Positions 1 through 64,000 of a stretch of 64,000 nucleotides of DNA are shown one piece after another (position 1 is the first letter of the stretch; each line of letters begins with the position of its first letter). The notes beneath the pieces were generated by a model, which worked only from the letters and a program-made list of their open reading frames with translations, was not told the DNA's origin and did not search any database. The position numbers were made by a program, and so were the translations under genes. The stretch is taken from NCBI GenBank assembly GCA_947646735.1, contig CANTFK010000991.1:248001-312000 (forward strand). Direction: 5' to 3'. This DNA is from Peronospora farinosa (taxonomy: Eukaryota; Oomycota; Peronosporomycetes; Peronosporales; Peronosporaceae).

Positions 1-1
1 C

Positions 2-1813
2 GGTAATGACATCGGCTCTCGTATAGAGCGAGTGAAGGTCAATGACCTTGTTAGTGAAGTCACTGGTACTAGTGACCCATTGGGTGTCGGTAATGACATC
101 GGCCCTTACATAGGGCAGGTAAACGACAAGGGGTCTGTTGACCTTGGGGACGATAACATCCCAAGTACTTTGAAGAGTACGGTCTCGTCAAGGAGACGGC
201 AGCGTCGCCAGATGGCGGCTGCGAGACGCAAAGCGTCTGTTTTATCGCATAGTAATGTCAATGACCAGTTGTACACCCTGGTCAACGGAGTGACAGGTGA
301 TGTAGATGGTGAGGTTGACCTTGAGGCCCTCCCATCATTAAATGCTCTTTTAGAGCTAGGCGAAATGTCTGTGGATGAATTTCATCAGGCCTTGAAGGCA
401 GGTGCTCTGTCCGATATGGTGGTCATTCGACCTAACCTCGAGCTGAACTCATCCTCGCTTGTCGATGAGACAGTCCTTGAAGATACCAAAGCGGCACTAA
501 GTGCACGTAGTGGGGCATCTATTCTGAAGAACCCTTCATATCCCTACTATCCTTTGGTAAAGGAATTCCAGGACGTGGTGTGTCACGATCCACCGTCGGT
601 TCTACCACCTGATAGGGGCGTACGTCATGAAATTGACTTGGTTCCCGGAACCAAGTGCTGTGTAACACGGCAGTGGCCTTTACCCAAAGAACAGTGTGAC
701 GTCATTGACGAGTTCTTTCGTGCAAAGCACGCGGCGGGCATGGTGCGTGAAAGTAAATCTCCGCACTCGACACCCACTTTCTGTGTTAAGAAACCGAATG
801 GTAAATGGCGTATTGTTCATGCTTATAATAAGCTCAATGCGGCCACTATACCTGCACAGACACCGATACCTAGAAAGGATGTTCTTCAGAACAATATGGT
901 CGGTTGTACCATGTACAGTGCGCTCGACTTAGTCGATGGTTATTACCAATTGCTCATGCGAGCTAGTGATATTCCGCTTACTGCTGTTAGTACTCCGAGC
1001 GGTATGCTCTGGGAGTGGTTAGTGATGCCCCAAGGGCTATCTAATGCTCCGTCTACGTTTAACCGTTTGGTGAAGCAATTGTTTCGACCCCATCGAAGTT
1101 ATGCACAGACGTATTTTGATGACATTTTTGTCCATAGCCGAGCTGAACATGGGCGGTCAGATATTGAGAACCATATTGTTCATTTACGAGCAGTGCTCGA
1201 GTGCATGCGCACTAATAAATTATATGCTAATGCCTCTAAGTGCATCTTCGGGGCCGAAAGGGTTCCCTTTCTAGGGTGCTTCATTGAGAAGCGAGGACTA
1301 CGAGCGGATCCCGCCAAAGTCAAAGCCATATTCGATTGGCCTGTTCCACAATCTCAGAAGGACTTGCGTAAATGGCTTGGCCTTGCCAATTACTTACACA
1401 AGTATAGCGAAAATTACGCTGATATGGCTCGGCCATTATCCAATCTCCTTAAAAAGGATGTGGAATGGTGTTGGCATGCCGAACACGAAAATGCTTTTCA
1501 AGCAGTGAAGGCAAGCCTTCTACATGCTCCTATTTTGGCTTTGCCAGACCCTGACCGACCGTTTAGCGTCGTCTGTGACGCATCGGACTTTGCCATTGGC
1601 AGTGCTCTGTTACAATCAGATGATGAAGGGCGTGAGCGTGTAATCGCTTTTGAATCTCGCCAGCTGAAAGCTGCAGAAAAGAACTATCCAGTTCACGACA
1701 AAGAGCTACTTGCGATGAAGTACGCCCTGGTCAAATTCAGAGTTCATCTGCTGGGCTCAAAGCCTTTTGTGATCTATACCGATCATGCGTCGTTACGCAC
1801 TGCGACTCAGTAG
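2..1813 (+). pseudogene. Gypsy A pol, part 1: reverse transcriptase and RNase H
   Basis: This is the pol polyprotein of a Ty3/Gypsy chromovirus, which copies element RNA into DNA. The frame is open from base 2, so it starts outside the window; the GTG at 32 is not a convincing start. An acidic N-terminal region is followed by the RT entry motif RHEIDLVPG near 625, a TPIPRKD block near 865, and the catalytic Y-F-D-D at about 1112-1123. RNase H begins near 1560 ([11 protein letters not shown]). The frame ends at TAG 1811-1813. C and B carry a Ser codon of a [11 protein letters not shown] block at that point, and the same frame resumes at once, so this is a nonsense mutation inside RNase H. The family assignment is very secure. 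Confidence 0.9.
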
Positions 1814-2766
1814 CCGCATCTCTCGCAGAGAATGGCCAGATGGCTGTCATTCTTTGCCGAATATAACTTCGAGGTAAAATATAAGCCGGGCAAGCAAAAT
1901 GCTTTGGCTGATGCGTTGTCACGCAGACCTGATTATGAGCTTGCTCATGTGACGATGTTGTCGTCTTCTATCACCGATCTCATTCGTACGGCGTATGCTA
2001 AAGATGATCACTGTATAGCGTTGCTACATGCTCTTGGCAGTGAGGAGTTTAAAGACTCGGACATTAAATTGTCGGCACGATTGCGTGCAAGCCTCCATCG
2101 ATATTCTATCGATGAGGGGCTGTTGTACTATCGTACAGATGTAGCGGATCCTCCGCGTATTGTAGTTCCTCATGACGAGGACCTGAAGCATCGTATCCTC
2201 TATGAGGTACATGACACCGCCGTCGGTGGTCATTTGGGTCGTGAAAAGACCTATGGGGCAGTATGCCAAAGTTATTGGTGGCCCAAATTATACAAATGGG
2301 TGAGCACATATGTGCGTACGTGTGAAATGTGTCAGCGGGTGAAACCCTCGCCCCATTCGGCAGCGCCGCTGGATAATTTGCCTATTCCCACTGGGTGCTG
2401 GGAATCCATTAGTATGGACTTTGTATTTGGCCTACCGAAAGATTCGCATGGCAACACAGGTATTGTGGTCTTTGTTGACCGTTTGAGCAAGATGGCTCAC
2501 TTAGCGGCTGTGCCAGATTCGATCGATGGTGTGGGTACAGCGGAGCTGTTTATCGATCGGGTGTTTCGCCAACATGGCTTGCCAGTGGCAATTGTTTCTG
2601 ATCGTGATCCGCGTTTTACGAGTAAATTTTGGAAGACCGTTTTTCAGGTGCTGGGCACCCGTTTGGACATGTCCACGGCGGATCATCCGCAGACCGATGG
2701 TCAAACCGAACGCGTAAATCGCGTTGTTGAAGATATCCTACCAGCGTTTGTGCTGAAACGCCTAAG
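1814..2766 (+). pseudogene. Gypsy A pol, part 2: RNase H end and integrase zinc/core
   Basis: This stretch continues in the same frame after the TAG. It opens with the end of RNase H ([13 protein letters not shown], then [11 protein letters not shown]). The integrase HHCC zinc domain follows: the histidines lie in HDTAVGGH near 2210 and the cysteines in CEMCQRVKP near 2330. The catalytic core shows the first Asp in MDFVFGLPK near 2415, the second in SDRDPRF near 2600 and the Glu in DGQTERVNR near 2700. Close to 2762 a single base is missing relative to sister elements, and the reading moves to frame 1. Integrase would insert the cDNA into host DNA. This copy is defective, but the lesions look few. 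Confidence 0.88.
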
Positions 2767-3738
2767 CGATGGAGCGCTATGCTCCCTGTCGTTGAGTTTG
2801 CACTCAATAATTCCGTGCACGCCTCCACCGGCTACACTCCGTTCTATGTCAATGGTCTCACACACCCACGCGTTCCGTTAACGCTACCACCGAGCGGTTC
2901 AAGGCTTGGTGGTGGAGAGGTTGCCGATCGGCTTGCTGATGTCAGCCCTAATACTGTTAGGAAACAGGTAAATGCGTTTCTCGCAACGCGACTAAATGTC
3001 TTACGACATGTGCAAGATGCAATGGCTGATAGTCAAGATAAACAAAAGGAATATGCAGATGCGAAAGGCAGAGGTTGTATTAATGATTATGAGGTCGGAG
3101 ACCAAGTATTACTTAATGCTAAAAACCTACCTACCAATGTAGTATCTGCTGTCTTTAAGACGAAGTTGCGTCCGCGCTTTATCGGACCCTTTAAGGTCAT
3201 TGCCAAGAAAGGCACAGCGTATACGCTTAACTTGCCGCGCAAATTGCGTACACATCCTGTGTTCTATGTCGCCATGTTGAAACCTTATCGGGATCCGTCC
3301 CAAATAGACGCTAAGGCGCTCGCGCCGGGCCCATTGGCATTGTCGCGGGACGGAGCATCTGCACCAACAAGTCAAGTTGACCCTGCATTCGGGTCCGACT
3401 CTCTTCCAGGGACTCAAGCCGGGAGTTCATCGTCTGCCTCTCCTCACGAAGGGTCCGCACCTCCTGAACAAGCTCGGCATGAGCTTGTTCCGATACACCG
3501 ACCTCCTCCTCCTTTGCTCGATGCGCAGGGGAACCTGCAGTTCCATGTGGAGCGTCTACTGCAGAAGCGTCGCCGCCATGGTCAAAACCAGTATCTGGTG
3601 AAATGGCGGGGTTATCCCGAATCATGGAATTCATGGGAATTTGAGACTCCCATTCGGCAGGATTGCCCGTACGCCGTGGACGTTTTTGAGCGTCGTGCGC
3701 AGGGTCTGTCTGTTGGCGCTGACGCTTCTCACCAGTAA
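2767..3738 (+). pseudogene. Gypsy A pol, part 3: integrase C-terminus and chromodomain
   Basis: After the 1-bp deletion the open frame carries the end of the integrase core (EFALNNSVHASTG). It then has the GPY/F module (RFIGPFKV and THPVFYV, about 3175-3275), a Pro/Ser-rich linker (about 3300-3510) and a chromodomain at about 3535-3700 (FHVERLL, YLVKWRGYP, SWEFE). In chromoviruses this C-terminal chromodomain steers integration towards chromatin marks. The stop is at 3736-3738. The linker and chromodomain lie opposite the antisense reading frame at 3311-3802. The two frames face each other on opposite strands, and neither shows internal stops. Confidence 0.88.
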
Positions 3739-3802
3739 GGGTGAGGGTAGGCGGGTTAGCGGCCTGGGGCTGTCGTGAACTCGCGGCTACAGGGGTAGCC
3801 AA
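3311..3802 (-). CDS. Antisense gene of Gypsy A, C-terminal coiled-coil part
   Basis: The frame has no ATG at its 5' end (3800-3802 reads TTG), so I read it as the continuation of the 3787-4593 frame. It encodes a basic patch (KRQRQQ, KRPRR) and then a long heptad-rich helix: ELVQEVRTLREER, then MNSRLESLEESR, then QLDLLVQML. It ends at 3311, opposite the start of the pol linker. The position of the coiled coil, on the strand opposite the integrase-chromodomain linker, is the same in B, C, D, E and F. The protein could be a dimeric nucleic-acid or chromatin cofactor of the element, but that is inference. Confidence 0.55.
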   Translation of the reverse strand: MATPVAASSRQPQAANPPTLTLTGEKRQRQQTDPAHDAQKRPRRTGNPAEWESQIPMNSMIRDNPAISPDTGFDHGGDASAVDAPHGTAGSPAHRAKEEEVGVSEQAHAELVQEVRTLREERQTMNSRLESLEESRTRMQGQLDLLVQMLRPATMPMGPARAP

Positions 3803-4593
3803 ACATTGGGCTGCTGGGCAGCAGGCGCATAATGCGTTAGTTGGGATTTCAATTTCCCCCGGGCCTTCAATTTAGCGTAATCATAACGCATCTTCCGCTC
3901 AAGTCGAACATCTGCCACATCGGCACTTGCCCGTAGGGCCCACATGCTGCTTAAACGTCGCGCATAATGCGCCCAGCGGCTGAAAGCCGTGTCTTCTTCT
4001 TCCTCGGTTTCCCCCGCGAACAGAAGGATGGGAACACCCTTCATCGGAGGAACTGGCGCACCGCGCACTTGCCTATTAAGGCGTGCCAAGTATTGGCTTT
4101 GAGTAGTGATATGGGGCTCCAGATATCGTTGTCGTAGTGCCGTGCGTGTGGCAACATCCTCAGGTGAAATGGCCTCAGGCCCAATGGTCCAACCAGAGAG
4201 GGAATGACCAGATGCTTCCTTTAGACGTTCTTCCACCGTAGGTGGCTTGAACCTGTACTGTCGGTGGTCCTGCAGCCGCGTCATGTTCTTCGTTCGGCGC
4301 TTGGCGCCTTCCTCTTGGTCGATGGACCGCTGTTGCTGCTCGTCGAGTGGATTGGTAACCGTTACCGTTGATGATGCGTCAGGCGGGTCACGTAACGCTG
4401 TTAGCGCATCTGCTGCACCACGTTCAGGGAACGGATTCGGTGCATGACGAGTGTCATCTTCACCCGTGAGGGTGGCTAAAGGTAACCCATCGGGTCCCAC
4501 AAAGACGGTGTCACTTTCATAATCGACCGCTTCGTCAAGGTCGTCTTCAATGAGGTCCCGAAGAGTCTGTGACTCACTGCCGGGAGGCGTCAT
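3787..4593 (-). CDS. Antisense gene of Gypsy A, N-terminal part (unknown function)
   Basis: This 268-codon frame runs against pol, starting at an ATG (4591-4593) about 110 bp inside the 3' LTR. Its N-terminal 40 residues are strongly acidic and contain DEAVDYESD. That motif recurs as VVDYSGESD in Gypsy B and FVDYNEST in Gypsy F, at the same place relative to the LTR. Mid-protein there are charged helical stretches and a run of acidic residues (GETEEEEDTAF). I recognise no domain. The frame stops at 3787 where the coiled-coil frame (3311-3802) becomes open, so the two are probably one gene broken by a frameshift. Less likely alternatives are a small intron or recoding. The antisense reading is well supported; expression is unproven. 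Confidence 0.6.
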   Translation of the reverse strand: MTPPGSESQTLRDLIEDDLDEAVDYESDTVFVGPDGLPLATLTGEDDTRHAPNPFPERGAADALTALRDPPDASSTVTVTNPLDEQQQRSIDQEEGAKRRTKNMTRLQDHRQYRFKPPTVEERLKEASGHSLSGWTIGPEAISPEDVATRTALRQRYLEPHITTQSQYLARLNRQVRGAPVPPMKGVPILLFAGETEEEEDTAFSRWAHYARRLSSMWALRASADVADVRLERKMRYDYAKLKARGKLKSQLTHYAPAAQQPNVWLPL

Positions 4594-4690
4594 GTTGTGC
4601 CGTAAACAAACCGTGAGGTTTTAAAAGTTCGCTTAAGCACTACCTCTATGAGGAAAGATGTCGAGTGACATTCTATGGGAACGTCAGTCT

Positions 4691-4702
4691 GGTGGGGGAG
4701 GG
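4691..4702 (+). other. Polypurine tract of Gypsy A
   Basis: Twelve purine-rich bases (GGTGGGGGAGGG) directly precede the TG of the 3' LTR at 4703. This is the expected plus-strand DNA primer position. Confidence 0.8.
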
Positions 4703-5651
4703 TGTAACGGGGTTACACGACGGTTGTAGCGTCTTTCCGAGAGTTTACGCTTAAACTCTCCTTTCTATTGCATATAATGCATTATTATACTTCTCTTTAG
4801 AGAGGTATTAAGTATGAGCGTTATAATACGGTATTCGGTAATACCGTATCTTATCGATTGGGATTCGATAAATCACTAACGCTGTATTAAGTACATATAC
4901 ACAGATGTTTAGACGATACGTCGTCCAATAGCAAAGTCTGCATATAATAATTACTATTATAGTAATTAATCTAGTGTAGTGTACTTAGAGTAGGACTATT
5001 CATAAAATCTTAAAGCATAAATATAATCAGTTCTCCTTTTGAGTTTAAGATCGCAAGTAGTTCTGACTTGTTCTCTTGTGCACTTCGTGCGTTGGTTCTC
5101 TGAACCTTAAGCATATTGCTGATTGATTAAAAGTCTCTTTCCTAGTTCCTTAGAACAGGGAGACTTTAAGTCGTTTAATTAGTTCCTCAGAACTAAGTGG
5201 CTTTAAGCCTTCACTCTATTTAGTTCTCTAGAACTAAGAGGCTTCCAGCCGAAAGTCTTCCTCTGGCTAAAGAGCTGTGTAGCTCCGCTACAAAAGGCTT
5301 CACCAATGCTCTTCAAGAGACTTGTCATCCACACTTACGTCATGCAGTCGCCGAGTGCCATGTTATCAGCCTCGGTTGAGCTCAAAGCGACGGGTTATGT
5401 AAAGTCTAATGTCATACCACTGAACCGCCGCGCTTCATAAACATGATGCTGCTCACCGAGCGTCGGCTGTTGCAGTTGCCGTCCCTGTCCGCATCCGAGA
5501 AGGCACCTCACTTAGCGTTTACGTAACCGTTGTATTGAATACCTACGTCCTTATCTTTATTAGGCGACACATCTGCACCCCTATGCTACTGACCATAATG
5601 TTCTGGAAAAGACTCAGTTTTTAAAAGCAGTAGAGATGTCAAGTCAAGTCA
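4703..5651 (+). repeat. Gypsy A 3' LTR, first copy (949 bp)
   Basis: It starts TGTAAC-GGG-GTTACA, a short terminal palindrome directly after the polypurine tract, and ends AAGTCAAGTCA. It holds AT-rich U3 sequence and three evenly spaced palindromes (5144, 5181, 5222). A block of about 350 bp near 5293-5640 is missing from the second copy. No gene was seen here. Confidence 0.75.
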
Positions 5652-6295
5652 TGTAACGGGGTTACACGACGGTTGTAGCGTCTTTCCGAGAGTTTACGCT
5701 TAAACTCTCCTTTCTATTGCATATAATGCATTATTATACTTCTCTTTAGAGAGGTATTAAGTATGAGCGTTATAATACGGTATTCGGTAATACCGTATCT
5801 TATCGATTGGGATTCGATAAATCACTAACGCTGTATTAAGTACATATACACAGATGTTTAGACGATACGTCGTCCAATAGCAAAGTCTGCATATAATAAT
5901 TACTATTATAGTAATTAATCTAGTGTAGTGTACTTAGAGTAGGACTATTCATAAAATCTTAATGCATAAATAAAATCAGTTCTCCTTTTGAGTTTAAGAT
6001 CGCAAGTAGTTCTGACTTGTTTTTTGTGCACTTCGTGCGTTGGTTCTCTGAACCTCTAAGCTTCTAGCTTGTTCTTGCACTCTTTGCGTTGGTTCTCTGA
6101 ACCTTAAGCTTATTGCTTGCAGACTAAAAGTCCCTCCTCGTTCCTTAGAACAGGGTGACTTTAAGTCATTTAATTAGTTCTTTAGAACTAAGTGGCTTTC
6201 AGCCGTAAATTTATTTAGTTCTCTAGATCTAAGAGGCCCAGCCTAAAGTCTCCCTCTAGCTAAAGAGCTGTGCAGCTCCGCCACAAGTCAAGTCA
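5652..6295 (+). repeat. Gypsy A LTR, second copy (644 bp), abutting the first
   Basis: The sequence restarts with the same TGTAACGGGG at 5652, with no intervening base, and follows copy 1 closely to the shared GCTCCG[C/T] end block. It then jumps to the same AAGTCAAGTCA terminus at 6295. A partial duplication (GTTCTCTGAACC, near 6040 and 6090) is specific to this copy. Beyond 6295 the sequence is the relic Gypsy E. Confidence 0.75.
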
Positions 6296-6558
6296 CGTCC
6301 CACATACCCGATACATCAGAAGCAATCGGTATGGCTTCATCTACATTTTCTATCTCAATTATCAGTCTGCGATCTGCCAGCATCAAATTCTCAAGGATTC
6401 TTTACTTTTTCCTCCAATATTCTAGTTCTCGGATGCTATGTCAGCAAGGAAGGCGTCCGCGCTGATCCTGAGAAGATCTCATCGATTCGTTCCTGGTTAA
6501 CGCGCAGAAATCAAAACTATACTACGTCAATTGCTCGGTCTAGCGAATTACTTGCATA
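6296..6558 (+). pseudogene. Gypsy E relic, reverse transcriptase fragment
   Basis: Degenerate pol sequence. The best part, near 6424-6480, reads [16 protein letters not shown], equivalent to the RT thumb region of Gypsy C near 18040-18090. It runs into a [12 protein letters not shown] segment and stops at GCATA (6554-6558), where Gypsy B is inserted. The match continues at 27055 with HKYTKNYAG, so the two pieces were once contiguous. Confidence 0.75.
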
Positions 6559-7017
6559 TGTAATGGGGCACCCTCCGATTATACTGATAACAGAATAGTC
6601 TACCTTCACTGATGACAGTGAAATCAGGTTCCTCAATTACCTCACGTATACGTGAGCAGAGGAAGTCAATCAACTAACCAAACGCTTAGTTGAGAAGGAA
6701 AAGAAAACTCTATTTAATATAGTTAACTGTCTAATAAAACTAATCTGTTATAACCTATGTTAACTATATTAATCTACAACTATGTATGTTGACAACTTGC
6801 CCTCCACTCATTGCGCGCGTCCATCGGTCATTGGTCAGCGCGTTGGTTAATATGATAGCCCATATCAACCAATTAGAGGGCATCTCCAACTTCAAGGAGA
6901 TCTAGGAACAATATTACAGGAAAAGATAATATTGTCAAAAATATTATTAGTTATAATAATATTTTATTGACACTTCATATAATTGTCAATATTATGTAAC
7001 GGGCTCACTCCGTTACA
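6559..7017 (-). repeat. Gypsy B 3' LTR (left, 459 bp)
   Basis: On the minus strand it begins TGTAACGG-N7-CCGTTACA and ends CCCCATTACA. It is preceded on the plus strand by the GCATA target duplication (6554-6558). The partner LTR is at 14277-14309 plus 26618-27054, split by Gypsy C. Both copies share the TTATTGACACTTCATATAAT block, about 50 bp from the terminus. Confidence 0.85.
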
Positions 7018-7029
7018 TCACCCCCCCTC
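7018..7029 (-). other. Polypurine tract of Gypsy B
   Basis: On the minus strand this reads GAGGGGGGGTGA immediately before the 3' LTR, matching the GGGGGTGA tract of C, D and E. Confidence 0.75.
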
Positions 7030-7127
7030 AACCAACAGTCACATTAGTGACTGTTTAGTGACTATGGGAAAGGAGCACTTGTTGGGTTTTCTTTTATTCC
7101 AACAGTTTTCACGCTATAACCAAGTCA

Positions 7128-7634
7128 ATGCGCGTCGCTGCCAAGGCAGCCAAGAGCTCGGCTGCACGCCTGTGTGCAGCCGCTACTGAGGCTTCACAGC
7201 CTCAGCCAGCAGACACTAATGTGTCTACTGGAAGTAAACATCAGCCTGCAACGTCTGTTGCAGGTTCACGTAGCGCTTCGCCACGTGAAGATGTTGACCC
7301 AGAGTTAGTCGTTGACTACTCTGGTGAGTCGGATGACGCATTCGGCTCAAAGTCACCTGTTTCACTCCCGGGCTCTCCCCGGGGTGATACCTCGTCGTCA
7401 AATGTTTCGAAGAGGGATCGTGGTACATTGAGTGAATCAATGTACCGTGAAATGTTCGGGTCGTCCGATGAATCAGACGACTCGCCAAACGAGTCGAAGG
7501 ATAGTGACTCGGGTGGGGACCGTAAGGGTGATGTCAATGCTTCTACTGACTTCAGTGCACGTGGTGTCGGTCCTTCTGTCGATACTAATGCACGTGGTGT
7601 CGGTTCTTCTGTTGACACCACGCAGGAGCTTTAG
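7128..7634 (+). CDS. Antisense gene of Gypsy B, N-terminal acidic/Ser-rich part
   Basis: This 168-codon ATG frame runs opposite to B's gag and pol and starts about 110 bp inside the 3' LTR, the same position as in A. An Ala/Lys-rich N-terminus is followed by DPELVVDYSGESDDAF. That motif aligns with DEAVDYESD in A and FVDYNEST in F. Then come Ser/Asp-rich, strongly acidic stretches (SSDESDDSPNESKDSD) and a short ARGVG.SVDT repeat. The frame ends at 7634 and homologous-looking coding continues from 7646 in another frame, so a frameshift or intron is likely. It looks disordered and acidic. I cannot assign a function. Confidence 0.5.
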   Translation: MRVAAKAAKSSAARLCAAATEASQPQPADTNVSTGSKHQPATSVAGSRSASPREDVDPELVVDYSGESDDAFGSKSPVSLPGSPRGDTSSSNVSKRDRGTLSESMYREMFGSSDESDDSPNESKDSDSGGDRKGDVNASTDFSARGVGPSVDTNARGVGSSVDTTQEL

Positions 7635-7645
7635 ACCGCAAAGTA

Positions 7646-7909
7646 TTGCGTTTTGCTCCTGATCGCAAGCCGTGGATGCTATCTCAGCATCTGCTTGATC
7701 GTTGGTCTGGGAAGACCAACGAAAGGTTCCTCATACCGTTGTGTGATGCGTCAAAGCTTCACGGCCTTGACGCCATTGAGAAGAACATTTGCACTGAGAA
7801 CGATTATTACATCGATGTATTTCTTAAGCATCGATGGTGTGGCCCACACAAAAAGCGTGAGGCTGACGCGTTCCTCCATCTTGGAACGCGTTTATCACCA
7901 ACGTCTTAA
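7646..7909 (+). pseudogene. Antisense gene of Gypsy B, middle part
   Basis: This open frame of 88 codons sits in a different phase from the preceding one, 12 bp further on. It encodes a compact, probably folded segment with several aromatics (KPWMLSQHLLDRW, FLKHRWCGPHKK). No known domain was recognised. Sequence between 7910 and 8139 stays rich in short coding-like pieces but has stops in each frame. I treat it as a decayed internal part of the same antisense gene. An intron is possible, but no clear splice sites were established. Confidence 0.35.
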
Positions 7910-8139
7910 ACGTTGGGAAAGAGGCTTGGTTTCATAGACTTTATGCTAGCCGCAATAAGTTTGAAAAACGAAGTACGTCCGGTGCATGCTATCGTTTGCA
8001 CCGGTTATCTAGAGAGGCAGGCCTGTTATGCCTCTCTTAGAGCAACCCATGCCCGAGGTGTCTGAGCACCTCGTAAAGAGCGCCTAAGGAGGCTTACCTC
8101 CTTACTGAGCCCTGGTGGAGGGCTCGCATCTCTTCTGAT

Positions 8140-8835
8140 ATGCGTGAAGGGATTGCTACTTTGCAGATTCTTTACGAAGTCGCTGGGCGCTCGTTTTCCG
8201 ATGATTCTTCTTCACCATCGGGTATGCCTTGTCGTACTGCTCAACAAGGCCGGGGACGTCGGCCATCAGTTGGGCCCGAGGTTCCCAGCAATCCGCCGAA
8301 GGAGGATAGCCACGCCATCGGACGAGATAACTCGTCCGACGTCCCTTCACCTCGCGGTGCTTTAGTAAGCGTTCCACGAGGAAGCGCTTCCCACCATGGG
8401 AGTCCACCAGCGGATGCGGTGGTGGAGGAAAAACCCTGTCCGATTCTTTCATCGGACTTGTCTGCTGAGTTAGACGGGTTTGCCCGTGTAACTCGTGAGC
8501 TACGTTGTGATGTTGATCACGAACGGGATAAGCGTCGCCTCTTCGAGGACATTGTGCGACAGCTTGAATTTGACCATGAGAAGTCTCGGGCAAACAATGC
8601 TGTCGCACTGTTGGAGAATGAACGGCGATATCATTCTCTAAGTAACGAGCTGGCGACAGCTCGTCAGGAGATCGTCCGATATCATGGGAAGATATCATCT
8701 CTACACGACCAGGTATTGAACCTGGTTCGTGACAACAAGAATCTGAAGGGAATTCTGGAGAATAATGGCTATCTTCGTCGTTCGAAGAAGCCACGTATTG
8801 AACGTACAGACAAAGACGTTCCACGTAAAACGTAG
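8140..8835 (+). CDS. Antisense gene of Gypsy B, C-terminal coiled-coil part
   Basis: This 231-codon frame starts at an ATG. Residues of about 1-110 are low complexity. From about 110 to 215 there is a long, regular coiled coil (DHERDKRRLFEDIVRQLEF, ALLENERRYHSL, LHDQVLNLVRDNKNL). A basic tail, RRSKKPRIER, completes it. It is opposite the B chromodomain and linker (8156-9334, minus), and both strands are open for nearly 700 bp. The coiled coil plus basic tail, opposite the pol linker, repeats the arrangement in A and F. Confidence 0.55.
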   Translation: MREGIATLQILYEVAGRSFSDDSSSPSGMPCRTAQQGRGRRPSVGPEVPSNPPKEDSHAIGRDNSSDVPSPRGALVSVPRGSASHHGSPPADAVVEEKPCPILSSDLSAELDGFARVTRELRCDVDHERDKRRLFEDIVRQLEFDHEKSRANNAVALLENERRYHSLSNELATARQEIVRYHGKISSLHDQVLNLVRDNKNLKGILENNGYLRRSKKPRIERTDKDVPRKT

Positions 8836-9334
8836 GATGCGTACGCATCCTGCGTGGAAACTCGATCGTGTATGCGTTGCCTAGGCGGCGCAATACACGA
8901 AACGGACCGATGTACTTGGGCAACAATTTATTGCTGCCTACGATAGTCACTACATGTTTAGGTAGGTTTACTGTTGACAGTAAAACTAAATCACCTTCAA
9001 TAAATGTCTGAGCATTTGCCCTTCCATTATTGTCTGCGTTTCGCTTTTGCTTATCCATCGCTTCTGCGATGGACTCTTGCACGAAACGGATTAACGAATC
9101 ACGAGTCAGCAGGAAATCCTCAGCTGACTCGTTGCTTTTGGCTGCAGTGCATTGTGAGTGCACTGCAGAGGTACGTGTTACTAACTCAGCGAGAACATTA
9201 CTGTTCTCACTTGTGATACCTCGAACGATGCTGATATCTTCAGCATCGTTATCAGTAAGAGCGCCATCGCTCTTACTTTCTTCCTCTTCACCGAAGTCGA
9301 ATGGTACGACTTCGGTTACTTTCGCGTCGACCAT
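8156..9334 (-). pseudogene. Gypsy B integrase C-terminus and chromodomain
   Basis: The frame shows an acidic lead, then an integrase tail (ITSEN to AMDKQKRNADNNGR), the GPY/F module (KYIGPFRVLRRLGNAYTIEF, then THPTFYVERL), a long linker, and a chromodomain at about 8200-8360 (FLVERLLKHREVKGRR, YLVRWRGYPPS, CWEPRAQL). The stop is at 8156. It is the C-terminal end of a polyprotein broken upstream by several frameshifts. It overlaps the antisense coiled-coil frame. Confidence 0.85.
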
Positions 9335-9370
9335 AACGTGGTCGCGTGATGAGCAAGAGCCAGTTTGGTT

Positions 9371-10220
9371 CTAGATCGAGCGAGTCCCTCCTCCCCTTAA
9401 ATTAGAGTCACCCTCTACTAAGGCGGATACACGTGGATGGCGAAGGCCATTCGCGTAGAACGGAGTATGCGTCGTGGACGCATGCACTGAGTCGTTGATG
9501 GCGAATTCGACCATCGACAAGAGCTCACTCCAACCCGTTAACGAGTGGACGTACCCTCGAAGAATCTCTTTAAGGACGTAATTGGCGCTTTCAGTATGGC
9601 TATCAGATTCTGGATGGTCAGAAGTAGACATTGTGAGCCGTGTTCCAAGTGTTTGGAACATGGAACGCTAAAACTCATCGGGGGTCCCTGTCGCACACAA
9701 GTTCACGTGGTAACCCATGCAATCGAAAGATTGTATCGATAAACACTCGAGCACAGCCCTCTGCTATGATCGATCCAGGTACAGCAACAAGATGAACCAT
9801 CCTGCTGAACCTGTTTACAAACGAGAATGCCATTATTCCCGTGAACGTCTGTGGGAAACCCAAAGCCGAAGTCCATTGATACGAACTCCCAGCACCCTTC
9901 CGGAACAGGTAGAGGCTGCAATGTTGCACGGAGTGAAGGACTAGGCTTCACTCGTTGACACACCTTGCAAGCACGCACGTGCTTGCGCACGAACTTATAC
10001 TGGCGTGGCCAGTAAAAGCCGCAAATGACGTGAGGTAAGTCTTCTCACGGCCGCGATGCCCACTTATTGGTGCATCGTGACATTCAAACATGATCCGTAA
10101 CCTGAGATCATGTTGTGGCGGTGCAACGACACGAGGCGTGTCGTTGTTGACGGCTGTGTAGTACAGTAAGCCGTTCCGATGGGTGTATCGATCGAGAGAA
10201 GATCGATACATGGCAGGCAA
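9371..10220 (-). pseudogene. Gypsy B integrase core and zinc domain, frameshifted
   Basis: The integrase is spread over at least three frames. 9948-10220 gives the HHCC region (HDAPISGHRGREKT). 9703-9990 gives CKVCQRVKPSP and the start of the core (FVSMDFGFGFP). 9675-9929 overlaps it and gives the middle of the core and the second catalytic region (CDRDPR). 9371-9661 gives the end of the core (DSHTESANYVL, where the usual TERVNR has decayed) and FAINDSVHAST. The catalytic Glu block is altered (GQTER to SHTES). This integrase cannot be made as one protein. Confidence 0.8.
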
Positions 10221-10427
10221 GCACTACTTAGCTTGCGTGAATGGGTCCATGAGGTAATCCATCAGGCGTACAAGATCATTATCTTGTGCGCATGCCATTC
10301 TAATGTCGTCGAGTAAACTCGACGACAAGACGCTGGTACTCAGCGTGGAAACAGTGGTGTTCACATCACTGCCGTATTGCACAGTCGGCTCTAGGTCAGG
10401 CCGACGTGAAAGAGCATCGGCGACGAC

Positions 10428-10906
10428 TTAACGTCGTCCCAATTTAAACTCCACGAAGAATTTGTGCTCCGCGAATATAGACAACCATCTCGCCATTCGT
10501 TGCGAGAGGTGTGGACTGTTTACAGCCGTGCGTAGTGACGCATAGTCTGTATACACAATGAACGGTCTATCTCCTAAGAGATAGACGCGAAACTTAGCCA
10601 GTGCATGCTTCATGGCAAGGAGTTCCTTGTCATGCACCGGGTAGTTGCGCTCAGCCGGTTGCAGCTGACACGAACGCGATTAATAGCAGACGACACGCTC
10701 TGCGCCGGCTGTGTCGCATTGCATCAGTGCACAGCCAATTGCACAATCGATGGAGTCACAGACCGCATGAAACGGTCTGTCTTGATCTGCAATCGCCAAT
10801 ACTGGCGATTGCATTAAGCTTTGCTTGATACGTTCATAGGAACACTGACAGTCAGCGTTCTAGTTCCACTTTACACTGTTCTTAAGTAAACAAGAAAGAT
10901 GTACTG
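10428..10906 (-). pseudogene. Gypsy B RNase H, degenerate
   Basis: The piece at 10428-10637 reads [21 protein letters not shown], then [20 protein letters not shown], typical of the RNase H second half (His of YTDH replaced by Tyr). The first half (10638-10906) is recognisable only in fragments, such as a CDSIDCAIGCAL-like stretch, with frameshifts. Confidence 0.7.
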
Positions 10907-12013
10907 TCATTGCGGCGTAATTGCGCTGTACTTGTGCAAATACGCCGATAGCCCAAGGAACTTCCTTAGTCCCTTGACATCTACTGACACTGGCCAGTCG
11001 GTGATCGCCTTGATCTTCTCTGAATCAGGGCGTACGCAGTTGGTTCCGACGACGCACCCAAGAAGTGGTATTTCGCTAGCTGCGAGTATACACCTATTGG
11101 GGTTGGCGCACAACTTATGCTCGCGAATCAGTATAAGAACCTTCCGGACGTGGAGTCTATGGACTTCCACGTCTATTTTCCCGTCCATAGCCTGGCTATG
11201 AACGAACACATCATCGAAGTAACTCAATGCAAAATCGCGCACCGGTCTCAATAGATGTGTTTCACATCTATTGAATGTGGCTGGTGCATTACTAAGCCCT
11301 TGCGGCATCACCAACCATTCCCAGAGCATACCACTGGGAGTGCTCACTGCTGTGTACGGGATGTTCCGTTCACGCATTAGGATCTGATAGAAACCATCCA
11401 TCAGATCCATGGACGAAAAAAATGGTACTCTTAGACATGCCATCTATGATTACGTCCTTTCTCGGTATCGGCGTTTGCGCCGGTATCGTTGCAGCGTTCA
11501 ACTTGTTGAACGCGTGTACCCTCCTGTGGCCTTGCACACACAGAAGGTCGGGGATCTGTGAGGTGAAGTTGACTCCCTCACATGGCCCGCTGCTAGGCGA
11601 TCGGCAAAGAACTTGTTGATCGCCTCGACCTGTTCCAGAGGCTGTGGCCACTGCTTCATGACACAATATTTTGTGCCAGGAATAAAGTCGATCTCGTGTC
11701 GAGTACCTTTATCCTTAGGTAACTCGCACGGAACGGATTCAGGGAATACATCCTTAAATTCGACCAAATCCTTATACAAAGGATTTGACTTCAGTGACTC
11801 CCAGGATTGCAATGTGTATCGCTTAATCCGAGTCATCTCATCAAGGATACTTTCGTCCATTGATGAGCTGCTGAGAACCCGTTTGTTCTTGGCAAAAACT
11901 GTTGCTGACCGAATGTCAGTCATGTACTCGTCCTCTGTGACGAATACACAGATCTGCTTGACTTTGCCACTACGCAGATCACGCAAGCACCTTTTAGTTT
12001 CTAGCGTAGTCAA
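10907..12013 (-). pseudogene. Gypsy B reverse transcriptase, frameshifted
   Basis: Three overlapping frames together cover an RT. 11498-12013 holds the acidic lead and the entry motif (RHEIDFIPGTKYCV). 11370-11666 holds [19 protein letters not shown]. 10907-11443 holds the palm with the catalytic Y-F-D-D (SYFDDVFVHS) and the thumb, as far as the LGLSAYLHKYS block. At least two indels separate the pieces. The catalytic residues survive, but the reading frame does not. Confidence 0.85.
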
Positions 12014-12037
12014 CTGAGTTGTCTCCGAAGTTAACTT

Positions 12038-12595
12038 CTAAGTCGCAATCAGATCAAGCTTACAAGCACCTACGTTTGATCCGTCATCAACCCAGACGTT
12101 CAACTTCTTGGTTACTTCCTGGGGAATTATTACCTCCGGGCATTGGGGACTTATTCTCTCAGTGATTGTTTCCTGAAGACTTATTTCCGCAGGCTCGATC
12201 GAACTTGTTCCATCGACTTCCTCTAGCTGTGGTGGCGCAACCACAGCGATATCCTCTACGATCAACTCTCCAGTTGATCTAGGATTACCGTGTTGCCGCT
12301 TCTGGGCAACCGGTTTACTCTTCGGTGAATACTGCCCTCTAGGCGAGCATTCATGTCCCGGTCCACTCGACTTATTCAAGTGGTGGACCTTCGGCGCTGC
12401 CTGTGCTTGTGCACAGCCGCCGGCTGCTTGCTCCACAGCGTGACTGTCTGTCACGCTGAGTTCTTGTGCAGTCGTACTAACGACCGAACCACAAGTGAGG
12501 CCATCACACTCACTCGTAATACATTCACACGCTTGTGAACGCTCCAAGACGTTTATCAGATGGCCATCTGATGAACAAGCGGCAGGCATCTTCAC
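12038..12595 (-). pseudogene. Gypsy B protease-RT spacer region
   Basis: An open frame of 185 codons lies between the protease and RT frames. It is Ser/Gln-rich and of low complexity, with a short acidic end (WVDDGSNVGACKLDLIAT). The corresponding spacer in C is the repeat-rich acidic region at 16260-17000, and in F the Ser/Thr-rich 58150-58885 frame. I see no enzyme domain here. It is probably part of the same polyprotein. Confidence 0.5.
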
Positions 12596-12648
12596 GGTTC
12601 GATGCTGCCAGCTGACCCATGGCTCGTACCTTTTGAGCCATGGTAATC

Positions 12649-14229
12649 CTAGGATGACATCAAATTGTCATCCAGGTCAAGTTCGATGAAATCATCATCG
12701 TACTTTTTGCCTTCAAGCATGTAGTGAATTCCCACTACACGTTTCTTTACTGTTACGGATGCGCCAGTTGCAAGGCGCACCGTCATCCTCGTTGGAGGGG
12801 TCTCGCGCTCAACATATTTGAGCCTACGATCATCTAGCGATTGGCGTCGAACAAAGTTGTTCGAAGCCCCACAATCAACTAGGGCGCGAAGTGACATGTT
12901 CCTTGTCACTTCGATCTTCAAGGTGATGAGGGATACCTCATCACTGGGAGCGGCAACACACAGTGACTGTGTGTTGGGAGCAACCCTCGTCAAGAGTCCC
13001 GCGAACTCTCTTGACGTTGCTGGATCAGTAGGGCGCTCCGCCCCTACTGACCCCGACCTTTTTTTTGATGGTCCACCACGTTGTTGCGATTTCGCGGCAA
13101 CGTGGGACCCACGTCTCTGGCCCTTCTTGGCAGACGGTCGATCGTCACTCCCAGTGTTACGAGACACTGGGCGTGGGGCACTACACTCATAAGCGTAGTG
13201 GACCAACTTCTGACAGCGATTGCACTTTTGCAATCGCTTGTACCCTGGAGAGCGAGGTCGCTCGCTCTCTACATAGGAGAGGTCCATTGGCTCTGGATCT
13301 CCGCCCTCCTGTCGTCTCGGTGGACGATAAGACCCCGATTGGACGTGAGTCTGTTGCAGGCTGAAGTCCTCCTGTTCCGCTGCAGAGATCGCCTGATCGA
13401 GCGAATCAAGTTCCAAGAGGAACAGGTGGGTATTGAAAGGACTATCTGTCAGACCCTTGATAAACACGATAACCGGCATGTGTTCATTGATTGAGTTTAG
13501 TACGATACAGCTAACGAGGTATCGTATGTGTTGGGCGTAAGCGTGTATATCACGCTTACCCTGTTTCAAATCCAGCAGCTCAGACCGAGCCCTGAATTCG
13601 GCGCGAGGCGGTTCAAACGTGTGTTTGAGCCGCGCCTTAAAGACATCATACGTTGGGAAAACGTATGGGTCATGCAGTTTGGGCCCTAAGGCCCAAGCTT
13701 TGGCACGTCCTGCTAAGCTCGACATGGCGAACTTGACCTTCATCGCATAGTCATCAGTGCGACGAGCCTCAATGGTATCGTCGAGTTCGGCGAACCATCT
13801 CAACAAGGAGTCGCTTTCGACTGCCTTGTACTTGGAGACATCAATCTTCAAGGACTCGGGTCGACGTGTATACGTCAACCCGGCAGCTAGAGCACTATCC
13901 TGCTGTTTTCTCAACAGTTTAGACTGCTGAGCACCCTGCTGCATCAACAAGTCAGCTTGTTGAGCGCCTTGTTCTCTCAACAGTTCAACCTGTTGAGAAC
14001 CTTGCTCCTCTAGCAAGGTGAGCTTCTTTACAACTTCGTCAAGTTCATGTTGTATGAACTTGGCGATATTTGCATGTTGTTCGTCTCCGCTAAGAGAGAG
14101 CAACATGGCACCAACGGCAGGGTTGCCGATGGTTTCAGCCATACGATGAAACGCATTCCATTCGATATCGCTCAAATGGCGGAAATCATCACGCATTGCG
14201 TGATGACGTTCATCACCCGGCGATTCCAT
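12649..14229 (-). CDS. gag: Gypsy B gag with zinc knuckle and protease
   Basis: I choose the ATG at 14227-14229; the longer frame to 14262 starts with GTG. Gag forms the virus-like particle. Residues of about 70-110 are a decapeptide coiled-coil repeat (LLEEQGSQQ, LLREQGAQQ, LLMQQGAQQ). The capsid-like retrotransposon gag domain follows (SLLRWFAELDDTIEAR to KGLTDSPF). The CCHC knuckle is CNRCQKLVHYAYEC. The protease has D-C-G-A in place of the usual D-[S/T]-G-A. Just after the DLDD block the frame shifts through loss of one T in a T-run, which removes the ILGLPWL end from frame. It is nearly complete but severed from pol. Confidence 0.85.
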   Translation of the reverse strand: MESPGDERHHAMRDDFRHLSDIEWNAFHRMAETIGNPAVGAMLLSLSGDEQHANIAKFIQHELDEVVKKLTLLEEQGSQQVELLREQGAQQADLLMQQGAQQSKLLRKQQDSALAAGLTYTRRPESLKIDVSKYKAVESDSLLRWFAELDDTIEARRTDDYAMKVKFAMSSLAGRAKAWALGPKLHDPYVFPTYDVFKARLKHTFEPPRAEFRARSELLDLKQGKRDIHAYAQHIRYLVSCIVLNSINEHMPVIVFIKGLTDSPFNTHLFLLELDSLDQAISAAEQEDFSLQQTHVQSGSYRPPRRQEGGDPEPMDLSYVESERPRSPGYKRLQKCNRCQKLVHYAYECSAPRPVSRNTGSDDRPSAKKGQRRGSHVAAKSQQRGGPSKKRSGSVGAERPTDPATSREFAGLLTRVAPNTQSLCVAAPSDEVSLITLKIEVTRNMSLRALVDCGASNNFVRRQSLDDRRLKYVERETPPTRMTVRLATGASVTVKKRVVGIHYMLEGKKYDDDFIELDLDDNLMSS

Positions 14230-14258
14230 AGCGGATGGTGCGGTGGTCGCTGAACGGA

Positions 14259-14274
14259 CCACGAGGTGCTACCA
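14259..14274 (-). other. Gypsy B primer-binding site
   Basis: On the minus strand TGGTAGCACCTCGTGG follows the 5' LTR end by two bases. C has TGGTAGCACTTCGTAG at the same place. It starts TGG, as expected for pairing with a tRNA 3' CCA. I cannot name the tRNA. Confidence 0.65.
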
Positions 14275-14276
14275 GG

Positions 14277-14309
14277 TGTAATGGGGCACCCTCCGACTAT
14301 ACTGATGAT
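14277..14309 (-). repeat. Gypsy B 5' LTR, inner fragment
   Basis: 33 bp starting TGTAATGGGGCACCCTCC on the plus strand, identical in type to the outer end of the left LTR (6559). It is cut by Gypsy C at 14310. The remainder resumes at 26618. Confidence 0.85.
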
Positions 14310-14647
14310 TGTAATGGGCTACATTACACACATAGTAAACACAAATAAACAAATACAGATGTAGACAGGTGCTGGGCCCGAATAGCGGGTACAACGTGAC
14401 AGTTTATTATTGGTTATTATTGGGCCTAAAGTCCCCAATATGGACCAATGATAAATCAACCTGAAATTGTGTGGTTCCCGAAAGGCGGGAACACTGTCGT
14501 ATTTATTACGACCAAAATCGTCGTAATTAGTACGAATTAAAACCAAAATGAAAATCAGAGTTAAATTTACTTATACCTAATACTTGGGCTTGAGTCTTCC
14601 TCAAGCGCGCGTGTAAGCTAGTGACGGTACGTTCTAGCCCCGTTACA
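14310..14647 (+). repeat. Gypsy C 5' LTR (338 bp)
   Basis: It starts TGTAATG-GGCTA-CATTACA and ends AGCCCCGTTACA. Its partner is 26277-26617, and it is closely related to Gypsy D's LTR at 60578-60919. The left flank ends ATGAT and the right flank begins ATAAC, compatible with a 5-bp target duplication with two later transitions. Confidence 0.9.
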
Positions 14648-14649
14648 CC

Positions 14650-14665
14650 TGGTAGCACTTCGTAG
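14650..14665 (+). other. Gypsy C primer-binding site
   Basis: TGGTAGCACTTCGTAG lies two bases after the 5' LTR and closely resembles the B site. Confidence 0.65.
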
Positions 14666-14673
14666 TCCTTCCT

Positions 14674-16135
14674 ATGCCCGAGTTTGGGATGAGCGAATCG
14701 TCGTACTTTGACGCTCCAGATTTATATCTGGAGCAAGCGACCTTCCCCCATCTTACTGGTGTTGAGTGGGATGCCCTTAATCGCCTCGCGCTGATATCGG
14801 GAGAGGCATTTGTCGCGTCGCTGATGAGATCAGCGACCCCTGACGCGCAACGTCTCGCCATATATGAGTTTATGGCACGCGAGATCGCCGAATCCAACCG
14901 GCGAGCTTAACTCTCTCGCGCCCTTCGCGTAATGAGGCCGTGAAGATGGAAACCTCCTCCTACTCTGGAGAAGGTAAGGACTGGTTGTCGCTGAATCGGT
15001 GGTTCCGAGAAGTTGATATCGCCATCGCCTCGATACTTCTTGAGGCTCCCCAGGCGAAGGTCAACTTTCTTCTTTCCCGCCTCAACGGAAAGGCCAAGGT
15101 GTGGGACCTTGGTAAGCTCGTTGTGGACGAGCATGCATTCCCCACCTTGGACACCATCCAGGACGATCTCCGTCTTGCCTTCGAGCCACCACAAGAGGAG
15201 AAACTGGTGCGATCAAGATTCCTGTCGATGCGACAGGGTAAAATGGCGATGCGCGACTACGTACAGATGGCTAGGCATCTGGCGTCGTGTATTATCACGC
15301 ACCCCATGGACATGTACACGCAGGTAAATGTCTTTTTGGAATGTATGCGTGAGGGGCATACCCGCTTATCGCTGGAGCGCGCCGAGCTGCCACATTGGAG
15401 GAGGCATTTGCCATCGCACTCCGTGAAGACTTTAGGGTCACAAAGGCATATGCCAAACCCTCGGTCGTCAGCATTCCCCGGCCTTCTGGTCCAGAACCTA
15501 TGGAGATCGACGTGATTGAGTCGTCGGGTAACCGACGACGTGTCTTTCATCATAAAGGTGACGCTCGCACCGGGCGTCAAATGGTTTGCTTTCGTTGTCG
15601 TAAGCCAGGACATCGCGCGGCAGAGTGCCGTGCGTCAGCGCCAATATCGGTGCAAGTAGTGGATGCCCATCATGAGGATGCTGTACCGGCCGACGTCCAA
15701 AAAAAACGGTCGGTACCAGTAGGTGCAGGGCGCCCTACTGGTTGGAACGGAGGTCCGGGTCCCCCGGTGGCAGCTCAACCTTCCAGTCCTCCTGCGCTAC
15801 GCGCACGGTTAAATGCCACCACTACAAGTGGTGATTCACGTCTGATTATTGTCAGTTTACATGTCGCCGGCGTCCGGCGACCTCTGCGAGCACTCCTGGA
15901 CTCAGGAGCAACAAACAATTTCTTTCGTGAATCTTGTTTGTCGATGCTGCCTCCCAGCATTCAGGTCCGTGAGGGACCTGGCCAAGTCGTCGTCAAGTTG
16001 GCTGACGGGAAACCACACCGCGTATCGCGGCGCGAAGTGTCGTTGCCGTATACGTTTGATGGCTTTCGCAGTAATGATGATTTCTTGGTGATCGCAATGA
16101 ATTATGCATTCGATTGCATACTGGGCATGCCATGA
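14674..16135 (+). pseudogene. gag: Gypsy C gag and protease, in three frames
   Basis: 14674-14910 is the gag N-terminus (MPEFGMSESSYFDAP), stopped by TAA. 14940-15515 carries the capsid-like domain ([21 protein letters not shown] to [12 protein letters not shown]). From about 15395 the third frame continues with [15 protein letters not shown], a CCHC knuckle (CFRCRKPGHRAAEC) and a protease with D-S-G-A (RALLDSGATNNF), ending DCILGMP at 16135. At least one indel lies near 15390. A segment between 14910 and 14940 also looks shortened. All three pieces belong to one gag-protease, which packages and processes element proteins. This copy is broken. Confidence 0.85.
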
Positions 16136-16210
16136 TTGGCACGTTATAAGCCCCAGATCGACTGGTTAGTCAGATCAGTGTGACGTCGACGCAAGTTTGA
16201 TGTCAGTGAA

Positions 16211-18916
16211 GTGTTTACCCATCTCTTGGTATCTCCAAGCGACCGGCCGAACGTCACATTCGTGGATCGTGAATCCACGACGTTGGCGGTGCACAGAGCG
16301 AGCGATGGCCCTCTCTGCACTGCTTGTGCTGTTCTTCGAGATACAAGTGACAGTGACTCCTCGCTACAGAGCGAAGAGGACGACGAGGACGACGCGGTCG
16401 AACAGGGGTTCCCGCGCGTCATTAATGCGGTTGAACAGGGGTTCCCGCACGTGAATGCAGTGGTTGAACCGGGGTTCCCATCTGCACCTATTGTGGTCGA
16501 GCAGGGGCTCCCACAAGGGCATTGTGGCGACGAGCAAGAGCTCGCCAGCGAGTGTGACGTGGACGGACAGGAGTCCTCACGCGAGAGCATGATGGTCGAA
16601 CCGGGGTTCCCATCATCACCCACTGTGGTCGAACCGAGGTTCCCACATGGGCATATTGTGGTCGAGCAGGGTCTCCCACACGAGTACAACGTGGACGGAC
16701 AGGAGTCCCCACGCGAGAGCATGATGGTCGAACCGGGGTTCCCATCATCACCCACTGTGGTCGAACCGAGGTTCCCACATGGGTATACTGTGGTTGAGCA
16801 GGGGCTCCCACGCGGGTTTACGGCGGCCGAGCAGGAGCTCCCGCATCAAGTGTCGACGGTAGAGTTTGGGGTACTCCCGTCCAGTGTTTCCGGCATCGTG
16901 GATGACGACATCCAGTGCCTAGAGGGGGGTGATGGTTTATCACCTGACTGCGGTTCGCCAGCTTCGAGTAGTGACTCGAAGCACGATGGGGACAACAGCA
17001 CCGAAAATATAGCGTTGGAATGCGTCCACGCTATCGTGTACGTGGAAGGGAGTCCACAAAGGCGCCAATATATCGAGGTCGAGAGTCCTCCTCGTAATGC
17101 GTCTTCCATTACAAGTCTTCCAGGGCTTTCCTGGAAGCATTTCCTACGTGACCTTAAGGGAGGCACTGTGGATCAAGTGTGTCTAATCACCAACGAGGTG
17201 GTTACCGTGGCAAACGAGGAGCATATGGCGCGTCCTCAAAGCGCTGAGCCGAAGTCTGCGCGTGAAGAAAGGTTTGCATCACAGTCATGGGAGGCTCTGC
17301 GAGAGTCTGGTAACCCTGTCTACGACATTGCTCGTGAGTATGCAGACGTGTTCCCGGACAAGATCCCGGCTGAACTTCCTGCGGACCGCGGTGTTCGGCA
17401 CGAGATCGATCTCGTGCCAGGGTCGAAGTATTGTGTGACACGGCAGTGGCCGTTGCCTCGAGATCAAGTCGAAGCTATTGACGCATTCTTTGAAGGTCGC
17501 CGCAAAGCGGGTCATGTGCGGGAGAGTATCTCACCACATTCGAGTCCAACCTTCTGCGTGAAGAAGGCTACGGGAGGCTGGCGGATAGTGCATGCGTTCA
17601 ATAAGTTGAATGATGCCACTATTCCTGCGCAAACGCCAATTCCCAGGAAGGACATGGTGCTGAATTCCATGTCAGGTAGTGTCATCTTCAGTGTCATCGA
17701 CTTGACCGATGGCTTTTACCAGATTTTGATGCGCCCGAGCGATATCCCACTCACCGCGGTGAGCACCCCGAGTGGCATGTTATGGGAGTGGATGGTTATG
17801 CCACAAGGATTGAAGAACGCTCCGGCCACTTTCAATCGAATGGTGTTTCAAGTGTTGAGACCCCTTCGGAACTTTGCCCCAAGTTATTTTGACGATATCT
17901 TCGTCCATAGTCGCGCCGAGGGCAACCTCAACGATGTCCAAGTTCACCTTCAACACCTGAAGCAAGTGTTTCAAGTTATGCGGGACAACAAGTTGTACGC
18001 GAATCTCAAGAAGTGTGTCTTTTGTGCACCGGAGATTCCGGTGTTAGGTTGCTATGTGAGTAAATCGGGAGTTCGAGCTGATCCAGAGAAGGTGTCGTCC
18101 ATCTGTTCTTGGCCCACGCCCAAGAACCCTACGGAGTTGCGCCAGTGGCTCGGCTTGGCTAATTATTTGCACAAGTATACGAAGGATTATGCTGGTTCTA
18201 TCCAGCCTTTGTCGTCACTCTTGAAGAAAGACGCCACGTGGTTGTGGCGTCCCGAGCACCAAGCAGCCTTCGAAGCAGTAAAGAAGAGCCTAGCGTCAGC
18301 GCCAGTCCTGGTCTTACCAGACGATTCCAAGCCGTTCCACGTGGTTTTCGATGCCAGTGATTTTGCAATCGGTTGTGCCCTCATGCAATTTGATCATGAG
18401 GGCCGTGAACGAGTCGTGAGTTATCAGTCGCGACAGATGAAGCCAGCTGAGAAGAACTATCCGGTTCACGACAAGGAGTTACTAGCGATGCGCTATGCAC
18501 TCATCAAGTTTCGCGTGCATCTCCTTGGTGAACGTACATTTGCTTTGTACACCGATCATGCATTGCTGCGCACAGCGATGAAGAGCCCACACCTGTCCCA
18601 ACGGATGGCACGATGGCTCTCATTCTTTTCTGAGTACAACTTCGTCGTGCATTACAAGCCAGGCAAGACCAATATTCTTGCTGACGCCTTGTCACGACGT
18701 CCCGACTACGATCCTCGGACTGCTCTGAGTCGCCAGGCTACTGATGACGAGGACGATGATGACCGATGTGCAATGTGTGTATCGCTGAACTTAACTCGGG
18801 TTACATCCGAGCCGTGTTTATTTGATGAGATCGTCGCAGCGTACAAGGGTGACTCAGATTATGCAGACATTATCGAGTATCTGCGTGCTCCCAGCGATGC
18901 TGCACTGGGAGCATAA
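16211..18916 (+). pseudogene. pol: Gypsy C pol: spacer, reverse transcriptase, RNase H
   Basis: The frame is 901 codons. Residues of about 50-230 form a Pro/Glu-rich spacer built from VEPGFP and VEQGLP units, including a 132-bp tandem duplication. RT begins near 17395 ([14 protein letters not shown]). TPIPRKD lies near 17635 and the catalytic Y-F-D-D near 17884. RNase H begins near 18330 ([11 protein letters not shown]) with YTDHALL near 18545. The frame ends at TAA 18914-18916. Gypsy D has a Leu codon at the equivalent place, so a T-to-A change probably made the stop. Otherwise this RT/RNase H looks well preserved. Confidence 0.9.
16559..16822 (+). repeat. 132-bp tandem duplication in the C pol spacer
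   Basis: Two copies (16559-16690 and 16691-16822) start GTGGACGGACAGGAGTCC and differ at few positions. They encode alternating VEPGFP, VEPRFP and VEQGLP units. A finer repeat of about 33 bp (GTCGAACAGGGGTTCCCG-like) begins near 16396. Confidence 0.8.
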
Positions 18917-19258
18917 TCCCGTACCAAGCGCGATCATATTCATCGATACAGTTTAGATGGCGATTTGCTTCTGTATAGCATCGACCAATTCGATTCTCCT
19001 CGCACGGTGATTGCCAATGACATGGATTTGCGTGCAAGAATCATTCACGAGTATCACGATGCTCCTGCTGGCGGCCATTCAGGCCGCGAAAAGACTTTCG
19101 CGGCTGTGTCTCGAGACTTCTTCTGGACCCACATGTATAAGTGGGTACGCAACTGGATCCGAACGTGCGAAATATGCCAGCGTGTGAAGCCATCTCCATC
19201 GTCACAGGCTCCCTTGCGATCGTTGCCAATTGCAGCAGAGGCCTGAAGATCAGTTTCG
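18917..19258 (+). pseudogene. Gypsy C integrase zinc domain
   Basis: After the TAA the same pol frame continues, with HDAPAGGHSGREKT and CEICQRVKPSPS (the HHCC zinc-binding domain). It ends at TGA 19244-19246. Gypsy D has TGG (Trp of EAWRSVSMDF) there, so this is a second nonsense change. The open stretch beginning at an in-frame Met is 18965-19246. Confidence 0.85.
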
Positions 19259-20230
19259 ATGAACTTTATCTTCGGGCTTGCTCCCGATAGCCAAGCTCGA
19301 ACGGGCATCTTGGTCTTTGTTGACAGATTCAGCAAGATGACACATCTCGTGCCTGTTCACGCTAAGGTCACCGCGGCAGAGACCGCGGCGTACTTCATCG
19401 ACGCGGTGTTCCGTCATCATGGCCTTCCAGAAAACAGTGTTTCGGACCGTGATCCGCGATTTACGTCCGCATTTTGGACATCACTTTTCGAGCTCTTCGG
19501 GACAAAACTGCTGATGTCGACTGCGGCCCATCCGGAAACGGATGGGCAGACCGAGCGCGTGAACCGGGTCCTCGAAGATGTTCTTCGGAGTTATGCTACG
19601 TCATTTACAAGTTGGAGTGCATTTTTACCACTCGCTGAGTTCGCACTCAACAACGCCGTACACGCGTCAACAGGGTTGACGCCATTTTTTGTAAATTCGG
19701 CTCGTCACCCTCGTGTTCCTACTGTCCTGGCCGTGGGGCGACCCACAACACCTAGTGGCTCCACTCTGGGGGGGGATAAAGGTGATAAACAAGGATCGAG
19801 TGCAGCTCACGGTATTTTGAGCGCGAATGCAGTAACACGATCCAAGGCAAAGACGGCCATTTTGACGCCATCAGACGTGGCGTCCCCATTAGCTCGATGG
19901 ACTGCGCAGACATTGATCGACCCGTCTTCGGGTAAACGTTCCCCTACTGCCAACTACGTGCCGATTGATTCGGCGCGACCAATTGATGACATGGCTGTGT
20001 CGGAATTTATACTCCAACGTCAAGCCATCACCCGGTTTGTACGCGACGCACTACAATCTGCGGTAGACCAACAGAAGGAGAACGCTGACAAACATGGCAG
20101 AAAGAACATGAGCAAGTTTGAGAAAGGTGACCGTGTATTATTATCTACGGAAGGTTTAAGGGATTCAGCGCTCACTAATCTGGGCGCGAAAAACTCGCGC
20201 CACGCTTCATCGGTCCATTCAAGGTTCTGA
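19259..20230 (+). pseudogene. Gypsy C integrase core
   Basis: The catalytic core starts at MNFIFGLAPDSQ (D of the usual MDF changed to N). The second Asp is in SDRDPRF near 19450 and the Glu in DGQTERVNRV near 19545. NNAVHASTGLTPFFVNSARH closes the core. The frame leaves the conserved path at G_AAA_AAC (20188-20194) and terminates at 20230. A -1 shift there restores the RFIGPFKV module. The Asp-to-Asn change at the first catalytic position would by itself be expected to abolish activity. Confidence 0.85.
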
Positions 20231-20967
20231 AGGCAATTGGCGACGCTTATACACTCGACGTCCCCTCTTCACTGCGACTCCACCCGACATTCTATGTCGG
20301 GCGGCTGAAGGAATATCGTCCGGCTACGCTTCACGGTTTGGCTCCGACGCCGGCTTCAGGGGTTCGTAAGTCGAACGGCCTTCCCGTCGTGCTCGACGCG
20401 CCGATGACATGGGGCGGGGTCTCTATCCCGTCTGAACCTGACCAAGCATCTGGCGCTCCAGAATCCTTATCCGCTCGAGCAGTTCACGGTTCGACTGCCG
20501 GGTCTCACTCGAAGTCTTCTCCGCCTGGGCAGCACGTTCACTGGCAGCCTCAGCCTCCAGCTGAGCATCGGCAGCTATGTTCACGGCCTGATCAACATCG
20601 TCCTGGGGAACCAGGACGCCAGCACTACCATCGCGAGGTCCCTCCTCGGCTTGTTGATGCGGAGGGACAGGTGCGCTGGATTGTAGACCGCATTGTGGGT
20701 CACGAGGACCCTCCACAACCATTACTGCAGTCGGCTCATGAGAAGCGTGCGGTTCCATCCGTGCGTAGGTACCGAGTACGTTGGCTTGGATTCCCTCCCG
20801 AGCAGGATACATGGGAACCACGTTCCTCACTCCTTCGTGACGTTCCAAATGTGGTTCTGTCGTATGAAGCCACGAAGTCGGGCTATTCCAAGGCGGGCGA
20901 GCACGCGAACGCTCTCGTAACAACGAGAGCGGTAAGAAGATCCACGTCGTCGAGAGCAGAACGATGA
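20195..20967 (+). pseudogene. Gypsy C integrase GPY/F module and chromodomain
   Basis: This is the -1 frame relative to the core. It starts with LAPRFIGPFKV and HPTFYVGRLKEY, followed by a Pro/His-rich linker (about 20335-20640). The chromodomain is at about 20660-20860 (RWIVDRIVGHED, YRVRWLGFPPEQ, TWEPRSSLL). A Ser/Arg tail ends at 20967, only about 30 bp before the Copia-1 insertion. An ATG-less continuation of integrase is the simplest reading. Only a recoding event or a copy without the 1-bp gap would produce it. Confidence 0.8.
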
Positions 20968-20998
20968 CGTGAACGAAAACGATGCCGTAAGCGAGAAC
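20423..20998 (-). pseudogene. Antisense gene of Gypsy C, C-terminal part
   Basis: The minus-strand frame opposite chromodomain and linker is open over 20423-20923 and continues recognisably to the Copia-1 junction at 20998. It reads RERSRARPPWNSP, a Pro/His-rich middle, and a coiled-coil end (AADAQLEAEAASERAAQAEK, then RELLERIRILERQMLGQVQ). Gypsy D has the same frame, uninterrupted. In C the gene was cut in two by Copia-1; its N-terminal part is at 25509-26263. Confidence 0.55.
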
Positions 20999-21224
20999 TA
21001 AAGGTTATTGGAGAGGTTGGAAGTGCTTGAGTGGTTTAATGCAAAACGCAAAGTGATTCATTTGGTCCTTAGTTCGCATACACTACTCTAAGCCTAATGT
21101 TTACCCTCTGGATACACTCTACTTGATCCAAACTTCAACTGCATCCAATCACCGAACTCTAACTGCATCCAATCACAGGAATGACGGTAGTATCGCAGCT
21201 GGTCGAGACGTCATATTGACAACA
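20999..21224 (-). repeat. Copia-1 3' LTR (226 bp)
   Basis: On the minus strand it runs from TGTTGTCAATATGACG to CCAATAACCTTTA. The other LTR is 25284-25508 (225 bp), with roughly ten differences, so this is an older insertion. Flanks are AGAAC (20994-20998) and TGAAC (25509-25513), a 5-bp duplication with one mismatch. Confidence 0.88.
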
Positions 21225-21233
21225 CTCCCACTC
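21225..21233 (-). other. Copia-1 polypurine tract
   Basis: The minus strand GAGTGGGAG directly precedes the 3' LTR. Confidence 0.65.
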
Positions 21234-21337
21234 GACTCGACAGCCGATGATGCCATAATGCCAAGTTTGCTTCGGAGCGTACCAATCTGTGGGCCGGGAA
21301 TTGGCTTCGTCATGAGGTCGGCCAGCATGTCAAGTGT

Positions 21338-22285
21338 TTACACATACTGTAGCACAACTTGGCCATCTTCCACCTTCTCGCGTACGATATGTCGATGTGC
21401 TTGGTGCGCTTGTGAAACTCGGGATTCTTGGCCAACGCAATCGAACCTTGATTGTCCTCGTAGATCTTGACCGCTTCGTCCTTTGCCATTTCTCCAAACT
21501 CGCATAGGAAGACCTTTAATTAACTGCCTCTTGAGTAGCTTCCGATAGTGCCATGTACTCAGCTTCCGTTGAGACAGCGCCACCGTTCTTTGTTTCTTGC
21601 TTCTCCAACTGATACACCCGCCGTTCATCATGAACGCGTAGCCACTTGTACTTCGGCGCGACTTAGTGTCGACTGCCCAGTCTGCATCCGAATAGCCTGT
21701 ACGAGCATCGCCATCCGCCGTGAAGTCGATGCCGTAGGTATTCGTGCCTTGAACGTATCGAAATACCCGCTTTAGCGCTTGCCAATGTGTAGGACATGGA
21801 TTTGCTGCAAATTGGCTGAGGACTCCCACTGCAGCGGCAAGGTCGGGACGCGTGCCAACCATAAGGTACATGAGGCAACCAACAGCACTTCGGTAGGGCA
21901 CGTTTGTCATTGTGTCGCTGTGATTGCACCCATCCTCGCACATGGACTTCGCCAATTTAAGTCCTGGATCTTGTGGTGTCTTGACTGGATTGCTGTTGTC
22001 CATGCCAAACTTGGTCAAAACGTTCTTAACGAACTTGGTCTGACGCATCGATACCTTTCCACGTTCTCGATCAACTTCCATGCCAAGAAAGAAGTTGAGC
22101 TTACCCAAGTTGGTCATCTCAAATCGATCACTCAAGGCGTCCTTTACTGTATTAAGCATCTTGTCACTGCTGCTTGCAAGTATCAAGTCGTCCACATAGA
22201 GTTCGACGAAGATTATGGCTTCACCGTCGCGTTTCGTGTAGATGCAGTGGTCAGATTCACATTTCTTCAAACCAAGCTTCAGCAT
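21338..22285 (-). pseudogene. Copia-1 reverse transcriptase end and RNase H
   Basis: The frame holds the Copia RT catalytic motif Y-V-D-D (VELYVDDLILA) near 22195. It continues to the thumb and RNase H (GYSDADWAVDTKSRRSTSGY), then drifts into an unrelated-looking end (KLSTWHYRKLLKR), where the usual EAEYMAL block is frameshifted. RT copies element RNA. The piece is in the same phase as 22307-22639, with a stop between them near 22290. Confidence 0.85.
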
Positions 22286-22306
22286 GAACTCGTCAATGGT
22301 CTTGTT

Positions 22307-22639
22307 TCACATGCGCGGCGATTGCTTCAGTCCGTACAGCAATCGATTGAGCTTGCACACGAGGTTGGGATTGCTGTCCTTGACGTAACCTTCAGGCTGA
22401 ATCATGTAAATGTCTTCGTCCAGCTCACCATTGAGAAAAGCAGTCTTGACGTCCATCTGGTGCACGGTAAGATCGTATTTCGCCGCAAGACTTAGCACGA
22501 TTCGGATTGACGTGAACTTTGCCACAGGCGCGAATGTTTCTTCATAGTCAATACCGAACTTTTGCGAGAATCCTTTTGCAACCAGGCGTGCCTTGAACCG
22601 CTCAATTTCTCCATTCTTGTTTTCTTTGACACTAAACAC
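22307..22639 (-). pseudogene. Copia-1 reverse transcriptase, N-terminal half
   Basis: It reads MFSVKENKNGEIERFKARLV, KGFSQKFGIDYEETFAPV, and QMDVKTAFLNGELDEDIYM, the conserved start of Copia RT, including the first catalytic Asp block. It ends at a stop after LLYGLKQSPRM. It is in the same phase as the frame that follows. Confidence 0.88.
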
Positions 22640-22738
22640 CCATTTGCAGCCGATTGCTTTGCGACCTTTGGGAAGCTGGACAAGATCCCATGTCTTGCTC
22701 TTGAGCAGCGAGTTGATTTCGGAGTCGCACGCTTCTTC

Positions 22739-23242
22739 TCATTTCACAGAGTTGATGGATTCCATCGCCGACCTGTGCGTGGTCGGCATTTCTCCCACTG
22801 AATCCACAACGAATCCCGCCTCAAAATCTCCTTCAGCAATGGCCGACATGTGCTTGAGACTACGGTTTTGTCGCTTCGAACTCGGAATTTCCGTTGCTTG
22901 ATCGAGAGATTGTGTTCTTGGATGTCTTTTGTCGCCAGGCGCGAAGTCTGTCGTTTGGACGTCCTCAACGTCTTCATCTTCACTCAAAGCTTCATCCGTA
23001 TCTTTATGGTCCGTACTCACTTCCTCGTTGAGATCAGTGACCGCTTGTTCTTGGACAGATCTACCACCGTCGAAGACGTCTTCCATAAACTGCGCATCAC
23101 GACTTACGGTGACGCGCCCACTTGATATGTCCTCAAAGCGGATGGACTTGAGATGCTCCGCGTAGCCCAAAAACGGCATAGTGAAGCCTTGGCATCCAAT
23201 TTTGAGCGTTTCTCGTGCGGAATATGGACGTACGCATGACAT
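22739..23242 (-). pseudogene. Copia-1 integrase-RT linker
   Basis: The frame starts in the end of the integrase region (PFLGYAEHLKSIRFEDISSG) and continues through an acidic linker (DEALSEDEDVEDV) to ESINSVK just before the RT. Linkers of this kind are variable and disordered in Copia elements. Phase changes relative to the integrase core frame lie near 23110-23240. Confidence 0.75.
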
Positions 23243-23859
23243 ACAAATACCTTGAGGTTTGTCGGTACAGGCTTCTTCTTCGTCCAGACATCATAAGGTG
23301 ACTTGTCTTCACTTATGGCTCTTGTTGGGCATCGGTTTCGCAGAAACATTGCCGTCGTCACAGCTTCGCCCCAATAATTCTTGGGTAATCCAGCGTGCTC
23401 CAGCATGCAACGAGCACATTCCACGAGCGTCCGGTTCATTCGCTCCGCGACCCCATTCAGTTGTGGTGTGTACGGCGGCGTGTACTTTCGAACAATACCG
23501 TTCTTTGTACAAAACTTCGCCATGTCTCCAGCCGTGTACTCGCCGCCGTTGTCACAAATTAGCGTCTTAACGCGATTACCAGTTTGAGTCTCGGCAAGAG
23601 CAACAAACTCAGCAAACTTGGTGGTCACTTCGGACTTCTTCTTCATAAGATACACCACGCAGTATCTTGACTTGTCGCCAATGAACGTGACGAAGTATCG
23701 TTTGCCACTGAAAGTTAATCTTGACATAGGTCCACAGACGTCGCTGTGAATGACATACAGAATCTTGCTTGAGCATTTCGGTGCTTTCGATTGAAAACGC
23801 ACGCGTGTTTGCTTACCAAGCGCAAATCCATCACAAACATCCCAGTTTTCGACAGACAA
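23104..23859 (-). pseudogene. Copia-1 integrase core
   Basis: The frame shows the integrase catalytic core: HSDVCGPM (first Asp), ICDNGGEYTAGD (second Asp, near 23545) and NGVAERMNRTLVECAR (Glu, near 23440). The downstream GEAVTTAMFLRNRCPTRA block is typical of Copia. The upstream zinc-domain frame (23715-24362) is in a different phase, so an indel lies around 23715-23860. Confidence 0.88.
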
Positions 23860-24362
23860 TATGTTGATCCAACACCAAGTTTCTTTCTTACGATGGTATC
23901 AAGTCCATCGTGGCCCACATGACCAAGTAAAAGGTGCCAGAGGTACGACTTAGTGTCCCCATAAGATCCCGACGACTTGGCTGCATTGGCTTCATCTCCC
24001 AGAAGTGGCGTCATTTGAAGCTTGAAGAGACCTTTACCCTCACGAGCTCCGATCTTCCACTTCATTTTTTTCGTTTCGGCAAAACAGCCATCCGTGTCGA
24101 ATGTTACAGGACCGACGTCCTTAGTAAATCGACCGACCGAGAAAAGGGTGCGGGATAGCTTGGGAATGTGCCACACCTTCGTCAGTACACCCTTCTTGAT
24201 ACCCTTCGGGGTCTTCATAGACATCATTATGTCACCACATCCAATTGCTTGAATGACACCATCGTCTGCAAGGTGCACGTCAATTGGAGAGAAGAGCTTG
24301 TAGTTTTTCATGAACTTCTTGGAGCACGTCATGTGCTGCGTCGCTCCTGAGTAGCCAGCCAC
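23715..24362 (-). pseudogene. Copia-1 protease and integrase zinc domain
   Basis: It begins in the aspartic-protease motif (SGATQHMT), continues through a protease-like region (GCGDIMMSMKTPKG), and reaches the integrase zinc domain (WHLLLGHVGHDGLDTIV, with the expected cysteines lost by frameshift). The catalytic Asp codon itself is where gag-pol goes out of frame: the gag frame runs WLATQE while this frame reads AGYSGAT, as if one base of the Asp codon were lost. Confidence 0.8.
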
Positions 24363-25279
24363 ACTTCATCCGCGTTGTCGGCGCTCTTACTCCAGCCAAC
24401 CGAAAACAGATAGTCGCCGTCATTTTCGTTCTGAGCGACGTTTGCGCAATGCGATCGGTAGCGTTCCGTGTTGTCTTGGCCTCGCGAAGGACACTCCGCG
24501 ATCCAATGACCCATTTTGCCGCAATTATGGCACGCCCCAGTCTTCTTCACCGGTCGCCCTTTGTTACGCTTGTTTTCCCTTGTCATAAACGCTTGGCCAT
24601 GGGTAGCTCCGTCGACGCTACCACCTTTCTCCTTGCGTTTCATGTCCTCATGAAGGAGCCTAGACGAACGCTCCCACGTCAGCGTATCAGCTCTCGATTC
24701 CAACGCAGTGATGAGGAACTGGTACGATTCGCTGAGACTTCCAAGCAGCGTGATTACCAGGTCGTCAGCACTGACCGGAGCACCGACTGCTTCGAGCTGC
24801 TCTGCCAGAGTCTTTTTCTTGTTGATGTGTCCCATCACATCGTCTCCTTCTTCCATCGTGACTGTGAAGAGACGACGACGAAGAAAGAGCTTATTCGCCA
24901 AGCTCTTCTTCTCGAAGTGGTCTTCAAGTCTTGACCATGCATTATGCGCATCACTTGCAGAGCGGACGAGCGGCAGTTGCGAATCTTCCATAGCCAAGCA
25001 GATATCTGTCATGGCCTTGCGAGACTTCCTCTTGAACGACGCTTGATCCATCGTGTTCGCCAAGTCACCAATATTCACTTCCCCAGAGACGAGCAGCAGT
25101 TGCGAATCTTCCATAGCCAAGCAGATATCGGTCACGCTCCTCGAGCACCATCTGCATCTTGAAAATTCCAGGCGTAGGAGGTTGTACCCATTAAACTTGT
25201 TGATGCGGCTCAGGGACGAATGCTTCATCGCGAACGCGTAGTCGGACGCAGAGGTTGAGGTGGCGGGGCTTGGGCTCAT
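24329..25279 (-). CDS. gag: Copia-1 gag with zinc knuckle
   Basis: It starts at the ATG (25277-25279) that lies inside the primer-binding site, five bases after the LTR. The UBN2/gag-type capsid domain follows (HNAWSRLEDHFEKKSLANK, LFTVTMEEGDDVMGHI, LLGSLSESYQFLITALESR). The CCHC knuckle is CHNCGKMGHWIAEC near 24520. The N-terminal half contains an internal repeat: DICLAMEDSQL occurs twice, 38 residues apart. The frame runs out at 24329, just after WLATQE at the damaged protease site. Confidence 0.85.
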   Translation of the reverse strand: MSPSPATSTSASDYAFAMKHSSLSRINKFNGYNLLRLEFSRCRWCSRSVTDICLAMEDSQLLLVSGEVNIGDLANTMDQASFKRKSRKAMTDICLAMEDSQLPLVRSASDAHNAWSRLEDHFEKKSLANKLFLRRRLFTVTMEEGDDVMGHINKKKTLAEQLEAVGAPVSADDLVITLLGSLSESYQFLITALESRADTLTWERSSRLLHEDMKRKEKGGSVDGATHGQAFMTRENKRNKGRPVKKTGACHNCGKMGHWIAECPSRGQDNTERYRSHCANVAQNENDGDYLFSVGWSKSADNADEVWLATQERRST

Positions 25280-25283
25280 AACC
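25270..25283 (-). other. Copia-1 primer-binding site overlapping gag ATG
   Basis: On the minus strand GGTTATGAGCCCAA follows the LTR directly. It is complementary to the anticodon arm of initiator tRNA-Met (GGGCUCAUAACC) and contains the gag ATG. Confidence 0.8.
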
Positions 25284-25508
25284 TAAAGGTTATTGGAGAG
25301 GTTGGAAGTGCTTGAGTGGTTTGATGCAAACTCAAAGTGATTCATTTGGTCCTTAGTTCGCTTACGCTACTCTAAGCCTAATGTTTACCCTCTGGATACA
25401 CTCTACTTGATCCAAACTTCAACTGCATCCAATCACCGAACTTCAACTGCATCCAATCACAGGAATGACGGTAGTATCGCAGATGATCGAGGAGTCATAT
25501 TGACAACA
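25284..25508 (-). repeat. Copia-1 5' LTR (225 bp)
   Basis: Partner of 20999-21224. About ten substitutions or indels distinguish the two. Confidence 0.88.
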
Positions 25509-26263
25509 TGAACGTCGTGGTGAATACATATCACGATTGCGAGGCGAGAATCGCGCAACTGGACGGGCAGGCGAACGTGTCGCTGCCCTGCGCTGATGAT
25601 CCCGCGGAGATCGACTCCGCTGTCGCGAGTGGTGCCGCCAGCAGGGCGCACCACGAATAACTGCGCTTCTCCGTTCGCCCAGACTTCGCTCATACTTCGC
25701 AATCCAACTGCGTTCGCGATCGCTGAGTGGACAATCAGCGATTTGTCGTCGCCATTCGTCATGAGTTGGGCGTGGAGTCTAGTCACAAGACCGGCATCCT
25801 ACATTGACATGGACAAAGCAGAGACGGTCCTCATTCCAAGCTTCCTCACACACCCTTTCGCGTAGCGCGCCGATGGAGTGATCGGTGCGAAGCTCCTCTC
25901 GATTGGCGAGCCATAACTGAAAGCTGCTACCATCCTCAAGCATCCGAATCCAACGTTGGATGAAGACGCACCAAGAACGTTGTAGAGCTTCATGCTCGAT
26001 TCCATCAAGACCTTTCCCGCGCAATTTCGAAATCGGCGGAAGTAGTCCCGCATCATGTCCAGTGAGTCCGGAGCGTGAGCTCCGGACAAGTCGTACAGCG
26101 ACCAAGGTATGAGCTGCCGCGCCATGATGCTGGTTGATGCATTCCCGCTGATGTATCTTGGGCGTCCTGCTGGATTGGGTTCTGGGTCTCCGGACATTGC
26201 TTGTTCGTTTGTGGGCGAAGGGTTTTCGACAGTTGAGCACTCACGGTTGGTGAGTGCTGTCAT
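25509..26263 (-). pseudogene. Antisense gene of Gypsy C, N-terminal part
   Basis: It starts at an ATG (26261-26263) about 14 bp from the 3' LTR: MTALTNRECSTVENPSPTNE. The frame 25799-26263 holds PWSLYDLSGAHAPDSLDMM and breaks near RFRN. The next phase (25779-26240) continues with KLRGKGLDGIEHEALQRSW and ends CRSCD-stop. D reads TCG (Ser) where C has TAG, and D continues into a Cys/His cluster. C therefore carries one frameshift, one nonsense change and the Copia-1 insertion. The same W..Y.L.GA motif is found in the relic at 31094-31381. Confidence 0.5.
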
Positions 26264-26276
26264 GAGAAGGGGGTGA
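26264..26276 (+). other. Gypsy C polypurine tract
   Basis: GAGAAGGGGGTGA directly precedes the 3' LTR. The same tract is present in D, and nearly the same in E. Confidence 0.8.
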
Positions 26277-26617
26277 TGTAATGGGCTACATTACACATAT
26301 AGCATTAACACAAATAAACAATTACATATGTAGGCAAGTGCTGGGCCCGAATAGCGGGCACAGCGTGGTAATTTATTATTGGTTTATTATTGGGCCTAAA
26401 GTCCCCAATATCGACCAATGATAAATCAACCTGAAATTGTGTGGTTCCCGAAAGGCGGGAACACTGTCGTATTTATTGCGACTAAAATCTTCGTAATTAG
26501 TACGAATTAAAACCAAAATGAAAATCAGAGTTAAATTTACTTATACCTAATACTCGGGCTTGAGTCTTCCTCGAGCGCGCGTGTAAGCTAGTGACGGTAC
26601 GCTCTAGCCCCGTTACA
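26277..26617 (+). repeat. Gypsy C 3' LTR (341 bp)
   Basis: It starts TGTAATG-GGCTA-CATTACA and ends AGCCCCGTTACA. It is very similar to 14310-14647. The sequence after it (ATAACAGTATAG) resumes the Gypsy B LTR. Confidence 0.9.
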
Positions 26618-27054
26618 ATAACAGTATAGTATACCTTCACTGATTACTGTGAAAAGTAGTTGCATCAAAACCTATCTTACACAAAGAGGCAGAGGAAGCT
26701 TTACTTCTAAACGATACGCTTAGAAGTAGAGGAAAGAGAGCTGTCTTTAATATATATTTAAACTATCCAATAAGATTAATTGATTAATAAACTTGTCTTA
26801 ACTATATTAAAGTACAACTATGTATGCTACCTTCGTCCCTCCACTCATTGCGCGCGTCCATCGGTCATTGGTCAGCGCGTTGGCTGATATGATGGCCCAT
26901 GTCAACCAATGAGAGGGCATCTCCAACTTCAAGGAGATCTAGGAACAATATTATAAGAAAAGGTAATATTGTCAAAAATATTATTAGTTATAATAATATT
27001 TTATTGACACTTCATATAATTGTCAATATTATGTAACGGGCTCAACCCGTTACA
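26618..27054 (-). repeat. Gypsy B 5' LTR, remainder
   Basis: It continues the LTR cut at 14309 and ends AACCCGTTACA at 27054. It is followed by GCATA (27055-27059), the second copy of the target duplication at 6554-6558. Confidence 0.88.
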
Positions 27055-27816
27055 GCATAAGTATACGAAGAATTATGCTGGGCTAATTCATCCATTATCG
27101 ACTTTGCTCAAGAAAGATGCAGTCTGGATAGATTAGGTAGCCCAATAATCTGCCTTCGACTCTGTGAAGAAGAGCTTGTCCGAGTCACCAGTGTTTGATG
27201 CTACCTGATGACTCCAAGCCATTCCACGTCGTATGCGACGCGAGCAATTTCGCTATAGGATGTGTCCTCATGCAATTTGATGATGAGGGTCGAGAGCGTG
27301 TCGTAATTTTTCAATCACGACAGCTGAAAGCTGCAGAGACAAATTATCTGGTACATGATAAGGAACACTTAGCTATGCGTTGGGCGCTAATTAAGATTTA
27401 ATTGTATATGCTCGGCGAATTTTTTTTCTATCTGTACAGATCACACATCATTGCGTAGGACCGTCAAGATACCTCACTTATACCAGCTTATGGCACGGTG
27501 GTTGTCACTCTCCTTCAAGTATAATTTCGTGGTGCATTACAAGCCTAGTAAGATTAACATTCTCGCCGACGCACTTTCTCGTCGTCCTGGTTACGATTCT
27601 CGGCGCGACATAGGTCATCAGTCAGAGAATGTTGATGACGACGACGAAATTTGTGCGTGTTGTATTAAACTGGGGCTCGATTTGATGAGCTCAGCATCCG
27701 TGCTGTCGATCCGAACTCAGATCGCCAACTCTTATGCGAATTTTTGCTTTTATGCGGAAATCATAAATTATCTCAGGAACCCGAGTGGAAATTTACTCGT
27801 GAAGTTGACAAAATGA
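27055..27816 (+). pseudogene. Gypsy E relic, RT end and RNase H
   Basis: It resumes the pol interrupted at 6558: KYTKNYAG, then RNase H blocks (KPFHVVCDASNFAIGCVL, RQLKAAETNYLVHDKE, and after a frameshift MARWLSLSFKYNFVVHY with [12 protein letters not shown]). It contains several frameshifts and stops. It is closest to Gypsy C in wording but clearly diverged. Confidence 0.85.
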
Positions 27817-29300
27817 ACACGCGCTAACATCAAGCGTTACGCGCTTGGCGGATACGTTGCTGACGTACACGATGGACGTCTTTGATTCACCGCAAGTCGT
27901 CATTCCCGCTGATGACGACCTTTGAGCCCGATTGGTTTATAAACTTACTACAGCCCAGCTGGTGGTCACCTGGGTCGCGTAAATACATTTACGGCAATAT
28001 CTCGCTTGTTTTTTTGGCCGCAAATTGTATAAATACATCCAGAAATGGGTGGACTCCTGTGAAACCTGCTAGCGTGTGAAGTCCGCGCCGTCTTGAAAAG
28101 CCCCATTGCGTCCGCTTCCGATTGCTACGGAAGCCTGGCGTTCATTCAGCTTGGATTTATCGTTGGACTTTCTCCGTTTGAACAAAAATTCACGGGCGTA
28201 TCGGAATAAGTGGATCTATTTGAAAACATGGTGCATCTTGCTCCAGTCACTGCCCACATTACGGCGGAGAGGACGGCAAAGATTTCCATAGATCTTATTC
28301 TCAGGCATCACCGCTTTCCAGAGTTTATTGTCTCGGACCTTGACCCGCGCTTCACTTCGGCTCTCTGAGCCAAGTCTTTCAGCTATTAGGCACGCGGTTG
28401 CTTATGTCTACGGCGGCCCATACGGCGACGGATGGGCAAACGGAGCCCGTGAACAGAGTACTTAAATTTGTCTTGCGCATTTATACAACATCGTTTTCGT
28501 CATGGATTTCGTTTCTTCCACTTGCAGAGTTTGCAATCAACAATGCAGTCCATGCGTCAACCGGTTTGACGCCCTTTTTCGTTAACAACGCAAGGCATTG
28601 TCGCGTTCAGGCGCTACTTGCTCTCTCAGCTTCAGAGCACCCTGTCTCAAAGCTTGGTGGGGGAGTATTTTCTGATGGAATTGCGCCGAAACTATTGATG
28701 ATTGATTACGATGAGGATAAGGTTGCTACCGATGCAACTAATGCTGGTAATTTTGCGGCTAACGGCATATCGACCTCTGACGCGATGCATTACATCGCGT
28801 CTCCCGTTGCTAATTTTGCCCCAAAAGAAGATACGTCGCCTGTAAGCTCGGCTGCAGTAACCGAATTTCTACTATTGCGACAAGGAATCACGCTTTTTGT
28901 GCGTTATGCATTATAGGAGGCAGTCTACAAGCAAAAGGAGAACGCAGACAGAAGAGTTAGAAAGATTAGGTTGACATTTGGAGAAGGTGACAGAATATTA
29001 TTATCATCAAGTGGGTTACCGAGCACTTCAGTGAAGAATTTGGGCTCTAGTAAGTTAGCGCCAAGATATATTGGCCCATTTCGGGTTGTTAGGTGCATGG
29101 TGACGCTTAACGCTAGACATACCTACATATATGTGTTTGCACCCAACGTTCTATGTCGGGCGCCTTAAGGCTTACCTACCGGCGGATCTCCCTTCGAACC
29201 TTCCCCGCTCTTCTGTGACGGCTCACAATCTGACATCCCTTGACGACGACGCTGACGACGACTGGGACCAAGTTCTGCCCGAACGCGTGCAGATTCAATC
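27817..29300 (+). pseudogene. Gypsy E relic, integrase
   Basis: The zinc domain is decayed (27880-28090). The core end is clear in 28398-28916: MLMSTAAHTATDGQTEPVNR (the usual TER is now TEP), then FAINNAVHASTGLTPFFVNN. The C-terminal module at 28971-29168 reads SSKLAPRYIGPFRV in one frame, without the -1 break seen in C and D. HPTFYVGRLKAY follows. I found no surviving chromodomain downstream. Confidence 0.85.
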
Positions 29301-29319
29301 TGCTAGGTTCCTCCGAACG

Positions 29320-29529
29320 AAGTCATCTCAAGTTGCCGAAGGGTCGCGACTAGTGTCTGCTGTTCCCGTCGAGTCCGTTCATCATCTACAGTTTTTTTGT
29401 TGTTGCAGCAGCCGCACGATCGCGATCCTCCTCATCCATCTCGCAAGAACGACGTAGGGCGTTCTTCGAATCTTCCCCTTCAGCGTAAAGAAGGCGCAGC
29501 TCGTCGTTCGAAGGCCACTGCGCTTGGTT
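29320..29529 (-). pseudogene. Antisense coiled coil of Gypsy E (relic)
   Basis: Read on the minus strand, opposite the linker after GPY/F, this stretch gives NDELRLLYAEGEDSKNALRR and then, one phase further on, DDERTRREQQTLVATLRQLE. It is heptad-like and comparable with the coiled-coil end of the C and D antisense gene. It has one stop and one frameshift. It is too short and damaged to be an active gene. Its value is as evidence that the antisense helix existed in this older copy too. Confidence 0.45.
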
Positions 29530-29599
29530 ATGTGAATCGGCACTCATCACCCGAGATTATCTGCCGTAGTGTTTCTCCTCGGACGCGCGTCACTAGCTA

Positions 29600-30310
29600 A
29601 ACAACCGTAGCGTCGATCACGAGGGTGGTAAGTTATATGTGCCGAGCAGCGACTCTGTGGCGAAGCGATTAAGTGAATTTGGCAAAGTGTGATCGCATAT
29701 TTTCGGTTAAGTCCGAAATGGCCAATATTGATGAATCGCGATCTCGCAGAAAAGTTTCGGAAGATGGAAAATGGGATGGAAAACAGTGAATGGTGGAGTT
29801 CGCAGTTCTATGTGGAGTTAACTATGGCCTAGAAACTACGCAATTGCGATCTCCGGTATTTTTCGATGGTGATCCGCGTGAACGCGATCGCTAAGAAGGA
29901 GGATTGGTACAACCAAGTATGTGGAAGATGGTCTAATGTGGATCACGTCGCTATGGAAGACTGGAATGACATGTTATATAGATGTACCATCTCACATGAC
30001 CCGAGGAACGGTGAAGAGGACAAGTCGTGATCCAGCGGACCGCGATCCGATACTAATTATTAGTACCGCGATCCGATACTAATTATGTACCGCGATTCGA
30101 TATTAATAATTAGTACCGCGATCCGATACTAAAAAGGTATTAGATCCAAGCGAGGTAGCGATCCAGATCGCGGCGATATTGGAGTGGACCATATAACAAG
30201 ATCTAATTTTTCCGAAAGGGTGATACGTGGCAATAGATCCTGAGCTACAGATAGTCAAGACAATAGGTTTGGGTATTTGATTGGTTAGCATTAACAGAGT
30301 TCAATTTGCT
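29600..30310. other. No gene recognised; short tandem repeats near 30035-30130
   Basis: Decayed sequence follows the E integrase. From about 30035 to 30130 a unit of about 27-30 bp (ACCGCGATCCGATACTAATT) occurs four times, with variable spacers. No coding sequence was supported. Confidence 0.5.
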
Positions 30311-30314
30311 TCTA

Positions 30315-30840
30315 AGTACACGTGTCGACTTCTCTATTCCGGGCAGGATATTTGGCCTCCCGACGCCGAGAATATCGACTACAAGTGCACCCTGAATTGT
30401 TTGGACAGGTAGGAATTCTCAACACAACAACTCAATTGCGGTCGGACGCAGAAACAACAAGTAAGGGCAAGGCAAGCAAGTGCAGGACGGATCAAGTGGT
30501 CAGAAGGTTCTGCTCAAGTGGTCAGAAGATTCAAGCTTCGCCTTCTTGGACTATTGGGATCTATTGGTACGATCAACAGACAAATACTCGGTCGATCTTG
30601 TGAAGATTTCCACAAGATCACCAAAAATCCCTATCCCTAACCCAATTAGGATCAACATCGACTCAAGTTCACCGAGAAGAGAGCAACTCGCTCTACCGTC
30701 GGGTACACAAGGTGAGGAAGGCTATATACACGGAATCGGGGCACCCCCTCCGTTAGTCTGTCGTCCGGGCGCCAGTGGAGAGTTGGAGTCGCATCAGCAA
30801 TTTTCGAACCCACTCCACCACAACTCGGTGTCCACGAAGA
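30315..30840. repeat. Diverged dispersed repeat, relative of 52690-53210
   Basis: It shares ordered blocks with the 52.7-53.2 kb region: TTCCGGGCAGGATA / TTCCGGGCGGGATA, GGGTACACAA(A/G)GTGAG, CACCCCCTCCGTTAG / TACCGCCTCCGTAAG and CCACTCCACCACA. The order and spacing are similar. It could be an old LTR or a non-autonomous element; no termini were identified. Confidence 0.5.
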
Positions 30841-30846
30841 ACCATG

Positions 30847-31381
30847 TTAGAAAACATTATAGGTTTCGCTGGCTAGAAGCCTTGAACTATGTTGGCTCAT
30901 GATATTCCCGACGTGGTCGCAGATTATAAATCCAAGAAGAAGACGGCGATCGCGACCAAATTTGTCGCTCTCATCCACGATCTCGCCAGCCGTGGCACTC
31001 ATGAGCAGCTGATACACGACGCCGATCAGCAGAGGTTCGAATAACATGGATGGTATGGTAGTCAATTTTGACTGCGTGAAAGACCATAGCGAATTAAGCT
31101 TGGGAATCAAACTCTTGAACTCCTGATCGAAAAAACACTGCGCCACTTGAACGAGTGAAGAGCTTTTTCAAACCGTCCGGTAATTCTGGTTGATCAGCGC
31201 CGGTAAGGCTGTATGACGCCCACCGTTTTAGGTTCTTTTCCATCACTCGCGGTGCCTGATTCTTACAGATCGTCGCCTGACGGTTGTTGTGGTCAAAGAA
31301 ACCTTTGCGCACGCAGCTAGGGACCATGCTGCTCGCTGTGTAGGCTCGAGATTGTGTCGTTGGAATTTTTGGTGATAACAA
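30847..31381 (-). pseudogene. Antisense gene of Gypsy E, N-terminal relic
   Basis: Two minus-strand frames lie just inside the E 3' LTR. 31094-31381 contains RWASYSLTGADQPELPDGLK, which lines up with PWSLYDLSGAHAPDSLDMM of Gypsy C (shared W, Y, L, G-A, P, L). 30847-31146 contains LWSFTQSKL, which lines up with SWCAFTQ of Gypsy D. The order of the two blocks and the distance to the LTR match C and D. A BED-finger transposase was considered and looks less likely. It is a decayed copy of the antisense gene. Confidence 0.4.
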
Positions 31382-31423
31382 ACACTTTATGATATGATCT
31401 TACGCTGTAGTAAGCACAGCTTG

Positions 31424-31626
31424 AAGAAGGGGGTGATGCAATGGAGAAACCTATTACATAAGTAGTTATAGGAATATTACATAATTACATAAGTAGGCAT
31501 AGGGCAGTATCCGATTTGTCATTTTATTATTGGCCTATTATTGGAGTCCCAGAACACTTTCGCACCTAGTGCGAAGTAAAACCAAACAGTTATATCTCCG
31601 AGTTATTTAAGAGCGCTTCCTCAACA
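31424..31626 (+). repeat. Gypsy E polypurine tract and 3' LTR remnant
   Basis: GAAGAAGGGGGTGA (31423-31436) precedes TGCAATGG-N6-CCTATTACA at 31437, the same layout as C's tract and LTR start. Blocks such as TTTTATTATTGGCCTATTATTGG and GTAAAACCAAA also resemble the C LTR. The outer end, near 31626, is approximate. Confidence 0.6.
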
Positions 31627-31890
31627 CCCTTCTTGGAGTAAGACGGTATCGGGCCTACAGCTTATGCTCGGTATTGCTTCAGTACCTGCACTCTGCACCA
31701 CTACGTATGGTGCCGAGGAAGTAGGTGGAGGTACCATCATTCCGCTCCGCGAGCCATCACAAGCACACCATGATTCTGCCGCTTGCGCTCCGTGCTGCTG
31801 CACCAGCATGACCTGACGTAAGGGTGTGGACGGAGGTTGGCACCGCCGTTTCTATGCGGTCCCGTCCCTCGGTGTTGCTAGATAGTTTCT
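31627..31890. other. No gene recognised
   Basis: GC-richer sequence with only short frames on either strand. Nothing can be supported. Confidence 0.4.
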
Positions 31891-32010
31891 GCTGTCGCTG
31901 TGACGATTGCCACTGCTGTCGCTGTGACGATTGCCACTGCTGTCGCTGTGACGATTGCCACTGCTGTCGCTGTGACGATTGCCACTGCTGTCGCTGTGAC
32001 GATTGCCACT
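31891..32010. repeat. Minisatellite, 5 x 24 bp
   Basis: Five identical copies of GCTGTCGCTGTGACGATTGC plus CACT, followed by a partial, altered unit (GCTGCCGCCG). On the minus strand a unit would encode SSGNRHSD inside an 88-codon frame (31852-32118). That frame may be a real repeat protein fragment or chance. Confidence 0.95.
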
Positions 32011-32099
32011 GCTGCCGCCGATTGACAGCTCATCCAGTTTCATCCGGCTAAGCATTTTCACTCCCGCGGCCTCCGTGTGCAATCCAGTAACTGGGCTCA

Positions 32100-33414
32100 G
32101 GTCTTGATGGCAGTTCAATTGGCTCTAACATTTGTCCTCCTTCGCCGGCGGAAGGACCTGCGAGTACACCTGTCCATGCTGCCAGCGCTTGGTCTATGTT
32201 GGGCAGTTGTCAACTAAGGGTACTGTATGAGCAGATACCGTGCGTACGAACTTCCGTTGCCTAGACGCCCGCAATTCTTTAATGCGTTTCTCCGCCACTA
32301 CACTTGTCTTTGGTATGGTGGGCGTTAAACATGTGCGACATGAAGCTGTTGCCATTCTTTAAAGTAATGTAGAGGAATACTTCTTTTTCATTTTTGAGCG
32401 AAGTGCCATTAACCAACATATTCGGGCATTCCAGCGTGTGGAAAATGACCGTTCAGTAGTCATTGTCATGCTTCTTTAATCTTTGTACCCCATGATGTCG
32501 TATATCCAGAATATATTCGCCAGCAGTTTCGCAAAACACGGTACGGAGGAGTATCGGACCAAGCCTTTTGTTTTTAGGATTCGTACGGCGTATGCCTGGC
32601 CACTTGAAGAGAGAACCGGGTATTTGGAATGGTGTTCTCTGCCCTTTGCAACTTGAAAACAGCTCCTCAGCTTGAACTTCTTGTTCGCACAGTCATTCGC
32701 CGCTTTCGTAGACATAAAGATGAAGGTAAGCGTGTGCTGCCCGTCAAACACCACACGTTTCGCTGCTCGCATAAACTGCTTCGTCACCTCCTTGGTAGCA
32801 TCAGTGCGTGCATTAGCGCCGACTAGCTCGCGGACTAGTGACCTTCTAGAAATGGATTTACCCAGTCTTACCGATGCTGGGACATCAGCATCAGCACCCC
32901 TTCCACGTTGTGATATATATATGCCATCATTGCTGCCGACTGTAGTTCTGATGTGGTATATACGAGGAGCATAAGAGAGCCAGGAAGTTCCAACTTTTTC
33001 GCTACATATAGGCTGTAAGTGCCTCGCATTCCTCCACCGACATCTGTCTCTAAGCCGCGTCCTCGTGCAGCGGATAATCTCTAGTCACTATCTGGTACAG
33101 CCGCTTCATCATCATCGCCTCTGTTGCTGCTGCCTCTTCATCCTGTTCCACGCGCACTTCCACACGTCAAGCTGTTTTATCAGGTGTCCGTGTCGTAGGA
33201 AGAGCCACACCTGCGTAGAGTTTGGGGTGGACTCCATAACGTCTTCCGTTTTCCTTTCTTCTGCCTCTTCGAGTCGGTTTGCCACCTGCTCTGGAGGACT
33301 CGGAGTCGCTAAAGCTGACATGGGGAGGGGACCGCCCGGCGAGTCGGGTGGCCGGGCGGGGGGGGGGGGCGCGCGTAGGGCCCAAAAGAAGCCGTCGCCG
33401 CCACTCATTCGCAC
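32100..33414 (-). pseudogene. Degenerate coding region of unknown type
   Basis: Several minus-strand frames with coding-like composition lie in series. 33112-33414 is Pro-rich, then RLEEAEERKTED, then VWLFLRHGHLIKQLDVW. Short pieces follow near 32840-33000 (KKLELPGSLMLLVY). 32476-32787 contains AAKRVVFDGQHTLTFIFMST and KKFKLRSCFQVAKG. The last piece faintly resembles ORF1-type proteins of oomycete non-LTR elements, but I am not sure. No RT or endonuclease is seen nearby. A 12-G run at 33358-33369 lies inside the Pro-rich frame. Confidence 0.25.
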
Positions 33415-33429
33415 TTCTAAAGTTTAAAC

Positions 33430-34137
33430 TCTTGGGTCAAAGGAGCCGATTTCAACTCGCTGGGTTCGTGCCGCAGCAAATTGAAAAGTAACATGAACGT
33501 CGACGCGAAGAGCCACGTGGCTGAAGACGATAGTGAGCTATGGCTCCTCATGTTTCGTACAGTACCATAAACAAGATGATCAAGGATGGAAAGATCAGCG
33601 GCGGCGGAAATGAAAACGGACGTGTTGTGCAACGTATGCGCGACAGCCAAACAAGTGCGGCAATCGTTTAAGACAAGTAGACGCAAGAAAGAGTGCACGC
33701 ACCGACGGTGTAGTATGCTTTGACGTTCTAGAACCAGTTACATTAGCGTCGGAGTCAGGTTTCAATTACATTGTCAGCTTTATAATGATGAATAGCCGGT
33801 ATGTGACGATTAATCCGTTGCAAAAGAAGAGCGATGTTCCAGTGTGTTTGCAAAATTCTATCTGGAGATGGATGAGACAGTGACTAGGACGACAATCAAG
33901 GTCTTTTAAAGCGACAATGGTAGAAAGAACCGGATCGCAGCCATTTTCGGTCCCACGTGGTACCACGCTGTTCAATTGTGGTTTCATTGTGGTTCTTTTT
34001 ATTATCGACGTCCTCTTTCTACGTGCACAAGGGGGCTTCTGACCAAACGGTTTACCCCCAACACCCTGTACTTGGAACAATGCACGAAGAAACAAAAAGA
34101 ATACGCGAATCAAAAACAAATTTCTCTTAGGACTTTA
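33430..34137. other. Spacer downstream of the split transporter
   Basis: AT-richer sequence with no gene that I can support. The transporter's stop codon at 34138-34140 marks its right edge. Confidence 0.4.
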
Positions 34138-34647
34138 TTAGTCTACTTGCTTGCGACGCGCATCGTACTCGGCCTGAATCTCTTCAGCTGACTTGCCCGA
34201 CGTCTCCGGCACCAGCTTCAGAGCCAACAGGTAAAAGATTGCCAGCAGTACCACGAATGGAACGTACGCATAGTCTCCCAGTGCATCCGAAACGTACGGA
34301 TACGAGACGCCCACGATAAGGTTGCACAGCCAGTTGATACCGATGCAAAACGACGACGCGCTAGCGCGGATCGAATCCGGGAAAATGCCGGCCGTCATCA
34401 CCCACACGAGTGGGCCCAGCGTTACGCCAAACACGATCACGTACAAGGCCGTAAACACAACCGACAGAGCCGATACGTCCACGACAAACGCCACCGTCAT
34501 ACCGATAGACATGACCACCATGCCCGACAGACCCCACAGGATCATGTTGCGAGCGCCGAAACGGTTGGCCAGCACACCCGTGAAGAACGCGGGCCAAATG
34601 TTAATAAAGTCGATGATCAGTGTGCCCACGCGCGAGTCCGAGATACC
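34138..34647 (-). pseudogene. MFS sugar transporter copy 1, 3' half (split by Copia-2)
   Basis: It encodes the last part of a sugar/H+ symporter-type MFS protein: GTLIIDFINIWPAFFTGVLA, several hydrophobic helices, DSIRASASSFCIGINWLCN, and the C-terminal PETSGKSAEEIQ signature, ending RRKQVD. It is the continuation of 39319-40298. Residue by residue it is almost the same as 50288-50790 of the intact copy. The ATACC at 34643-34647 is one copy of the Copia-2 target duplication. Without the insertion the gene would be about 494 codons and open throughout. Confidence 0.92.
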
Positions 34648-34839
34648 TGTAACGATAGCTCAACTACTTCACTGTGCTGCCAAATGAAAAGTAGTATTAA
34701 GAGTTAAACTACTACTAAAGTAAATGTATAAACCCTTCATAAACTGATCACACAATCCAGATCATTCGAAGAACACTGTCCATGCAAGTTGTCCTTTTCA
34801 CGACACACACATCACTGACGTAATTCGTGATCCTCTACA
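34648..34839 (-). repeat. Copia-2 3' LTR (192 bp)
   Basis: It reads TGTAACGATAGCTC to GATCCTCTACA on the plus strand and is identical, as read, to 39127-39318. A minus-strand AAGGGGAG polypurine tract lies at 34840-34847. Confidence 0.95.
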
Positions 34840-36401
34840 CTCCCCTTCAACTTGCACTCTCGCGAATTCCATTCATCGCGTAGTCGCATCAATTGTGGAG
34901 CACCAAGCGGCTTCGTCAGGTAATTAGCAAGTTGCATAGCTGACGGAACATGTTTGAGCTGGATATCACCTTGCTCAATGTGGTCTCGAACAAAATGCAT
35001 CCTAAGGTCAATGTGCTTAGCTCTTGGAGTATATCCCTGATTCGTCGCAATACTTATAGCCGACTTGTTGTCCATGTGCACTGTAGTCGCAGTCTTACAT
35101 GTGACACCCATCTCTTTCAGCAAATAACGAATCCACATAACTTCTTGCGTAGCTAGTGCCAGTGCCATATATTCCGCTTCAGCAGAGGATAAAGCCACCG
35201 AACTTTGGCGTTTGCTTTTGTATACCACAGCTGCACCTCCGAGTAAAATCAACACTCCAGACGTAGATCGACGAGTTTTCTTATCATTTCCCCAATTCGC
35301 GTCACAGTATGCCCAAAGCATCATCTTTTTGTCGTCCGATTTGTTATACTTAATTCCGTGCGATTTTGTTCCCATGAGATAGTGTAAAACACGTAAAGCC
35401 GCTCGCCAGTGCATCTGTCGTGGCTGGTCCAAGTACTGCGATAATACTGACATCGCGTAGCTTATGTCCGGTCGCGTTGCATTCGCAATATACAGCAGCG
35501 AGCCGACCAATTTGCGATACGAAGTAATGTCTTTAACCACTGGGTGTGATTCATCCGGAGTTAGGTCCTGTCCTGCACAGATAGGGTTGCGAACTGCATA
35601 AGCTTCATTTTGCTTAAACTTCGAGACCACCTTCATAATAAATTGGGACTGTTTCAACACCAACTCCCCCTTTTCTTGTGAGTAGTTAACTTCCATGCCC
35701 AAAATAAACCGCGCAGCTCCAAGTGACTTGACAGTAAAATGTTCAGACAATTCCTTATAAATCGTGTCCGCCTCTGCATCTGACTTGCATCCAATAAGGA
35801 GGTCGTCCACATACAAGACTATGTATGTGGGTGACTTATTTTTTGCATTATTGCGTCGAACAAAAAGACATGTGTCTGCTCGACATTGTTCGAAGCCCAT
35901 GGCCGAAAACACAGAACATATTTTCTTGTGCCAAACCGCAGCCGCTTGTTTTAATCCATATAAGCTGCGTCGTAATTTGCACACCATTCCAGGTGCAATT
36001 TCAATTCCATATGGTGCCTCCATGTAAACGTCTTCTTCCAAATCACCATTCAAAAACGCCGTTTCCACGTCAAATTGTCGAATTACATATTGCATACTGC
36101 AACAAACAGACAAAAATACACGAATCGTGTTTGAGCATGCTTCAGGTGAATATGTGTCGAAGTAATTAAAACCATGCGTTTGCAGATATCCGAGGGCGAC
36201 CAAGCGTGCTTTGTAACGAACAATTTGACCGTTTTCATCGTACTTGTAACCAAATACCCACTTGTGACCAATGACCTTGACACCTGGAGGACGATTGACA
36301 GCATCCCATGTGTGGTTCTTAAGATGAGCATTAATTTCTGCTTGAATTGCTGCCTTCCATTTTTCTGCGTCCATCGACTGTAACGCCTCTCGTAAATTCA
36401 T
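34812..36401 (-). CDS. pol: Copia-2 reverse transcriptase and RNase H
   Basis: The frame is 529 codons from MNLREALQSMDAEKWKAAIQ. RT motifs are in order: NGQIVRYKARLVALGYLQ, QFDVETAFLNGDLEEDVYM, the catalytic Y-V-D-D (VLYVDDLLIG, near 35810) and the RNase H blocks AYCDANWGNDKKTRRSTSG and SSAEAEYMALA. It finishes VEDHELRQ inside the LTR. It is in the same phase as 36432-39122, with a single TAA (36432-36434) between them. It is therefore the second part of one gag-pol polyprotein of about 1,437 codons. All catalytic motifs look intact. Confidence 0.93.
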   Translation of the reverse strand: MNLREALQSMDAEKWKAAIQAEINAHLKNHTWDAVNRPPGVKVIGHKWVFGYKYDENGQIVRYKARLVALGYLQTHGFNYFDTYSPEACSNTIRVFLSVCCSMQYVIRQFDVETAFLNGDLEEDVYMEAPYGIEIAPGMVCKLRRSLYGLKQAAAVWHKKICSVFSAMGFEQCRADTCLFVRRNNAKNKSPTYIVLYVDDLLIGCKSDAEADTIYKELSEHFTVKSLGAARFILGMEVNYSQEKGELVLKQSQFIMKVVSKFKQNEAYAVRNPICAGQDLTPDESHPVVKDITSYRKLVGSLLYIANATRPDISYAMSVLSQYLDQPRQMHWRAALRVLHYLMGTKSHGIKYNKSDDKKMMLWAYCDANWGNDKKTRRSTSGVLILLGGAAVVYKSKRQSSVALSSAEAEYMALALATQEVMWIRYLLKEMGVTCKTATTVHMDNKSAISIATNQGYTPRAKHIDLRMHFVRDHIEQGDIQLKHVPSAMQLANYLTKPLGAPQLMRLRDEWNSRECKLKGSVEDHELRQ

Positions 36402-36431
36402 TGGTACATCAGTAGCAGAAAGCGATATTTC

Positions 36432-39122
36432 TTAATCGTCAACACATTGACGTTTAGGGTCCGGCTCATCATTTTCGCCATCGACAGGTGATCCATCAGT
36501 TAAAAGCGGTAGATCAATCCTCTCATCGTCAAAATCATCATTCGTGAGTAGACGAGATGACGTGAATGTACTATAAGGTCTTTTGTTCGACCCTGAGTAT
36601 ATCTCCATTCGATCATCTGGGGCACGGGAATTCTCACAAACTATAATAGCTCGCGACTGATCAGGTATTCTTGAGAGCATGTGTGTACCATAATTGCTAC
36701 TTCCAGCGACCGATCCGTGTGAAGTACGACGTATCATCGAATTGTTTGTGTCAATGACTTGTATGTCTGTGCGCTCCCCCTCAATCGGAACAACATCTAA
36801 GTTTTGTGACTGATTGAGATCTCCAGACGCATCCACAACCATGTCTTCCCAACTAGTATCATTGTCAGCAGTTTCATCAACGTCCATTTCGTCATCCTCG
36901 TTATTCTTGTTCAAATCAGGTACTTCCACCTTTACTTCGTCTAAATCATCATGATAATGATTGCATTGAGCTAAAGGTTCACCTAAAACAACAACATCTT
37001 TGTACCGCGAAGGAGGGCTCTCGTTTAGCGTAACGGACCTAGTCGTAACCAATTGTCTTCTCGCAATATCCCACACTCGGTACGCCTTTGAATTTTCCAA
37101 ATACCCGAGAAAAATACACTTGTTTGCCTTGCTGTCCCATTTAGTGCGCTTGCAATCCGCGACTCGTAGATAACCAGTCGAACCAAAGACACGGAAATGA
37201 CTTAAGTCTGGTTTCGACCCATACAGAGTTTCAAATGGACTAACGTTGGGTCGCGCAGTATTAGGAATTCGATTGATGGTGTAAGCAGCCGCCATAATCG
37301 CCTCACCCCACCAAGAACGATCAACTCCCATGTGATATATCATTGATCGGGCCATCTCAACAAGAGTTCGATTCATCCTTTCTGCTAAGCCGTTTTGTTG
37401 AGGATTGTACGACACGCTCCTCTGGTGGATAATCCCTAGATCTGCACAGTACTTGTTAAAGCGATGATTTGTATACTCTCCACCATTGTCACTACGGATG
37501 CATTTAATCTTGCAATCCGTTTGCTTCTCCACCATAGCACGAAACGCCTTAAATCGCTCAAAAACTTGGGACTTTGCTGCTAGCAAATATACGTAGACAA
37601 ATCGACTGTAGTCGTCGATAAATGTGAGTACATATAGAGCCCCACCTTTCGACTTCGGGTTCATAGGTCCCATAAGATCGGTGTGTACAAACTCAAGTGG
37701 TCGACTTGTTTTAACTTCACTTCCTGAAGTATGACTGAACGGGCTGTTTGTCATTTTTCCGCGTGCACATCCATCACATACACCGCCATCAGATGCGACA
37801 ACTCTCGAAATACCATCGCAAGACTTCATCGCTTGCATAATCTTTTTCGTAGACACATGACCGAGGCGAGCATGCCACAGTCCACTAGTGTCATTTATCG
37901 CACCACTGCTCTCAGCCTTGTGTGCCTCTAACGTGATATGTTGTATTACATTCCACGCAAACAGCTTTCCCACTCGTTTAATTACTGCTACAGTCACGTC
38001 GTCACTTATCAAAACTGCTTGATCACGCTTGAACTGAACAAGCACGCCTCGGGCCGTCAACGCTGCTACAGACACAAGTTTCTTGTCTAGCCCAGGCACA
38101 TACAACACCTCCGTAAGTTTGACTGTACGACCATTTTCGAGTATAAATCGAGCTTTGCCTGTTCCTTGCGCCTTCAACTGATGTCCATTTGCCACAGTGA
38201 TGTAAATTGGGGTACTTAAATCTTCGTATTCCACAAATTCACGCTTGTCATCTGTCATATGACGACTTGCCCCACTATCCAGCAACCAAGTTGAATTCGA
38301 AATTGGTTCTTCACTGAATGCCGAAAAAACGAATTCATCACCAGGTCTCGATGGTTTCACGTTACGACACTGCGATCTCTTGTGTCCATGCCGGCCACAC
38401 GCAAAGCATTTGCCTTGAAAACTCGCATAAGCTTTTCCTTTCCTCGAAGTTTGGTAGCGATCTCGATTTTCTTCTTGACCACGGTGTCCTCGGTTACTTT
38501 GAAAGCGTCGAGGTTCATTACGTTGAGCGTGTGCCTTAAAAGCGGTTTCCTTCTTGTCTCGCTTCTGAAGAGTGTCATACTCCCGGCGGAGCATCTCTTT
38601 TGCGTCTAACAGCGTCACGTTGCTGTGCGCCTCAATGATGCGCACCATATCATCATATTCGGATGATAAACTTCCCAAAAGCAAAACTAGCTTTTCATCA
38701 TCATCCATGCTGTCACCGGCAGCTCCTAGCTTGAGACACAGCTCATCAAATTTTAGTAGATGGTCCATAAGACTCGCACCAGTCTCCATCACAAATTCAT
38801 GTAATTCTTTCCGAAGTTGCACTCGGTTGTGAAGATTTTTCTTCGCAAAGAACGTCTTCAGAACCTCCCAAGCTTCAAACGCAGACTCACATTCCCGAAC
38901 CATGCACTGATAGGTTGGAGAGAGTAGCTTCACCAGTACAGCCAGAACCTTCATATTGGCGACTTTCCATCCGGGATTCTCCCGCAGCACTGCCGGCTCT
39001 GGCTTAATCAAAACGTGATCCAAAAGATCCTTGCGCGCGAGTGTCATGCGTGCATTAAATTCCCACATGAAGTAATTGTCATCCGTGAGGATGTCATTAG
39101 TAGCCAACGTATTTGGGCTCAT
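36432..39122 (-). CDS. gag-pol: Copia-2 gag, protease and integrase
   Basis: The frame is 896 codons and begins at the ATG inside the primer-binding site (39120-39122). A gag capsid-like region (WEVLKTFFAKKNLHNRVQLR, LLLGSLSSEYDDMVRIIEAH) leads to a CCHC knuckle (CFACGRHGHKRSQC, near 38395), the protease (WLLDSGASRHMT, near 38280), the integrase zinc domain (LWHARLGHVSTKK, CDGCARGK) and a core with D, D and E blocks (HTDLMGPM, RSDNGGEYTN, NGLAERMNRTLVEMARS). An acidic linker ends in VDD-TAA. The frame seems complete apart from that stop. Given the identical LTRs, it is a recent insertion. Confidence 0.93.
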   Translation of the reverse strand: MSPNTLATNDILTDDNYFMWEFNARMTLARKDLLDHVLIKPEPAVLRENPGWKVANMKVLAVLVKLLSPTYQCMVRECESAFEAWEVLKTFFAKKNLHNRVQLRKELHEFVMETGASLMDHLLKFDELCLKLGAAGDSMDDDEKLVLLLGSLSSEYDDMVRIIEAHSNVTLLDAKEMLRREYDTLQKRDKKETAFKAHAQRNEPRRFQSNRGHRGQEENRDRYQTSRKGKAYASFQGKCFACGRHGHKRSQCRNVKPSRPGDEFVFSAFSEEPISNSTWLLDSGASRHMTDDKREFVEYEDLSTPIYITVANGHQLKAQGTGKARFILENGRTVKLTEVLYVPGLDKKLVSVAALTARGVLVQFKRDQAVLISDDVTVAVIKRVGKLFAWNVIQHITLEAHKAESSGAINDTSGLWHARLGHVSTKKIMQAMKSCDGISRVVASDGGVCDGCARGKMTNSPFSHTSGSEVKTSRPLEFVHTDLMGPMNPKSKGGALYVLTFIDDYSRFVYVYLLAAKSQVFERFKAFRAMVEKQTDCKIKCIRSDNGGEYTNHRFNKYCADLGIIHQRSVSYNPQQNGLAERMNRTLVEMARSMIYHMGVDRSWWGEAIMAAAYTINRIPNTARPNVSPFETLYGSKPDLSHFRVFGSTGYLRVADCKRTKWDSKANKCIFLGYLENSKAYRVWDIARRQLVTTRSVTLNESPPSRYKDVVVLGEPLAQCNHYHDDLDEVKVEVPDLNKNNEDDEMDVDETADNDTSWEDMVVDASGDLNQSQNLDVVPIEGERTDIQVIDTNNSMIRRTSHGSVAGSSNYGTHMLSRIPDQSRAIIVCENSRAPDDRMEIYSGSNKRPYSTFTSSRLLTNDDFDDERIDLPLLTDGSPVDGENDEPDPKRQCVDD

Positions 39123-39126
39123 AACC
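39113..39126 (-). other. Copia-2 primer-binding site overlapping gag ATG
   Basis: The minus strand GGTTATGAGCCCAA directly follows the LTR end GTTACA. It is the same 14 bases as in Copia-1 and Copia-3 and contains the gag start codon. Confidence 0.85.
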
Positions 39127-39318
39127 TGTAACGATAGCTCAACTACTTCACTGTGCTGCCAAATGAAAAGTAGTATTAAGAGTTAAACTACTACTAAAGT
39201 AAATGTATAAACCCTTCATAAACTGATCACACAATCCAGATCATTCGAAGAACACTGTCCATGCAAGTTGTCCTTTTCACGACACACACATCACTGACGT
39301 AATTCGTGATCCTCTACA
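39127..39318 (-). repeat. Copia-2 5' LTR (192 bp)
   Basis: Identical, as read, to 34648-34839. It is followed by ATACC (39319-39323), matching ATACC at 34643-34647. Confidence 0.95.
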
Positions 39319-40298
39319 ATACCGGCATCCGAAAAGATACTGCCAGAGTAGTAGAACACGGCATTGATGCCCGATAGCTGCTGCGCACACGACAGCATGA
39401 TACCACCCAGAAGCTGCATACGGTAGCGAGAAGCAAACATTGACTCTTGTGTAGATGTTGCATCGGTCGGGCCTTCCTCAACATACTCCGGCTTCTTGCT
39501 CACCTCCAGCCACGACAGAGCCGTCTGTACGTGCTCTTCGCCGTACAGACGAGAGATTACCTGCTTCGCTTCTTCCTTTCGGCCCTGGGTCAGCAACCAC
39601 GCTGGGCTTTCCACGCACAATGATGGTGCCAACAGCAGATAGATGGCAGCAAGCACAACAGGGAACGCAGCGAGATAACGCCAGCCAGAGCTCGTGTTGG
39701 CGAAGAAGAAGCAGATAGCAGGGAACAAGATACCGATCGTAGTGAAAATCTGGAGGCCCAGACCCAGAGTGTTGCGCATATGCGGCGGTGACAGCTCGTT
39801 GATGTAGCCACCGATTGTGGCTGTGGCCGTACCCGATGAAATGCCGGCAATGAAACGACCCAGAGCAAAGAGCCAAATGTTCGACACAGATGCTTGCACG
39901 ATACCACCCACAATCATGAAGATGCAATTCAGCATCAAAGTCTTCTTACGGCCGTACTTGTCGCTAAAGTAGCTGCACAACAGTGAGCCGACCATAGCAC
40001 CAAAGATCCAGGCGTTCACAGCGAACGTCCACTCCATCTTCGAGTGACCAGGGAACATGAGGCACGTGTTTTCAGCCACGGGACGCGCATTGCACTCGCC
40101 CGTGTGGTTGTATTGTGACAGGTTCATCTGTGAGGTAGACCAACCACTCTGGAACGGCTGCAGCCATGATAGCACCGCACTGGTGTATAGGATGGCCTTG
40201 GGCTTGATGAGACGCGCAGCGGCCTTGTTGGCCTCGTCAAAGGCCGTGACGGGTTTGGGGGTAGAAACTCCGTAGTAATTGTCTGCTGCGTCTGCCAT
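39319..40298 (-). pseudogene. MFS sugar transporter copy 1, 5' half (split by Copia-2)
   Basis: The start is the ATG at 40296-40298 (MADAADNYYG). It has the sugar-porter landmarks: YFSDKYGRKKT between helices 2 and 3, ALGRFIAGISSGTATATIGG, VESPAWLL, and CAQQLSGINAVFYYSGSIFS. The sequence then hits the Copia-2 LTR, and the open frame ends 39291 with an LTR-encoded tail, VEDHELRQ. Any protein made would have about the first 327 native residues, lacking roughly the last six membrane helices. The intact paralogue is at 50288-51844. The extreme N-terminus differs between the two. Confidence 0.92.
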
Positions 40299-40318
40299 GT
40301 CTGCTTACGTGCTTGGTG

Positions 40319-40335
40319 GTAGTGGAGACTTGTTG
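40319..40335. repeat. 17-bp direct repeat, left copy
   Basis: GTAGTGGAGACTTGTTG here is repeated exactly at 40947-40963. The pair flanks a 611-bp GC-rich block in the upstream region of transporter copy 1. Confidence 0.85.
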
Positions 40336-40946
40336 AGAAGAACAGACCGTCTATTTCAAACATTAAGGATTGGTAAGATGTCTGGAGTGCTTCTACCAGG
40401 ACTTCGTCATTCTTCGCCTCGCTGGCTCAATCTGCTGGCTCGAGACGTCGGGCGTCACGGGGGACACTCCGAAAAGGGCACGTGGAATCGGGTATCCAGC
40501 CCGAGGTGTAAACAGTGGCTCAATGATCGCAACAAGCGCCGGGCACCACACCGATCAGTCCCGATCGACCGCTGATGCACCTGGACGGGGCCGATCAATT
40601 CACGTTCTTGGCAAGTTCACTTCGTGGGACCGAGATTCGCGCTCGGCGATCGAATCGGCGGCTTGAAGGCTGACGTAGAATAGCAGGAACTATTGGGGAA
40701 AGAGGGAATGATAACCGCGGTCATCGATCCTCTCCCCCCGGGGGTAACAGGGTTGGTGCTCCCCTTACGGTTCGCACGCTGCGCTTGCCCCCCATAGCGC
40801 ACGCAGCAGAGGGAAAACCTCCCCCCTCTTATCCTGGGCCTCCCGTTGGAGGGACTTCCCGCCCTGGTCGGAGGGGGCCGGTTGACCGGCTCTTTGAAGG
40901 TCTTCGTCTCTTGGCCGTTGTTGCTCGAAGGCGCGAATTGGGAAGT
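40336..40946. mobile_element. 611-bp insert of unknown type
   Basis: GC-rich and unlike its flanks. It is bounded by the 17-bp direct repeats, and the uninterrupted form of the flank is visible at 42160-42205. Short frames exist on both strands (40370-40666 plus, 40617-41048 minus), but none is recognisable. The long duplication favours a target-primed insertion (LINE or SINE type); no poly-A tail or RT was seen. Confidence 0.45.
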
Positions 40947-40963
40947 GTAGTGGAGACTTGTTG
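40947..40963. repeat. 17-bp direct repeat, right copy
   Basis: Exact copy of 40319-40335. It is followed by GACAAGTGTCCAAATGG, the original upstream sequence of the transporter. Confidence 0.85.
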
Positions 40964-41172
40964 GACAAGTGTCCAAATGGAAAATGAGAAAAGCAAATGG
41001 CCACCGATACAAAAAGAGAGTTTTAAGCGAGCAGAGGCGACTGACCATTTAAGCATCGGCAAATCTGGAATCTGTAATCAAGGATGTGTTTGAAATACAG
41101 CACCCGATTGTCTCTTGTTTTGGCAGACATACGGTGCCGCACCGCTAGGTGCACGATGATCTTCTTGTCAAC

Positions 41173-41292
41173 GTTTTACGCGATGTCTTGACTTCGAGAT
41201 CCGGTGCACAAGTAGGCTACCGATGTCTGACCTTCGAGGTACGGTGCACCTGTCCACCGTACCTCAAAAAAAATTCAGACATCGCGTAAAAC
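41173..41292. repeat. Nested inverted repeats (MITE-like)
   Basis: GTTTTACGCGATGTCT (41173-41188) is inverted perfectly at 41277-41292. Inside, GAGGTACGGTG (41236-41246) pairs with CACCGTACCTC (41255-41265) over an 8-base loop. A 40-bp imperfect direct repeat (CGATGTCT.GA..TTCGAG) begins at 41181 and 41221. It is too short for a coding transposon. Confidence 0.7.
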
Positions 41293-41299
41293 CTTGACA

Positions 41300-42050
41300 T
41301 GTACGTCGTGCATTGGAGATTGACCGTACAACCTCTACTTCTAACTTCTATCAATACCCACAACTCTTGCTTTGCCAGTGGTTCACCACATTGGCGAGCG
41401 AAGAAAAATCGAAGCGCAGCGCGCTTTGCCTAGCACAATCAGGATACGTGAAGGTTGGTCAAAATACTTGAAGTATCATCGGATATTGCATGTTGATCAA
41501 TATCTTCCGTGTAGATCAACGTTCTATGGTGTACATCGTGTATATGAGCACGTGTTGTATCGCAGAAACAGGTTTTTAAAACGCATGGCATTGTAGCAGT
41601 ACATGCACAATTATCAACGCTGCATTACAACATATTGTCTGGTGCGACAAACGTTTGTATTGTTTGCATTAGTGTCGAGGTGATATGCGGTGATCTATGT
41701 GACAAGAGAAAAGCCGTGTCGCACTCAAGTGTATACCGAAGCTCAGAATATCGCAATGCCGTATGTTCGGCGGGTCGAGTGTGCTAACTTCAAGTTAGGC
41801 TATCTATCTGCACGAAAAAATCGACTTGATTACACGCTACTGTACACCATACGGCTCCCTAGACATGTACTTGTATACTAGTATCGCAAATGCATTTCGT
41901 GCAAGTGGCAATACTCTATGAACCTCCAAGCATTCGGTTCCTCCATGAAATAGGCGATGAACATAAAACAAGTGTCATACGTTCTTTCTGCTACCAAAAT
42001 ATGATACCACCCCCGTCTGAGCAGTCGGGTGAGGCGATCTAACTTCATAG
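41300..42050. other. No gene recognised
   Basis: AT-rich sequence. Frames such as 41372-41596 and 41690-41881 have no features I can name. Confidence 0.4.
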
Positions 42051-42054
42051 ACGT

Positions 42055-42205
42055 AAATCAAGTGACCGCGCGACGGCCTTCTTGGACGCGCCAAAGCCTG
42101 TGACGTGTTTGAGGAAGGCAGCCTCGCGTAATTGTCTACCATGTCATGCTTGCTTACTACCTCTTAGGTGAGACTTGTTTGATAATTATCCAAATGGAAA
42201 GCTAG
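42055..42205 (-). pseudogene. MFS sugar transporter relic, 5' end and upstream region
   Basis: On the minus strand an ATG at 42140-42142 is followed by DNYA..., matching the ADNYYG start of copy 1 with a 9-bp gap. Degenerate sequence comparable with the first 30 codons follows (CCTGTGACGTGT against GCCGTGACGGGT, and a GCCTTNTTGG block). Upstream, GGTGAGACTTGTTTG...TCCAAATGGAAA matches the region ahead of copy 1. It is a truncated third member of the transporter family and shows that these genes were locally duplicated. Confidence 0.5.
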
Positions 42206-42642
42206 GAATCCCTAGCGATGCAGCTTCGTCGCCGAAACAGAGCGAGCGCAAGCGAGTGGTACACGTACACGCTGCAGTCAGGGGTCATGATTAGAAGAGA
42301 GAATGTTAGGTGCCGCACTTGAAGCGAGGACTGTGTGAGTCTCACGGTCGCTTGATCCACGTGATCCAGAGTTGCCGGTTCGATTCGATGTTGCAAGAGA
42401 TGTACCATTATAACGAGTTGCAATTGGATACTGGTGATATTCAAGCACCTTCAAATGTATATATTATACCAAGTAATCCTGGTCGGGTTGGGATAACGCC
42501 CTCCCGGAAGGCCTGAGCTAGCTTAATGCTAGCTGGGCCTTGGACGGATGCTTCGCGGTATCCGTCAGTTTAGGACGGGCCTCTCTCCCTCTACACACCT
42601 CTCTCTTGCCGCTCTCACCCCCAGCCGCTAGTCAAGCCGCCA
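42206..42642. other. Intergenic; small hairpin near 42522-42538
   Basis: No gene supported. GCTAGC-TTAAT-GCTAGC, near 42522, is a short perfect hairpin. A pyrimidine-rich stretch (42573-42625) precedes an ATG at 42643. Confidence 0.4.
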
Positions 42643-42864
42643 CGATGTACGCCGCCACGCCCGAAGTCCCGAAGTCCCGGCATCTCCGCTTAGGTACGCT
42701 CGCATATCCTTTGTTCCACGGTGCAAGCCACAAAAAACCCTCCCTGGGTAGGACCTGTTGGCAAGATAGACATCCAAGGATCCAAGCAAGAAACCTACCG
42801 CTGGACACCGCTGTCGACTGGCCCCAGACCTGCACCTCCTTTGCCGGTGTGCAAAGGATCGTGC
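42643..42864 (+). pseudogene. Possible short gene interrupted by Copia-3
   Basis: An ATG preceded by GCCGCCACG and a CT-rich tract opens a frame (MYAATPEVPKSRHLRLGTLA) that runs to the Copia-3 LTR. After removal of the insert the same frame would read only a few codons more, to a TAG near 48130. No domain is recognised. It could be a first exon or simply chance. Confidence 0.2.
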
Positions 42865-43240
42865 TGTAAGAGTGAAGTGAAGTAGTGGTGCACTTGTGCA
42901 CGTAGAGGTAGAAGTAAAAGTGATATATATTAAGCATTAACTTTCCTCGTTCGTTAATACCTACACATGCATGCGAAACCGACTGCAACTATACCATCTA
43001 TAGTTCACGTCTATCCCGCTCCGTCCCATCTGTTACGACATCGACAAGACGATGTGGTAATCTCGTCGCCTCGTCCCATATGTCGCAACTTCCTGATGGT
43101 CCGACGTGGCGATATCGTCGCCTCGTCCCATCTGTCAGCACGTCAAGTCTGTTTAGTCAATCAGGTACGGTTGTTACTTACCGCGTGACAGGGTATTGCC
43201 CTTGACCTTCACGACCTGTCAACAACAATAGCTTCTAACA
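42865..43240 (-). repeat. Copia-3 3' LTR (376 bp)
   Basis: It reads TGTAAGAGTGAAG to GCTTCTAACA on the plus strand and, as read, equals 47724-48099. Minus-strand GAGGAGGAG at 43241-43249 is the polypurine tract. Left flank CGTGC (42860-42864) matches the right flank 48100-48104. Confidence 0.95.
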
Positions 43241-44401
43241 CTCCTCCTCAACCGTATCCTGAGGGTTCTTCAACTTGAACATCGCACGTAGGTCCTTCAT
43301 CCTTGGTGCTGCCAGCGCTTTAGTTAGGAGATCAGCAATCATCTCTTCTGACTTGATGAAGCGTGGCTCAACCTCGTTTGCTTGTGCGTAGTGGCAGATG
43401 AACTTGAATCGGACGTCCACATGCTTTGCACTTGATGAGCTCTTCTCGGTCTTCAAAAAGTTGATTGCAGCTTGATTATCCATCCACATCGGCATCGGCT
43501 TGACTATCTTCATGTTCAAGTCACCAAACAGTTCCTTTAAACCCAACAGCTCGCGACCAGCGTGGGATGCCGCGATGAACTCAGCTTCCATGGTGCTCAG
43601 CGACACACCCGTCTGCTTCTTGCACGCCCATGATACGACAGCACCATCCATCGTGAGTACGTATCCCGTGACTGACTTGCGGTCCGACTTGTCCGCGGCA
43701 AAGTCTGCATCACTCCAGCTTTCAATCTTAATTGGGTCGTCCATACCGCGTGAGCTGTTGATGCACAACTTTAAACTCTTGGTTTCCTTCAGGCATCTTG
43801 CGACTCGTTTCGCCGTTCTCCAATCCTTGGTTGTCGGCTTGTGAGTCTGTCGAGTCGCTCGGTGTACTGCGAAACAAATGTCTGGTCGAGTGCAACGCGC
43901 GATCCAGAGTAAATTTCCGACGAGTGATTGGAAGGCCTTGACAATTTCATCTCCAGCTTTGGCGGTCGACTTTAGGGACTCCGAGTTCGTATCCTCGACG
44001 TCATTTCATTCGTCTCCTATTGGAGATCGAACCCCGTTAGCTGTAGCTAGTCCATGTTCCTTTAGCAGTGAGTCGATGGTTACTTCTTGATTTAACACGT
44101 AGCCTTCGTTTTCGTCCAGCTTGACCCTAAGTCCGAGAAACTTGTTCACCATCCCGAGGTCCTTGATCTCTAGAGACGTCATGTCCTTGAAAAATTGTCC
44201 GACGAGATCATTCGATGTTCCAGTCACCAGCAAATCGTCGACGTAAACTCCGACGACCGTTACATCTATGCCGGTTCGTTTGACGTATAGACACATGTCC
44301 GTCGTGCATTGTCTGAAATTCAACTCAGTTAATTTGGAGTGCAGTAGCTTGCTCCATAATCTTCCAGCTTGTTTTAATCCGTACAAGGATTTCTTAAGCA
44401 A
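43235..44401 (-). pseudogene. Copia-3 RT second half and RNase H
   Basis: One phase holds KKSLYGLKQAGRLWSKLL, the catalytic Y-V-D-D (VYVDDLLVTG) near 44240, TGA at 44006-44008, then RPDICFAVHR and RNase H (SWSDADFAADKSDRKSVTGY, STMEAEFIAAS). The last codons spell the polypurine tract (VEEE), and the stop lies inside the LTR. The TGA and the TAG at 44414 interrupt an otherwise readable RT/RNase H. Confidence 0.88.
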
Positions 44402-44413
44402 CAGCGCGAGTTG

Positions 44414-44983
44414 CTATGTCCCGTCCACTCCATGATGGGCCAAGGTGTCATCATCGACTTGCATACCGCTTGGTATTTTCATGTAGATGTCGAGGTCCTT
44501 TTCTTGATTGGCCTTGACGTATGCGTTTGGCACATCGCCGTGCCGAGCCGGTACGTTCCATCTGCGTGAGAGGACCAGAATCACCTTGACTGTTCCAAGT
44601 TCCATAACCGCCGCAAAAGTCAAGGTGTAGTCGACTCCAAACAACTGCTCGTTTCCGCATGCAACAAGTCTGGCCTTGTAGCGTTCGACTTTCCCATCGG
44701 CGTCGGTCTTTGTCTTGAAGACCCATTTGTTGTGCAGTATGTGGGCGTTGTCAGGTGGAACAACAACCGCCCACACACCGTTTTCCTCCAATGCATGCAG
44801 CTCGTCCTTGATGGCCACAGCCCATTTGTCCTTGCTGTCGCTCCGTACGGCCTCGCCATAGTTCCTTAGGTCTCGAACAACGTTGACCATGCCGACATTC
44901 TTGTGTATGTCTATGACATCACTTGATGTGTCTCCGTCAGCGCGACGTGACCGGGTCATGTGTGGATCACGTTTCCATTCCAT
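44414..44983 (-). pseudogene. Copia-3 reverse transcriptase, N-terminal part
   Basis: It encodes DKWAVAIKDELHALEENGVW, KWVFKTKTDADGKVERYKAR and HGDVPNAYVKANQEKDLDIY, the opening blocks of Copia RT. The usual Asp-Val-Lys block reads GDVPNAY. It ends at TAG 44414-44416 and is in the same phase as the next piece. Upstream (44984-45112) the linker changes frame at least twice. Confidence 0.85.
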
Positions 44984-45112
44984 GATTTTGCCCTTGATTT
45001 GCTCGAGCCACCTTGGTCACCGAGCTCCTCCTGACCTTCGGTACCATGTAACGTTTTGGTCACGTCGTCTCTTGTATGTTATCCAACATCTCAACATTTT
45101 TCACATGTTGAC

Positions 45113-46945
45113 TCACCATTCCATCGGTATGAAAACCCGATATCCTTTCATTTCATCACTCTTGCCGATGATGATACCTTGTTTTCCCCGAGGACCCAAC
45201 GACTTGTTTGTAGTCGTTCGGTGCACGGTGCATGGAGATCCGAAAACCACAATGTCACTTAAGACGGGTGTTTTCTTGGTTAACATCTCAATAGGTGAGA
45301 TGCCACCTTCGTTTGCCTTGGTAGGGCTTCGATTTAGGATGTATGCTGCATATTCTGCAGCGTCACCCCAAAACATAAAGGGTAACCCACTTGCAAACAC
45401 CATGCTTCGCACCATGTTCATGATGGTGCGATGCATGCGTTCAGCTTTGCCATTGCTGGCCTGATTGTCACGCTCGCTCACCTGACGAGTGACACCGACT
45501 TCCTTGCAAAAAACATCCAGAGGCTTGTACTCACCTCCACCGTCTGTACGTAAAACGTGTATACGGCAATTAAATTGACGCTCAAAAGCCACCAAGAAAT
45601 TCTTGAAATGCATCGCAGCGGCATCTTTGGTCTTCGCTAAGAACACCCGGCAGTAGTTCGACCTGTGGTCAATAAAATTGACCAGGTATCGATTTCCGAG
45701 CCGATCACGGGGGGTCATAGGACCTTTTAGGTCTGAACATACCACGCCTCCGATCACGTCAATGGGCGAATTCAGCCCACTGTCCTTCCGCGATTGTCGG
45801 TTTTTTGTCTGCTTGCCTTGCGCACAGGCTAAGCACTTGACACGCGTGGTATCAGTCAATTGGACACCAGAGGCGGGATCCCGAGCCATCTTGATGATGG
45901 TGTCATAGGACAGGTGACCTAGACATCGATGAAAATAGGACAGGGATCCGTGTTGCGTGTCGTTCTTTGCATGGTTTGTAATGTCTTCAACAACCGTCAT
46001 GATCGCTTCTCTTGGTGACCCAAATCCACGAAAATCATCGGTCGTAATTCCATTGAAAACTTCAACGACCAGTACATTGTTGATGCGATCAACATCCATT
46101 ATAGGTATCCCACCAGAATGTGATACCATGACACGCCCCCCTTCTCGGTATTCAAAAACGCATCCCTTCAACTCGAGTTTCCTAAACGAGATGATGTTGC
46201 ACTCCAAATTGGAGGCGTATTGAACATCGAGAAGACGAATGGTCTTAGTCGATCCAAGTGCTTTGACCCGGATCACGACGCTTCCTTGTTTGGTGATCCG
46301 AAGTGGTTCACTATCCGATGCTGCAGTAAAACATTCGGTTTTACAATCCACCGCATTTTCCAGCAAGTTTAAATCGTTAATCAGATGACGACCTGAGCCG
46401 CTGTCCAGCACCCAGTGATTTGATGAGATCGTCTGATGTCCTGGAATTGCCAAGACAAAATCCGCATCCTGTTTCTTTTTGGTACCTTTTGGGCAGTTCA
46501 TCTTGAGGTGCCCGGTGCTCCCACACAGGTAACACTGCTTGGGTCGTTGCGGGCCATGTTGTTTCTTGTTCCGGTCGTTTCGCTTAGTTTGGTTGTTCGG
46601 TTCGACGATGTTAACGACATCTCGACCGAAATGCTTCACGCGAACTTCCAGTTCCGTTGACTGAGCAAATTGGGAGAGCTCTTCAGCTTGGCGAAGGTAA
46701 TCGACCCTGCTTAAATTCAGGCGAGACAACATGGTCGGCCGCATAGACGGGTCGGCATAGTGCACGATGTTGTCTAGCACGAGGTTGTCCGCACCTCCGC
46801 ACGCATCACTTACAGCTGTCAGGTACAGAAAATGCTCCGTCCAGCTACGCTGAGATGACTTGGCTGCAGTAAACAGCTTCATGCTTTGGGCAGGTGTTAT
46901 CTTGGTGTTGAAGGTCTGGAGTAACCTTTGCATTGCATGCTCCAA
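45113..46945 (-). pseudogene. Copia-3 gag end, protease and integrase
   Basis: The frame is 610 codons. It contains the gag middle (AMQRLLQTFNTKITPAQSM), a CCHC knuckle (CYLCGSTGHLKMNC, near 46520), a protease D-S-G (WVLDSGSGRHLIND, near 46405), the integrase zinc domain (HRCLGHLSYDT, CLACAQGKQTK) and a core (CSDLKGPM, RTDGGGEYKP, NGKAERMHRTIMNMV). The second catalytic block reads DGGGEY instead of DNGGEY, the same Asp retained. It is in the same phase as 46970-47719, separated by TAA 46970-46972, and ends at TGA 45113-45115. Confidence 0.88.
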
Positions 46946-46969
46946 GGTCGGACTCGCAGACCACCAAGT

Positions 46970-47719
46970 TTACACCTGCCGCCGATAGTACTTCTGCGCC
47001 GTACCAGCCAGGTGTTGGCCGAGGACATCAACCTTAATGTCCTCAGGCCATGCAAAGCCACAGGCGCGTTCCGAAAAGGCAACCTGCCGAACAAATTCTT
47101 TCCCCCATTCAATGAAGCCACTACCAAGTCCGAGGTAGAGCTCCTTTCCGTCGAAAGGCTGCAAAGCCAGCTTCCTTTGACGGCCATCCGGTACACCCTG
47201 GTGTACTTGCCCAGATTGGTGTAACACAGGACCTGGCATCTGCATTCCCGGGTATGCTCCCGCGGGCATAGCATGCCCATGAATTCCAGGCTCAAGTCCT
47301 TGAGCCATTCCGTGGTTGACATTGGCCTGGGCCGGCGCGTCGACCATGTGATCCCCGGCCAAAGCAGGTCGTCGGGCACCAAAATAAGTGGCCGGCGAGA
47401 CGTTCGGTGATCGTTTAGGTGGCGGGGTACGCTCCAAAGCCTGGAGTGTTATACCGGCCCCTGAACCGAGAACCGAACCAAAAAAGCTCGATTCCGCAGG
47501 TTCCTTGCGTTGGCCACCGACTTGTCCGTGTTGGGAGGATTCCATCCTACCCATCCGCTCCGACAAATCGCCAAGCATGGCGAGCATCTTGTCCAGTGCC
47601 GCCGCGGGCACTGCCGACTTTTCTTCTAGTTGGTGGTCCTCGGTCGATCCTTGACCATTGACCAACACAGCGGGTGTGGCTCCTTGAGCTGCGCCGCCGT
47701 CACGATTCTTTGGGCTCAT
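46970..47719 (-). pseudogene. gag: Copia-3 gag, N-terminal part
   Basis: I choose the ATG at 47717-47719 in the primer-binding site (MSPKNRDGGAAQG). Upstream codons back to 47752 lie in the LTR. A predicted coiled coil (LDKMLAMLGDLSERMGRMES) is followed by a Pro/Gly/Met-rich region and a capsid-like start (QPFDGKELYLGLGSGFIEWG). It ends at TAA 46970-46972, where sister sequence in the same phase continues as gag. It is otherwise well preserved. Confidence 0.85.
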
Positions 47720-47723
47720 AACC
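47710..47723 (-). other. Copia-3 primer-binding site overlapping gag ATG
   Basis: The minus strand GGTTATGAGCCCAA follows the LTR end CTTACA. Confidence 0.85.
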
Positions 47724-48099
47724 TGTAAGAGTGAAGTGAAGTAGTGGTGCACTTGTGCACGTAGAGGTAGAAGTAAAAGTGATATATATTAAGCATTAAC
47801 TTTCCTCGTTCGTTAATACCTACACATGCATGCGAAACCGACTGCAACTATACCATCTATAGTTCACGTCTATCCCGCTCCGTCCCATCTGTTACGACAT
47901 CGACAAGACGATGTGGTAATCTCGTCGCCTCGTCCCATATGTCGCAACTTCCTGATGGTCCGACGTGGCGATATCGTCGCCTCGTCCCATCTGTCAGCAC
48001 GTCAAGTCTGTTTAGTCAATCAGGTACGGTTGTTACTTACCGCGTGACAGGGTATTGCCCTTGACCTTCACGACCTGTCAACAACAATAGCTTCTAACA
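47724..48099 (-). repeat. Copia-3 5' LTR (376 bp)
   Basis: As read, identical to 42865-43240. It is followed by the CGTGC target duplication (48100-48104). Confidence 0.95.
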
Positions 48100-48104
48100 C
48101 GTGC

Positions 48105-49441
48105 AGCCTGGACGGCTTTCAGCGCGGCGCATATAGCGCGCGCTGCTTAATGGACCCTGGCGAGAGTAGAGAGAAATGTAGAGAAGAGAGATAACCCGAC
48201 GCATGCGGAAGTTGAGCCACTTTGGTGGCAAGACGGCTCGCGTAACGCGTTAACATACATACATATACCAAGTAGATTACTCTGACCATTCGTGATACGA
48301 TCTTCACGTGGCTTGCGTGCTGTTACAATCCGTAAGGGGAGAGATCAATGAAGAATCAGAAAGCGAGCTGGGTGAAATCTGATATAACCTTTACTTACTT
48401 TTTCTTCTGAGTACAAAATGTTGAGCGATGCGCCTTTAAAGAATATGCATTACAGCATCGATTATGTTCTAAAAGTATGGAGCCATGTGTCTGTGTTGGT
48501 AATTGACAGCTTAAAACAAGTCTGTAAAGTACTAGCAGCGTGTTTGAACATTTTAGTCAACTTTTCATTCATTAAAGAAAAAGGGTACATATGTGCTAAC
48601 CTAAAACATTCATAGAGTGTTATACTTAAACTCACGCCGAAATTGGGTAGAGCTATACAGCCTCCATATGTTATCGAGTCCACTTTTGTACCTCTCAAGT
48701 TCAACTGCCACTCCCAATTAGGGGTGGCAGGCACAGGCTGAAATGTTGTAGGTTTAGGCAGGTTTAAAATAAATCTTTTTTCAAATCTGACCAAAGAAAT
48801 GGTCATCTACAGTGCTACCTAACGCCAAATTTCTACCAGATATGACCTATGTCGAAGGAAACAACTTGTTACCGTCCTGGAGGAGCTACCCATTCCGGAA
48901 GGAAACAGCACCACAAGTAGATCTAAGAGAGGTCGTGTCTTACGTAATTTCTAGTCGGTCTTTACAAATGTTGTAGAACTCTTCAATGCGAAGTTTCATA
49001 CCTGCAAGCTCTGTAAGACAATTGTTTTGATTCACAAGAAATCGACAGAATCTCACTTGCATACAACTTCGTCTCACTAAACATCTTTGCAGGAGGCCAA
49101 CAATTTAACAGAACTGGAATGCGTCAAAGAGAACCCTCTTATGCACTTACGAGATTATCGATAATAAAGTGATGAAGTTTACGATCATATGTCATTGCTG
49201 CTTGATCGATGGAAAACCACCACCATACTAAACTATTTTATCTTGCCTGTCATTGACTGTGTAGAAAGCCAAATCATAAGTCAACGTGCACAATTTGGAT
49301 TAAATTTAGAATTTATTCAAACCTGAAGTACACCTAAATCAAACCTAGACCGCGGAATAATAACCTATTTTTCGCTTTCATAATTCTAGGACTGCTTCCA
49401 ACCATTTACAATCGGTAACGAAATTTGTGTGACATATATTC
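48105..49441. other. Intergenic, no intact gene
   Basis: AT-rich. A short palindrome, TGCCACTCCC-AATTA-GGGGTGGCA (48709-48732), resembles fused hAT-type ends. Several small frames (48418-48615, 48462-48806) have no recognisable content. Confidence 0.4.
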
Positions 49442-49636
49442 GTGCGAATATATGTCGGCGAGATTCGATCTTATCGCAGTGGTCCGCCTATTCTTGATGA
49501 AGTGATTAACACGAGTCGCTTTAATGGCTGCAAAGTGACTGTGGTGCCATGCGGACCGCTGACAATGACTGTCGAGGCTCAGTCATTCGCGCGCAACTGC
49601 AACTTTGACATCCACAAGGAGGTCCTTAGTTGGTAA
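49442..49636 (+). pseudogene. Ferric reductase / NADPH oxidase-like C-terminal fragment
   Basis: The frame is open from about 49433 (after TGA 49430-49432) and encodes SGPPILDEVINTSRFNGCK, VTVVPCGPLTMTVEA and a C-terminal NFDIHKEVLSW, followed by TAA. In the ferric-reductase/NOX family the NAD(P)H-binding domain ends in just this way: a [V]-x-CGP loop, about 20 residues, then [F]DFHxExFxW. Only about 65 residues survive, and the CGP loop is retained. It is a last exon or, more likely, a gene relic, since nothing convincing lies upstream. Confidence 0.5.
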
Positions 49637-50287
49637 GCTATACAGAATTCGAGGTAGCAAAGAGCATGATACTTTGAGATGTTTTATGAATGAGTCATGC
49701 AACTTTGTTAGTCATTGACCAACTGCAAAGTAATACGGTATGTTCTCTTTCGTTTGCATTAACAAAACTCGTATTTACCACTAAATATCTCACTTTTCAA
49801 GCAATGTAGCATTCCCATTTCGTTAAATTCAGATGTTACTGCAAAGGAATGCACTAGTGTAAAATTGATGTCAGTGTTTTCTCTTTAAGTTCGTAAATCT
49901 ACATGAGAGTAGGCGTACTTAAGCATCTTGTTATGCTTAGCTTCATATTAAAAAATATTTTGCAGTGTAGTCGCAGCAACCGGTGTATGTGTACGGATGC
50001 TCAACTTTCTGGCGCCGTAAGCATTATTCGGTAAAATAATTGGGGGGCTCCAACTGTTGCAACAAAACCGAAAAAACCATTTGCTATAAAAAATCTGGAC
50101 ACGGCAATGGTCCGCCTGGACAGGATTTTTTTTAATGTCCACTCTTACAGTTCATGGTATCAATCCATGACAAGTTGCAGCTGAGACAGAGCATTTTAAA
50201 GCACGATCCCTTTGCGCATACATATATGCAATTTCTGGTTGCACTGCCTTTCTCACCTGCACAGCTTTATCAGAGAGCAGTAGTTTC
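49637..50287. other. Spacer downstream of transporter copy 2
   Basis: AT-rich, no gene seen. It is the 3' flank of the minus-strand transporter. Confidence 0.45.
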
Positions 50288-51844
50288 TCACTTGCGACGC
50301 GCATCGTACTCGGCCTGAATCTCTTCAGCTGACTTGCCCGACGTCTCCGGCACCAGCTTCAGAGCCAACAGGTAAAAGATTGCCAGCAGTACCACGAATG
50401 GAACGTACGCATAGTCTCCCAGTGCACCTGAAATGTACGGATACGATACACCCACGATAAGGTTGCACAGCCAGTTGATACCGATGCAAAGCGACGACGC
50501 GCTAGCGCGGATCGAATCCGGGAAAATGTCGGCCGTCATCACCCACACGAGTGGGCCCAGCGTTACGCCAAACACGATCACGTACAAGGCCGTAAACACA
50601 ACCGACAGAGCCGATACGTCCACGACAAACGCCACCGTCATACCGATAGACATGGCCATCATGCTCGACAGACCCCACAGGATCATGTTGCGAGTGCCGA
50701 AACGGTTAGCCAGCACACCCGCGAAGACCGCGGGCCAAATGTTGATAAAGTTAATGATCAGTGTGCCCACGCGCGAGTCCGAGATACCGGCATCCGAGAA
50801 GATACTGCCAGAGTAGTAGAACACGGCATTGATACCCGACAGCTGCTGCGCACACGACAGCATGATACCACCCAGAAGCTGCATACGGTAGCGAGAAGCA
50901 AACATTGACTCTTGTGTAGATGTTGCATCGGTCGGGCCTTCTTCAACGTACTCCGGCTTCTTGCTCACCTCCAGCCACGACAGAGCCGTCTGTACGTGCT
51001 CTTCGCCGTACAGACGAGAGATTACCTGCTTCGCTTCTTCCTTTCGGCCCTGGGTCAGCAACCACGCTGGGCTTTCCACGCACAATGATGATGCCAACAG
51101 CAGATAGATGGCAGCAAGCACAACAGGGAACGCAGCGAGATAACGCCAGCCAGAGCTCGTGTTGGCGAAGAAGAAGCAGATAGCAGGGAACAAGATACCG
51201 ATCGTAGTGAAAATCTGGAGGCCCAGACCCAGAGTGTTGCGCATATGCGGCGGTGACAGCTCGTTGATGTAGCCACCGATTGTGGCTGTGGCCGTACCCG
51301 ATGAAATGCCGGCAATGAAACGACCCAGAGCAAAGAGCCAAATGTTCGACACGGATGCTTGCACGATACCACCCACAATCATGAAGATGCAATTCAGCAT
51401 CAAAGTCTTTTTACGGCCGTACTTGTCGCTAAAGTAGCTGCACAACAGTGAGCCGACCATAGCACCAAAGATCCAGGCGTTCACAGCGAACGTCCACTCC
51501 ATCTTCGAGTGACCAGGGAACATGAGGCACGTGTTCTCAGCCACGGGACGCGCATTGCACTCGTCCGTGTCGTTGTACTGTGACAGGTTCATCTGTGAGG
51601 TAGACCAACCACTCTGGAACGGCTGCAGCCATGATAGCACCGCACTGGTGTATAGGATGGTCTTGGGATTGATGAGACGCGCAGCAGCCTTGTTGGCCTC
51701 GTCAAAAGCCGTGACTCCATTAGCTTTTGGTGTAGTGGCCTCCATATAGTAATCGGTCATGGATCCTGAACTTCTTCTTGACATGATCTTGGCTTGGTCA
51801 ATTGTGGAGATTGATGTTAAGTGATCCATTAACGTGTGTCTCAC
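50288..51844 (-). CDS. MFS sugar (hexose-type) transporter, intact
   Basis: A plasma-membrane sugar porter of the MFS, expected to bring hexoses into the cell (exact substrate unknown). The frame is 518 codons without introns. The first ATG (51842-51844) gives MRHTLMDHLTS; a later Met (MSRRSSGSM, residue 21) may be the true start, since copy 1 begins near this point. It has about 12 hydrophobic helices. The family signatures are YFSDKYGRKKT (loop 2-3), GRFIAGISSGTATATIGGYI, VESPAWLL, QQLSGINAVFYYSGSIF (helix 7), DSIRASASSLCIGINWL and the C-terminal PETSGKSAEEIQ. It is nearly identical to the Copia-2-split copy, apart from the N-terminus and the last three residues. Confidence 0.95.
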   Translation of the reverse strand: MRHTLMDHLTSISTIDQAKIMSRRSSGSMTDYYMEATTPKANGVTAFDEANKAAARLINPKTILYTSAVLSWLQPFQSGWSTSQMNLSQYNDTDECNARPVAENTCLMFPGHSKMEWTFAVNAWIFGAMVGSLLCSYFSDKYGRKKTLMLNCIFMIVGGIVQASVSNIWLFALGRFIAGISSGTATATIGGYINELSPPHMRNTLGLGLQIFTTIGILFPAICFFFANTSSGWRYLAAFPVVLAAIYLLLASSLCVESPAWLLTQGRKEEAKQVISRLYGEEHVQTALSWLEVSKKPEYVEEGPTDATSTQESMFASRYRMQLLGGIMLSCAQQLSGINAVFYYSGSIFSDAGISDSRVGTLIINFINIWPAVFAGVLANRFGTRNMILWGLSSMMAMSIGMTVAFVVDVSALSVVFTALYVIVFGVTLGPLVWVMTADIFPDSIRASASSLCIGINWLCNLIVGVSYPYISGALGDYAYVPFVVLLAIFYLLALKLVPETSGKSAEEIQAEYDARRK

Positions 51845-52290
51845 AATATGCCGTTACAAATAGTCATGAGTGTTGTAAATGGTTTATAAGTATTAGTTGG
51901 CATATTGCACGCACTCTTGCGAAAGCAGACGCGAAAGCAGACGCGATAACATATAAAGGCTACTAGATGAATATATTATGCACCATCTAGAGCTTGGACT
52001 TCGCTGGCAAAGATATAATAAATGTTACTAGGGTGTTCACCCGTCGTTCCGACGGTGCGAAAAGTAATATATATACTGTAACACAGCGATTTGCTAAAGT
52101 GTTTACCCATCGTTCCGACGGACATGGTGCACGAGTCTACGCCGGTAGTATGTTTGTAGACGGGATCTTCTACGAAGTTGCCTCGTGCTACTTAGCACAC
52201 ACCTTCAGCACAAGAGAGGAAGCGGTTAGACCGTCTTACCTTTGTGGAGAAGTGCCAGAGAATGGGGGCTCTTCGTAGTTATTATAATAA
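51845..52290. other. Upstream region of transporter copy 2, with short repeats
   Basis: CGAAAGCAGACG occurs twice in tandem near 51918-51945. GTGTTCACCCGTCGTTCCGACGG (52033) recurs with two changes at 52100. Frame 51994-52278 has no recognised content. Confidence 0.4.
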
Positions 52291-52485
52291 CTGGCGTGAA
52301 ACATCTCGGTCACTCTCTTGAATGAGTGACAGGGAGTGACCAGGGCCTCGAACTGGTCCAAGGTCCCGAGTTTGGAGAAGTTACCATGTTGCCCTACACT
52401 ACAGCTCAAATGACCAGTGCTGCTAGGGCAGCTTAGGTTGACCCCAGGCGACCGGTGGACCCCATGTGACAGGTCGACCCCAGCT

Positions 52486-52493
52486 TATAAAAG
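52486..52493 (+). promoter_or_regulatory. Candidate TATA box
   Basis: CTTATAAAAGG lies downstream of three spaced GGTCGACC/GGTGGACC/GGTTGACC motifs (52438-52480). It may be the promoter of an LTR-like unit (52.3-53.3 kb). No gene follows that I recognise. Confidence 0.35.
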
Positions 52494-52689
52494 GTACAAG
52501 GTTTCCTTAAAGTGCAGAGCCGGTACAAGTCCCATGTCCTAAAAGAGCCAGTTGTTCGTCCACAAGTTGACACGTGGTGTCATCAAGAGCGAAGGGTAGG
52601 GTTTGGCAAGAAAAAGCATACAGAGAATAAGGTAAATAAACACACTCGAATTTGCATTACACGTGGCACCTTTAAGCGCCCCTTCCAAG

Positions 52690-53210
52690 CTTCTCCGTCG
52701 CTTCACCTCTTCCGGGCGGGATACCCTTTGGCCCCCCCGACTTCAGCAGGTATTAAACGGCTCAAGCTACGCAAGTTGGACGTCAAAAAAGTTGGCCTGA
52801 GGTGTCAAGTAAGTGTCAAGACTCTACGGCCCGCTACAGGAAGCGGTTTCCCTACGGGGAACAAGAAAAAGGGGCCCAAGGACCAAGAACAGTCAGCCAT
52901 TAAAGGTGTACAAAGTATTAGGTGCATTGCTCTCGACTCAGTCGATCGAGCACAAGAAACCCGGTTCCGAGTGAAGCATATCCACTCGTGGTCCCCCAAG
53001 TCCCTCCATACAAGGACCAAGTCTATAAGTCTTCTGCGTCAACCGAGGAGCAAGACCAGCCAAGCCGACGGGTACACAAAGTGAGACCCAAGGTTGACGC
53101 GACACGGTATCGAGGTACCGCCTCCGTAAGTCGGCAGTCCGGCGCTGTGTGTGTTTGTGGATCTCCTACGCTTTTTGATAATCCACTCCACCACACCTTC
53201 GCGTGCGGGC
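52690..53210. repeat. Diverged dispersed repeat, relative of 30315-30840
   Basis: It shares TTCCGGGCGGGATA, GGGTACACAAAGTGAG and CCACTCCACCACA blocks, in the same order, with the 30.3 kb copy. Type unknown. Confidence 0.5.
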
Positions 53211-53299
53211 GTGGTTGTGTGGTTGGCCGAATGCTTAAGCAGTCGTACCACCAGTTGCCTCTCGCTTAAGCGAGAGTGCAACGAACAACTAACAAGTGT

Positions 53300-53694
53300 C
53301 CTACTTACGTCACGCAGAAGCTTTCTCAGCTTCTCGTGCGCAGTAAACAGTATGTAGTAAATTCAAGACTGAGCTACATTTAATGAATCATAATTAAATA
53401 TAACTTATCTACTGGATGGTTGATTATATATAGATCGGATACGCGACTCTTTAGAAGCGTAACCTGACGCATGAGCTTGAATGTAGATTTAAGCTTGCGA
53501 ATGACGTCCTTCTGGGACGTCTTGATGCCTAGCTTTAACTAGCGTCATCCCTTCCCATGTGAATTCATCAATGGATATCACATTCAAGAGGGTGGATCAC
53601 GTTTGTGTATCGCACCCAAGTGACAGGTCAAAAGTAATCATGGACCTAACATTAAGTATATTACTTAATGTTTACGTGTAACTAGATGCCCTGT
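53300..53694 (-). repeat. Gypsy F 3' LTR (outer boundary uncertain)
   Basis: The inner end is clear. On the minus strand TGTAAC-N10-GTTACA starts the LTR (53676-53694), directly after AACGGGGGATGG (53695-53706), its polypurine tract. I could not place the outer end and give 53300 only as a guess. Confidence 0.5.
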
Positions 53695-53771
53695 TACACC
53701 ATCCCCCGTTTTAGAGCAATGTTTACATTTTGTAAAACATCGCCTAGGAGACAGAGAGACTGGCGAGCCGT

Positions 53772-53801
53772 TATAAACGCGCCGCTTAGTCTACTCAATT
53801 C
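53772..53801 (+). promoter_or_regulatory. Candidate promoter of the Gypsy F antisense gene
   Basis: TATAAA (53772-53777) is followed by CTCAATTC (53794-53801), which fits the oomycete initiator consensus YTCANTYY. The ATG of the antisense gene comes at 53804. Confidence 0.4.
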
Positions 53802-53803
53802 TC

Positions 53804-54285
53804 ATGCCACCGAAACGTGATAAGGCTGATGGGTCGCCTGCAAAGGCTACCATGCAGTCCAACACTAAGCGCACGCGCCGCGATTATCGCAGCCGTCGCA
53901 AAGTGCTTCAGGCACTGAGGTGAATCTTCAATCTCACTATAATGTGGATGAAGATTCATCTCTCTTTGTAGACTACAATGAGAGCACGCCATTGCCATCA
54001 CCCCAAAGTGGCGATGAGCAAAGCTCGTTGATGGGACATATGTCCCCATCATTTGAGGCACCCGTCCTTGAGGGAGCGTCTATGCTTCCTGCAAGTGAAG
54101 GCAAAACCTCGTCGCCTGCGCCTACGAGCGCAGAGACTAAGACTGAGCGCACTACTTCGAAAGGAGTAGTCGCGACTCAGTCAGATGTGACTCCTCAAGC
54201 TGATGTCTTGACAATCCATAATGGAGAGTCAGACTTAGGTGAGTGTGAGCTTAAAGCTCCACAAGTACACCTTCGGCCTCACTAG
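53804..54285 (+). pseudogene. Antisense gene of Gypsy F, N-terminal part
   Basis: It starts at ATG 53804 with a very basic leader (MPPKRDKADGSP, KRTRRDYRSRRK), shifts frame near 53900, and continues in 53920-54285. There it holds NVDEDSSLFVDYNESTPLP, the acidic VDY..ES motif also seen in A and B. Ser/Thr/Pro-rich sequence follows, to 54285. It is opposite in direction to F's pol and about 110 bp from the LTR, the same geometry as A and B. Function unknown. Confidence 0.5.
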
Positions 54286-54517
54286 CCCGCCGTCGCGAGG
54301 GGGCTACGTGAGTGGTGGCTTGCCACCAATGTCATCTCCATCTGAGTGGATGAACTCGGATGGGTCTAGTGCAGCGCTTTTGCAGCGTGCAACTATAGAT
54401 GCTCATAAATTATATAGCGTCTTTCCTTTGTAGAAAATGCAGGGCAAAGCACTTGGTCGTGCTGCGTTTTAACGAAACAGCCGACGAATATGAGCTAATC
54501 TTTGGCGCCGTGTTACC

Positions 54518-54709
54518 TTGCATTTAGATGCAACGAAACAACGGTCGCAGCGAATCAGCTTAGCCATGAATCGTGCGCATAAAAACTTGGGCGGTAAGCG
54601 ACCCCCAATTGATTCTCGCCACGCTTCTTCTGCTAGTCCATCCAGACCTAGCAGAAAGACGTCAGCTGATGCTGCTTCACATAAGCAGCCACCAGCCCAG
54701 TCACGTTGA
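54518..54709 (+). pseudogene. Antisense gene of Gypsy F, middle part
   Basis: The frame holds TKQRSQRISLAMNRAHKNLG, then a Ser/Pro/Arg-rich stretch (SASPSRPSRKTSADAASHKQ). A stop at 54707-54709 separates it from the coiled-coil frame, about 25 bp further on. It is assigned to the antisense gene by position only. Confidence 0.35.
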
Positions 54710-55378
54710 CGAGCAAAGCGTCAATAGGCTCCCATGAGTCAGAGCTCGTTGGGTCCTTCCACTGGACAAGTATTTGGAGCTTTCGTTTCACAAACCGGTG
54801 GTCCAACAGCCTTCCAACAAGGAAGCGCGTGCTCCCTTCCGCTTCCAACAACGCAGGTGGCTCCCGATAGGAGTGGCGATTACGCCCACCTACTCGCGGC
54901 TGCCTACCTTGCTGCTGTTCAGTCGCAGGCTGAGTCCACTGCACTGAAGAGGCAGGTGGCAAATCTCGTGAGTCAAGTCTCGCGACTGACTTTGGATCTG
55001 CGCGATGTGAGGACGAGGGACCGTCAGGGTATGACCGCCTGAAGACCCGTTTGGACATCTTAGAGCGACTGGTGATGAGAGACCCGCGTCAAGCGCGGAG
55101 TCCTCCTCGATCACCGAGTCCTCTATCGCCTCGTTCATACACGGGGAGCCTCTCGGCTTCCTCGTCGCCTGATCGGTCGCGACGCTCGACTCACAGTCGG
55201 CGTCACCATCGGTCTCGTTAGACCGATGTGGATATGTGATCTCTTCTGGATCAACATACCGCTTCAGACGACCCACGTAAAATACGGGGTGCGTCTTCAT
55301 ATACGGTGGGAGAGTGAGCCTATAATTTAGGTCTCCAACTTCTTCAACCACTGTAAAGGACCCAATGAACCGGGGCAA
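54648..55378 (-). pseudogene. Gypsy F integrase C-terminus and chromodomain
   Basis: 54890-55378 reads MPRFIGSFTVVEEVGDLNYR and THPVFYVGRLKRY, the GPY/F module. A frameshift joins it to 54648-55058, whose end is a chromodomain (RFLVGRLLDHRFVKRKLQIL, VQWKDPTSSDSWEP). In that domain the usual WRGYP has become WKDPT. It faces the antisense coiled-coil gene. Confidence 0.8.
54734..55222 (+). pseudogene. Antisense gene of Gypsy F, coiled coil and RS tail
   Basis: The first phase (54734-55042) ends in a heptad helix (STALKRQVANLVSQVSRLTL, then DLRDVRTRDRQG). The +1 phase takes over near 55030 with DRLKTRLDILERLVMRD and then an Arg/Ser-rich tail (RSPPRSPSPLSPRS, DRSRRSTHSRRHHRSR) to TAG at 55220-55222. 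This is opposite F's linker and chromodomain (54648-55378, minus). A single indel separates the two phases. Coiled coil followed by basic residues repeats B's design. Confidence 0.5.
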
Positions 55379-55991
55379 TAGCTTAGTAGTACCACCAGGT
55401 AGTACAGAAATTGCATGTATAGGTAAGGTAGCAGTACTTCATAGCACTTTGTCCCCAACACTAAAGTGTTCATTATTTTTGCGACCATGCTGGTCTGCGT
55501 ATTGTTTTTGTTTGTCCTGTGCGCTTTCCATTGCGTCACGGACATTACATGTGATGGGTGATAGCTCATCCCTAAGCACTAAATTAGCTCACGCTTTTAG
55601 CATCCAGATCGCCTATGACGCCTCCAAGAGGTCGTTCATGGGTCGACGCTGTTGATAACACTATGGTGTCATCGTCAAGGAGCACAGGCATTTCTTGCCG
55701 TGCCTCCTCTGTGACACCTATAGGCGACGTGACCACTGCTAAACTAGCAGTGTCACTAGGGAAGCCTTGGCCCTTTTTGGTATTCGCACCAAGCAAAGTG
55801 AGGGCCCCTTCCCTACTAAGACTCGGGCTGCGTACAAACGAGACTGGCGTTCGAGTATGACGCAGTCCGTTAGTATAAAACGGTGTTTCACCCGTACTGG
55901 CGTGAACGCTGTTAATAATAGCGAACTTCACAAATGGCAATTGCTTGCTCCATTCTTTGGGATTCGCTACTGTGCGCAACACATCCGCCAC
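55379..55991 (-). pseudogene. Gypsy F integrase core end
   Basis: 55584-55991 gives FAIINSVHASTGETPFYTNG, the region after the catalytic Glu. 55379-55583 gives a NVRDAMESAQDKQKQY-like helix, out of phase, ahead of GPY/F. A DQHGRK-like segment near 55480 is also readable. All of it is frameshifted. Confidence 0.75.
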
Positions 55992-57252
55992 AACTCGATT
56001 GGCTCGTTCTGTTTAGCCATCGATCTGGGGATGATCGGATGTTGACATGTGGAGTTTTCTTCCCAGCAGCTCAAACACATGTCGCCAAAACCCGACGTAA
56101 AACGAGGATCCCGGTCCGATACTATGGATTTGAGCATCCCGTGTAGTCAATACACGTGATCCAGAAAAAAGAGGGCAGCCTCTTTTCCTGAGATCTTGGT
56201 GCTACATGGTGCCAAATGCACCATCTTGCTCTGTATGTCTACAAAGACTACGAGCCCCGTCCTGCCTTTAAAGTCAGGCGGTAAGTCAAACATGAAGTCC
56301 GAACTGACCGACGTCCAACACTCAGTTGGAATCGGCAGTGACTTCAGTGGAGCACTGTTCGAAGTTGCAGGCTTTATGCGCTGACACTCTTCGCAAGAGC
56401 GAATATAGTTGGCCACCCACCGATATAGGTGAGGCCACCAAAATTCCTCTGACACTCGTAAGAATGTCTTTTCACGGCCCAGATGCCCACTAGATGGCGC
56501 ATCATGGCACTCGTGAAGTATCAACAGCTTGAGATCTGTGTCATGAGGAACATAGATTCTCAAGGGATCACAGGGTGACAGTTGATGCCATAACAGGCCA
56601 TCACTGTAACTAAAGCGATTAAGCTTCGCTTTGAGGTGCGACGGAGGGTTAACCTTTCGTTCAACAAAATTATCCAACAGCAGGCGACAATGTTCGTCCT
56701 GAATGTAACACTTCTTTATATCGGAGGCCATTGAGATCGTCACATGGTAGGCCTTCATGCCTGCCAATGTTGACGACTTAACTTGTGCTTTCGCACGAGA
56801 CACACTTTCCTGGTGTCTTATCTCGAAGTCTGGACTGCGCGATAACGCGTCAGACAAGACCTTCGACTTACCCGACTTATATTCAACTTTGAAATTAAAT
56901 TCAGAGAAGAATGTTAGCCATCTCGCCATCCTAGGCGAGAGGTGCGGTGAATTTATAGCGGTCCGCAGTGATGTGTCATCCGTATAAACCACAAAAGGTT
57001 CGGTGCCCAAGAGGTGCACACGAAACAAGAGCATACTTAGTTAAAATATAGCTCCTTGTCATGCACAGGTTAATTCAGCTCGGCAGCTTTTAAAAGCCAA
57101 GACTGGTAAGATATGACACGGTCAACGCCGTTGTCATCCTTCTGCATGAGCGCGCTGCCGATTGCAAAATTGCTTGCATCGCAGACGACGCTAAAGGGAT
57201 TATCCGCGTCTGGCAATGCCAAGACCGGTGCCTCTACAAGAGATTGCTTCAC
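55992..57252 (-). pseudogene. Gypsy F RNase H and integrase zinc/core
   Basis: 57070-57252 shows [20 protein letters not shown] (RNase H start). 56147-57034 shows YTDDTSLRTAINSPHLSPRM, LSDALSRSPDFE, the HHCC zinc domain (HDAPSSGHLGREKT, CEECQRIKP) and the first core Asp (SDFMFDLP). 55992-56146 has decayed remains of the DRDPRF and GQTER region (a DNPIIPRSMAKQNEPIEL-like reading). YTDH is YTDD here. The pieces are separated by stops and indels. Confidence 0.82.
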
Positions 57253-58032
57253 TGATGTGAACGCATCTTCTTGCTCCTTAGACCAAGTCCATTCCGTATC
57301 CTTTTTTAAAGATCAGACAATGGCTTAGTCTTCTCCGCATAATTTTTGCTGTACTTATGCAAGTAATTAGCGATCCCAAGGAATTGGCGCAGATCCTTCA
57401 CGTGTCGTGGAACTGTCCATTCTTTGATAGCCTTCTATCTTTTCTGGGTCTGCTCGTACACCATGTGCACCTACGATGTAGCCCAGTACAGGTATCTCGG
57501 GGACCCCTATTACGCACTTTTAAAAGTTCACGTATAATTGGGCGTCACCCAGAGTCTGCAACACAGCGTCTAAATGATGCTTGTGCGACTCTATTGCGCT
57601 CAGACCGTCCTCCGCCCTACTATGCACGAATACATCGTCAAAGTAATGAGGCACGTAGGCACGGTGCTGACGCATCACGTGAGCCACCACTCGGTTGAAT
57701 GTTGCCGGAGCATTTAGTAACCTTTGTGGCATCACAAGCCACTCCCACAGCATACCGCTTGGGGTGCTTACTGCCGTTTTGGCTACATCGGTATCTCTCA
57801 TGAGAATCTGATAGTAGCCATCCTTCAGATCCAACGCGAAAAAGATATTTGACTTTCCCATGGAATTCAACAAGACATCTTTCCGCGGGATCGGCGTTTG
57901 AGCCGGAATGGTGGCCGTGTTATAAGCATGAACCACGCGCCATCCACCTGTTGCTTTACGCACACAGAAGGTCGGGCTGCAGTGAGGTGACTTGCTCTCA
58001 CGCCGCCTTAGCTCGCTTGTCGAAGAACTCAT
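57253..58032 (-). pseudogene. Gypsy F reverse transcriptase
   Basis: 57520-58032 has [50 protein letters not shown] and the catalytic Y-F-D-D (HYFDDVFVHS, near 57640). A small deletion shortens the KLN segment ahead of ATIPAQ. 57253-57519 has a frameshifted thumb region. Confidence 0.85.
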
Positions 58033-58885
58033 CGATGTAATCGACTTGTTCCTTCGGCAACGGCCATTGTCTGGTCACACAATACTTGGTGCCAGGCTCC
58101 AGGTCAATCTTTTGCCTGATGCCCCTATCGGCCGGTAGGCGGCTCGGCACTTCTGCTGGAAACACATCACGGTGTTTCCACAGAACATCATAGAACGAGC
58201 TGTCCCTCAAAGCATCCCAGACTTGAGCAGCGAATCGTTTCTTCTTGTCGGTCTCCAAGACGCTCTCATCCATTGTGGATGAAGAGCAACAGTCCACCAC
58301 GTTCTCTTCCGGAACTGGTGCGACTACCTCGTGGATCTTTCCTTCCTTTAGTTCGGACAGGAACAGATCCCACGTCATCTCCGGGAGATTTACTATCTCC
58401 TCGGCAGATGCCAAGACAAGTTGGAGCACCTCAACTGAGGATGCCTCCGGCATTTTGCCTTCGACGACCTCGAACAACTCGTTCGTAAGTCCGTCCTCTT
58501 GGACCGAGACTGATCCAAGGGTCACTCGCTTCGACGTGCCCTTGATCGTCTTAATACTTCTGGTGCTCGTTCTTCGAGTCACCACGAGCTTTGACCTGGA
58601 AGAAGGTGCCGTCGCTGTTGTATCTAACGCACTCCTTCCAACCGCACCAGGCTCTTGGCTCTGTGCCGGTTCTTGTGGAGCTTGACTTGCTGTCAGACCA
58701 CCATCAACTGCCACAGGCTCTCGGCTCTGTGCAGGACTATTGGACGCATGACTACCTGTCATCGCCCCATTCACTACACCAGTCTTTTCGACCTGGTAGG
58801 AATATGTGTCACCTGGCTTTCCGCCAATGCACTCACAACTACACCACTCCTTTCGAGCTGGGTAGCTCCTGGTGTCGATTGACAT
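57998..58885 (-). pseudogene. Gypsy F RT entry and Ser/Thr-rich spacer
   Basis: The downstream half carries the acidic pre-RT region (LPEMTWDLFLSELKEGKIHE) and the RT entry ([20 protein letters not shown]). The upstream half is a spacer with two QSREP.AV.G repeats, comparable in position with C's VEPGFP spacer. It overlaps the next RT frame by a few codons in another phase. Confidence 0.8.
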
Positions 58886-59025
58886 ACCGTCATCGCACCC
58901 TCGACTGTGTTGGACACAGCATCAGTCACATAAGCCTCTCGCAAGAGCACATCCTTTCCGGTTTCTTGCGTAGAGCTAGCGAATGTGCGTGTACGCCAGT
59001 CTATCCATGGTTGGTGTTTAGCTAA

Positions 59026-59385
59026 CTAAGGCATGCCTAAGATGAGGTCATACAGACTCTCCATACCCAGCATTGTGAGCTTCTCTTTACAAGAGAAGTC
59101 ACTAAAAATGAAGCCGAGTTCAACTTGAACTCCCTCCGATTTAACGAGCGCGCCGTTCGCTAAACGAACGATCGCCTCTTCTCGCTTGCCATCCTCGCAA
59201 AGCGACTCATTACTCGCCGGCCTCTTTTTCAGAGCCGCGAGTTTCACAAAATTCTGTGATGCACCTGAATCCACGAGAAGGGTCATCACTTGGTCATAGA
59301 CTCGTTCTCGAGCGCTATAGACCAAAAGGGTTGAGGTCCGACCTTTCGGAACCTCAGGGACTATGCTACCCATTTGTTCGACCAC
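59026..59385 (-). pseudogene. Gypsy F aspartic protease
   Basis: It contains D-S-G-A-S (TLLVDSGASQNFV) and ends LYDLILGMP, the two hallmarks of a Gypsy protease. The enzyme would cleave the polyprotein. It is separated from gag by a frameshift near 59390-59440. Confidence 0.82.
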
Positions 59386-59435
59386 TCTGAACTTAGGGGT
59401 AGCTTCAGAGTCCGCAACAGTAGGGCATCCCGCCC

Positions 59436-60407
59436 CTACTGCGCTCCCGCATTTCCCGACTTGTCGGAGGTCAAATCTGAGCCCGTGCGACGTGCACGGT
59501 TCTTCGAACCATCCTTCGGGTTGGGAGACCTTTTGCTGGCTGCCTTAGCACCAGCAGCTACTTTGGCATAGCAGCGAGCCATCATATGGCCTCGCTTGCC
59601 GCACTTGTAGCAGATCACATCTGCATTGCCTAACTCCATAGGAGTGGCATCAGACCTCTCGGACGACGCCTGTAGTAGGCTGTCGCCGAGGCGCTGTTGT
59701 AGGATTGCTCCTCAACTAAGGCAATATCAATTGCCTCTTCCATCGTCGCTGGCACCTTTCTGAAAAGGTCCTGACGCGATAGGCCGTGCCGTAGCCCATT
59801 CATGAACGTGGTCACCTTAATACGTTCCGGTATCGGTTCCCCATTATTGGACGCCGACAGCGAACGCATCTCCTGCACAAATTCTTGCAGAGAGCGTTTC
59901 GCCTGTCGTGCTTCAAAGAAGCGCGTCATAAGCAACACTTCGTTGTTAGGCGGCTGATACATGGTGCAAATCTTTGTTTTGAAAGATAGTCCATGATAGA
60001 AACGCATCAGCATTTTCCATTAGCGAAGAGTATGCCCACTCTGACGCTTTGCCACGCAAACTTGACATGGCATACGACACCATTCTGGTGTCGTCTTCGA
60101 TGAGCTGCGCCATACCGCATTGCTCAACTGCTAATAGCCAGTGAACAATCGTGTGAGGGCTAGTTCCATCGAACTTCGGAGGGTCCATCCAGATGAGCCT
60201 CGGTTGAGTAGGCCGGGCAGAGAGCGTCTCAACAGTTCTGTTGAGCGCCTCATTACGTGCCTGCTCAAGCCTAAGCTCATCCTGAGTCTTAGTGATGGAC
60301 TCAGCGGTGGATTGGCTGTTTACCTCGGACGCGTTTCTACGCTGTCCGAGCACAAACGCCACAAATTGCTCCAACTGAGCAACATGTTGCTCAGGAGGAC
60401 AATGCAA
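59436..60407 (-). pseudogene. gag: Gypsy F gag
   Basis: 59946-60407 opens MHCPPEQHVAQLEQFVAFVL, then a helical lead, then the capsid-like domain (PKFDGTSPHTIVHWLLAVEQ, MVSYAMSSLRGKASEWAY). 59630-60013 continues with FEARQAKRSLQEFVQEMRSL and FMNGLRHGLSRQDLFRK. 59436-59639 carries the CCHC knuckle (CYKCGKRGHMMARC). Two frameshifts separate the three. Confidence 0.82.
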
Positions 60408-60577
60408 GAGGTTGACCAGGGCTTGTTCGCCAAGTCCCTACGCCATATGCTCTTCCACCTCCCTATGATGTTGGTAGAGGTACTCCACTACATATTAAGG
60501 ACCATCTTAACCACACGCACGCTCAGAGAGACAGGTCGTGGGAAGGACTACGATTGCTACCTAGTGTAGACGGGCAC
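60408..60577 (-). other. Gypsy F leader, primer-site relic and LTR edge
   Basis: Upstream of gag, the minus strand shows TAGGTAGCAATCGTAG near 60550-60565, a decayed form of the TGGTAGCA..TCGTAG primer site of B and C. About 14 bp later the Gypsy D LTR begins, so D appears to have inserted at the very inner edge of F's 5' LTR. Confidence 0.45.
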
Positions 60578-60919
60578 TGTAACGGGGCTAGAACGTACCG
60601 TCACTAGCTTACACGTGCGCTTGAGGAAGACTCAAGCCCGAGTATTAGGTATTAAGTAAATTTAACTCTGATTTTTATTTTGGTTTTAATTCGTACTAAT
60701 TACGAAGATTTTAGTCGTAATAAATACGACAGTGTTCCCGCCTTTCGGGAACCACACAATTTCAGGTTGATTTATCATTGGTCCATATTGGGGACTTTAG
60801 GCCCAATAATAAACCAATAATAAATTACCACGCTGTGCCCGCTATTCGGGTCCAGCACCTGCCTACATATGTAATTGTTTATTTGTGTTAATGCTATATG
60901 TGTAATGTAGCCCATTACA
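60578..60919 (-). repeat. Gypsy D 3' LTR (342 bp)
   Basis: The reverse complement of the C LTR type: TGTAACGGGGCTAGAACG to TGTAGCCCATTACA on the plus strand. Minus-strand GAGAAGGGGGTGA (60920-60932) is the polypurine tract. The partner LTR is outside the window. Confidence 0.9.
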
Positions 60920-60932
60920 TCACCCCCTTCTC

Positions 60933-61300
60933 ATGACAGCACTCACCAACCGTGAGTGCTCAACTTGTCGAAAACCCTTCGCCCACAAACGAACAAGCAA
61001 TGTCCGGAGACCCAACACCCAGTCCAGCAGCACTCCCAAGGAACGTCAGCGGGAGTGCATCAACCAACATCATGGCGCGGCAGCTCATACCTTGGTCGCT
61101 GTACGACTTGTCCGGAGCTCACGCTCCGGACTTACTGGACATGATGCGGGACTACTTCCGCCGATTTCGAAAACTGCGCGGGAAAGGTCTTGATGGAATC
61201 GAGCATGAAGCTCTACAACGTTCTTGGTGCGCCTTCACCCAATGTTGGAATCGGAGTTGAGGAGTAGCACTTCCAATATGCTCGCCAATCGAAAAGAACT
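60933..61300 (+). pseudogene. Antisense gene of Gypsy D, N-terminal part
   Basis: The ATG at 60933 (MTALTNRECST) matches C, but one extra T near 60966 moves the homologous reading to the phase of 60952-61260. That phase holds PWSLYDLSGAHAPDLLDMM, RKLRGKGLDGIEHEALQRSW and CAFTQ, which also match the E relic. It leads into the homopolymer-rich segment at 61301-61375, where the sequence itself is doubtful. Confidence 0.5.
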
Positions 61301-61375
61301 TCCCCCCACCCCCCCCCCGGCGCGTAACAAAAAAAAATGAGGAAAAAAGAAAAAAAAAACCCCCCAAAAAAAGGA

Positions 61376-62272
61376 TGCCAATCTTGTGACTCGACTCCAT
61401 GCCCAACTCATGACGAATGGCGACGACACATCGCCGAGTGTCCACTCAGTGATCGTGAACGAAGTTGGATTGCGAAGTATGAGCGAAGTCTGGGCGAACG
61501 GAGAAGCGCAGTTATTCGTGGTGCGCCCTGCTGGCGGCACCACTCGCGACAGCGGAGTCGATCTCCGCGGGATCATCAGCGCAGGGCAGCGACACGTTCT
61601 CCTGCCCGTCCAGTTGCGCGATTCTCGCCTCGCAATCGTGATATGTATTCACCGCGACATTCTCGATCACGGCATCGATCTCGTTCGCGACATCGTTTGC
61701 GTTCGCGACATCGTTCTCGTTCTTGTCATCGTTCCCGTTTCCGACAACGTGAATCTCCTTACCGCTATCGTTTGTCACGAGAGCGTTCGCGTGCTCGCCC
61801 GCCTTGGAATAGCCCGACTTCGTGGCTTCATACGACAGAACCACATCTGGAACGTCACGAAGGAGCGAGGAACGTGGTTCCCATGTATCCTGCTCGGGAG
61901 GGAATCCAAGCCAACGTACTCGGTACCTACGCACGGATGGAACCGCACGCTTCTCATGAGCCGACTGCAGTAATGGTTGTGGAGGGTCCTCGTGACCCAC
62001 AATGCGGTCTACAATCCAGCGCACCTGTCCCTCCGCATCAACAAGCGGAGGAGGGCTCTCGCGGTGGTAGAGCTGGCGTCCTGGTTGCTCAGGACGATGT
62101 TGATCAGGCCGTGAATATAGCTGCCGATGCTCAGCTGGAGGCTGAGGCTGCCAGTGAACGTGCTGCCCAGGCGGAGAAGACTTCGAGTGAGACCCGGCAG
62201 TCGAACCGTGAACTGCTCGAGCGGATAAGGATTCTGGAGCGCCAGATGCTTGGTCAGGTTCAGACGGGATAG
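61376..62272 (+). CDS. Antisense gene of Gypsy D, Cys/His, RS and coiled-coil parts
   Basis: The frame is open from about 61337 to 62272; the first dozen codons come from doubtful homopolymers. It has a Cys/His cluster (CQSCDSTPCPTH, then HIAEC, spacing CX2CX4CX2HX5HX3C) near 61379. An Arg/Ser/His-rich tract (HSRSRHRSRSRHRLRS) lies near 61640-61780. A Pro/His-rich middle lies opposite the chromodomain. The coiled-coil C-terminus (AADAQLEAEAASERAAQAEK, RELLERIRILERQML) is opposite the linker. It is open for about 760 bp facing pol's frame at 61512-62357. It is the best preserved example of the antisense gene here. Function unknown; nucleic-acid binding is a guess from composition. Confidence 0.6.
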   Translation, partial: CQSCDSTPCPTHDEWRRHIAECPLSDRERSWIAKYERSLGERRSAVIRGAPCWRHHSRQRSRSPRDHQRRAATRSPARPVARFSPRNRDMYSPRHSRSRHRSRSRHRLRSRHRSRSCHRSRFRQRESPYRYRLSRERSRARPPWNSPTSWLHTTEPHLERHEGARNVVPMYPAREGIQANVLGTYARMEPHASHEPTAVMVVEGPRDPQCGLQSSAPVPPHQQAEEGSRGGRAGVLVAQDDVDQAVNIAADAQLEAEAASERAAQAEKTSSETRQSNRELLERIRILERQMLGQVQTG

Positions 62273-62500
62273 AGACCCCGCCCCATGTCATCGGCGCGTC
62301 GAGCGCGACGGGAAGGCCGTTCGACTTACGAACTCCTGAAGCCGGCGTCGGAGCCAAACCGTGAAGCGTAGCCGGACGATATTCCTTCAGCCGCCCGACA
62401 TAGAATGTCGGGTGGAGTCGCAGTGAAGAGGGGACGTCGAGTGTATAAGCGTCGCCAATTGCCTTCAGAACCTTGAATGGACCGATGAAGCGTGGCGCGA
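61512..62500 (-). CDS. pol: Gypsy D integrase GPY/F module, linker and chromodomain
   Basis: The frame at 61512-62357 carries the Pro/His linker and the chromodomain (RWIVDRIVGHED, YRVRWLGFPPEQDTWEPRSS, at about 61860-62060). The N-terminal continuation to about 62500 gives LAPRFIGPFKV and HPTFYVGRLKEY and joins the integrase core frame by a -1 shift at G_AAA_AAC (62501-62507, minus). The C-terminal tail is an Asn/Asp-rich run, the complement of the antisense RS tract. C has a much shorter tail. Confidence 0.8.
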
Positions 62501-64000
62501 GTTTTTCGCGCCCAGATTAGTGAGCGCTGAATCCCTTAAACCTTCCGTAGATAATAATACACGGTCACCTTTCTCAAACTTGCTCATGTTCTTTCTTCCA
62601 TGTTTGTCAGCGTTCTCCTTCTGTTGGTCTACAGCAGTTTGTAGTGCGTCGCGTACAAACCTGGTGATGGCTTGACGTTGGAGTATAAATTCCGACACGG
62701 CCATGTCATCAATTGGTCGCGCCGACTCAATCGGCGCGTAGTTGGCAGTAGGGGAACGTTTACCCGAAGACGGTTCGATCAATGTCTGCGCAGTCCATCG
62801 AGCTAATGGGGACGCCACGTCTGATGGCGTCAAAATGGCCGTCTTTGCCTTGGATCGTGTTACTGCATTCGCGCTCAAAATACCGTGAGCTGCACTCGAT
62901 CCTTGTTTATCACCTTTATCCCCCCCCAGAGTGGAGCCACTAGGTGTTGTGGGTCGCCCCACGGCCAGGACAGTAGGAACACGAGGGTGACGAGCCGAAT
63001 TTACAAAAAATGGCGTCAACCCTGTTGACGCGTGTACGGCGTTGTTGAGTGCGAACTCAGCGAGTGGTAAAAATGCACTCCAACTTGTAAATGACGTAGC
63101 ATAACTCCGAAGAACATCTTCGAGGACTCGGTTCACGCGCTCGGTCTGCCCATCCGTTTCCGGATGGGATGCCGTCGACATCAGCAGTTTTGTCCCGAGG
63201 AGCTCGAAAAGTGATGTCCAAAATGCGGACGTAAATCGCGGATCACGGTCCGAAACAATGTTTTCTGGAAGGCCATGATGACGGAACACCGCGTCGATGA
63301 AGTGCGCCGCGGTCTCTGCCGCGGTGACCTTAGCGTGAACAGGCACGAGATGTGTCATCTTGCTGAATCTGTCAACAAAGACCAAGATGCCCGTTCGAGC
63401 TTGGCTATCGGGCGCAAGCCCGAAGATAAAGTCCATCGAAACCGATCTCCAGGCCTCTGCTGCAATTGGCAACGATCGCAAGGGAGCCTGTGACGATGGA
63501 GATGGCTTCACACGCTGGCATATTTCGCACGTTCGGATCCAGTTGCGTACCCACTTATACATGTGGGGCCAGAAGAAGTCTCGAGACACAGCCGCGAAAG
63601 TCTTTTCGCGGCCTAAATGGCCGCCAGCAGGAGCATCGTGATACTCGTGAATGATTCTTGCACGCAAATCCATGTCATTGGCAATCACCGTGCGAGGAGC
63701 ATCGAATTGGTCGATGCTATACAGAAGCAAATCGCCATCTAAACTGTATCGATGAATATGGTCGCGCTTGGTACGGGATAATGCTCCCAGTGCAGCATCG
63801 CTGGGAGCACGCAGATACTCGATAATGTCTGCATAATCTGAGTCACTCTTGTACGCTGAGACGATCTCATCAAATAAACACGGCTCGGGTGTAACCCGAG
63901 TTAAGTTCAGCGATACACACATTGCACATCGGTCATCATCGTCCTCGTCATCAGTAGCCTGGCGACTCAGAGCAGTCCGAGGATCGTAGTCGGGACGTCG
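62465..64000 (-). CDS. pol: Gypsy D integrase (zinc domain and core), 5' partial
   Basis: The frame is open to the window edge. It begins in the RNase H/integrase junction ([20 protein letters not shown]), then the HHCC zinc domain (HDAPAGGHLGREKT, CEICQRVKPS) and the core: first Asp in SMDFIFGLAPDSQ, second in SDRDPRF, Glu in DGQTERVNRV. Unlike Gypsy C, all three catalytic residues are present, and neither of C's nonsense codons occurs. It terminates at 62465, shortly after G_AAA_AAC, exactly as in C. If recoding takes place, this is a potentially functional integrase. Confidence 0.9.
   Translation of the reverse strand, partial: RRPDYDPRTALSRQATDDEDDDDRCAMCVSLNLTRVTPEPCLFDEIVSAYKSDSDYADIIEYLRAPSDAALGALSRTKRDHIHRYSLDGDLLLYSIDQFDAPRTVIANDMDLRARIIHEYHDAPAGGHLGREKTFAAVSRDFFWPHMYKWVRNWIRTCEICQRVKPSPSSQAPLRSLPIAAEAWRSVSMDFIFGLAPDSQARTGILVFVDRFSKMTHLVPVHAKVTAAETAAHFIDAVFRHHGLPENIVSDRDPRFTSAFWTSLFELLGTKLLMSTASHPETDGQTERVNRVLEDVLRSYATSFTSWSAFLPLAEFALNNAVHASTGLTPFFVNSARHPRVPTVLAVGRPTTPSGSTLGGDKGDKQGSSAAHGILSANAVTRSKAKTAILTPSDVASPLARWTAQTLIEPSSGKRSPTANYAPIESARPIDDMAVSEFILQRQAITRFVRDALQTAVDQQKENADKHGRKNMSKFEKGDRVLLSTEGLRDSALTNLGAKNSRHASSVHSRF

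Follow-up and report, generated by a model that had tools for sequence, protein, structure and literature searches.

An antisense accessory gene in four related families of chromodomain Ty3/Gypsy elements of Peronospora

Gypsy elements of the window and their antisense frames

The window, the whole stretch of 64,000 nt analysed here out of the 46.85 Mb genome, contains six Gypsy elements (A to F). Five of them carry an antisense frame that begins close to the 3' LTR and extends backwards across the chromodomain of pol; in E it is partly preserved. The carriers are chromodomain Ty3/Gypsy elements with the order gag, protease, RT, RNase H, integrase and C-terminal chromodomain. This order was pieced together from A (RT to chromodomain), C (gag to integrase), D (integrase to chromodomain) and B (chromodomain); the whole of it is visible in no single window copy, and the chromodomain of F is a motif read in locus L079. 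The antisense gene is broken in all six window copies: by one frameshift in A, into four pieces in B, at least three in D and five in F, and by an insertion in C.

Pol of element A occupies 2..3735 on the plus strand (pieces 2-1810, 1814-2878 and 2731-3735) and encodes RT, RNase H, integrase, an SH3-like domain and the chromodomain. Its 3' end overlaps the antisense gene, which encodes one protein on the minus strand. A single-nucleotide frameshift splits that protein into an N-terminal part of 268 codons (3790..4593, minus strand, frameshift at its 3' end), comprising the acidic N-terminus and the helical domain, and a C-terminal part with the disordered stretch and the coiled coil (3314..3871, minus strand), which lies in a different frame in the window copy. 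The 3' LTR (4703..5292, plus strand) begins TGTAACGGGG and follows immediately upon a purine-rich tract at 4691-4702; 110 nt lie between the LTR edge and the first antisense ATG. About 360 bp past this LTR is a second copy of it, 87% alike, at 5652-6286, which is either a solo LTR or the end of another element. In element B the antisense gene (7128..8832, plus strand) likewise encodes one protein, from pieces 7128-7631, 7616-7906, 7867-8037 and 8077-8832, and faces the 3' end of pol with its SH3-like domain and chromodomain (8159..9370, minus strand). The LTR edge is at 7018 and the antisense ATG at 7064 or 7128, 46 or 110 nt away.

Element C lies between a 5' LTR at 14310..14647 and a 3' LTR at 26277..26617, both on the plus strand. 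Its antisense gene is divided by a Copia element with a Copia-type gag (about 20998..25508, minus strand) and has additional frame breaks. The N-terminal part (25509..26263, minus strand) is frameshifted and starts 14 nt from the 3' LTR; the C-terminal part (20327..20998, minus strand), with part of the RS-rich stretch and the coiled coil, contains an in-frame stop at 20423-20425. The pol spacer before RT in this element carries a tandem in-frame repeat (16383-16858) whose best-matching pair is about 84% alike, and opposite the repeat runs a long open frame (16147-16845). In element D the antisense gene (60933..62368, plus strand; pieces 60937-61257, 61328-62269 and 62273-62368) has its first ATG at 60933, 14 nt from the 3' LTR (60578..60919, minus strand), and the integrase and chromodomain part of pol extends over 61515..64000 on the minus strand. 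Element E retains a relic of a C/D-type antisense gene at 31097..31399 (minus strand), recognised by the C/D profile at E 2e-7. The antisense gene of element F (53869..55218, plus strand) is in five pieces, and a pol piece with the SH3-like domain (54893..55438, minus strand) lies opposite its 3' part.

A preliminary description of this DNA had placed an antisense gene at the 3' end of all six elements. That placement holds for A, B, C, D and F; in E it holds for 31097-31399 only, and the piece at 29320-29529 that had also been assigned to the gene has no profile match as an antisense gene at E up to 1. The start close to the 3' LTR was borne out in the four elements in which the distance was measured, A to D, with the first ATG 14 to 110 nt away. 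Elements A to D thus show the position of an antisense 3' accessory ORF of LTR retrotransposons (aORF-3R), antisense to gag-pol and near the 3' LTR.

The window also holds two copies of a sugar-transporter gene. One (34150-40250) is interrupted at 34645-39318, where a Copia element with two identical LTRs of 195 bp has inserted; the other has a long open frame at 50291-51853, and the aligned parts of the two are 97-98% alike. A further Copia-type element at 42864-48100 has identical 378-bp terminal repeats and is therefore a recent insertion.

Open frames and selection across the genome

Across the genome the antisense genes fall into four families, A, B, C/D (which includes E) and F. Elements C and D share 97.6% identity across 2295 nt, and RT identity between families is 57-65%. 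Matches number at least 146 for A, 127 for C/D and 150 for F, and at least 155 and 157 for B with two query pieces. The occurrence in many copies and in related species that characterises an aORF-3R was thus found for all families in their own genome and, for A, B and C/D, in other species at the protein level. Open antisense copies outside the window encode 427 aa in A, 588 aa in B and up to 493 aa in C/D; in F the open frame is at least 469 aa, its start falling outside the stretch examined. A frame of at least 400 aa is present in 20 of 30 A copies, one of 588 aa in 3 of 10 B copies, one of at least 440 aa in 11 of 30 C/D copies and one of at least 469 aa in all three F copies, which were chosen for open frames. 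Among the 30 A copies the antisense frame and the pol segment are both open in 18 and neither in 6, with only one of them open in 2 and 4 (Fisher P 0.007), a co-occurrence that age alone could explain.

The antisense gene overlaps pol by 141 to 285 codons, and the relative frame in the overlap is offset 2 in all four families; in A this is also the only frame ever open after codon shuffling. One reading is that there is no gene at all, the frame being kept open by pol codon composition and the overlap and the database homologues being misannotated by-products. Part of the frame does overlap pol, and when pol codons were shuffled the overlap antisense frame of A stayed open in 280 of 5000 trials (5, 3 and 1 of 5000 in B, F and C/D); the overlap alone is therefore not decisive for A, whose case rests outside it. 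The observed frame was, however, reached in none of 2000 first-order Markov simulations in any family. By this measure the frames are longer than chance would give.

Selection was measured by comparing each copy with one real reference copy and counting replacement (N) and silent (S) changes; for the expected values, the observed mutations were redistributed randomly over sites of equal base and CpG state. P values derive from 300 to 1000 placements, so that 0.001 and 0.0025 are floors, and are uncorrected over many frames and parts. The initial 30 A copies had been picked as the top scorers with the antisense protein, a choice that itself lowers N; A was therefore recomputed on the 19 copies (reference included) that top the DNA ranking, and the 30-copy figures serve for comparing sub-regions. 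B and F were tested on parts beyond the selecting query to avoid sampling bias. Beyond the pol overlap, omega in A, B and F ranged from 0.19 to 0.68 by part and sample, compared with 0.5 to 1.5 in LTR frames. The preliminary description had named neutral evolution of these codons as evidence against its proposal; the result is purifying selection in A, B and F and, in C/D, an omega of 0.97, close to neutral.

In the antisense-only part of A (19 copies), N was 28 and S 40 against expectations of 46.5 and 22.1 (omega 0.33), with 3 stops where 2.4 were expected. Constraint is strongest in the helical domain (N 9 and S 25 against 22.6 and 12.1; omega 0.19, P 0.001) and also marks the acidic N-terminus (omega 0.31, 19 copies), while residues 251-285 are unconstrained (omega 1.6 to 2.0). 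Shared variants in the helical domain fall on codon positions 1, 2 and 3 in numbers of 6, 0 and 23 (30-copy set). Four of the other five frames of the antisense-only region gave omega 1.6 to 2.2; the fifth, at 0.45, has its silent position in common with the antisense frame. In the reference copy, each sense-strand frame of this part is interrupted by 7 to 15 stops. For the same 19 copies, omega was 0.36 in pol beyond the antisense gene and 0.52-1.50 over 12 LTR control tests, one of them with P 0.02; across all 30 copies it was 0.47 in pol (0.30 for shared variants) and 0.72 to 1.18 in the LTR. Opposite the chromodomain, pol is constrained (omega 0.32) and the antisense frame gives 3.5; over the coiled coil neither strand is clearly constrained (0.84 antisense, 0.83 pol; 30 copies each).

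Residues 189-363 of B, beyond the selecting query, had N 9 and S 15 against 15.5 and 7.4 expected (omega 0.28, P 0.005) in the 5 copies without indels, and omega 0.51 with all 10; the whole antisense-only part gave 0.40 (5 copies) and 0.68 (10 copies), and residues 1-160 are unconstrained (1.10). In three F copies residues 143-277, again beyond the selecting query, had N 13 and S 15 against 19.2 and 7.6 (omega 0.34, P 0.0025); the whole antisense-only part gave 0.55, and residues 1-142 are unconstrained (0.82). C/D is nearly neutral in the present genome: omega for shared variants is 0.65 (P 0.06), and pol in the overlap is equally neutral (0.94). The eight best integrase matches (L001-L008) had no nucleotide match to one locus per family and so provided no independent sample. 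These results indicate that A, B and F propagated with a working antisense gene and that C/D in the present genome mostly did not.

A 140-nt deletion in the antisense gene is common to 10 of the 30 C/D copies (L040-L043, L046-L048, L050, L051 and L054), which thus spread without an intact antisense gene of their own. Most copies of this subfamily are 96-99% identical in protein to the element D query, so that the spread was probably recent.

The reading without a gene draws further on the near-neutral C/D copies, on the unverified gene models of the database homologues and on the position of the clearest between-family profile similarity, which sits opposite the chromodomain. Against it stand selection in the antisense frame beyond pol with LTR controls near 1, open frames exceeding all simulations and the high confidence with which the helical domains are predicted. 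The selection tests refute it for A, B and F, as far as the samples go, and overall it can scarcely be true. The antisense gene in these four families is thus real, and it is almost certainly a protein-coding gene maintained by selection. Another possibility is that the antisense RNA matters more than its product, double-stranded RNA limiting the element and the protein frame being secondary. In Phytophthora infestans, small RNAs match two Gypsy-type elements on both strands (PMC3522703). Purifying selection on codons, however, is not expected from a role of the RNA, and we regard this possibility as highly improbable.

Protein architecture and relatives

AlphaFold2 models of the A and C/D proteins share a predicted layout in which a helical domain is followed by a disordered stretch and a coiled coil; most blocks of the helical domains and coils have pLDDT values of 80-95. 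The helical domain spans residues about 80-250 in A (block pLDDT 79-94) and about 66-203 in C/D (blocks mostly 77-92); the coil covers 369-414 in A and 395-453 in C/D, and the disordered stretch of C/D is RS-rich. In both, the predicted coil faces the pol stretch preceding the chromodomain, in agreement with the preliminary description, and B and F have a coil-like stretch, judged by eye, opposite the same part of pol (the F chromodomain being a motif only). The weight which that description had laid on the coil as the basis of its comparison with HBZ shifts for A, in which the coil shows no clear constraint on either strand (0.84 and 0.83) and the constraint lies in the adjoining helical domain, which that description did not mention. 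The N-terminus is acidic in A, B and F (net charge -14, -10 and -10) and slightly so in C/D (-3); the core is net positive in A, B and F (+8, +8 and +9) and neutral in C/D, and basic clusters are present. Pfam scans of the antisense proteins found no domain, bZIP included, and TRP28 (PF04195) was absent from the matches at E up to 0.1 and up to 1. A structural search with the A and C/D models returned no convincing neighbour and no match to a DNA- or RNA-binding fold, which does not imply a new fold. Structure prediction, also suggested earlier, thus supplied a modelled domain layout for A and C/D but no Pfam domain and no clear structural match.

The RS content bears on a possible role of the protein as an RNA-binding or splicing/export factor for the full-length element RNA, in the manner of Rev. 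The C/D protein contains 22 RS/SR dipeptides, and its RS stretch has length variants of 18 nt that keep the frame; RS stretches recur in its Phytophthora homologues, and F has 13 dipeptides. A and B, however, with 5 and 8 dipeptides, lack a comparable stretch, and that of C/D overlaps the end of pol, so that its composition could be imposed. We consider such a role improbable.

Homologues of the A protein number 121, and the 120 listed come from Peronospora, Hyaloperonospora and unnamed assemblies. For B there are 189, and of the 120 listed, those with a species name are all from Peronospora; C/D has 18, from Peronospora, six named Phytophthora species (capsici, ramorum, rubi, fragariae, nicotianae and megakarya) and unnamed assemblies. 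Of the three families searched, only C/D had named Phytophthora homologues, as judged for A and B among the matches listed. The closest protein relatives are from Peronospora effusa (97% identity; P0001), and the homologues across species are uncharacterised. In a 17-row alignment of A proteins, 17 of the 19 invariant columns lie in residues 80-250, all beyond the pol overlap; two rows lack the C-terminus, so that residues past about 390 cannot be invariant and the coil could not score. Relatives were encoded in none of the 48 and 3 pattern matches among viral contigs.

P0149 and P0153 are clusters of 1335 and 524 'uncharacterized proteins' from Peronospora matthiolae that are B-type relatives and probably inflate the proteome of that species. 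Many 'uncharacterized proteins' of downy mildews, these clusters among them, may be retrotransposon antisense frames and not host genes.

Profile comparison of whole alignments by hhalign gave probabilities of 0.8% for A with C/D and 30% for B with C/D, in matches that map opposite the chromodomain and were discounted as imposed by the sense strand, and 0.7% for A with B, at the N-terminal motif. F entered the family comparison as three near-identical copies only. With antisense-only domains tested against 30 shuffles, A-F scored 20.1 against 19.8 and B-C/D 20.9 against 20.6, and the other four pairs were not above their shuffles. In windows on the N-terminal motif, covering six pairs at two widths, A-B alone exceeded all 100 shuffles. 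The A and B N-termini have an acidic VDY motif in common (3 of 1000 shuffles at width 10), which is not significant over the whole antisense-only part (223 of 1000). Homology between the families is therefore not demonstrable, nothing being significant beyond the chromodomain-imposed stretch save the short A-B motif. What had been described as one gene is, as far as can be shown, four families. The conserved accessory protein it was taken to encode is borne out in that the gene recurs in the lineage, is under selection in A, B and F and has relatives in further genera; C/D with E is near neutral. Related RT (57-65%), the same position, offset 2 in all four families and the A-B motif can be offered for a single origin. 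On a doubtful reading, put forward tentatively, one antisense gene was present before Phytophthora and Peronospora separated, and its descendants, now unrecognisable as kin, make up at least four families that feed back on the LTR of their own element. If true, each family joins a new helical domain to a coiled coil, and oomycete retrotransposons would have reached a deltaretrovirus-type antisense regulator independently.

Possible function and comparison with known antisense genes

The antisense protein may, as proposed in the preliminary description, have a chromatin, RNA or regulatory role. The best explanation overall, with a probability of roughly 55%, is an LTR-driven antisense accessory gene that encodes a nuclear regulator. 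The first ATG is close to the LTR (14 nt in elements C and D, 110 nt in A, 46 or 110 nt in B). From this we infer that the promoter coincides with the LTR or adjoins it, and transcription would be driven in the antisense direction from within the 3' LTR. The combination of acidic N-terminus, helical domain and coiled coil suggests a dimeric nuclear factor. Such a protein would dimerise through the coiled coil, enter the nucleus and act in trans on the expression or the integration complex of its own element, its acidic N-terminus contacting host factors and its helical domain binding nucleic acid or chromatin. We favour control of sense expression, resembling HBZ in action and unrelated to it, and put the chances of this mechanism at about even. 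Several observations weigh against a nuclear regulator: the coil of A and the stretch opposite the chromodomain have no antisense constraint of their own (0.84 and 3.5), residues 251-285 of A, 1-160 of B and 1-142 of F are likewise unconstrained, C/D is near neutral with the 140-nt deletion in 10 of 30 copies, and no DNA- or RNA-binding fold was matched by the A and C/D models.

The protein might instead be a cofactor of the pre-integration complex that binds the integrase/chromodomain region or chromatin and aids nuclear entry or target choice. In each of the four families the gene accompanies an integrase with a chromodomain (a motif only in F), the helical or core domains of A, B and F are net positive, and a coiled coil would suit assembly. 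Nothing specific ties the protein to integrase, however, and an antisense message from the 3' LTR would be better timed for acting on an integrated copy; we hold this role to be rather unlikely.

HBZ of HTLV-1 is a product of the 3' LTR with an N-terminal activation region and a C-terminal bZIP that lowers sense expression (PMC10186651). In both systems an antisense gene lies near the 3' LTR, and the pairing of activation region and bZIP in HBZ with acidic N-terminus and C-terminal coiled coil here is a likeness of layout only. The present proteins differ from HBZ in giving no bZIP match and in carrying a helical domain between the two ends, and relatedness is unsupported. As regards the host elements, Chronos, an oomycete Gypsy element with a chromodomain and a second RNase H (PMC5348765), is like ours a chromodomain Gypsy element of the Peronosporales. 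Unlike Chronos, pol of element A, on which this comparison rests since the other copies are fragmentary, matched RT_RNaseH families only at E up to 0.01 and no second (archaeal-type) RNase H. The word antisense does not occur in the text of that study of Chronos and Archon. In line with the preliminary description, none of the open-licence PMC papers found by search reports such genes for Gypsy elements of oomycetes, as far as titles and the openings of abstracts show.

The present genes extend antisense accessory genes to chromodomain Gypsy elements of oomycetes. The plant elements considered here, other than Retand, are of the Tat type. PMC7264820 describes antisense ORFs in the same position in Grande of maize, RIRE2 of rice, Retand of Silene, PvRetro13 and the fungal Boty; that source describes gene23 of Grande as nuclear with its own promoter, and Boty, known here by description, as an LTR retrotransposon of Botrytis cinerea, a fungus and not an oomycete. 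Nearly all Retand elements (97% of clusters) encode TRP28 there (PMC11963269). The plant ORFs resemble the present gene in lying antisense to gag-pol near the 3' LTR and in occurring in most copies and in related species. The present elements differ from Retand, a non-chromovirus lineage with a long region between pol and the LTR, in having a chromodomain, a short pol-to-LTR region, a gene that overlaps pol and no TRP28 (PF04195). For the plant cases the evidence given in the passages considered from PMC7264820 and PMC11963269 is presence and localisation; here, the evidence of selection tells the antisense gene apart from its overlap with pol. Because the four families are related but differ in their domains, they offer a natural test of repeated acquisition versus inheritance, and retention as a working protein in three of them parallels the antisense genes of some retroviruses and plant elements.
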